Positions 1 through 25,772 of a DNA stretch of 25,772 bases are shown piece after piece. Within the stretch, counting starts at the first letter, position 1. Every line of letters starts with the position of its first letter. Under the pieces are notes generated by a model. That model made no database searches and had not been told where the DNA came from. It saw only the letters and a program-made list of their open reading frames with translations. The stretch is from IMG/VR virus record IMGVR_UViG_3300013138_000041, positions 1 through 25,772 of that record. One strand, given 5' to 3'. The DNA comes from a virus. Made by a program: the position numbers and the translations under genes.

Positions 1-1999
1 GCCCTTCGAGGGCGCTCTGGATCGATCGCAGCAGGGTGGTCTGCGCGCGGGAGGCCTCTTCAGCAATGCGTGTCTGGCGGGCCACCTCCGCCGAGATCTG
101 CGCGCTGGCTGCCTGGAACATCTGCACCGCGCCGGTGACCACCGGCGCCATGTTCTCCACCGCGCTGGCGGCTGCCGTTGTACCGGCCGTCTCCATCGCC
201 ATGACCTCCGCGGCACTGGCGGTGCCGCCAAAGATCTGCTGCGCCGGGCTGCGGTTGGGCTTGATCATCCCGCTGGCCTGGTTGGACTTGAGGATCTTGC
301 CTGTCGCCTGGTTGCCGGTCGATCCGCCGCCAAGCGCCTGGTCCATCATCGGCAGATTGCCCAGGGCATAACCAGGTGCACCGCTCAGCATGCCGGCAGC
401 CTGCATCCAGACACTGGCCTCGTGCGGGATGACGATATAGCGGCCGTCGCGCGTGCGCACGATCGTTTCCCAGCCCTGCTCGCCCACGACGGATAGATCG
501 CCCAGCTGCCCGCCCGCAGCATAAGCCTGTTGACCACCGGGGCCGGTCGAAACGGTCATATCCGGAGTCGGCAAGCCACCACTCGATATGTAGTCATAAG
601 TAATGGTGTAGTGAAAATCCTTGTCGGCAGGCAGTTCAAGGATCCCCCTAACCGTCTCGTAATACTGGTCAACGGTCAATTGCCCTTTTTCAAATTGGGT
701 GGTGAGATCCCCAATGGTCAATGCTGTACCGGCGGATTGAGAATCCAGGATCCCGAAGGCTTCGCCGGTTTTGATAAGCATTTCATATTCATCGTCTGAG
801 ATCCCATCGACCGCCAGGCGCTGTTGAAGTAGTGCATAAACGATCCGAAGTGATGCCTGTTCATGCTCCTTCGCCAGTTTCTCGACCGCTGTTCTAGCCT
901 CCCCAAGCTTGGTCTTCATGGTTTCCAGTTCTTCCGCCTGCTCCGGCGTCAGGGTGTCAAGCCCATTCAAGTACTCAATACGACCTGACATATAAACCAG
1001 GTCGTCATTTAGCTCAGCCATTGACTCACTGTATTTCATATTCTCGGCCGAAAGCTGCTGCGTGAGCCCAAAAACTTCTTCCATGCTTGTGGTGCTATCG
1101 GCGATTGCAGTTGTTGTATATTCAATTGCCTGAGCCCAAGCAATATAGGATTGTGTGGCACTATCCACGCTATCCGTTACCTGGCCAATTACTTGTATTC
1201 CTCGCAACCACCTCGGCAGCTGTTCGTTTTCATCTGTTTCCTCCTTGGCATTTCGAATGGCGACAAATGCTCCTGCTACCTGGCCAATTACTGGTATTAA
1301 TCGCAACCACATCGGCAGCTGTTCGTTTATACTTTCTTGCAGCCTGCTGAAATAACCCAAGACACTAGTTAATATAGGTGCTCCATCTTGCCCCATCGAG
1401 ATCGTGAGCCCTTGCCACGTATCATCCATCTCATCCAGTGCCAGACGATACTCTTCGCTCATCGCTACCGCTTTTTCCGTAAGCACAAGTCCATCAGCGA
1501 TCGCATCGTTATATTCCATGATCGTGCCACGGCCGGCATCAAGAACCACAGCAAGATCCGCCCCGCCCTTGCCAAAGTTTTCTTGCAAGAAAATGGCTTT
1601 TTCCTGTGGATCAGCCAGGGCGTTGTACTGGTCTGCCAGGGCAGCCAGGCCCTCCACGGTGATGTCGATCCCGTTCTTGCGGGCCATAAAGAGCGCTTTC
1701 TTTAGGCTGTCAATATTTAATCCGAAATCATCCAACACTTGCGTCAGCCGGCTGGTTTCCTCGGCATTGAGACTTAATGCAGCAGAATTCAGGCGGACGC
1801 CGTTTGCATACTCGGCAAATTTCCCCACCGTGGCGTCCACGATCTTATCCAGGGTATAGTACGCCCCGACCATCGCACCAACCGCAGCTGTACCGGCGGT
1901 CAGGGCGCGCTTAACATCATTCAGGGCGCTGACCGTCTCCTTGTCTGCGCCGCCTTTTTTCACCATCTGGATGATGATCTGGAGCGTGCTATATGCCAT
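1..1999 (-). CDS. Tape measure protein, N-terminal 666 codons (partial)
   Basis: The frame is open from an ATG at 1999 to the window edge, so only the N-terminal part is present. The start follows AGGAG by a few bases and lies 7 bases after the stop of the GT chaperone frame. Tape measure proteins fix tail length and are ejected with the DNA. What is visible: a hydrophobic Ala/Gly-rich stretch at about residues 28-50, a long Ala/Glu/Lys-rich helical middle, a 17-residue repeat (NEQLP.WLR..PVIGQV type) at about 224-241 and 257-274, and a low-complexity Ala/Gly/Thr-rich region after about residue 500 with the words GNQATGKIL and SNQASGMIK. Position directly after the G/GT chaperones is the classic one. 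The family call rests on position, length and helical character, not on a conserved catalytic motif. Confidence 0.88.
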   Translation of the reverse strand, partial: MAYSTLQIIIQMVKKGGADKETVSALNDVKRALTAGTAAVGAMVGAYYTLDKIVDATVGKFAEYANGVRLNSAALSLNAEETSRLTQVLDDFGLNIDSLKKALFMARKNGIDITVEGLAALADQYNALADPQEKAIFLQENFGKGGADLAVVLDAGRGTIMEYNDAIADGLVLTEKAVAMSEEYRLALDEMDDTWQGLTISMGQDGAPILTSVLGYFSRLQESINEQLPMWLRLIPVIGQVAGAFVAIRNAKEETDENEQLPRWLRGIQVIGQVTDSVDSATQSYIAWAQAIEYTTTAIADSTTSMEEVFGLTQQLSAENMKYSESMAELNDDLVYMSGRIEYLNGLDTLTPEQAEELETMKTKLGEARTAVEKLAKEHEQASLRIVYALLQQRLAVDGISDDEYEMLIKTGEAFGILDSQSAGTALTIGDLTTQFEKGQLTVDQYYETVRGILELPADKDFHYTITYDYISSGGLPTPDMTVSTGPGGQQAYAAGGQLGDLSVVGEQGWETIVRTRDGRYIVIPHEASVWMQAAGMLSGAPGYALGNLPMMDQALGGGSTGNQATGKILKSNQASGMIKPNRSPAQQIFGGTASAAEVMAMETAGTTAAASAVENMAPVVTGAVQMFQAASAQISAEVARQTRIAEEASRAQTTLLRSIQSALEG
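1178..1328 (-). repeat. Two-copy direct repeat inside the tape measure gene
   Basis: Bases 1178-1229 and 1277-1328 are near-identical copies with a 99-base period, exactly 33 codons. They encode NEQLPMWLRLIPVIGQV and NEQLPRWLRGIQVIGQV. Duplication in units of whole codons fits the modular growth of a tape measure, but only this segment is duplicated. Confidence 0.9.
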
Positions 2000-2006
2000 G
2001 ACTCTC

Positions 2007-2713
2007 CTAGTTCCTGCTCTTATAAATCGGGTGGCTGGACCGCCAGGCAGCCATCATCTGGTCCACCTTGTGTTCAGCCGCCCGGTGCTCGGCCCGCTTC
2101 TTCTGACCGGTGGTGATCTCCCTGGCTGCCAGGATCCATTCGTCCGGCAGGGCCTCCACTTCCCAGGGGGCGATCACCGGGCCTCCGGCCGCCTGGTTGA
2201 TGTGCTGGGCTGCGAAGTAGGCCGTCAGGGTGTCGTCGCCCGATCGTCCTGTGCGGGCGGCGTCTGCTCCGGCGGCCTCGATCCTTTTTTTATGTCTCTC
2301 CGATGTTCATCGATCAAGCGCCAGGTGCGGCGGTACATCCATTCCAAGAAGGCGGGATTCTGCTCGTCGATCGTAGCCAGCTCCGCCCGGGTCCAATGCG
2401 TGTCTGCGGGTCCCTGCGACCACAGCCCGGCGTACCATTCATGGATCGCCCGCCTGTAGGCCTCAGCCGAAGCTTTTTTTCCCAACAGCCGGCGGCTTTT
2501 CAGCAGGTCCAGGATGGTCGCCTTTTTGGCCGGTTTCCCGGATTCCGCCCGCAGCAGCTCTCCGAATTCGGCGTTGATGCGGTCGTACTCGCGCAATTCT
2601 GCGCGCGGAGGATCGACCCAGACCCAGATCCCGACCCCGGCCAGTTCCTTCTGCTCCGGGTCATAATCCTGGAACGGAAGGAAATGCACGGTCTTCGGCA
2701 GGTTGAATCGCAT
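2007..2713 (-). CDS. Tail assembly chaperone GT (product of -1 frameshift)
   Basis: This is the extended product expected from a -1 shift at the run of seven A (2285-2291 on the minus strand). Reading ATA AAA AAA and slipping back one base gives AGG ATC GAG and then an open frame of 92 residues ending in TAG at 2007-2009, just before the tape measure start. The predicted protein is about 235 aa: 143 residues shared with G plus the T part, which is rich in Ala, Glu and Lys and ends in HPIYKSRN. The arrangement (G, slippery site, T frame, tape measure) is the standard one in phage lambda and many long-tailed phages, where G and GT coat the tape measure before tail tube polymerisation. The T frame has no start codon with a ribosome site of its own at its beginning, which supports frameshifting. 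Confidence 0.85.
2225..2713 (-). CDS. Tail assembly chaperone G
   Basis: A 162-aa protein starting 2 bases after the tail tube gene stop. It has an N-terminal beta-type segment (MRFNLPKTVHFLPF), a helical middle with many Glu/Arg/Lys, and a Pro-rich end (PPEQTPPAQDD). It occupies the position of lambda gpG between major tail protein and tape measure. The last 19 codons after the slippery run are used only when no frameshift occurs. Sequence similarity alone would not identify it; the call depends on order and on the frameshift signal. Confidence 0.85.
   Translation of the reverse strand: MRFNLPKTVHFLPFQDYDPEQKELAGVGIWVWVDPPRAELREYDRINAEFGELLRAESGKPAKKATILDLLKSRRLLGKKASAEAYRRAIHEWYAGLWSQGPADTHWTRAELATIDEQNPAFLEWMYRRTWRLIDEHRRDIKKGSRPPEQTPPAQDDRATTP
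2285..2291 (-). other. Slippery heptamer for -1 frameshift (A AAA AAA)
   Basis: Seven consecutive A on the minus strand sit in the phase A AAA AAA GGA, so both tRNAs can re-pair after slipping back one base. The -1 frame is open for 92 codons beyond, while the zero frame stops 19 codons later. No obvious pseudoknot was worked out downstream; the following sequence is GC-rich. Confidence 0.85.
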
Positions 2714-2715
2714 GG

Positions 2716-3717
2716 CTAGACCGTGCTCTTGTCGGTGCAGACGTTCACAGCGAGCATCGCTGCGCCGGTCGGGTCGTAAAATCCGTGGAATAGGGCGGTG
2801 TGCAGGTTGTCGCCATCCGCCTCCGAACCCATCGGCACCATCTCTTCGAAGCGGCCCCAGAGATCCACCGTCAGGAAGTGGGTCTGGCCGGTGCCGATTG
2901 CGGAGCCGGGGATCTTGAGCTCGATCGCATACGGAGTGCGCGCCAGGTAGCCATCGTAGTACCCGTCAGCGGTCGAATTGCCCTCGAGGGTCATGCGCAA
3001 CATCACATCGATGTAGGTCTCGCCGTGGCTGTCCATCGTGAGCCCGTTTCCGTGGAAACGAGGGTGCAAGCCGGAGATCATTTCCAGGCTGAAATCCCGC
3101 AGCAGCCCGGGCCGGTCATGCACACCCCTGTCGGCCCAGCTCGTGTCGATGAACAACTGGGTCATATTGGCGACCATCGGCTCGATGGTGGGGATCGTCA
3201 GGCCGGAGGTGAAATCGGTGGCCGCAATGCTCTTGGCGAAGCAGTCTGCGCCCAACTTGATGGCGGCGTTCTGCCCCATTGCCCCCTCGATGGTCAGACG
3301 CTTTGCCATCACATAGGTGAGCAAATATTGCTCGACGTCATCCCCGACCTCGAACGTGAAACTGTCCTGGCTGTTGGTGGCCGTCAGGCTGGGTGTGAAT
3401 GCCCAGTCATAATCATCTTGGTCCTCCGTGTGTTCGGTGGCGGTGATGTCACCCTTTAGGAGCATCGAGAACAGCATGGGCAGGATCTGGAAATACCCAT
3501 TCTCGACCGTCAAGGCGAAGGAATCCACCTTCTGCTCGTAGAGGTGGAACTCCGCCGCCCGGGCGCGCAGCGCCAGGTTATAGTTCGGCGCAACGTACTG
3601 GCGGTCGCTCGGTACACCGGCATCCCCCAGGAAGATGCTGGTGGCATTCACCTCGGTGCCCTTGGCGGTTTTCAGTTCTTTTCCGAACTGGACCTTCTTG
3701 AAAGTTCGTTCACCCAT
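2716..3717 (-). CDS. Major tail (tube) protein
   Basis: A 333-aa protein with ATG at 3717; its AAAGGAG ribosome site overlaps the stop of the upstream small gene. The sequence is mostly predicted beta, with phrases such as FQILPMLFSMLLKGD and DYDWAFTPSLTATNSQDSFTFEVG, which resemble phage tail tube proteins that stack in hexameric rings. It is followed directly by the G/GT chaperone pair and preceded by the tail terminator-like and gp10-like genes, which is the usual order. At 333 aa it is longer than the roughly 150-250 aa of simple tube proteins, so an extra surface domain in the second half is possible. Confidence 0.8.
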   Translation of the reverse strand: MGERTFKKVQFGKELKTAKGTEVNATSIFLGDAGVPSDRQYVAPNYNLALRARAAEFHLYEQKVDSFALTVENGYFQILPMLFSMLLKGDITATEHTEDQDDYDWAFTPSLTATNSQDSFTFEVGDDVEQYLLTYVMAKRLTIEGAMGQNAAIKLGADCFAKSIAATDFTSGLTIPTIEPMVANMTQLFIDTSWADRGVHDRPGLLRDFSLEMISGLHPRFHGNGLTMDSHGETYIDVMLRMTLEGNSTADGYYDGYLARTPYAIELKIPGSAIGTGQTHFLTVDLWGRFEEMVPMGSEADGDNLHTALFHGFYDPTGAAMLAVNVCTDKSTV

Positions 3718-3720
3718 TGG

Positions 3721-3933
3721 TTACTCCTTTTCTTCGGTGGTCTCGGCCACCGGCTCGTCGGCTGCTGCATAGTTGCCGTTCGCAATGGCAGCCTTCAGGG
3801 TATCAAGCAGGCCAAGTTCTTCGGCCTGCGCGGCTGTCACTTCGTGCGGCAGCCCTGGAACGCCCATCCCGTTTCCGCAGAAACGATATGTGCGGGCAAG
3901 CTCGATCTCGTGCTCGATCTGTTTCTTTGCCAT
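3721..3933 (-). CDS. Small hypothetical tail-region protein
   Basis: A 70-aa protein with ATG at 3933 behind GGAAGGAG. It begins MAKKQIEHEIELARTYRF, includes PGLPHEVTAAQAEEL, and ends in an acidic Glu-rich tail (VAETTEEKE). The middle looks like the short membrane-independent helix-turn pattern common in small phage proteins that carry a residue-counting phrase such as AAQAEELGLLD. It sits between the tail terminator candidate and the tail tube gene. The last codons contain the ribosome site for the tube gene, suggesting coupled translation. Function is unknown; a minor tail or connector accessory role is only positional. Confidence 0.75.
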   Translation of the reverse strand: MAKKQIEHEIELARTYRFCGNGMGVPGLPHEVTAAQAEELGLLDTLKAAIANGNYAAADEPVAETTEEKE

Positions 3934-3944
3934 GTTGCTCCTTC

Positions 3945-4406
3945 CTACGCACTGATGGTTATCTGACCGCTGACATCTTCCTTGACCCGCCAGTGCACCA
4001 GAATGCCGCGGTGGCTCGGTCCCGCTCCGTATTCGAACTCGACCAGCGACAGCGCCCCGGGTTCGAACGGGATGCTGAACTCGGAGACGGTCCCGGCCAG
4101 CTTGATATTGCCGGCTGCCGCGCTCAGGATCTTGCGGAAGAACGGCAGCGCATAAGGGATGTTGTTCAGCTGCACATCGCCTGCCAGGTGGAATTCGGTG
4201 GCACCATCCCAGATCAGGATCGTCGGGATCGAAGCACCGTACTGCGGCTGCAAGCCGGTGGGATAGGAGATGGCACAGGGGAATTCTGTAATACTCTCCG
4301 GGATCCTGTCCGACTTGTCGAACAGGCGGTAACTCTTGACGAGTTTCCCCTGCCCGTCGTCGAACATCCAGATCTTCGCCAGGGCATCGATCCAGGTCTC
4401 GATCAT
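3945..4406 (-). CDS. Tail terminator-like protein
   Basis: A 153-aa protein whose ATG at 4406 overlaps the previous stop in an ATGA. It starts MIETWIDALAKIWMFDDGQGKLV and contains the phrase DKSDRIPESITEFPCAISYPTG, followed by alternating beta segments (ILIWDGATEFHLAGDVQ) and an end rich in Val/Ile. Size and fold pattern match the tail terminator/joining proteins (lambda gpU type) found after the gp10-like gene. The assignment is from gene order and secondary-structure impression; no single diagnostic motif is visible. Confidence 0.6.
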   Translation of the reverse strand: MIETWIDALAKIWMFDDGQGKLVKSYRLFDKSDRIPESITEFPCAISYPTGLQPQYGASIPTILIWDGATEFHLAGDVQLNNIPYALPFFRKILSAAAGNIKLAGTVSEFSIPFEPGALSLVEFEYGAGPSHRGILVHWRVKEDVSGQITISA

Positions 4407-4939
4407 GGCACCGCCAGTTCCCTGGCGATCGCTTCATTGGCGCCCGCCAGGAGGTTGTCGATCTCAGGCTTGGAGGCTTCGAAGCCGGCTTTCATAAAAC
4501 CGCGCCCCTGGAAGCCTGGATGATTGGTGATCGTCCGCCAGCCCACTCCGGAGATCAGCACTGGCACGGCTGCCAGCTGGCCTCTCTCTGCCCGGCGGGT
4601 TACTTTCCCCCGCCCCATCTTCGAACGGTTGTCCGAGCCCTTCTGCAAGGCGTGCGCCCGGGCCCCGTACTCGACCACGTTGATGTACCACGGGGCATTC
4701 TTGCCGATCCAGCCGACCTTGCCGGTGATGTTCACACCCTTGCCGGTCACCTTCGAGACCATCGTCTGCTGCGCCCGGCCCGTCAAGACGGGGACCTGCG
4801 TGCGGATCCTGCCGGCCAGCAGGGCCACGGAAGCCTCCACCGCGGGACGGAAGTGCGCTTCAGCGATCTCCGGGTAGAGCTTCAGCATTTCGATCTGGCG
4901 TTCCAGATCCGGGGACTGCATACTGACGCCGAAGCTCAT
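4403..4939 (-). CDS. HK97 gp10-like tail completion / minor tail protein
   Basis: A 178-aa protein starting in an ATGA overlap with the connector gene. It carries the pattern typical of the HK97 gp10 family: an N-terminal helix (LERQIEMLKLYPEIAEAHFRP), RIRTQVPVLTGRAQQTMVSKV near residues 45-65, then YINVVEYGARAHALQKG, and PGFQGRGFMKAGFEASKPEI near the C-terminus. The PVLTGR...VEYG... HPGFQGRGFM series is how these proteins are usually recognised. They act at the head-tail junction or tail completion. The spacing of the motifs is normal. Confidence 0.82.
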   Translation of the reverse strand: MSFGVSMQSPDLERQIEMLKLYPEIAEAHFRPAVEASVALLAGRIRTQVPVLTGRAQQTMVSKVTGKGVNITGKVGWIGKNAPWYINVVEYGARAHALQKGSDNRSKMGRGKVTRRAERGQLAAVPVLISGVGWRTITNHPGFQGRGFMKAGFEASKPEIDNLLAGANEAIARELAVP

Positions 4940-5964
4940 ACACCCACCTCGTAGTTCTGCTCGATCAGTTCGAGGTTGAACTTCGAAACGATGTCGTTGT
5001 AGAACACCTGGCCCAGTTCGGCATTCCCGGTGCGCCCGGCATAGCCGCTGTCGGCCAGTTTCTTGATCAGCGCGCTGACCTGCTTGGCGAGGATCTTGAT
5101 ATCCTCGGGCGGGACGTAACGGGAGATCGCCGTGCCCTGGGCATGGGCAGCCGCGGTGGTCCCGTTGGCCGCCCTGGAGATCGTGTAGGTGCGATACACG
5201 TCCACGGCGGCATTGTCGGCATGGACGGCCTGCTTGGTGCCGTTGTAGCCGCGGATCACTGCGGCTTTATGGGTCGTGGAATTCGTGTCCAGGATGAGGC
5301 ATTTCTCGAAATCGATGCGAATGACTTCCCCGGCTTTCACCAGGGTTTCATTCGCCAGGGTCAACTCATCGTCGGTCAGGGCGACCGACTCGGTGACAGT
5401 GGTCACCGCGGCGGTCAACGCTCCCGTGGCGGTCACCAGGGCCTGTTCCGTCTCGAGCAATAGGACCATGCCTGGAGAGAGCTTCGAGCCGTCGGCCACC
5501 ACCAGGGCGGTGTCGACAGCAGCCAGGGGATTATTCTGCACAGTAGCGCCGGTGCTCACGCTGCGCTCATACAGCCCCCAGCGGGCGGTGATGGCGACTC
5601 CGTCTTCCGTGTCACTCCAGGAGCCCAGATTCGTGGCGTCAGGATCCACGACGAGCGCCGTGTATGGACCGTTTTCCCACATCCGCCCGGGCTGGTCCCC
5701 GGCATAGAGCAGGTAGTCCGACGTGCTCAGGGTGACGTCGTCGTTGACGATGCTGATCACGCCGAGCATGGGCGGGAGGTTCAGGCGCGTACGGCCGTGA
5801 CCGCAGAAGTACCGGGTCTCGGTGACCGGGATGAACATGCCCAGCCGTTGGTCGATGAACTGGCTCGCGCTGCGGATGTGCTCCAGCATGGCGGTTTCAT
5901 CGCATCCAACCGTCTTAAACAGGTCTGCGACCAGTTCGGCTACCGTGCAATAGGCTCGATCCAT
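4936..5964 (-). CDS. Head-tail connector protein with enlarged middle domain
   Basis: A 342-aa protein. The N-terminal 100 residues (MDRAYCTVAELVADL, then IRSASQFIDQRLGMFIPV) look like gp6/gp15-type head-tail connector proteins, which begin with a short helix bundle and IDxxLG-like phrase. The C-terminal 60 residues (DIKILAKQVSALIKKLADSGYAG) are helical and also fit that family. Between them is a Thr/Ala/Val-rich beta region of about 180 residues (TEQALVTATGALTAAVTTVTESV), making the protein two to three times longer than the usual 100-200 aa. It follows the hairpin-containing gap and overlaps the gp10-like gene by ATGA. The connector call is good by place and ends; the insert is unexplained. 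Confidence 0.68.
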   Translation of the reverse strand: MDRAYCTVAELVADLFKTVGCDETAMLEHIRSASQFIDQRLGMFIPVTETRYFCGHGRTRLNLPPMLGVISIVNDDVTLSTSDYLLYAGDQPGRMWENGPYTALVVDPDATNLGSWSDTEDGVAITARWGLYERSVSTGATVQNNPLAAVDTALVVADGSKLSPGMVLLLETEQALVTATGALTAAVTTVTESVALTDDELTLANETLVKAGEVIRIDFEKCLILDTNSTTHKAAVIRGYNGTKQAVHADNAAVDVYRTYTISRAANGTTAAAHAQGTAISRYVPPEDIKILAKQVSALIKKLADSGYAGRTGNAELGQVFYNDIVSKFNLELIEQNYEVGV

Positions 5965-5990
5965 CGTTGCTCCTGGTTGTTAGGCATACA

Positions 5991-6055
5991 AGGGCGGGCG
6001 GCAGTGATATCGCCTAAGCGTGTGATCACTTTTATCCATGAAGACCGCCCGCCCT
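5991..6055 (-). repeat. Inverted repeat / long hairpin between two head genes
   Basis: Bases 5991-6001 and 6045-6055 are perfect 11-base complements (AGGGCGGGCGG / CCGCCCGCCCT), and a second nested pair AGTGAT / ATCACT lies at 6003-6008 and 6025-6030. No T-run follows in the direction of transcription, so a simple rho-independent terminator is unlikely. It lies in the 98-base gap before the connector gene. Confidence 0.7.
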
Positions 6056-6062
6056 GTACTCT

Positions 6063-6335
6063 TTATTTCCTGGACGTGCGTCGGGCAGGCGTCCGCCCTG
6101 TCCGGGATGGACGCTCCGCTGCCGGGCTGACCGCCGCCTCGGCAACCGGCTCGAGGCTGGCCGTTTCAACCGCAGCAGGCTTCACCGGCGATGCCGCTTT
6201 GACCTCGCGGGCATACCCGCCGGCGACAAAGGCCTTCGCCTGCGCAGGCGAGATCTCCGTGCCCACTTCGAGCTGCTGCCCGAGCATGTATGTGCCCATC
6301 GGGCCGGCAGCGGTGGTATTCATGATGATCTTCAT
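6063..6335 (-). CDS. Small head-region protein with Ala/Pro/Arg-rich tail
   Basis: A 90-aa protein starting in an ATGA overlap with the muramidase gene. The N-terminal 45 residues (MKIIMNTTAAGPMGTYMLGQ, then EISPAQAKAFVAGGYARE) match the very common small phage protein with the pattern K-hhhh-G-x-G-hhh-G-x-hhh-hpp-A-x-xhhxxGYA seen near head-tail connector genes. The second half is low complexity, rich in Ala, Pro, Thr and finally Arg/Lys (GRTPARRTSRK). The family has no established function known to me. The basic tail could bind nucleic acid, which is inference. Confidence 0.78.
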   Translation of the reverse strand: MKIIMNTTAAGPMGTYMLGQQLEVGTEISPAQAKAFVAGGYAREVKAASPVKPAAVETASLEPVAEAAVSPAAERPSRTGRTPARRTSRK

Positions 6336-7207
6336 GATTCAATCTCCTTGGTTGGTAACAACTGGCCACAGGCCGGACAACGCGCCGGCGGTTCAGGGGT
6401 TGCAGTCCCTGACCACCAGGGGCTGTAGATCACGTTCAGGTCCACGACCTTCTTGATCGCCGGATGACCCGGTATATCCGCAGCGTTGACCCGGGCTGTG
6501 AACTGCCAGGCTGCGATCTCGGCCCCCCAGGGAGACAGCATGCGGTTGTACGGCTTGCCATCCAGCGGCACCAGGCGTCCGTCCTGGATCTTTGCTAGCA
6601 GTTCAGCCAGACGCTCGCCTGTGAAAACATAGGGCGGCAGTTTCATGTTGGCGAGCCAGTTATCGAGCGGCCACTGGGAGAGGATCAGGGGATATTTTTT
6701 CGCCCAGGCAGCTGCCGCCCCGCCGATCTGAAGCCAGAATGAGGGGTAGGTGTAGAGCATGGGATACTTCCCGGTGACCTTGCCAACCTCATACATCCAC
6801 GAGTCAAATGTCTTCAGGCAGAACTGGCCGCTCATTCCATCCTGCGTCTCGAAATCCAGGCACAGGCGATCGTCCGGCGTGCGCTCAACGGCTTCCCAGA
6901 TCTCCAGCACATCCTGGGCCTGTAGAATGGCGTTGCGGTTGCTGCGGAAGAAGTGATAGGCTACGCGCGGCCGGCCGGCAGCCGCCCGCCACTGGAGGCG
7001 GAACGCTGGATCTTCGAAAGCGCCATCCACCCACTTTCTCTCACGGTATACAAGCCCGCCTTCAGAGATCTTGATGGCTGCCACCTCAATGCCGATCTGC
7101 CTGGCGTGGTCCCAGTCGGTGGGTCGGTCGTAGATCCAGTTCTTCCCATCCGGCCGGCGGGCATCGTACAGTGAGACATCCATCATCAACGGATAAGGAG
7201 GGGTCAT
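6332..7207 (-). CDS. GH25-type muramidase (lysozyme / candidate endolysin)
   Basis: A 291-aa protein with ATG at 7207 behind GGAGATAATAA. It fits the glycoside hydrolase 25 fold: an early MDVSLYD at residues 9-15, DWDHARQIGIEVAAIKISEG at about 31-50, RVAYHFFRS near 81-89, a DxE pair in LCLDFE near residues 116-121, PMLYTYPSFW near 148-157, and AAWQFTARV near 235-243. GH25 enzymes cut the beta-1,4 bond between N-acetylmuramic acid and N-acetylglucosamine. There is no signal peptide or transmembrane segment, so release would need a holin or virion entry. The C-terminus ends with a CPACG half-knuckle (residues 278-282). Its place between head decoration genes and the connector is unusual; it might be virion-bound. 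Confidence 0.8.
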   Translation of the reverse strand: MTPPYPLMMDVSLYDARRPDGKNWIYDRPTDWDHARQIGIEVAAIKISEGGLVYRERKWVDGAFEDPAFRLQWRAAAGRPRVAYHFFRSNRNAILQAQDVLEIWEAVERTPDDRLCLDFETQDGMSGQFCLKTFDSWMYEVGKVTGKYPMLYTYPSFWLQIGGAAAAWAKKYPLILSQWPLDNWLANMKLPPYVFTGERLAELLAKIQDGRLVPLDGKPYNRMLSPWGAEIAAWQFTARVNAADIPGHPAIKKVVDLNVIYSPWWSGTATPEPPARCPACGQLLPTKEIES

Positions 7208-7283
7208 TTATTATCTCCAACGGCTAATTCTTCATCAGCAAGAAACGCCCCGACTTCTACTGGGTAACTTTAGGCCACCCATG

Positions 7284-7634
7284 TTATGCTTCCGTCCAGT
7301 GGTTTATTACCGAAACCTTTCCGGTAACACCATCACCACCAGCCGCCAGGGTGATGATCATGGCTTTATTGGCAGCAGCCGATTTCTTTGGTATTGGAAA
7401 CTCGACAGAACCGGCGCCGCTTTTGTCAATGTCCAGAGTGAACACCGTGGTGCCTGAAACATCCTCGATCGTCAGGTTACCATCTGGGGTACCGCCTATG
7501 TATGACCAGGCAATCCCGGTCACGACGTGCTTTTCACCGGCAACGGCAGCGTACGTGACTACTGCGGCTGTGTTTGCGGCAGGAGCATGTACATCAGCCG
7601 CTGCGCAAGGGATACGGTTTGTTCGAGTGGTCAT
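7284..7634 (-). CDS. Small beta-rich head-associated protein
   Basis: A 116-aa protein with ATG at 7634 behind AGAAGGAG. It starts MTTRTNRIPCAAADVHAPAANT and continues with alternating Val/Thr/Gly segments (VVTGIAWSYIGGTPDGNLTIED, TTVFTLDIDKSGAGSVEFPI), giving a predicted beta sandwich, and ends KVSVINHWTEA. Proteins of this type, encoded just after the capsid gene, are often virion surface or decoration proteins. No family was recognised with certainty. It is separated from the upstream gene by a strong hairpin. Confidence 0.7.
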   Translation of the reverse strand: MTTRTNRIPCAAADVHAPAANTAAVVTYAAVAGEKHVVTGIAWSYIGGTPDGNLTIEDVSGTTVFTLDIDKSGAGSVEFPIPKKSAAANKAMIITLAAGGDGVTGKVSVINHWTEA

Positions 7635-7653
7635 CGAAAACTCCTTCTACCAT

Positions 7654-7686
7654 CCCTGGTCTCTCCCAGAAGGGGCGAGACCAGGG
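7654..7686 (-). terminator. Strong intergenic hairpin after the decoration-like gene
   Basis: Perfect 10-base arms CCCTGGTCTC (7654-7663) and GAGACCAGGG (7677-7686) enclose a 13-base loop with further CCC/GGG pairing. It sits between two genes and just before the next ribosome site. There is no following U-run, so it may be a weak terminator, an mRNA-stabilising 3' end or a processing site instead. Confidence 0.5.
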
Positions 7687-7711
7687 GGTATGTTGCTTGT
7701 TAGTGGGAAGG

Positions 7712-8146
7712 TTAGACACCAACCGAGGTCTGAACGTCGGAGACGCTCGCATCGTCGGTGATCGGGGCACTCTTGCCCTTGTACTTGATGGCGATCATGT
7801 TCCCGTAGGCGATGTTCGCGGTGGCGCTCACGACATTGCCCTGGATGTACCGCTTGAGCGGCTTGTACACATCCACGATCAGCAGGGTGTTGTTGAGGTC
7901 GTCGCTGGACGCGGAGGTCGCGGTGGCTGTGGCGACCGTGGTCATGCCAGTGTCGCTGTCGGCAGTGTTTTCCTGCGCGTTCAGCGTGGCAACACCCGTG
8001 GCGACCGAATCGGTGATCGGAACGATGAAGACCACTCCATCCCAACCGGCCATATCCAGTCTGTCACTGTTGCTGTCCGTGCTGCTGGCTGCCGCGACCG
8101 GCGCCAGTACTTCAGCGATGATATTGTTTTTGGTTAGCTCATTCAT
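7712..8146 (-). CDS. Head decoration-like / capsid-associated protein
   Basis: A 144-aa protein with ATG at 8146 behind TAGGAGG, 12 bases after the major capsid gene stop. The pattern MNELTKNNIIAEVLAPVAAASSTDSNSDRLDMAGWDGVVFIVPI, seen here in pieces, is typical of small proteins following phage capsid genes: a short N-terminal arm, the phrase LDMAGWDGV, then Thr/Ala/Asp-rich beta segments, and a C-terminal FxxDVYKP-like strand (LLIVDVYKPLKRYI). It is most likely a virion protein, perhaps a decoration protein. I see no enzymatic motif. Confidence 0.72.
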   Translation of the reverse strand: MNELTKNNIIAEVLAPVAAASSTDSNSDRLDMAGWDGVVFIVPITDSVATGVATLNAQENTADSDTGMTTVATATATSASSDDLNNTLLIVDVYKPLKRYIQGNVVSATANIAYGNMIAIKYKGKSAPITDDASVSDVQTSVGV

Positions 8147-8158
8147 GGGATCCTCCTA

Positions 8159-9355
8159 TCAGGCGAGCTTGACGCGGGCGAATGCGGCTTCGAGTACGGG
8201 CATTGCATCGCACTCCAGCCGGCCGATGAAACCGACCTGGTTGGTGGCGGCATACAGTTCATCCAACCGCTGAACCTCGAAGAACAGGGAATCAACGATG
8301 TGGTAGTACTTGAAGTCGCCCAGGATGCCCACGTAGAGGCCGGTGGTGAAGGTGCTAGGAGCATATTCGCTCATGTGCACCGGGAAGCCGAGCAGACGGT
8401 CCGGTTCGCCGTTCACCAGGCTATCTGCCCAGATGTAACGGCCCTCGTCGTCCTGCAACTTGGCGATCTGCTTGACCGCTGAGCGGTGGAAGATCCAGCG
8501 CGCATTGCGCCAGTACTGCCCCTTCAGGTTGTACTTGGCTTCCTTCAGCCCGTCGGTCTGGATCGAGGTGGTGGTGTTGCCGGTCGAAACATCGCGATCG
8601 GTGGAGATGCCATCGTCGCTGGCGGTGAAGACACCCAGCGGGCTGTTGACGCCGGTGCCGTTGAGGAAGTTGTTCTCCTCAACCACGCCGAATTTGTAGG
8701 CGAGGCGGTTGACGACCAGGTCCTCAGCGGAGGGCGTCAGGCGGAGCAGCTTGCGGCTGACCTTGATGTACTGCGCCAGCGGGTGAGGGGTCAGGGTGCG
8801 TTTCCCGAAGGTCATGGAGCTGTCTTCGGAACCGATCAGGATTTCGCTGGTCCAGGTGGGATCTGCCGGATCTGCCGCCAGGTAGGGTTGGCCGAGGCTG
8901 TCCGAGCGGGTGACTTGCTGCACATCGGAATACTGCCGGACGAACACCTCGTCGTCGATCGCCGTGATCAGGCGGTCAACAAACTCTTCCGGCATCACGG
9001 TGTACCCACCGGATGCGTCGGCATCGGCTTGCAGGGCACGCAGCTCTGCAGGCACCATACCGCTGGCGAGGAAGGAACGGACAGCCGCCATGCGCTTCTC
9101 AGCGTCCAGTGTGGCTTGACGCCCATCCGGGCGCTCGGGATCTTCGATCAAGGTGCCCAGGTCAGCCTCCAGCGATTCGAGGTTCTCGGCGCGGGAGATC
9201 TCACCCTGCAGCTTCTCGACATCCGCCATGATGGCGTTGTACTGGTTGTCTTCCTCCTGGGTCATGCCCCGGTTGGCTGCATCGGCTGCATCGACGAGGC
9301 CGCGCGCCTGCTTGATCAGGCCGGCACGCTTCTGGCGAAGTAAGGTGGATTTCAT
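8159..9355 (-). CDS. Major capsid protein, HK97 fold
   Basis: A 398-aa protein starting MKSTLLRQKRAGLIKQARGL; the ATG at 9355 follows TAGGAGAAAAACC. Residues 1-95 form a charged coiled-coil region (delta domain or scaffold) with QYNAIMADVEKLQGEISRAE, which in HK97 phages is removed by the prohead protease. The capsid core follows a linker (RQATLDAEKRMAAVRSFLASG) with SGGYTVMPEEFVDRLITAI, then RTLTPHPLAQYIKVSRKLLR near the middle and GFPVHMSEYAP and FIGRLECDAMP near the end. These phrases and the portal-protease-capsid order are diagnostic. An alternative start further upstream has no ribosome site. Confidence 0.95.
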   Translation of the reverse strand: MKSTLLRQKRAGLIKQARGLVDAADAANRGMTQEEDNQYNAIMADVEKLQGEISRAENLESLEADLGTLIEDPERPDGRQATLDAEKRMAAVRSFLASGMVPAELRALQADADASGGYTVMPEEFVDRLITAIDDEVFVRQYSDVQQVTRSDSLGQPYLAADPADPTWTSEILIGSEDSSMTFGKRTLTPHPLAQYIKVSRKLLRLTPSAEDLVVNRLAYKFGVVEENNFLNGTGVNSPLGVFTASDDGISTDRDVSTGNTTTSIQTDGLKEAKYNLKGQYWRNARWIFHRSAVKQIAKLQDDEGRYIWADSLVNGEPDRLLGFPVHMSEYAPSTFTTGLYVGILGDFKYYHIVDSLFFEVQRLDELYAATNQVGFIGRLECDAMPVLEAAFARVKLA

Positions 9356-9384
9356 GGTTTTTCTCCTAAGGGTTGAATGTTGAA

Positions 9385-10041
9385 TTACGAACGGTCTGCC
9401 AGGTCCAGGCATTTGCGCAGCAGGGATAGCCGCTCCTGCGGCTGCTGCTCATTGCCACCTCCAGCCTTGGCCGCCTGGCTTCGGTTGGAGAGGATCTGGT
9501 TCCATTCGTCCTGTTTCGAGCGCACGGCTGCGCTCGTTTTGACATAGGCGGGGAACGTGACCGGCGAAACCTCGTACAGGATGCCGATCTCGGTGATGGC
9601 GCGCAGCGGAAGCTGGGTCTCATCCTCTGGATACGTCCAGTCATCCCTGAGCACGGTAAAATAAAAACTGGATTGGTGGATATCGCCGCGCGCCACCTTG
9701 GCGTACTTGCTCATCGCCTCGGGATCATCAGGGTTGATGTCCACGATGTAGCGCAATCCGGCAGGCGTATCTTCCAGGTGCAGTGTGTTGGATGTGGTGC
9801 GCCCAAGGATGATGTCCCAGTTATGGTTCCATGCCGCAACGGTGTCCGGATTCTCGGCCAGCACACGATCGAAGGCGCCGGGCCGGATGACCTCGCGGAA
9901 CCAGGAGATCTTTGCTTCCTGGTTGTACACGGCAGCAAGGCCCACGATCGTGGGGCGATCATCACTCTCACGCTTCGCAGCGCTCAGTTCCACTGCCAGG
10001 CTGCGGCATTCGAATTCAGGATTGTCGATTTCAGGCGGCAT
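9385..10041 (-). CDS. HK97-family prohead protease (peptidase S78)
   Basis: A 218-aa protein whose ATG at 10041 overlaps the portal gene end by 11 bases. Motifs of the family are clear: RPTIVGLAAVYN near 29-40, REVIRPGAFDRVL near 49-61, the catalytic histidine in AAWNHNWDIILGRT (His73), and the catalytic serine in HQSSFYFTV (probably Ser125). The protease matures the prohead by cleaving the delta domain of the capsid protein, itself encoded next. The last 50 residues (SNRSQAAKAGGG...) are a variable, probably removable tail. Confidence 0.94.
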   Translation of the reverse strand: MPPEIDNPEFECRSLAVELSAAKRESDDRPTIVGLAAVYNQEAKISWFREVIRPGAFDRVLAENPDTVAAWNHNWDIILGRTTSNTLHLEDTPAGLRYIVDINPDDPEAMSKYAKVARGDIHQSSFYFTVLRDDWTYPEDETQLPLRAITEIGILYEVSPVTFPAYVKTSAAVRSKQDEWNQILSNRSQAAKAGGGNEQQPQERLSLLRKCLDLADRS

Positions 10042-11623
10042 TGTTACCTTCCTTTTCTGCGTATTCCTGGATCATGCGGATCAGCAAGCCGGGCAGTTCC
10101 TTCTCCCAGCTGTCCAGCAAACCGGCGATACTCTCCTGGTCCGACAGCTGAACCAACACCTTTCGATTTTCCTCGCACCAGCTCTGTGCCAGTTCCGTGC
10201 TCCCCTGGGCAGCCTGGCTGTTGGTGAGGCGGGAATAGGTTTCCAGCACCGGATCCAGGGCCTTGCGGATAAACTCTGTGTGCTCCTGGTAGAAGCCATC
10301 CAGCCAGGCTGCCAGGGCCTCCGCCGTCTTATGCTTTTTCAGCCCCTCACGCAGGTCATGGATCTCGCGGCGGACAATCCGGCCGGCAGCTTCCGCCACC
10401 GTGGGTTCGAAGTTCCGCTTCATGTCTGCCGGGACCATGTTGAGCGGGGTCAGGTACACCTGGCCCTGCCTGCCAGGCAGCGGGTTGCGATTCTCCATCG
10501 CCAGGATGTCATCGGCCGATAACCAGCCCCACTGCCTGCCGATCGCATACGCGGCGTATCTGGTCTCAATGTCTCCCCGAAGGAGAGAATCCATCAGGGT
10601 CTCGCAGAAGTAGACGCCCCGTTCGTCCGGCGATAGCAGGCTGTGATTGATCGCCTGGTCGAACCGCACTGCCCAGGGACGGATGGTGTGCGTGACGTAA
10701 CTAAGCATGAATTGCTCGACCGATGCATAGGTGGCGGCCTTGTCATGCTCCTGGAGCAGCGCCAGGGGATAGCCGTAGATCCTGGCGACCTCTGCGATCT
10801 GGAAGGAAAGCAATTCCAGTAACTGCGCGTCTTCAGGCGGAACGCCAACCACTTGAACTTTCATGCCCTCCTCGGCAACAAACACACCGTGGGAGTTCTC
10901 GGATCCCTGGTGTTCTTCGAGGAAGGATGTGCGGAGGTTCTGCTCTGCCAACTTGCTCAAGGTCTTGGGATGCTCGAGGACAATACCCGGGCGGGCACCA
11001 TTCGAGAAAAACTTTCCCCCGAATTCCTCGGCCGCAAGAGTCGTTGCCAGGGCATTGCGTGCCAGCTGGAGCGGTGACAGCCCCATCAGCCCGTCAAATC
11101 CGAGCCCGGGCACATGCATGATCTCGTCGGCCGGAAAATCCCTGGTCTTCCCATTCTGTTGGCGGTAGTGGTATAGCTTTTGATTCCCCTTGCGCTCGAT
11201 CCACATGCGGTCTGAGCTCAGCGGCCAAAGTTCAGCCACCTCACCGCCCTTCGTCCGGATGATCTGATAATATGCATTGCCCCAGGCCAACACCCAGGCG
11301 CCACCTATCTCCCAACCCCATTGTGCAGTGTGTTCAGGATTGAGGGCATCATGCAGGATCGGGTAAAGTGAATGCTCGTAAGCCCTGCGCTTCCCTCCCC
11401 CGGGGATCCGCTGGTACAGGATCTTCGGCAGGGTCGAGAGCGTTTCCGAGATCCCACGGATGCAGGCGTACACCGCCGTGATGCTCATGGCCGTGGAGAG
11501 CGTGACATCCTTGCCGGCATAAGTATCCCCGCCATAGCCGGTGATCACCTTCCCGGGAGGCGTCTGGCTCACGTGCCAGGTGGTTGATCCGTGCGATCGC
11601 TGCTCTGCCAGTCGTCGCAGCAT
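10031..11623 (-). CDS. Portal protein, HK97 family
   Basis: A 530-aa protein. The ATG at 11623 overlaps the stop of the small membrane gene (TGATG) and follows AGGAG. Family phrases: TAVYACIRGISETLSTLPKIL near 50-70, WGWEIGGAWVLAWGNAYYQII near 104-124, HVPGLGFDGLMGLSPLQLAR near 170-189, FFSNGARPGIVLEHPK near 208-223, and IAEVARIYGYPLALLQ near 280-295. The dodecameric portal forms the DNA channel at one capsid vertex. The C-terminal 130 residues are helical with many charged residues, longer than the core family and probably the crown or barrel. Confidence 0.94.
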   Translation of the reverse strand: MLRRLAEQRSHGSTTWHVSQTPPGKVITGYGGDTYAGKDVTLSTAMSITAVYACIRGISETLSTLPKILYQRIPGGGKRRAYEHSLYPILHDALNPEHTAQWGWEIGGAWVLAWGNAYYQIIRTKGGEVAELWPLSSDRMWIERKGNQKLYHYRQQNGKTRDFPADEIMHVPGLGFDGLMGLSPLQLARNALATTLAAEEFGGKFFSNGARPGIVLEHPKTLSKLAEQNLRTSFLEEHQGSENSHGVFVAEEGMKVQVVGVPPEDAQLLELLSFQIAEVARIYGYPLALLQEHDKAATYASVEQFMLSYVTHTIRPWAVRFDQAINHSLLSPDERGVYFCETLMDSLLRGDIETRYAAYAIGRQWGWLSADDILAMENRNPLPGRQGQVYLTPLNMVPADMKRNFEPTVAEAAGRIVRREIHDLREGLKKHKTAEALAAWLDGFYQEHTEFIRKALDPVLETYSRLTNSQAAQGSTELAQSWCEENRKVLVQLSDQESIAGLLDSWEKELPGLLIRMIQEYAEKEGNNAA

Positions 11624-11811
11624 CAATGCTCTCCTGCAGGCGTCGAGTAGTAGAAGCCGGTTCCGGCGAGTATGGCACCCACCACGGCCAGGCCCCAGCC
11701 CCAGCCGATTGCCAGGCCCAACCCGATCAGGATAAAGGCCAGCCCGACCCAGAACATCACATCGGGCGTTTCCATGGAAACGATTTTCTTTTCTGCTGGC
11801 TTTTTGGGCAT
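11623..11811 (-). CDS. Small membrane protein in front of portal gene
   Basis: A 62-aa protein: a lysine-rich N-terminus (MPKKPAEKKIVSMETPDVM) followed by a continuous hydrophobic Gly-rich segment of about 33 residues (FWVGLAFILIGLGLAI, then GWGWGLAVVGAILAGTGFYY), enough for one long or two short membrane spans with a Gly/Trp turn. It is the first gene after the promoter and hairpin leader. A holin-like role is possible on size and topology, but charged termini and location do not prove it. Confidence 0.7.
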   Translation of the reverse strand: MPKKPAEKKIVSMETPDVMFWVGLAFILIGLGLAIGWGWGLAVVGAILAGTGFYYSTPAGEH

Positions 11812-11833
11812 GCTGCTCCGGTTAAAACAAATG

Positions 11834-11875
11834 CGCCCGCCAGTACGGGCCTTGCGACTCGTGAGCTGGCGGGCG
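11834..11875 (-). repeat. Leader hairpin downstream of the late promoter
   Basis: Ten-base perfect arms CGCCCGCCAG (11834-11843) and CTGGCGGGCG (11866-11875) enclose a 22-base loop. On the transcribed strand the 3' arm is followed by CATTTGTTTTAACC, a broken T-run, so it could act as an attenuator or leaky terminator between the promoter and the virion operon. Confidence 0.6.
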
Positions 11876-11937
11876 GTAAACTCCGTCTTTCCCTATCTGC
11901 CCCAACCTAACACGTGCAGGCGGGGGGTTGTGCGCTC

Positions 11938-11967
11938 AATATAGCACAAAAATTCTATGTTTGTCAA
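11938..11967 (-). promoter_or_regulatory. Near-consensus sigma70 promoter for the virion genes
   Basis: On the minus strand TTGACA (11962-11967, perfect -35) is followed after 18 bases by TATATT (11938-11943, five of six for -10). It overlaps the stop codon of the upstream gene and lies in an AT-rich island in otherwise GC-rich DNA. A 126-base leader with a hairpin separates it from the first downstream gene. Confidence 0.7.
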
Positions 11968-12254
11968 GTGGTTGGCATGCGATAATGCCGATTCAACCAG
12001 GCGAGCACTTTTACCTCCAGCGGCAGCCAATCCACGTAGGGCATGCTAAAGTGACCCGAGAACCAATCATGCCACTGGTCATCATCGAATTCCGGCTCTG
12101 TGGTGCACGAAATATCCAGGCCGCAGTCGGTTATTTTTCCGGTTTCCGTCTCCCATTCATCGATTTCCTGGATATAGATCTGCGCTCCACAGATCGGACA
12201 CTGAAACAGTTCAAGCGGGATCTCGGGGTAATAGTTAGGATCGATGATCAGCAT
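11964..12254 (-). CDS. Small acidic zinc-ribbon-like protein
   Basis: A 96-aa protein starting 2 bases after the large terminase stop, with AAAGGTG as ribosome site inside the terminase end. It has CPICG at residues 19-23 and a second pair C44/C50 (DCGLDISC), so a zinc-binding knuckle is plausible. The middle is strongly acidic (EIDEWETETG, EPEFDDDQWHDW), and the end is aromatic and basic (VLAWLNRHYRM). The sequence pattern resembles small restriction-alleviation or DNA-mimic-like phage proteins, but I cannot assign a function. It closes the packaging operon before the virion promoter. Confidence 0.72.
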   Translation of the reverse strand: MLIIDPNYYPEIPLELFQCPICGAQIYIQEIDEWETETGKITDCGLDISCTTEPEFDDDQWHDWFSGHFSMPYVDWLPLEVKVLAWLNRHYRMPTT

Positions 12255-12256
12255 TT

Positions 12257-15037
12257 TTACACCTTTACCACGCCGCGATCTTCGTACACCGACCGGCCGG
12301 TCTCGCCCTGGTTGCGCAGCGCCCAGCCCAGGCCCATGATCAGGGCCACGATGCCGTCGATCTTCTCTTTCGAACGCTCCTTGTCCGGCTTGATGTTGCC
12401 AGCCGGGTCAGATCTGGCGATCAGATTGTCAGCCATCCAGGTCAGCACCGGATTGTTTCCATGCGCCAATTTGCCACCGAGCACCAGGCGCTCAAGCTCC
12501 TTCATGGCCGGACTCATGGACTGGTATCCCTGGCCGAATTCGAAGATGTCTATCGTCAGGCCGCGTTTCAACAGCATTTGCCGCAGGTATTCCGCGTTCC
12601 AGCGATCGTATGGGATCCCGAGGATCTGGAACTGCTCCAGATCCTGCTCGAGCTCGTCCAGGATCCAGTCATAGTCGATCACATTTCCCGGCGTGGCTGT
12701 CAGGTAACCCTCATCCCGCCAGATATCATAAGCCACCGCATCGTTCTCGACGCGCGCTACCAGGTTGTCTTCCGGGCACCAGAACCGGCAGACCACATAC
12801 CACGGGTCGTCATCCACCAGCGGAGGGAACACGTGTATAAGTGCGGTGAGATCCCCCTTTGATGACAGGTCAAGACCTGAGTAACAGGTATGCCCCGCCA
12901 ATACTTCGGGCAGATCCAGCGCCTGGTGCGGACCGGCGCATTTTCCCCAGGCATCCATCGGCATCCACTTGATCTCGCCCTGCACCCAGCAGTTGAGCTC
13001 CTTTTGCTTGAAGGCGTTGAGGGCACTGGGCATGCTCTTGGCGCGTTCCGCCTTGACGCGCATGTCGGACCACTTTTTACTCACGCCCAGGTTGGGGTTG
13101 GCCTTGATCCAGACTGCCTCATCGCGCCAGTCATCCTGTTCGTCGAGGGTGTAGATGATCCCGAACCAGGTGTCATCCTCAACGATCCGCTCCAGGACGC
13201 GGCGGGTGTACTCGTGTTTTTCGTAGCACACACCCTGGCGGTTCGTGCCCGCAGTGGTGATCGCCAGGATCAACGGCTGCCGCCGGCTGCCGGTGGCCGT
13301 CTCGAGCACATCCCACACGGCGCGGGTCTTGTGAGCGTGAAGTTCGTCCAGGACGGCAGCATGGATGTTTAGGCCGTCCATCGTGTCACTGTCGGCCCCC
13401 AGGGGTTCGAAGCGCTGAGCGTGATCAACCTGGTGGATATTATCCTTGTATGTCACCACCCCATTCCTGCGCAATACTGCCGACTTGCGCACCATGCGGA
13501 CCGCTTCCCCATGCACGATGCGCGCTTGATCGCGTTTGGTATTATGGGTGCGAATCATTGCTCGGCCAACCAAATATAAATGCGATGGAGCATCAACGCC
13601 AATGCAGCGAACAGGTAAGGATTTTACTGGCCTCACGTCAACGATGTAGCATCGTCGTGCCCGTGGATCATGCTTATCACGTTGTCGTTCGAATTTGCGG
13701 GATAGCTCAAAGACACGCATGGAGCGCGGCGCCTTGAAGCTCACTATATAATGCGGTTTTCCAGCGACGATGATACTGCGAAGATTTGGTAATAATCCAA
13801 GGCTGACTACCAGTTCCCATACACCATCCGCAATTAATTTATTTCTGTTGGTAAATCTGCATTCTCCTGTTTTTGTACAGGTGCCATCAGTATCCATCAA
13901 TCCCTGCAATAAAGCTAACCTTTGATTAATTGACCCACGCAAGTATTCAGCTGGAATATGCTTATTATCAAGAAGATGCGCTTTTCGTAGTAAAGTTCGG
14001 AGACCAGCTGGCGTGAAACGCAGTAATTTACGATCGCCCTGAACGAGAATTGAAAAACCATCGGCGTTTATTCGTTTTGTTATTTCCGCATCTTTTGGAT
14101 GAATGATAAGCGCGCCTCGATTCGCACGCCCGTCACCCAACCATGCACCTAGTGTATAAGGCGGAACAGGGAGATCTATATCCGGGATCTCTAAGGGACC
14201 GCCGATTTCAATTGCATGATTCGTACGATTTCCAGAACATTTGATGGTGTTGGCGATTTCCTTGGTCGTTAAGATAACTGTCCCACGCCTTTGCGCTCTT
14301 GGCCCATCCCATTCTGATTTTGGCCGCCCTTTGCGTTTCTGACCAGTGACACTGATCACAGGCCATCGATGTTCGCCATCGCATACAATGTTGGTTTTGT
14401 CATTGAATACCATTTGAAAACATGGGCGGCCGAATAGCACTGGAGAAACGTAATCAACGCATACAATATGTCCCTTTTCATCAAAGACAAGATCACCCTT
14501 TTTTACATCCCCCATTGTCGTCCATCCTGTTGGTGTCGGGATGGGGGTATCTAAAACTAAAGGCGCAGCGGTGTAGCACTCCGCACCTGGCTCCCCTCCT
14601 GGAACTTCGTCGGCAAAGGACAGATACAGCATGATTCCCGCTGCCCACGTCGATTTTCCAGACTTCCTAGCAACCTCGATGTAAGCCGTTCGGAATCGCC
14701 GCGTGCCGGCAGTATCCTCGCGCTGGCCGTTGCGTTCGACGATCCAGCGAGCATGTGGGGCACGCTTCCAGCCGAAGATCACCCAGGTGATGAACTGTTG
14801 CCAGGGTTCCAGCGCAAGCGGCTGGCCGGCCCATTCGCCCTTGGAGTGGCACAGGATGCTAAAGAAATCCAACGCGCGCTGGGCTGCCTTGCGGTCAAAA
14901 ACGAGGCCACGATCGGCGCCGTGCTTCAAGTCATCGACATGGCGCTGGCAGGCTTTACGCACCCAACGGCAGGCGACGATCCGGCCAGCGAGAACATCAC
15001 GTGCGTATCGTTCAGCAGGTGGGAGTTTGGCTGGCAT
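12257..15037 (-). CDS. Large terminase (TerL), interrupted by an intein
   Basis: A 926-aa precursor; removal of a 341-aa intein would leave 585 aa, the normal TerL size. Host protein parts: Walker A-type VARKSGKS (122-129), motif CYTAA/TKRDQAR split by the intein (154-158 and 500-506), Walker B AAVLDEL (560-566), coupling motif ILAITTAGTN (590-599), and the RNase H-like nuclease with Asp723 and Asp729 in GLDLSSKGD and a C-terminal KIDGIVALIMGLGWA. The ATPase drives DNA into the prohead and the nuclease cuts concatemers. The start is linked to terS by TGATG. The insertion point is in the conserved ATPase core, typical for inteins. Confidence 0.95.
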   Translation of the reverse strand: MPAKLPPAERYARDVLAGRIVACRWVRKACQRHVDDLKHGADRGLVFDRKAAQRALDFFSILCHSKGEWAGQPLALEPWQQFITWVIFGWKRAPHARWIVERNGQREDTAGTRRFRTAYIEVARKSGKSTWAAGIMLYLSFADEVPGGEPGAECYTAAPLVLDTPIPTPTGWTTMGDVKKGDLVFDEKGHIVCVDYVSPVLFGRPCFQMVFNDKTNIVCDGEHRWPVISVTGQKRKGRPKSEWDGPRAQRRGTVILTTKEIANTIKCSGNRTNHAIEIGGPLEIPDIDLPVPPYTLGAWLGDGRANRGALIIHPKDAEITKRINADGFSILVQGDRKLLRFTPAGLRTLLRKAHLLDNKHIPAEYLRGSINQRLALLQGLMDTDGTCTKTGECRFTNRNKLIADGVWELVVSLGLLPNLRSIIVAGKPHYIVSFKAPRSMRVFELSRKFERQRDKHDPRARRCYIVDVRPVKSLPVRCIGVDAPSHLYLVGRAMIRTHNTKRDQARIVHGEAVRMVRKSAVLRRNGVVTYKDNIHQVDHAQRFEPLGADSDTMDGLNIHAAVLDELHAHKTRAVWDVLETATGSRRQPLILAITTAGTNRQGVCYEKHEYTRRVLERIVEDDTWFGIIYTLDEQDDWRDEAVWIKANPNLGVSKKWSDMRVKAERAKSMPSALNAFKQKELNCWVQGEIKWMPMDAWGKCAGPHQALDLPEVLAGHTCYSGLDLSSKGDLTALIHVFPPLVDDDPWYVVCRFWCPEDNLVARVENDAVAYDIWRDEGYLTATPGNVIDYDWILDELEQDLEQFQILGIPYDRWNAEYLRQMLLKRGLTIDIFEFGQGYQSMSPAMKELERLVLGGKLAHGNNPVLTWMADNLIARSDPAGNIKPDKERSKEKIDGIVALIMGLGWALRNQGETGRSVYEDRGVVKV
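13541..14563 (-). other. Class 3 intein with LAGLIDADG endonuclease in TerL
   Basis: Residues 159-499 of the precursor. It begins PLVLDTPIPTPTGW (block A) without the usual Cys/Ser at position 1 and ends MIRTHN before Thr500. It has His223 and Trp225 in block B (GEHRWPV), Cys478 in block F (PVRCIGVD) and Thr497 in block G (RTHN). This Trp/Cys/Thr set is the hallmark of class 3 inteins, which use the block F Cys as first nucleophile. Two dodecapeptide motifs, LGAWLGDG (296-303) and LLQGLMDTDG (376-385), mark a homing endonuclease. The DNA is visibly more AT-rich than the flanking terminase parts, in keeping with horizontal insertion. Confidence 0.93.
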
Positions 15038-15534
15038 CAGGTTTTCTTGACCTTTACCCCTGGTCCGAACAGCTCAGCCTCCAGGTTCTTCTTGGCCTTC
15101 TCGTCGGGCGGATCCGCATGCACCTTGGATCGGCTGGCCGGTGTCAGGCCAAACTCGGCAGCCAGGGAATTCAACTGCTCGTTGGCTTTATTGGCAACTG
15201 CCAGGTGTGGGTTCTGCACCAGGTTGCCATTCCTGGTTGTGATCACCGGTCCGCCAGTTTTCTCGATTTTCTCCTCGGCCTCCAGCCAGCGCTGGTAGAT
15301 CTGGCAGTAGCGCGCCAGGGCATCCAGATCGATCGTGGTGAGCACACCCAGCATGAGCAGCTGGGCCGTGATCTTTTTCCAGTGCTCGCGCGCAGCACCA
15401 TGCAAGTGGTCCGGGCACGCCGGCGCATGCGAGAGCTTGGGCGGCTTGGGTTCGCTCTTGTTCAGTGCGCGCTTGCCCGGGTTGCCCTCCAGCTCTTTGA
15501 TCGCCGTGGGCTTGGGCCTCCGTCCCTGGGTCAT
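15037..15534 (-). CDS. Small terminase (TerS), P27 family
   Basis: A 165-aa protein with ATG at 15534 after a G-rich ribosome site (GGGTGGA). The start MTQGRRPKPTAIKELEGNPGKR is the signature of the P27-type small terminase, followed by HLHGAAREHWKKITAQLLMLG and LTTIDLDALARYCQIYQRW (near 66-84), and PVITTRNGNLVQNPHLAVANKA. TerS recognises the packaging site on phage DNA and regulates the large subunit. Its stop overlaps the TerL start by one base. The 27-bp repeats directly upstream are candidates for its binding site. Confidence 0.94.
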   Translation of the reverse strand: MTQGRRPKPTAIKELEGNPGKRALNKSEPKPPKLSHAPACPDHLHGAAREHWKKITAQLLMLGVLTTIDLDALARYCQIYQRWLEAEEKIEKTGGPVITTRNGNLVQNPHLAVANKANEQLNSLAAEFGLTPASRSKVHADPPDEKAKKNLEAELFGPGVKVKKT

Positions 15535-15551
15535 TCCACCCCCCCTTGTCC

Positions 15552-15632
15552 TTTTTCGCGGTGCACCCCCCCACCGTGTTTTACGCGGTTCGCACCCCTT
15601 GGGTTATTTACGCGGGCGCGTGTGTTCAGGTA
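15552..15632. repeat. Three imperfect 27-bp direct repeats upstream of terS
   Basis: Units start at 15552, 15579 and 15606, exactly 27 bases apart, with cores TTTTTCGCGG, TTTTACGCGG and ATTTACGCGG. In the first two units a GCACCCC follows after 1-3 bases. They fill most of the 141-base gap between the HNH and terS genes. Such iterons next to terS are what a cos or pac recognition region looks like, but a function is inferred. Confidence 0.75.
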
Positions 15633-15675
15633 GCCGACCGGTACGCGTTGAAAAGTCCCAGAGATTCCTCCCCCC

Positions 15676-16032
15676 CTACCCCCAGCGGCCATCTTCGAGC
15701 GCGGTTTTCCGGCTGTGACACTTCTGGCACAGCCCCTGCAGGTTGTTTTGGTCATTCGTTCCGCCTTCCTTGATCGGTTTGATATGGTCCACCTGGGTGG
15801 CGCGCACCGCATCCAGGTGAATGTCATACGGATCGGAACACCAGGGGTGTTTCCGCAGAAACGCAATTCGAATTCGCCGCCAATTGCTGTCGTAGCCGCG
15901 CTGGCTGGGAGACGGACGTACCGCATCCAGGCGCTGCTGATGCTCGCGGGCATGGCGTGCACAGCGGCTGCCCTTCGTGACTAGCGTGGGGCAGCCCGGC
16001 TCAACGCACGGATGGGGGGCACGTGTGGGCAT
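15676..16032 (-). CDS. HNH endonuclease adjacent to terminase
   Basis: A 118-aa protein. The ATG at 16032 overlaps the stop of the membrane microgene (TGATG), which supports this start. An N-terminal cysteine cluster (CVEPGCPTLVTKGSRCARHA, Cys9, Cys14, Cys24) precedes RGYDSNWRRIRIAFLRKHPWC, and the HNH core is VDHIKPIKEGG, then NLQGLCQKCHSRK with His and two CxxC cysteines near residues 82-110. HNH proteins beside terS/terL (as HK97 gp74) assist the terminase in cos cleavage in several phages. Here it lies directly on the other side of the 27-bp iterons, fitting a cos-type packaging module. Confidence 0.93.
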   Translation of the reverse strand: MPTRAPHPCVEPGCPTLVTKGSRCARHAREHQQRLDAVRPSPSQRGYDSNWRRIRIAFLRKHPWCSDPYDIHLDAVRATQVDHIKPIKEGGTNDQNNLQGLCQKCHSRKTALEDGRWG

Positions 16033-16151
16033 CAGGCACCGAAAACCTTGGTAACCAGGAACCAGAGACCGGCCGAGATCGCAATGCACACGCAGATCCA
16101 CGCCAGCATGTACAGCACACAGCACCCGCCGCGGCGGTCATCCGGGGACAT
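16032..16151 (-). CDS. 39-aa membrane microprotein
   Basis: ATG at 16151 follows CAGGAGAGACCG, and the stop overlaps the HNH start as TGATG. The peptide begins MSPDDRRGGCCVLYMLAWIC and continues with VCIAISAGLWFLVTKVFGA: a charged N-terminus and one transmembrane segment of about 25 residues with four cysteines. The first 14 bases overlap the end of the zinc-ribbon gene. The ribosome site, tight overlaps at both ends and membrane character make it likely real although very short. Function unknown. Confidence 0.72.
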   Translation of the reverse strand: MSPDDRRGGCCVLYMLAWICVCIAISAGLWFLVTKVFGA

Positions 16152-16389
16152 CGGTCTCTCCTGTCGCCTGCTTGAGCATCTGCTCGAGGCGCTGATCGTT
16201 GGTGTTCCAGTGGATCACCTGGCCGCAATGCACGCAGAACATCGACTGGCCGTCCTTGATCAGCAGATCACCGGCCTGCAGCATGTAGATCCCGGGCTCG
16301 AGCGCGTGCAGCCGCCCGATCGTATGCTTGCAGTTCCCATTGGGGCAGAGCACTTCCTCGCCGTGTACCGGCTTGTGTTTGGTTTTCAT
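16138..16389 (-). CDS. Small zinc-ribbon protein
   Basis: An 83-aa protein with ATG at 16389 in an ATGA overlap with the 19-aa microgene. Cys15 and Cys20 (LCPNGNCKH) and Cys52/Cys55 (FCVHCGQVIHW) form a probable four-cysteine zinc ribbon around a beta region (LEPGIYMLQAGDLLI). The C-terminus is polar. Such proteins often bind nucleic acid or partner proteins in phage early operons, but no specific role is visible. Confidence 0.8.
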   Translation of the reverse strand: MKTKHKPVHGEEVLCPNGNCKHTIGRLHALEPGIYMLQAGDLLIKDGQSMFCVHCGQVIHWNTNDQRLEQMLKQATGETDVPG

Positions 16390-16445
16390 GCGGTTTTCTC
16401 TCCCGGCCAGTCATGCCAGCGCTGACCATTCAGCAGATCACTCAT
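16386..16445 (-). CDS. 19-aa microgene MSDLLNGQRWHDWPGEKTA
   Basis: A tiny frame bounded by ATGA overlaps on both sides: its ATG overlaps the stop of the preceding (frameshifted) gene and its stop overlaps the ATG of the zinc-ribbon gene. This tiling suggests translation by re-initiation. No function can be assigned, and a translational coupling role alone is possible. Confidence 0.5.
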   Translation of the reverse strand: MSDLLNGQRWHDWPGEKTA

Positions 16446-16547
16446 ACTTCACCTGTTTTGGTAACTGTGTTCAACCGTTCACCATATTTTGCTTCTAGAA
16501 ATTGAATGACTTCCCAGCCAGGTGATCCCGGTTTTGTTGCCCATCAT
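16442..16547 (-). pseudogene. 34-codon microgene apparently broken by one extra base
   Basis: An ATG at 16547 sits behind GAGGAGG and overlaps the upstream stop (ATGA). Read directly it gives MMGNKTGITWLG and stops after 22 codons. Removing one base in ACCGGGATC gives MMGNKTGSPGWEVIQFLEAK followed by YGERLNTVTKTGEV, which ends in an ATGA overlap with the next microgene. The downstream frame looks much more protein-like than the direct one. So it is a frameshift mutation, a sequencing or assembly error, or a +1 recoding event. Confidence 0.55.
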
Positions 16548-17002
16548 GACCTCCTCAGCCTGACGTAGCCGTCCTCGAGCAGGAACGGCGCCTTGGGGTG
16601 ATCCACCCCGTGCTTGCGGATGTAACGCTTGGCGGTCTCCGTGGAGATGTCGAGTTCCAGGGCGATCAGCGAGCAGGCCGTGTTGAACGTCGGCGCACCC
16701 TTCTGGCGGATGTAGCCGCTCAGGTAGGCGACCGCCGCCCGCTCGGCGCTCTGGTTGAATGCCACGACGTCGGACTGCTTCAGCCCCTGGGTCGGTTTCT
16801 CATGGCGGGATGCAGGGACCTTCGTCCTGGCTGCCTTTTTGGCTGGCGGCGCTGGCTTGGGTTTCGGCTTGCGCGTTTTCCCGGTTTCCGGTTCGACTTC
16901 CGGCTCCTGAATTTCGTCACCGATCGTTGCATCACGTTCCCTGAACCTGGCTGCAGATTCGAGGTTTTTCGAAAGGGTTTTATGGCTCGGTTTTGTTGGC
17001 AT
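16544..17002 (-). CDS. Basic HTH-type DNA-binding protein
   Basis: A 152-aa protein with ATG at 17002 behind AAAAGGACC. Residues 1-65 are a charged, Lys/Pro-rich and probably disordered region (KTRKPKPKPAPPAKKAARTK). The C-terminal part contains NQSAERAAVAYLSGYIRQKG followed by a helix-turn-helix pattern in TACSLIALELDISTETAKRYIRKHG (about 108-132) and a short wing (FLLEDGYVRLRRS). It is the first gene after the CA-repeat gap, so it may start a transcription unit that leads into the packaging genes. A regulator of late genes is possible but not shown. Confidence 0.75.
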   Translation of the reverse strand: MPTKPSHKTLSKNLESAARFRERDATIGDEIQEPEVEPETGKTRKPKPKPAPPAKKAARTKVPASRHEKPTQGLKQSDVVAFNQSAERAAVAYLSGYIRQKGAPTFNTACSLIALELDISTETAKRYIRKHGVDHPKAPFLLEDGYVRLRRS

Positions 17003-17037
17003 TGATGGTCCTTTTGGCTATATGTTTCACGGAGACT

Positions 17038-17067
17038 CACACACACACACTCACACACACACACACA
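17038..17067. repeat. (CA)n microsatellite
   Basis: Thirty bases of CA repeat with one interrupting T at 17051, in the 100-base non-coding gap between two genes, just upstream of the HTH gene on the transcribed strand (TG)n. Confidence 0.95.
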
Positions 17068-17076
17068 TACATTAAT

Positions 17077-17106
17077 TTAATAGAGGGGACTGGAAATTAC
17101 TCTCAA
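17077..17106 (-). promoter_or_regulatory. Possible weak sigma70 promoter
   Basis: TTGAGA (17101-17106) and TATTAA (17077-17082) on the minus strand with an 18-base spacer, in the only AT-rich gap of this region. The -35 box overlaps the stop of the upstream gene, as does the -35 box of the late promoter at 11938-11967. The -10 match is only four of six. Confidence 0.35.
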
Positions 17107-17552
17107 AATGGATTTTCTGCGCGCATAATTAAATCGTGTTTTTTGGGTGGGTCGGCAGGATTTTGATATGTTTCACAGACCTTGATCTGCACCCGTTTTC
17201 CGGCCCGCGAATAGACCCGATCGGCTTCCAGCACCGGTTTCGCCTGGCGTTCGAGATCCTGCAGCCCTGACGCCGCGAGAGGCAGCCAGGCGGGGACGTG
17301 GCGAACCCGCTTGACCCGCTGTCCGCACTGGATGCAGATCGGCGGCAGGCCAAGCCTTGTCCTGGTCTCCACCAGGCGCGGCTCATATCCCTTGGTGGCT
17401 ATGCGCTGGGCTAGTCCTGGGTCAGGACGGCCGTCCGAAGTCAGCACTTTACAGGCCACGGCGGTCTTTCTCCAGGAGGCCGTCTGGGCGTGATTTTCCC
17501 GCAATTCCTGTGCCAGCTGGTCTACTGTACGGATTAGGGCATTTTTCTTCAC
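17103..17552 (-). CDS. Hypothetical protein with CxxC motif
   Basis: A 149-aa protein. I chose the GTG start at 17552 because AAGGAG lies at good distance; frames open further upstream overlap the previous gene. It starts VKKNALIRTVDQLAQELREN, has TASWRKTAVACKVLTSDGRPDP near 26-47, a CIQCGQRVKRVRHVPAW segment near 74-90 (single CxxC), and a basic C-terminal part (YSRAGKRVQIKVC). The first half looks like a helical adapter that could contact DNA; no family was recognised. Confidence 0.68.
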   Translation of the reverse strand: MKKNALIRTVDQLAQELRENHAQTASWRKTAVACKVLTSDGRPDPGLAQRIATKGYEPRLVETRTRLGLPPICIQCGQRVKRVRHVPAWLPLAASGLQDLERQAKPVLEADRVYSRAGKRVQIKVCETYQNPADPPKKHDLIMRAENPF

Positions 17553-17571
17553 AGCGTCGCTCCTTGCCCCG

Positions 17572-17832
17572 TTACAAGGCGTAACAGGGCACTTTTTTAG
17601 GGGGTGGACAACCTGGTTTTTGGCTGATTTCGGGCTGCGCAGGAGACCAGCGCTTGTAGTTCTCCACCACCTTCTGACCGTAGCGCATCGCCCCATCAGC
17701 CGTGCGGAATGTCCGCCTCAACGGGCGGCTGTGAAGGCCGGTGCGAACGAACGGGCGGTAGTATTCCACCCCACCGAGGTATCCCTTCAGCCTGCCCTGC
17801 AGGTGCAGATCACTCATGTTTCCGGGTCTCAT
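17572..17832 (-). CDS. Small basic hypothetical protein
   Basis: An 86-aa protein starting MRPGNMSDLHLQGRLKGYLG; the first ATG (17832) has AAAGGAG at 8 bases and is preferred over the internal ATG at 17817. It overlaps the upstream gene end. The middle is rich in aromatic and basic residues (EYYRPFVRTGLHSRPLRRTF), followed by AMRYGQKVVENYKRW and a Pro/Lys-rich end. No recognised family. Confidence 0.65.
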   Translation of the reverse strand: MRPGNMSDLHLQGRLKGYLGGVEYYRPFVRTGLHSRPLRRTFRTADGAMRYGQKVVENYKRWSPAQPEISQKPGCPPPKKVPCYAL

Positions 17833-18064
17833 TTTGGGGCTCCTTTCTCCGATCCTGTTGCTGACGGTTCCGCTGGCCGGTGCAGACCACGCAGTGGCGG
17901 ACGCCCATCACCGGCTCGGCTGCCTCCGCCAGGGGGAATACCTTGCCGCAATAACTGACCAGGAATTCGTTGTCGAAGCGCAAAATGCAGTGCACCTGGT
18001 CGGACCGGGTGTGTTCCTTCAGCCATTTCCCCAGGCATTGCCGGGGAGTTGTGCCATTTTTCAT
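17810..18064 (-). CDS. Small hypothetical protein with HCxxC motif
   Basis: An 84-aa protein. The ATG at 18064 overlaps the upstream stop (ATGA). It contains CLGKWLKEHTRSDQVHCILRF, YCGKVFPLAEAAEP, and RHCVVCTGQRN near residue 60, followed by a polar Arg/Gln/Lys-rich tail. The cysteines (C10, C26, C39, C58, C61) might bind a metal. Unknown function. Confidence 0.7.
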   Translation of the reverse strand: MKNGTTPRQCLGKWLKEHTRSDQVHCILRFDNEFLVSYCGKVFPLAEAAEPVMGVRHCVVCTGQRNRQQQDRRKEPQNETRKHE

Positions 18065-18321
18065 GCCTGCTCCTTCCAAACGATGTAGAGGTGCCCGATG
18101 TCATGGGCATCCAGGAACCGCCAGGCCCGGGCACCAGGATGGTCCTTGCGCACCACTTCCACCCATGAGAGATCCGGCAGGCCACCGTGGCGGACGATGT
18201 GCTTGCGCCTAAGCCCGTAGCGCGTGGTATCGTCCAGCACCAGCCAATCGGTGCCCATCGCCACCAGGGCAGCCTGGTGATATTCAATCCACTGCCGGCG
18301 GGAGGCTTCGGTCATGATCAC
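18061..18321 (-). CDS. Hypothetical protein, GTG start
   Basis: An 86-aa protein. The GTG at 18321 forms a GTGA overlap with the previous stop; an ATG two codons later is an alternative. It begins MIMTEASRRQWIEYHQAALV and includes DDTTRYGLRRKHIVRHGGLP, SWVEVVRKDHPGARAWRFLD and DIGHLYIVWKEQA. The beta/alpha mix and many Arg, His and Trp suggest a compact domain. No family recognised. Confidence 0.68.
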   Translation of the reverse strand: MIMTEASRRQWIEYHQAALVAMGTDWLVLDDTTRYGLRRKHIVRHGGLPDLSWVEVVRKDHPGARAWRFLDAHDIGHLYIVWKEQA

Positions 18322-18632
18322 TCAGGCGCGCCGATGATCACGGCGATCGCCACATCCTCAGCCAGGATCGGCACGCCTTTCTCGCGGATGTCTGCCCTGA
18401 CTTCCTCGATCGGGATCCAGAAGTGGCCGGCGATGTCTTTTGCCAGGCGTGTGATCTCATCCGATGTGAGCGCGGCAAGATCCAAAAAGTAAACCTTGGT
18501 GTCCCCGATGCCATCCACAGAGACGACCGTTGCGTTCGCACTTTTGATCGGCACATTGTCCAGGCGATTGAAGACCTGCTGCCAGCGCTCTGCACGCGGG
18601 CTGGCGGGGTTGATCGAGGCGATCACGGTCAT
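18318..18632 (-). CDS. Hypothetical protein downstream of ParB-like gene
   Basis: A 104-aa protein with its ATG in an ATGA overlap with the ParB-like gene stop. Begins MTVIASINPASPRAERWQQV; contains VVSVDGIGDTKVYFLDLAAL and LAKDIAGHFWIPIEEVRADI, and ends GVPILAEDVAIAVIIGAPE. It looks like a small alpha/beta domain. Translational coupling to the ParB-like protein suggests a partner of it, which is inference. Confidence 0.72.
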   Translation of the reverse strand: MTVIASINPASPRAERWQQVFNRLDNVPIKSANATVVSVDGIGDTKVYFLDLAALTSDEITRLAKDIAGHFWIPIEEVRADIREKGVPILAEDVAIAVIIGAPE

Positions 18633-20473
18633 TCGTCCTCGCCTTCTTCGTCCATATCACCAGGGACCTCATCCTCGCCCATATCGTCTTCCTCGTCCTC
18701 GTCTTCTTCCCCGCTCTCGACGACAGGCGCTGCGGCAGACGCTTCAGAAAAGGCCTTGGCCTTCTCCAGCCAGTCCTCTGGCAGGGTCACTTCCCATTCC
18801 TTTGCCACGCCCTGCAGATGCTCCGCCACAGCCAGGGGACCTTTGGACCTTAGTTCCCACTCGACAACGTAGGACAGGAACCAATCCGCGAGTTCCATGC
18901 GTACCAGGCGGAAAAACTCCTTGGGGTCAACCGGCTGTCCATCCTTGTTGCGTTCGCATTCGATATCATCGGGATCCGAGACAACTTTTAGAAGGGTAAG
19001 AATGAATTGGTCGGGCAAAGGATCAAAAAGATGGCAAAAGGCAGGTAAGGAAACGTCGCTGAGATACTGCTGGCTAAAATGCCTGTTCTTCTCCGCGAGT
19101 TCCCGCTTCGCCTGGGCTTCGTCGTAGCGAGCGCTTGACTGCTCGCGCTCTTCCTGTTGGTGCTTTTCCTTATCCTTCGCCGCCTGGATGTTCTCGGGCG
19201 TGACGTCCACCAGGTAGACCAGCGGGGAGTTGGTGTACTCGTACCTACCCCATCCCTTTGGCTTGCCAGGCATCAGGCGCAGGCCGGGGATACGTTCCTC
19301 CCAGGCTTTATCGGAGGTCTCTGGATGTTGGTAAGACTCCATGTATTTCAACATCTCTTCGCCGTCCGCGGCCGGGTCGTAGATCGGGATATTCAACTTC
19401 TTGCTGAGTTCCACCGCCTTGATCATCGACCAGGCCTGTCTCTTGCGCTCAAGGCAGGCATTCCAGCAGCACAAGTGGTTGTCGCCGCCGCGCACGTAAT
19501 ATTGACAGCGCGTGCAAGCCGGTGGGTGCGTCAGGTGCGCCAGTTTCTCGATCGTCTCAACCGGAGCGCCCTGGTCGATCAGCGCCTGGGCGGCGACCAG
19601 CCCGCTCTCCAGGTTGTCGATCCAGCCCTTGAGTTCCTTCTTGCGCTTGCCGCCTTCCGTCCCAACCGCCCCGGCTTCCTGGGCGGCCTCCTGGGTCAGT
19701 TTGGGCATGGCGGGGAATTCGTCGAAGTCGAGTTTCCAGAGATGATCCCCGGCGGTCGGCGGATCCCGGTGGTTGTATTTGCTCTGCAGGTACTCCACGT
19801 TCGGAGAATTGGCCAACTTGGCGACCAGCACCTCCGCCGGAGCCTTCCCCTGCTGGATGGCCTTGGTGGCGTCTTCGACCTTTCCGGGGGCGATGCGCTG
19901 CAGGGTCAGCAGACTCCTGGCTGCCCCGATGTTGATCTCGCCGGCGGCCAGTTGCACCTGGGCCGTCTCCGGCAGCCCCAGCAGGCGGATGGTGCCGCGC
20001 ACGGTGCTTTCGTCGACGTTGAAGAATTCCCCGGTCTCGGCCGAGGTCTTGTGGAACTTGTCCATGTAGGTCTGCATGGCCTTGGCGCGCTCGATCGGGT
20101 TCAGGTCCCGGCGCTTGATGTTCTCGGCCACGGCGATCTCGAACATCTGCAGGTCATCCAGGGGACGGATGAAGCAGGGCATCAGTTTGTACTTGTGGTC
20201 ACTCTTTGCCAGCAGGCGGTAGGCTGCCAGGCGCGTGTGGCCGAAGGCCAACTGGTAGCCAAGGCCTTCCTCCTGGATCGCCTTGGGGACCGCACCACCC
20301 AACAGGGCAATGCCCAGGTCTTGAAATTCACGCACGGTGGGGGGCTGCAGCAGTTTATTGCGTTGGATGTTCTCGGCCAGTTCCGCCACCACGGCGGGAT
20401 CCTCCGCCTGGCGTACCTGGAACGGGTTGGGGACGATCAGGTCGATCTCGATCATTTCGGGGGCTTCGTTCAT
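18629..20473 (-). CDS. ParB-like protein with Cys cluster and acidic tail
   Basis: A 614-aa protein starting MNEAPEMIEIDLIVPNPFQV. The N-terminal ParB/sulfiredoxin-type domain (about 8-125) has QLAFGHTRLAAYRLL (GHTR at 78-81) and AVAENIKRRDLNPIERAKAM (114-133), then an HTH-like region TSAETGEFFNVDESTVRGTI (143-162), as in ParB, Spo0J and KorB. Distal to this are a cysteine cluster (C320, C323, C335, C336, C340) and a charged linker with EKHQQEEREQSS. The last 30 residues are almost all Glu/Asp. Canonical ParB is about 300 aa and has a ParA partner; no ParA is seen in the window. Phage ParB-like proteins can be nucleases, CTP switches or regulators; the exact role is open. Confidence 0.85.
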   Translation of the reverse strand: MNEAPEMIEIDLIVPNPFQVRQAEDPAVVAELAENIQRNKLLQPPTVREFQDLGIALLGGAVPKAIQEEGLGYQLAFGHTRLAAYRLLAKSDHKYKLMPCFIRPLDDLQMFEIAVAENIKRRDLNPIERAKAMQTYMDKFHKTSAETGEFFNVDESTVRGTIRLLGLPETAQVQLAAGEINIGAARSLLTLQRIAPGKVEDATKAIQQGKAPAEVLVAKLANSPNVEYLQSKYNHRDPPTAGDHLWKLDFDEFPAMPKLTQEAAQEAGAVGTEGGKRKKELKGWIDNLESGLVAAQALIDQGAPVETIEKLAHLTHPPACTRCQYYVRGGDNHLCCWNACLERKRQAWSMIKAVELSKKLNIPIYDPAADGEEMLKYMESYQHPETSDKAWEERIPGLRLMPGKPKGWGRYEYTNSPLVYLVDVTPENIQAAKDKEKHQQEEREQSSARYDEAQAKRELAEKNRHFSQQYLSDVSLPAFCHLFDPLPDQFILTLLKVVSDPDDIECERNKDGQPVDPKEFFRLVRMELADWFLSYVVEWELRSKGPLAVAEHLQGVAKEWEVTLPEDWLEKAKAFSEASAAAPVVESGEEDEDEEDDMGEDEVPGDMDEEGEDE

Positions 20474-20708
20474 GATTGCTTTTCTCCCAAGATCTCTTTC
20501 AGAATGGATATAAAATACGGGGCGTAAGTCAACCCATAGGCTTTAGGGCCTTCGTATACCACGGGGTACTTCTCTGGATGCGCTGCCTGATCTTCGTCGA
20601 ATCGCCGATGCCATTCTGCTAACACCTTCGCTGCAAGCGATTCGGTCAATGCGAATGTTTCTTCGGCGGCTTTCATTTCAGGGGCTTCGTTCATGCTTGC
20701 TGTTCTCC
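20453..20708 (-). repeat. Duplicated start region: two 35-bp copies
   Basis: Bases 20453-20487 and 20674-20708 match at 32 of 35 positions and each holds the ribosome site and the first codons MNEAPEM of a gene (the ParB-like gene and the 74-aa gene before it). The copies are 221 bases apart. Confidence 0.85.
20470..20694 (-). CDS. 74-aa hypothetical protein sharing its start with the ParB-like gene
   Basis: ATG at 20694 overlaps the upstream stop (ATGA), and its own stop overlaps the ParB-like start (ATGA). After the shared MNEAPEM it reads KAAEETFALTESLAAKVLAE, WHRRFDEDQAAHPEKYPVVYEGPK and YFISILKEILGEKQS: an acidic helical protein. Function unknown. The gene sits between two ATGA junctions and may have been generated when the start region was duplicated. 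Confidence 0.72.
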   Translation of the reverse strand: MNEAPEMKAAEETFALTESLAAKVLAEWHRRFDEDQAAHPEKYPVVYEGPKAYGLTYAPYFISILKEILGEKQS

Positions 20709-21077
20709 TTCAGGCACAAGTTTGCGGTCGGCGGTCACCACCAGGTGGCCGCGGGCAGGATGGTAGATCTTGGTCCCGGGCGGGAATTTGCCAAGGTAGA
20801 TGTAGTTCTCCACGGTCCGGGCTGTATAGTGATGGCCGATAAGGGCGGGAATGGCGCAGGCCTTGACCTCGTATGCCGGTTCAACCGGCAGCGCCTGCAT
20901 GTAATCCTTTTTCAGCAGGTCCTCGAGCGCCCACAGGGCGGGCATGTTCTCGGTCTCGATCTGGATCACCTGACTAACCTTGATCTCGCCCCCGCCGGTG
21001 ATCTTCTGCAGGCCAGACGCCAGCAGGATCAGCCCCTCCATGTTGGCATTATTGGCAGGTATGGTGATGGTTGGCAT
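20691..21077 (-). CDS. Hypothetical protein, 128 aa
   Basis: ATG at 21077 with AAAGGAG at 10 bases. Starts MPTITIPANNANMEGLILLA, then SGLQKITGGGEIKVSQVIQI, a helical ENMPALWALEDLLKKDYMQA, and ends with YIYLGKFPPGTKIYHPARGH plus a polar tail. The end resembles small beta domains found in phage accessory proteins. No family recognised; it opens the ATGA-coupled run leading to the ParB-like gene. Confidence 0.7.
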   Translation of the reverse strand: MPTITIPANNANMEGLILLASGLQKITGGGEIKVSQVIQIETENMPALWALEDLLKKDYMQALPVEPAYEVKACAIPALIGHHYTARTVENYIYLGKFPPGTKIYHPARGHLVVTADRKLVPEGEQQA

Positions 21078-21169
21078 ACTTCATTTTCTCCTTTCAGATC
21101 AGAATAATTTCCGTGGCGGCCGGGCTTACCGTTTTTATAGCGAGTCGTCCGCCTCAACGGGGTCACCGA

Positions 21170-21298
21170 CTATCCGCCGTTCGTATCTCTCAGCGCCGCC
21201 ATGATCTCGCGGACAGACGGGGGAGTCTCGCAGGATCTAACGTACTGCTCAACGGTTTTGTCGTACTTGCCTTGACCCCATACGGTAGGTTTCTTCAT
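21170..21298 (-). CDS. 42-aa protein with LexA-like PSVREI phrase
   Basis: A short frame with ATG at 21298 behind AAAGGAAAA, 13 bases after the methyltransferase stop. It reads MKKPTVWGQGKYDKTVEQYV, then RSCETPPSVREIMAALRDTNGG. The PPSVREI phrase matches the recognition-helix region of LexA-type winged helices, as in the larger HTH gene at the right end, but the domain is truncated. A shifted frame after the phrase continues as YERRIVGDPVEADDSL, so the gene could be broken. The next 90 bases to the following gene hold nothing else I can support. Confidence 0.6.
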   Translation of the reverse strand: MKKPTVWGQGKYDKTVEQYVRSCETPPSVREIMAALRDTNGG

Positions 21299-21311
21299 TG
21301 TCTATTTTCCT

Positions 21312-22070
21312 TTACACAAACAGCGGTTCTTGTAATTGGGCTTGCTCGATACGTTTCTTCGCGATCTCAAAATACTTAGGCTCCAGCTCGCAGCCGATGA
21401 AGTTCCGTCCGAGCTGGACGCAGGCTACTCCGGTAGTGCCTGATCCCATGAAGGGGTCAAAGATGGTGTCGCCAGGAAGACTGTGTAGTTTGATAAAATG
21501 CGCAGCCAAAGAAACAGGCTTTTGTGTGGGATGTTCATCAGCAATTGGAATAATTTTGTGAATTCCTTTTCCTGGGCGAATAATATTCTCAATTTTTTTT
21601 GACGTGTCATACCATTTGCAAGATGCCCCTCTTTTTTGCGCTACTAATATGGTTTCATAAGAACGGCGATAATGCCAACCCATCCCCATAGGCCCCTTAT
21701 CCCATACCACCATTTGTTTGAAGTCAAAAACTTCATTCATCCATAAAGACCAACGGGCAAACTGCGGGTCCGGTCCACCACCATCACCACAACAACAACA
21801 ACAACCACCCGGAAATAAAATTCTATTTAGTTCCGGTAAAACATTCTTGAATAGTTCGTTAGCTTCTTCGCCATCGTTAGCGATTGGTCTGTTTTTTTCG
21901 GGAGTATATTCGCCTTTTCCAAGAGCGGCCTCCCGTCTTGAAATAAGATCGCCATTATTATTATTATGCCCATAGGGTGGATCGGTAAAAATCATATCTA
22001 TGCTTTTATCCGGCATGGACTTCATGTATTCCAGGCAATCGCCAAGATACAATTCTACTTTAGATGGCAT
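21312..22070 (-). CDS. DNA methyltransferase, beta class (N6-adenine or N4-cytosine)
   Basis: A 252-aa protein; the ATG at 22070 follows AAGGAAAT. The catalytic TDPPYG motif is at 29-34 and the AdoMet-binding DPFMGSGTTGVA motif at 205-216, with a HPTQKPVSL motif (about 180-188) between: the order IV then I defines the beta class. It transfers a methyl group from S-adenosylmethionine to an exocyclic amino group of adenine or cytosine, probably to protect phage DNA from restriction. The protein carries HNNNN after the catalytic motif and a GGCCCCC/GGG stretch near 90-100, encoded by AAT and TTG-like triplet runs. No cognate endonuclease is adjacent. The gene is AT-richer than its neighbours. 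Confidence 0.93.
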   Translation of the reverse strand: MPSKVELYLGDCLEYMKSMPDKSIDMIFTDPPYGHNNNNGDLISRREAALGKGEYTPEKNRPIANDGEEANELFKNVLPELNRILFPGGCCCCCGDGGGPDPQFARWSLWMNEVFDFKQMVVWDKGPMGMGWHYRRSYETILVAQKRGASCKWYDTSKKIENIIRPGKGIHKIIPIADEHPTQKPVSLAAHFIKLHSLPGDTIFDPFMGSGTTGVACVQLGRNFIGCELEPKYFEIAKKRIEQAQLQEPLFV

Positions 22071-22204
22071 ATTTCCTTTTCCTTCGCCGGCCTGCACATC
22101 GTACATAGTCCGTTATGGTTATGGTGCCGGCAAATTGGCGCGCCGCACTTGGAGCAGTACCGAACGCGCCTTTTTCCGCACCGCGCCACGGTGGTGCACT
22201 TCAC
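22055..22204 (-). CDS. 49-aa zinc-finger protein, GTG start
   Basis: The GTG at 22204 overlaps the previous stop as GTGA, and the end overlaps the methyltransferase start by 16 bases. The peptide starts VKCTTVARCGKRRVRYCSKC and goes on GAPICRHHNHNGLCTMCRPAK: eight cysteines and several histidines, a likely two-zinc knuckle. Basic residues suggest nucleic-acid contact. A longer upstream-starting frame would overlap the previous gene and has no ribosome site. Confidence 0.72.
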   Translation of the reverse strand: MKCTTVARCGKRRVRYCSKCGAPICRHHNHNGLCTMCRPAKEKEICHLK

Positions 22205-22386
22205 GAAGCCAGGCCGCCGTGCGGCTTGACCGCCTGCCCGGTTCGTTCCTTCTCGATTGCCGCCTTGCAATCCTTGCATACGCGGTACACGCGGTAGCCG
22301 CGCACCCCAGTGCACAGCATGGGCACCAGGACATTGACCCTCTTTTGGCACCTTTCGCAGGCCGTTGGAGCCTTATTCGTTGGCAT
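22201..22386 (-). CDS. 61-aa zinc-ribbon protein
   Basis: ATG at 22386 after GGGGGG-type ribosome site and a 14-base overlap with the upstream gene. MPTNKAPTACERCQKRVNVL has the first CxxC (Cys10, Cys13), and VYRVCKDCKAAIEKERTGQA has the second. A small treble-clef or ribbon finger is likely. It ends in a GTGA with the next zinc-finger gene, so the two small proteins are translated together. Confidence 0.78.
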   Translation of the reverse strand: MPTNKAPTACERCQKRVNVLVPMLCTGVRGYRVYRVCKDCKAAIEKERTGQAVKPHGGLAS

Positions 22387-22621
22387 TCGACCCCCCTTCG
22401 ACCGCTTCCGGGAGCGCCTTTTCAGCAATCAACCCGGGGATGAACGGCTGGTTGGGCACCACGCTGACCTCCACTTTCCCGGCATCTTTTTCCACGAACA
22501 ACGCCAGCCGGGAGGCTGCTTCCAGGTTGTCTTCGTTGAGCGGCAGGCTGAACGAGATCCTGATCTCGCCCGCCGCGATGTCGGCTTTGACCGACTTGAC
22601 CTTCGCATTCGGAAAGTTCAT
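22373..22621 (-). CDS. Small hypothetical protein, 82 aa
   Basis: ATG at 22621 behind GAGGAGG. Begins MNFPNAKVKSVKADIAAGEI, has RISFSLPLNEDNLEAASRLA and ends VEVSVVPNQPFIPGLIAEKA plus a polar tail. Beta-alpha-beta pattern, with the phrase IRISFSLPLNEDNLEAA seen in small phage or ICE proteins next to DNA metabolism genes. No confident family. Confidence 0.75.
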   Translation of the reverse strand: MNFPNAKVKSVKADIAAGEIRISFSLPLNEDNLEAASRLALFVEKDAGKVEVSVVPNQPFIPGLIAEKALPEAVEGGSNANE

Positions 22622-22631
22622 GCCTGCCTCC

Positions 22632-23021
22632 TCAACCCAGCAGCGCCGGTTGGACCGCATCCCCGAACCGGCGGATCGCCGCGGCTTTCATGGCGCTCTC
22701 GGTCTCGAGCATGTCGATCGCCTTGGGATGCAGTTCACGCTGGCAGAATTCGTCGAACTCGGTCAGAGAACCGGCCATGTAATACCCGCCATCGTTCCCG
22801 GGAGCGGAACAGATCAATTCCCCTTTCCGCCGCAGGCCGTGGATCGCCCGCCGCACCTGGCGCTCGTTCACGTCCAGGCCTTCGCCCTGCACCAGGGAGA
22901 GCACCACGTCCCGCCCGAGCGCCTTCGCACGCCCCTGGGCTTCGGCCAGCACCGCCAGCACGACCGCCTCCAGCCCTTCGGGCATGCTCCTGATCATCCG
23001 CTCATATTTCTCTGTGCTCAT
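22632..23021 (-). CDS. Winged-helix DNA-binding protein
   Basis: A 129-aa protein with ATG at 23021 behind AAAGGAG. The region VNERQVRRAIHGLRRKGELI (about 51-70) followed by APGNDGGYYMAGSLTEFDEF is a clear recognition helix and wing, like small winged-helix phage regulators that read GGYYL-type wings. The C-terminus (IDMLETESAMKAAAIRRFG) is helical, perhaps for dimerisation. It could control the early operon; the operator is not visible. Confidence 0.82.
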   Translation of the reverse strand: MSTEKYERMIRSMPEGLEAVVLAVLAEAQGRAKALGRDVVLSLVQGEGLDVNERQVRRAIHGLRRKGELICSAPGNDGGYYMAGSLTEFDEFCQRELHPKAIDMLETESAMKAAAIRRFGDAVQPALLG

Positions 23022-23033
23022 CCGGCGCTCCTT

Positions 23034-23579
23034 TCAGGGCAGGAATACGAAACGGATCACCGCGTTCATGAAGTCATCCAGGATCTGCGTGCAGGGGAAC
23101 CTGGCCCGCCCGAGCAGGTAGTTGACGAAGTCGGTGAAGGTGGGGTACTGGTTGACCTTGAAAACGGTCACTTCCTCGATGTAGCCGGACGTGCTCCGGC
23201 GGTCCTTGACGATCAGATCAAAAAAGTCGGTCTCGGTCACTTTGCACAGCACGTGCACGCGCCCGGATCCGGCTTCGATGAAATACTGCAGGTCGTTCGG
23301 CCCCTGGAAGCAATTGCGCACGTCCCCATGCCGCGAGCCGTGGGCCGTGCGCACCAGGATCTGCGTCTCTTCCCCGACGGCGATCGTAATGACCTGGTCG
23401 AACCCTGCGTCGTAATCAGGGTTTTCCAGCGCCAGCATCTCCGCACCCGCCGGGGCTGTGTTCCCGGCGTTCAGCGGGACCGGCGCCAGGCTCAGCAGGG
23501 CGACCGTCACCCAGACGACCAGGGCAGCCATTAGTAGCAGCGGCAGGCTCGAGCGCGGATTCGCCAGCGCGCCGATCAT
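23034..23579 (-). CDS. Membrane-anchored hypothetical protein, 181 aa
   Basis: ATG at 23579 overlaps the previous stop (ATGA). An N-terminal transmembrane segment or uncleaved signal anchor (LPLLLMAALVVWVTVALLSL, about 12-31) is followed by a soluble part with ITIAVGEETQILVRTAHGSRH, DLIVKDRRSTSGYIEEVTVF and a C-terminal ILDDFMNAVIRFVFLP. Topology would put the C-terminal domain outside the cytoplasm. No family recognised. Confidence 0.75.
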   Translation of the reverse strand: MIGALANPRSSLPLLLMAALVVWVTVALLSLAPVPLNAGNTAPAGAEMLALENPDYDAGFDQVITIAVGEETQILVRTAHGSRHGDVRNCFQGPNDLQYFIEAGSGRVHVLCKVTETDFFDLIVKDRRSTSGYIEEVTVFKVNQYPTFTDFVNYLLGRARFPCTQILDDFMNAVIRFVFLP

Positions 23580-23848
23580 GAGCCGCCGCCTTTCGAGAGC
23601 AGGTCCACCAGGGCGGCCTTCATCTCCTCCCGGGCATCCTGCTCCAGGTGCGGGTTCATGTTCTGGAACATCTGGACGATATCCCGCATTACGGAGGGTA
23701 CATCCTGCAGTTCGACAAGTGACATTTTTGACCGGAAGGGCACGCCTAAGGGGATATCAAATACCAGGCTGAATATCAGTTCCTTGATCAATTCACGCGC
23801 GTTGTTAACTGCGGTGATCCTTCGACTTAGCTCATCAAACTCTGCCAT
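23576..23848 (-). CDS. Small helical protein, 90 aa
   Basis: ATG at 23848 behind GGAGGCAAGTG. Starts MAEFDELSRRITAVNNAREL, then IKELIFSLVFDIPLGVPFRS and VPSVMRDIVQMFQNMNPHLE, and ends VDLLSKGGGS. Predicted mostly alpha with amphipathic helices. It precedes the membrane protein by an ATGA overlap. Function unknown. Confidence 0.75.
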   Translation of the reverse strand: MAEFDELSRRITAVNNARELIKELIFSLVFDIPLGVPFRSKMSLVELQDVPSVMRDIVQMFQNMNPHLEQDAREEMKAALVDLLSKGGGS

Positions 23849-24110
23849 CACTTGCCTCCATCCTGGCCGTGTTCCGGCCGATCTCATCCAGGCGGTTCAC
23901 GCCGTCTTCCATGTCCGAAAGGTCCAGCGCTGCCTGGGCAACCAGGGCACGCACCGCCGGGCTGGTGCTCTCCTGCAGGATGCGCCGCAAGGCCATGCGC
24001 AGGCTGCCGCCCGCCTGGCGCAGCCGCGCCACCTGGGCATGGTATTCGTACTTACCCACCTGCGCCGGGGTGCCCATTGTCCTGTCCTGGCCTGAGTATT
24101 CTTTCGCCAT
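23835..24110 (-). CDS. Small helical protein, 91 aa
   Basis: Two starts are possible: ATG at 24110 (long overlap with the upstream gene) or ATG at 24077 with a weak AGGA. The protein reads MAKEYSGQDRTMGTPAQVGK, then HAQVARLRQAGGSLRMALRR and AALDLSDMEDGVNRLDEIGR: predominantly amphipathic helix, similar in style to the following gene. It overlaps that gene's start by 14 bases. No family recognised. Confidence 0.7.
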   Translation of the reverse strand: MAKEYSGQDRTMGTPAQVGKYEYHAQVARLRQAGGSLRMALRRILQESTSPAVRALVAQAALDLSDMEDGVNRLDEIGRNTARMEASDGRV

Positions 24111-24474
24111 CGGTGATCAGGTTGTTGAAATCGCTCGCCTTCACGACGAAGCCCTTGCTGATCATGCCCTGCTCGATCTTGCGCGCCAGCCTCTCGGCCG
24201 CGATCACCCGCTGGTAGTATTCGAGCGCCATCGGCACAGCCGCCACCAGGAAGCACACCACGAGCACGCCCACCACTGCATAGCCCACCACCAGCCCGGC
24301 GATGCCCAGCACGCCTCCCACTCCCAACGCCACCAGGCCGAAGGTCTGGCCCTCCGGACCGTTGCGGGTCAGGTAGCGGGTGAGCACCGCCATGCCGATC
24401 GCAAAGAGCAGGACGAGAGCCAAAACCAGGCCAATTGCCTGCCAATCGATCGCCATTGCTGGATTCGTGGTCAT
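24052..24474 (-). CDS. Multi-span membrane protein, 140 aa
   Basis: ATG at 24474, 7 bases after the DUF1737-like gene stop. Two to three hydrophobic stretches are clear: IGLVLALVLLFAIGMAVLTR near 15-34, then GLVALGVGGVLGIAGLVVGY and VGVLVVCFLVAAVPMALEYY. The C-terminal 50 residues are soluble (ERLARKIEQGMISKGFVVKA). Holin-like in size, but the long cytoplasmic tail and its place in the early region argue against a simple holin. Confidence 0.75.
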   Translation of the reverse strand: MTTNPAMAIDWQAIGLVLALVLLFAIGMAVLTRYLTRNGPEGQTFGLVALGVGGVLGIAGLVVGYAVVGVLVVCFLVAAVPMALEYYQRVIAAERLARKIEQGMISKGFVVKASDFNNLITDGERILRPGQDNGHPGAGG

Positions 24475-24481
24475 GGCTCTG

Positions 24482-24883
24482 TTATCCTTTGAGGGCAGGA
24501 AGATCTGCAGAAAGGTTGGCTTGTGAATGGACCGGGCAGTCTGGAGCGTCCCCCGCCTGGAACTGGCACGTACAGCGCACCTCGCCCAGCCCTGGCCAGG
24601 GCCTGGAGGCCGGAAGCGGTGTCCCTTTGGCGGTCTCGACCGCTCCTGGAAGAGAGAACGGGAACTCGCCCCCGGTCTGCAGGATTCCATGGATCTCAGC
24701 CCGCGGCGGGTCGTACTTCACCAGCGCCTGGCAAAACACGACATCCAGGCAGCCCGGAAGTGCGCTGGTGCAGGCAACGCTTGGGGTGCCGTACAACTCC
24801 CAGCCATCTGTCAGTTGGCTGGTAACCCGGTCGTTAAATTGGTCGGGGTCACCATCACTAATCAGTCGGTATTGGATGCTCAT
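24482..24883 (-). CDS. DUF1737-like protein with C-terminal Cys/His motif
   Basis: A 133-aa protein. Residues 1-37 (MSIQYRLISDGDPDQFNDRV, then GWELYGTPSV) match the short DUF1737 domain, a small beta/alpha unit of unknown function that ends in GWxxxG. The C-terminal part has RCTCQFQAG, then DCPVHSQ with Cys103, Cys105, Cys114 and His117, possibly a metal site. The linker is Pro/Gly-rich. It lies 6 bases after the repeat-containing membrane gene. Confidence 0.72.
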   Translation of the reverse strand: MSIQYRLISDGDPDQFNDRVTSQLTDGWELYGTPSVACTSALPGCLDVVFCQALVKYDPPRAEIHGILQTGGEFPFSLPGAVETAKGTPLPASRPWPGLGEVRCTCQFQAGDAPDCPVHSQANLSADLPALKG

Positions 24884-24889
24884 CGCCGC

Positions 24890-25207
24890 CTACTTTCCGA
24901 TCCGACCGGTGGACTGGTTGGACGCCGGCACAGGCGCGCCGATCAGCAGGCCGGCATCCTGGTTGACCGCCCGCAGGTGCAGGCTGACCCCCACCGGCCC
25001 GACTGCCTGGTTGGCCGCCGGGAAGACCCACACCCCGCTCGAGGCGCGGATCGGGCCCACTGCCTGGTTGGCCGCCAGCGGGCTTTGCCCGAGGGCGTCC
25101 TGCACCAGGGTCACGGCGACCACCAGGATGAGGATCACGATCGCCGCGAACAGGATGTAATCCACCACACGTCCAGCCTTGCGCAAAAATTCAGCGTTCT
25201 TCTTCAT
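24890..25207 (-). CDS. Membrane protein with four NQxxG repeats
   Basis: A 105-aa protein; the ATG at 25207 follows GAAGGAGG, and longer upstream starts have no site. MKKNAEFLRKAGRVVDYILF begins a single transmembrane segment (FAAIVILILVVAVTLV, about 20-35). The outer part has four NQ motifs: NQAVGPI (47), NQAVGPV (66), NQDAGLL (82) and NQSTGRI (97), spaced 15 to 19 residues. No family recognised; an anchored repeat protein exposed to the outside is inferred from the Lys/Arg-rich N-terminus. Confidence 0.75.
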   Translation of the reverse strand: MKKNAEFLRKAGRVVDYILFAAIVILILVVAVTLVQDALGQSPLAANQAVGPIRASSGVWVFPAANQAVGPVGVSLHLRAVNQDAGLLIGAPVPASNQSTGRIGK

Positions 25208-25310
25208 GACTGCCTCCTTCGTTCGATACCCGATCCGCCTCCCGGCTCTCCAGCCAAGCCAGCACATCGGCCAGGAACCGCCCCACACGCTCAGGGTCCG
25301 GTTCGTTCAC
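25191..25310 (-). CDS. 39-aa acidic microgene, GTG start
   Basis: The GTG at 25310 overlaps the stop of the 31-aa membrane microgene (GTGA). It reads VNEPDPERVGRFLADVLAWL then ESREADRVSNEGGSHEEER: an amphipathic helix with a charged end. The next gene's ribosome site and start lie within its last codons. A longer in-frame start at 25397 would double the length but would read through sequence that serves the membrane microgene in another frame. Confidence 0.55.
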   Translation of the reverse strand: MNEPDPERVGRFLADVLAWLESREADRVSNEGGSHEEER

Positions 25311-25402
25311 CGGCGCCGCCGGCCGGACAGGTTCACCCGCCAGTCCAGATACAACGCCAGCATTGCCAATAGGGTTACCAGGATCGCTTCGCTCCATGTC
25401 AT
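25307..25402 (-). CDS. 31-aa membrane microprotein
   Basis: The ATG at 25402 overlaps the winged-helix gene stop (ATGA), and the stop overlaps the next GTG. Sequence MTWSEAILVTLLAMLALYLD is a transmembrane segment followed by WRVNLSGRRRR, a positive tail. Overlaps at both ends, hydrophobic then basic architecture and codon use support a real gene. Function unknown. Confidence 0.6.
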   Translation of the reverse strand: MTWSEAILVTLLAMLALYLDWRVNLSGRRRR

Positions 25403-25674
25403 CGCTCCTCCTTATGCGTCCACTTACCGCCCGGGATCTCGATGCGCGCCGCCAGGCGCACCCCGCTATCGCTGGTTGGGATGTGGATCAACTGTTCCAG
25501 TACAAGGGTGTTCAGGTGGTACCGCACCACGCTGGTGGATGAGATCCCGCAGCCCTCCCCTATTTCCCGCACGCTCGGGCTGTTGCCATCGTGGGCTGCC
25601 TTGTAGCCGATGATGAAATCGAGCACGCGCCCGGCGGTGTCGCCCAGCCAGGGATGAAGGGTTCTTGTGCTCAT
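25399..25674 (-). CDS. LexA-type winged-helix regulator (DNA-binding domain only)
   Basis: A 91-aa protein whose ATG at 25674 overlaps the preceding stop (ATGA). AGRVLDFIIGYKAAHDGNSP followed by SVREIGEGCGISSTSVVRYH (about 34-53) and LNTLVLEQLIHIP is the LexA N-terminal domain pattern, including SPSVREIG and the recognition helix SSTSVVRYHL. The LexA peptidase domain is absent, so it cannot self-cleave. Such stand-alone domains are usually phage transcriptional regulators. Confidence 0.88.
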   Translation of the reverse strand: MSTRTLHPWLGDTAGRVLDFIIGYKAAHDGNSPSVREIGEGCGISSTSVVRYHLNTLVLEQLIHIPTSDSGVRLAARIEIPGGKWTHKEER

Positions 25675-25772
25675 GCCGGCTGCTCCCCGGCGGCCGCCAG
25701 GACAGGCTTGCCGTCCTGGTTGACCGCCAACTCCACCCCGCGCGGCGTGGTCATCTCAAAGTATTCCAGTAC
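25671..25772 (-). CDS. Partial CDS, C-terminal 33 residues
   Basis: The right edge cuts a minus-strand gene whose last residues are VLEYFEMTTPRGVELAVNQD then GKPVLAAAGEQPA, ending in TGA that overlaps the next ATG (ATGA). Too short to assign; it has the phrase VNQDGKPV, close to the NQ motifs of the membrane repeat protein. Confidence 0.7.
   Translation of the reverse strand, partial: VLEYFEMTTPRGVELAVNQDGKPVLAAAGEQPA

Follow-up and report, generated by a model that had tools for sequence, protein, structure and literature searches.

The window, by which we mean the whole stretch of DNA analyzed here, is 25,772 bases long and covers all of its virus record. It carries a 926-aa open reading frame (ORF) that, in a Pfam search, matched the nuclease domain (PF20441, E = 9e-53) and the ATPase domain (PF03354, E = 2.1e-22) of the terminase large subunit (TerL) and that also matched phrog_9 (E = 4.1e-173). 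The gene for the terminase small subunit (TerS) lies directly upstream, portal, protease, and capsid genes lie downstream, and this neighborhood is the standard packaging and head module of a tailed phage. Assignment of the ORF to TerL is supported by the TerS-TerL-portal order and by the ATPase and nuclease domains, which flank an insert of 341 residues: a Walker A-like sequence, ARKSGKST (Lys128), is located in the N-extein, and VLDEL, in the Walker B region, lies together with the nuclease domain in the C-extein. The positions of these features are given in Table 1.

Elsewhere in the window, the minus strand encodes a glycosyl hydrolase family 25 endolysin (6332-7207), placed between the capsid and tail genes within the structural module; a protein with the N-terminal and HTH domains of ParB (18629-20473), which at 614 aa is long for a phage ParB-like protein; and an N6/N4 DNA methyltransferase (21312-22106; PF01555, E = 2e-36). 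A short CA dinucleotide tract of ~17 copies is found at 17035-17071.

TABLE 1 Features of the terL locus and of the putative intein within it
Feature	Position	Strand	Basis or remark
TerL precursor ORF, 926 aa, interrupted by the intein	12257..15037	-	PF20441, PF03354, phrog_9
Terminase small subunit	15037..15534	-	phrog_83, E = 3.9e-49
N-extein, TerL residues 1-158, ending ...ECYTAA	14564..15037	-	
Class 3 intein (by signature) with LAGLIDADG homing endonuclease, 341 aa, precursor residues 159-499	13541..14563	-	
C-extein, TerL residues 500-926, starting TKRDQAR	12257..13540	-	
Pro1, where a Cys/Ser/Thr nucleophile would stand	14561..14563	-	
Block B His65-Arg-Trp67, supplying the base (His65) and the WCT Trp (B:12)	14363..14371	-	Roles as in PMC7664689
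Core of the LAGLIDADG homing endonuclease (residues 131-293 of the intein)	13685..14173	-	PF14528; aligned to PI-SceI 207-383
Asp144, first LAGLIDADG motif (LGAWLGDG)	14132..14134	-	Profile alignment; pairs with PI-SceI Asp218
Lys201 (NKHIP)	13961..13963	-	Profile alignment; pairs with PI-SceI Lys301
Asp226, second LAGLIDADG motif (LLQGLMDTDG)	13886..13888	-	Profile alignment; pairs with PI-SceI Asp326
Cys320 (block F:4), predicted initiating nucleophile	13604..13606	-	
Thr339 (WCT Thr, G:5), next-to-last His340, and last residue Asn341	13541..13549	-	
First C-extein residue (Thr+1), predicted to act as second nucleophile	13538..13540	-	

A scan of viral contigs yielded 49 relatives. In at least 20 of them, the TerL has no intein and aligns with the window protein through ...AA/TKRDQAR (the slash marks the junction), with no gap at that point, so the boundaries of the insert could be set independently of intein motifs. 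This alignment places the junction exactly where the original prediction had put it, and the coordinates and length of the insert, together with the 585 aa of extein that remain without it, were likewise exact. The three nearest intein-free TerLs are 79, 76, and 74% identical to the window TerL over the whole extein. Base composition sets the insert apart from its flanks, with a GC content of 45.9% versus 59.7 and 61.4% and a GC3 of 0.38 versus 0.66 and 0.77. An NCBIfam search gave no match.

Splicing class and signature residues

The definition of class 3 inteins, including their requirement for Cys(F:4), is taken from earlier work (PMC5222942, PMC3196547). Position 1 of the insert, as set by the intein-free relatives, is not Cys, Ser, or Thr. 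Because a Pro stands there, the first step of class 1 splicing is ruled out, and a class 1 assignment was dropped. The +1 residue, where class 3 inteins have Ser or Thr, is a Thr, and Trp67, Cys320, and Thr339 pair with Trp67, Cys124, and Thr143 of MchDnaB1. In the structure of that intein, Cys124 joins His65 and Thr143 in a protease-like triad, and Trp67 completes the WCT set (PMC7664689). The best matches of a phmmer search against the PDB were the class 3 DnaB inteins 6rix/6riy and 6bs8 (top E = 8.6e-27), with which His65, Trp67, and the Cys, Thr, His, and Asn residues of the insert align one to one. An AlphaFold2 model was built from 37 aligned inteins, among which His65 and Trp67 are invariant, and reached a mean pLDDT of 93.1; its splicing domain was matched by Foldseek to 6bs8/6rix with target TM scores of 0.83 to 0.89. 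The nearest relatives are class 3 inteins as judged by PDB matches, by fold, and by a tree containing no class 1 inteins. Signature residues, PDB matches, relatives, and fold agree with the class originally proposed, and every residue number in that proposal (Pro159, which is Pro1, Trp225, Cys478, Thr497, Asn499, and Thr500) was right. Its signature makes the insert a class 3 intein, with splicing itself predicted.

A position 1 that is not a nucleophile would also suit a class 2-type intein, in which Thr+1 attacks the N-terminal junction directly and no internal Cys takes part. We regard this as extremely improbable, given the complete WCT set and the membership of the closest relatives in class 3; moreover, class 2 has been reported only in KlbA (PMC3196547).

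The same residues recur in 180 related inteins taken from phage, viral, and bacterial contigs by seed-pattern scans, the counts from which are not exhaustive. A last-residue Asn and a block F Cys were found in all 180, and Thr(G:5), the H.W motif, and Ser/Thr+1 were each found in 179. Pro1 is indeed present in the window, but it is not unusual, since 23 of the 180 share it. Among the inteins L051 to L232, residue 1 tracks the insertion site: Ala1 follows Lys(-1), mostly in the P-loop, in 119 of 121 cases, and Pro1 follows a residue other than Lys in 21 of 23. This correlation may reflect lineage or local constraint. In one class 3-type intein, on a Bacteroidetes MAG contig (L171), the block B Trp position is a stop codon (ADADHQ*Q), possibly the mark of a pseudogene or of a sequencing error.

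Non-splicing class 3 pseudogenes are known (PMC3196547), and a decayed intein of the kind seen in Arthrobacter Arth_1007 would leave the terL gene of the window dead; the contig could be a defective prophage. We consider decay very unlikely, since the 926-aa frame is open, the exteins align over their full length with functional-looking relatives, and all splicing residues are kept, including Cys(F:4), which is missing in Arth_1007. Also counted against a decayed intein was that a tailed phage cannot do without TerL.

Endonuclease, insertion site, and spread

In the middle of the 926-aa ORF, a LAGLIDADG_3 domain (PF14528) scored above the Pfam cut-off, and Foldseek matched the AlphaFold2 model to PI-SceI end to end (E = 1.9e-18). 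As expected of a LAGLIDADG (DOD) enzyme, there are two motifs, and both catalytic-acid positions are filled. Because Asp144, Lys201, and Asp226 align with PI-SceI Asp218, Lys301, and Asp326, the catalytic residues of that enzyme, the endonuclease looks intact, in line with what had been concluded from the two motifs.

The original prediction also called for a search for intein-free terL alleles with a matching endonuclease site. Intein-free alleles were found, the closest (L002) at 79% identity, but the nearest three differ from the window at 7 to 13 of 40 nt around the site and are thus candidate targets at most. That the target DNA of known intein-free relatives is not identical to the window is compatible with an intein that splices, carries an endonuclease that no longer cuts, and is inherited vertically. 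This combination appears unlikely, given that the counterparts of the PI-SceI catalytic residues are all retained and that a scattered distribution and a mismatch between intein and extein identity, described below, suggest movement.

A scan of genome contigs with the window intein alone as the query detected no relative, whereas a profile of same-site inteins did. Nine inteins, including that of the window, occupy exactly the same TerL position. Seven of the others come from IMG/VR (L051 to L055, L073, and L074), and one (L165) lies on a Desulfovirgula thermocuniculi contig. The seven complete same-site inteins share one alignment column, and in a tree of 140 related inteins, none of them class 1, the nine group as a single clade (SH-aLRT 99) that excludes both the P-loop inteins and those inserted at neighboring sites in mycobacteriophage TerLs. 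Both distribution and clade membership derive from seed-pattern scans and are not exhaustive. Stenotrophomonas phage SOVA965, a same-site candidate by tblastn coverage, was rejected, as its intein is actually in the P-loop.

On the TerL host tree, intein-bearing TerLs are scattered among intein-free ones; the well-supported branches require at least five changes of state, and the window TerL is sister to that of the intein-free L002. Compared with L051 and L052, the window intein is 55 and 53% identical, respectively, versus 38 and 39% for the exteins. A site-specific mobile intein would be expected to give such a pattern of scattered hosts and a single intein clade. The lower GC of the intein had been read as a sign of recent acquisition; together with GC3, the tree, and the identity mismatch, it supports likely horizontal acquisition.

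The window site does not share an alignment column with mycobacteriophage TerL1 site c or d. Site c, represented by Petp2012 (genus Fromanvirus), is several residues downstream, and LittleE, a probable representative of site d by inference, aligns ambiguously and is also a few residues off. The window insertion point thus seems to differ from the mycobacteriophage TerL sites published so far. We think it probable that AA/TKRDQA is a separate TerL site outside mycobacteriophage sites a to e, colonized once by a class 3 intein that then spread horizontally across very different TerLs and bacterial hosts.

Taken as a whole, the evidence makes it highly likely that the ATPase domain of this phage TerL harbors a full-length class 3 intein, predicted to splice out to leave a 585-aa TerL and to home by means of its LAGLIDADG endonuclease. 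The intein, which follows the Walker A region and precedes the Walker B region, would be translated within the 926-aa precursor. Once the Hint domain had folded, Cys320, helped by His65 and Thr339, would attack the Ala(-1)-Pro1 bond, giving a block F branched intermediate, and the N-extein would then be transferred to Thr+1. Cyclization of Asn341 would free the intein, with the exteins rejoined as TerL. During co-infection, the endonuclease could cut an intein-free terL at the same codons, and repair would copy the intein in.

Comparison with known inteins

Class 3 inteins in phage TerL were already described in 2016, with splicing and cutting demonstrated. In mycobacteriophages, TerL is the commonest intein host, with five TerL1 sites, and the TerL1-c, -d, and -e inteins were counted among class 3 (Kelley et al. 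2016, PMC5050341). Splicing was seen for five TerL or terminase-like inteins of these phages, including TerL1-c and -e, and the TerL1-b and -c inteins cut intein-free alleles (PMC5050341). The terminase host had originally been set against Bethlehem-type DnaB inteins. This contrast does not hold, because the founding class 3 intein (MP-Be "DnaB") is very probably the TerL intein of Bethlehem gp10, which occupies TerL1 site c (Kelley et al. 2016, PMC5050341): for the TerL1 intein, Table 1 of that article refers to Tori et al. 2010 (its reference 36), on the "mycobacteriophage Bethlehem DnaB intein." Two Bethlehem inteins were studied there, in gp10 TerL and gp51 RDF, and the latter is class 1 (PMC5050341).

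No mechanism is altered by our finding. What seems modestly new, from the alignments and the tree, is the precise point of insertion, which precedes site c and probably site d by a few residues, and an intein lineage of its own. For the view of phages as a reservoir of class 3 inteins, the window provides a clean, exactly delimited case, and its close intein-free alleles are suitable partners for a homing test. The nine same-site inteins represent a single lineage that has kept to one conserved protein motif in phages distant from each other.

A close counterpart in a described system is TerL1-c, which in Bethlehem gp10 splices and cuts DNA (PMC5050341). Like the window intein, that of Petp2012 gp13 (L058) has 341 aa, the class 3 WCT set, Pro1, a THN/T junction, and two LAGLIDADG motifs and is sited in the TerL ATPase domain; however, it is only 34% identical, lies a few residues downstream (SQDQ/TKN) in a divergent TerL, and falls on a different part of the intein tree. 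The eight other same-site inteins share the A/TK.[DE]QA junction, WCT, and a GLMDTDG...GECR block with the window, at 42 to 55% intein identity, while their TerL hosts are only 35 to 61% identical. MchDnaB1 of Mycobacterium chimaera (6rix/6riy) and MsmDnaB1 of M. smegmatis (6bs8) resemble the window intein in splicing domain and active-site residues but are mini-inteins without an endonuclease, in DnaB, with Ser+1. PI-SceI, the VMA1 intein, has the same two-domain architecture and LAGLIDADG residues but is a class 1 intein with Cys1 in a yeast ATPase.

Follow-up and report, generated by a model that had tools for sequence, protein, structure and literature searches.

The window analysed here (25,772 bases) is an entire IMG/VR virus record, linear and possibly a fragment. 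It carries a tailed-phage gene set, all on the minus strand, around a gene for a large orphan ParB-like protein (parB, 18629-20473; 614 aa). An N6/N4 methyltransferase gene is annotated at 21312-22106, and parB itself lies upstream of a module of HNH (15676-16125), TerS (15037-15534), TerL (12257-15037), portal (10031-11626) and capsid (8159-9412) genes, likewise from the window annotation. The predicted TerL is 926 aa long and includes a LAGLIDADG-type insert (E 7e-5, intein-like); for comparison, the TerL of a relative phage (L003) has 582 aa. Directly upstream of parB, a 74-aa protein (20470-20694) begins with seven residues, MNEAPEM, identical to the first seven of the ParB protein, perhaps a sign of local duplication of the start region.

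A preliminary description of this DNA had placed a ParB-like gene at 18629-20473 with a ParB-type N-terminal half, and both points hold: the minus-strand frame is open for 614 aa, with GHTR at residues 78-81, AENIKRR at 116-122, and Pfam matches to ParB_N (PF02195; E 8e-9, 35.8 bits against a cut-off of 26.3) and HTH_ParB (PF17762; E 2e-14, 54.4 bits against 22.6). From the Pfam match, the conserved boxes and alignment to solved ParB chains, the ParB_N/CTPase-fold domain covers residues 6-120 (20114..20458, minus strand). It is followed by the HTH_ParB DNA-reading domain at residues 123-193 (19895..20107, minus strand), whose recognition helix, DESTVRGTIRLL, includes Arg159. The usual ParB is about half the length of this protein. 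The general model TIGR00180 is matched at 80.1 bits (cut-off 58.45), while membership of two narrower groups is not reached: 84.5 bits against 315 for Noc (TIGR04285) and 47.2 against 278.6 for PRTRC ParB (TIGR03734). The twelve solved sequences matched by the window protein are all ParB, Spo0J or Noc chains. The protein has all three CTP-pocket boxes, LLQPP (Box I), GHTRLAA (Box II) and ENIKRRDLNPIERA (Box III), with Boxes II and III aligning to a solved ParB chain. Among the window protein and its relatives, the Box II pattern occurs in 39 of 45 proteins and the Box III pattern in 28 of 45, so that the CTP pocket, judged by that pattern, is not intact in every relative. By these domain matches the window protein is a member of the ParB/RepB/Spo0J superfamily (ParB_N plus HTH_ParB). 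Which nucleotide a ParB-fold protein uses is not predictable from sequence, according to the parts of a recent survey drawn on here (Kaljevic et al., 2025, PMC12704722).

Relatives were found by alignment-based scans at 44 IMG/VR loci, not counting the window's own record; where they need to be told apart they are given locus numbers (L003, L005 and so on). At 27 of the 44 the match extends beyond residue 400, and at the remaining loci it lies mainly in the ParB part. Seven relatives in alignment A2, one of them partial, are 35-48% identical, the closest by identity being L007 (48%). Scans with single proteins found no relatives, probably because the chosen peptide patterns fell in variable parts; the family was recovered with sub-sequences and alignments as queries. 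Two scans of genome contigs found no relative, and in tblastn searches of named phages and plasmids no record had a single place covering 80% of the query; among the phages matched, Aphanizomenon phage Yong-DA has a ParA adjoining a shorter ParB, and Acidovorax phage Aval has a "ParB" gene of 2.9 kb. The 36-member alignment used below comprises the 45 proteins minus nine that are duplicates, truncated or odd (L005, L009, L010, L013, L027, L032, L033, L035, L036). One of these, L035, has two adjacent ParB-like ORFs (9803-10855 and 10830-12074), of which the second (414 aa) alone has a GHSR box and a VRN recognition helix, without the Cys4 feature described below.

The gene order ParB, p197, HNH, TerS and/or TerL, portal recurs at eight close-clade loci, as far as each reaches, four of the eight being near-identical. 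The DNA methyltransferase at 21312-22106 was considered as a ParB partner and rejected: it is matched at none of the eight close-clade loci, among which L007 has less than 2 kb of DNA before parB and L013 has none. Upstream of parB in L009 (5747-6076) there is a stand-alone DnaA N-terminal-domain protein (PF11638). The 39-kb record of L008, a relative phage with matches to terminase, portal and capsid, includes type IV CRISPR-like genes at 1671-4389, Csf2 (E 1e-19) and Csf3 (E 5e-17), along with a CysH-like gene, all three below curated cut-offs; a Cys-rich ORF at 655-1452, which matches no NCBIfam model, might at a guess be Csf1-like.

In the C-terminal half of the protein, the family alignment points to a zinc-binding-type Cys4 knuckle, C-x2-C-x11-C-x4-C, at residues 320-340 (19454..19516, minus strand). 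The five cysteines first noted in this stretch are all present (320, 323, 335, 336 and 340), but only four are features of the family: across the 36 aligned members, Cys occupies each of positions 320, 323, 335 and 340 in 30, and position 336 in two. By pattern, a CxxC...C...C cluster is found at 34 of the 44 loci. The four conserved cysteines form two pairs (C-x2-C and C-x4-C), the arrangement of a zinc-binding-type site, and the knuckle may bind zinc. Farther along, an AlphaFold2 model of residues 262-580 (29 sequences; mean pLDDT 89, pTM 0.63) predicts a helical domain, one long helix plus a bundle, at residues 426-577 (18743..19198, minus strand). The model of the whole protein (8 sequences) has a mean pLDDT of 74 and a pTM of 0.43, with pLDDT below 50 in the linker (230-257), in part of the Cys region (316-323) and over residues 579-614. 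A PDB fold search with the C-terminal model gave no convincing match (Foldseek best E 1.7; VIA-align best Z 4.2). The best match in a viral library, A0A6J5M246, had E 7e-13 with the whole protein and 0.08 with the C-terminal part, and the C-terminal part of L014 (307 aa), searched against plasmids, had no match at E 0.1.

The acidic tail, located by composition and by comparison with relatives' tails, occupies residues 587-614 (18632..18715, minus strand; pLDDT below 50), and its acidic residues, originally put at about 30, number 19 Asp or Glu in the last 28 positions. Tails vary among relatives: that of L003 is similarly acidic, others end in peptides such as VSTETE, and in many the tail is short or missing. 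Since the cysteines are kept across relatives and the tails are variable, the Cys4 knuckle is part of the family and the acidic tail a local feature; the weight originally given to the tail as a key element is thus unsupported, the tail not being conserved. The near-identical genes of L005 (about 7896-7905) and L009 are out of register by a single base in a run of A, and the resulting frameshift falls close to where the long C-terminal helix begins; this could be an error or real slippage. In L013 (same DNA as L171), the C-terminal part is absent from near the same helix start, through a different lesion.

The preliminary description had seen no ParA, and PF13614 and PF01656 indeed have no match in the window record, nor in the records of 10 relatives. 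PF13614 is matched in two of 33 further records, those of L045 and L046, bringing ParA to 2 of 44 records overall; that of L015 stands outside this set, and the records (up to 60 kb) may be fragments, so that the count does not extend to whole genomes. L045 and L046 are distant members with another recognition helix and, in the part of the record examined, no copy of the site described below; by coordinates, their ParA adjoins parB. As L045 has a Cys cluster (with other spacing) together with a ParA, Cys4 alone is no marker of a ParA-less type. With ParA at the neighboring position, this Cys cluster and a palindrome, TGTTTTCCCAGGAAAACA, immediately after the gene (9905-11701), L045 resembles a related type of parAB-parS unit. 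The ParA-binding motif [LFI]G[KR]G[LFI] is found in none of the 45 proteins, with start extensions and stop-to-stop frames included and the L013 sequence taken without its N-terminal part.

Of 22 records of our choosing, 15 have a serine or tyrosine recombinase domain; within the window's close clade one of six does (G006), and the window has none. Repressor-like HTH_3 genes occur in two close relatives, that of L011 scoring below the Pfam cut-off. Together, the recombinases and repressor-like genes favor integrating phages without a need for plasmid partition, although for the window itself they are no proof. The earlier suspicion that ordinary ParABS partition is probably not at work is supported: neither ParA nor its binding motif was found in the window, and recombinase domains occur in those 15 of 22 records. 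The window protein is a real, conserved phage ParB, apparently ParA-independent.

It had also been stated that no partition site is visible, which proved wrong: a parS-like palindrome occurs in the window, twice exactly and once with a single mismatch. A search free of prior expectation, for perfect 6-bp inverted repeats with gaps of 0-4 in seven records, found the arm CGTTTC-N4-GAAACG in six of the seven, while in five mononucleotide-shuffle runs no arm was common to more than two records; a second, unrelated arm (GGCGAC-N4) was common to three. The resulting candidate site is the 16-bp palindrome CGTTTCCNNGGAAACG, whose GTTTC arms are also those of chromosomal parS. In 39 records (the set without those of L003, L005, L010, L027, L032 and L015) it has 24 exact copies, 54 copies at up to one mismatch (21 records) and 85 at up to two (27 records); 124 control palindromes matched in composition average 0, 0.1 and 3.2 copies, respectively, over these 39 records, with maxima of 0, 2 and 13. 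Of the 54 copies, 21 are in the seven discovery records and 33 in the 32 records outside discovery. Eighteen of the 39 records have no site at up to one mismatch, several of these records being fragments or examined in part; at up to two mismatches there is none in L015 and L027, or in the 19.6-kb record of L007. At the other extreme, G007 has 14 copies at up to one mismatch across 60 kb.

In the window, one exact copy (CGTTTCCATGGAAACG, 11767..11782) lies in the terL-portal interval, inside a 62-aa ORF (11623-11811), and the other (CGTTTCCGTGGAAACG, 3045..3060) inside an ORF at 2716-3717. A pattern scan adds the copy with one mismatch, CGTTTCCGCAGAAACG (3870..3885), and a weak candidate with two, TGTTTCCGCAGAAACG (15848..15863), which may be due to chance. 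The terL-portal interval site is exact in the window and in L013, has one mismatch in L008 and L009 and two in L011, and is missing from L007. In L008 and L011, the sites outside parB are in no plus-strand ORF of at least 40 aa. A scan of viral contigs for the exact site returned, among the matches listed, 117 new stretches; a ParB-type match at E <= 1e-6 is present in 10 of them, weak in three (about 31-34% over 173-179 aa), some of the 10 coincide in contig or DNA with known members (L061, L067, L096, L171), and most of the stretches listed are outside the ParB family. The scan therefore lends the pairing of site and family weak support, and the pairing of this ParB protein with the candidate site is put forward as an association between sequences.

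Many members also have the site within parB itself. In 16 of 40 parB genes (those of L005, L009, L010, L027 and L032 not being counted), a copy with up to two mismatches starts 24-51 bases before the gene end; for L035 the count used the neighboring ParB-like ORF, but the true gene is also without a gene-end site, leaving the figure unchanged. L034, L038 and L043 have copies further inside parB. The window's own parB end has no site (best, six mismatches), and in its clade the gene-end site is also missing from L003, L007 and L008; L011 has one with two mismatches, and L013 is truncated. The gene-end sites share one reading frame, encoding V-S-T-E-T or close variants, and where the peptide has become VAVET, VPTET, VVTET or VSTDT the palindrome is largely kept. 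In L048, a symmetric double change keeps the palindrome and alters the peptide (CGTGTCCACGGACACG). In a codon test of 17 genes, the fit to the palindrome exceeds that predicted from the peptide and each gene's own codon usage (P 4e-4 to 0.048); the 17 tests are not independent, the genes being related and picked for a gene-end match (L026 with three mismatches).

By our reading, the candidate site has G at half-site position 1, as does parS, and C at position 6, as does the Noc site. Positions 1 and 6 are where parS and the Noc site differ, and the specificity residues are R173/G201 for parS and Q173/R201 for the Noc site, in the parts of Jalal et al. (2020, PMC7383237) used here. Through alignment to solved chains, the four specificity positions map to E155, T161, G166 and G183 in the window protein, neither RTAG nor QKKR; the Noc residues Q173, K179/K184 and R201 are absent. 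The canonical specificity residues were accordingly rejected as an explanation of the site. With E155 and G183 in place of the known parS and Noc readers, the mode of reading must differ and is not predictable. One candidate reader is Arg159. All 19 aligned members with a site in their record have it; of the six members without it, none has a site (Fisher P 0.006, uncorrected for relatedness), and in eleven more of the aligned members the Arg is present while the record has no site. From this distribution we infer that Arg159 may read the site DNA.

Compared with known systems, the window family shares with chromosomal ParB-parS the ParB_N and HTH domains, a palindromic site of 16 bp and a TIGR00180 score over cut-off, and departs from it in that no ParA or ParA motif was found, in the CCNNGG center of the site, and in E155 standing for R173. 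Noc is a ParA-independent ParB relative, VirB is plasmid-borne, and the parABS of actinobacteriophages works with ParA in extrachromosomal prophages. The Noc model is matched by the window protein only far below cut-off, as given above; as with Noc and its binding sites (NBS), sites are spread over the DNA and have C at half-site position 6 (PMC7383237, parts used here), whereas the parS-like G at position 1 and the specificity residues E/T/G/G rather than Q/K/K/R are unlike Noc. KorB of RK2 and VirB are likewise ParB-type, CTP-dependent gene regulators (PMC11790492, PMC10770331). Actinobacteriophage parABS and phage P1 ParABS are further examples of phage-borne ParB with sites, P1 ParABS working with ParA in an extrachromosomal prophage (PMC12704722, in the sections used here), while no ParA was found in the window record. 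The nearest description is that of orphan ParB-CTPase-fold proteins on phages and prophages (Kaljevic et al., 2025, PMC12704722): as far as the relevant parts of that survey go, they too have a ParB fold, no ParA or ParA-binding motif, and lineage-specific extra domains, but the window protein keeps a canonical HTH and Box III, has a Cys4 knuckle and helical C-terminal domain not named there, and belongs to a family associated with a defined DNA site, of which none is reported there. The authors of PMC10286716, in the part drawn on here, know of no characterized phage with ParB only. Our literature search, with subscription papers mostly outside its coverage, found no report of a phage ParB with CGTTTCCNNGGAAACG.

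We consider it rather probable that the protein is a ParA-independent, CTP-gated phage ParB clamp, loading at phage parS-like sites and organizing or regulating phage DNA. In such a system the HTH would read the 16-bp palindrome in the phage's own genome, the same site being found also within parB of many members, mostly at the 3' end. A nucleotide, probably CTP, would be bound in the conserved Box I-III pocket, and binding would close the dimer around DNA, allowing the clamp to slide off the loading site. Clamp closure and sliding away from the loading site is the mechanism of ParB, Noc and KorB. The Cys4 knuckle and C-terminal helical domain, which appear to occupy the place of the usual ParB C-terminal dimerization domain, would probably serve in dimerization or partner recruitment. 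The outcome would be a clamp-coated phage genome, organized or controlled in its expression, with no pushing of plasmid copies by ParA. A wider version, held more tentatively and at somewhat less than an even chance, is that of a phage ParB-only system: phages of one lineage, many of which have integrases, would share a CTP-gated clamp with a new Cys4 and helical C-terminal domain and a dedicated parS/Noc-hybrid site, present genome-wide and in the clamp's own coding sequence, which together would organize or protect phage DNA without a ParA motor.

Several other readings need to be weighed against the ParA-independent clamp. The protein could be a transcription regulator similar to KorB and VirB, its clamps silencing or opening phage promoters, that of its own operon included. 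Both of those proteins are ParB-type CTP regulators (PMC11790492, PMC10770331), parB is upstream of the packaging module, and the terL-portal interval has a site in five close-clade records (one with two mismatches); but both exact sites in the window are inside ORFs and L007 has none; we think this role plausible, if less likely than not. ParB of bacteria lacking ParA is linked to SMC. Staphylococcus and Streptococcus, for example, use ParB-parS without ParA (PMC10286716, in part), and a phage ParB might similarly bring host SMC condensin, or some other DNA factor of the host, to phage DNA: the sites along the whole 60 kb of G007 would fit whole-genome organization, but our searches brought up no known counterpart of the C-terminal half, and we think such recruitment unlikely. 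It also seems unlikely that the protein partitions an extrachromosomal prophage together with a ParA whose gene lies at another place in the phage or in the host. The ParB fold, HTH and parS-like sites are what partition would use, the linear records of the window and its relatives may be fragments, the distant L045 and L046 do have a ParA in the record, and five of six close-clade records have no recombinase. Against this, none of the 45 proteins has the ParA-binding motif, 42 of 44 records (up to 60 kb long) have no ParA, the ParA-bearing members differ in their HTH and have no such site in the part examined, and recombinase domains are found in 15 of 22 records.

The preliminary description named a regulator, a nuclease or a host chromosome manipulator as alternatives to partition; a regulator or DNA organizer remains plausible, while for a nuclease there is no convincing match. 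Two further readings carry very little weight. That the protein is a nuclease or DNA mimic with the acidic tail as its active part is extremely improbable: several viral ParB-fold relatives in BFVD carry the name "ParB-like nuclease domain" and three of eight members match phrog_12047, "ParB-like partition nuclease", annotations only in both cases, and the fold search turns up colicin E3, PARN and RNase III without significance (E > 1); but the HTH and CTP boxes are matched, the Pfam search brings up no nuclease family, no fold match is significant, and the tail is short or missing in many relatives. That the gene-end palindrome arises as a side effect of coding for a conserved tail peptide, VSTET, with other copies arising by chance, is highly improbable as well. 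The single frame and near-constant peptide fit such an origin, as does the selection of the codon-test genes for having the site, but codon choice goes beyond the peptide, the palindrome largely outlasts the peptide variants, sites occur outside parB (in L008 and L011 outside any plus-strand ORF of the size given above), and 54 copies stand against 0.1 in controls.

The question opened is whether phages employ a CTP clamp in organizing or regulating their own genome, with no partition involved. The survey of phage orphan ParBs gives no DNA site, at least in the parts used here (PMC12704722), and a candidate site now makes the question testable. The presence of the site inside the 3' end of the gene may in addition provide a handle for finding further such systems.
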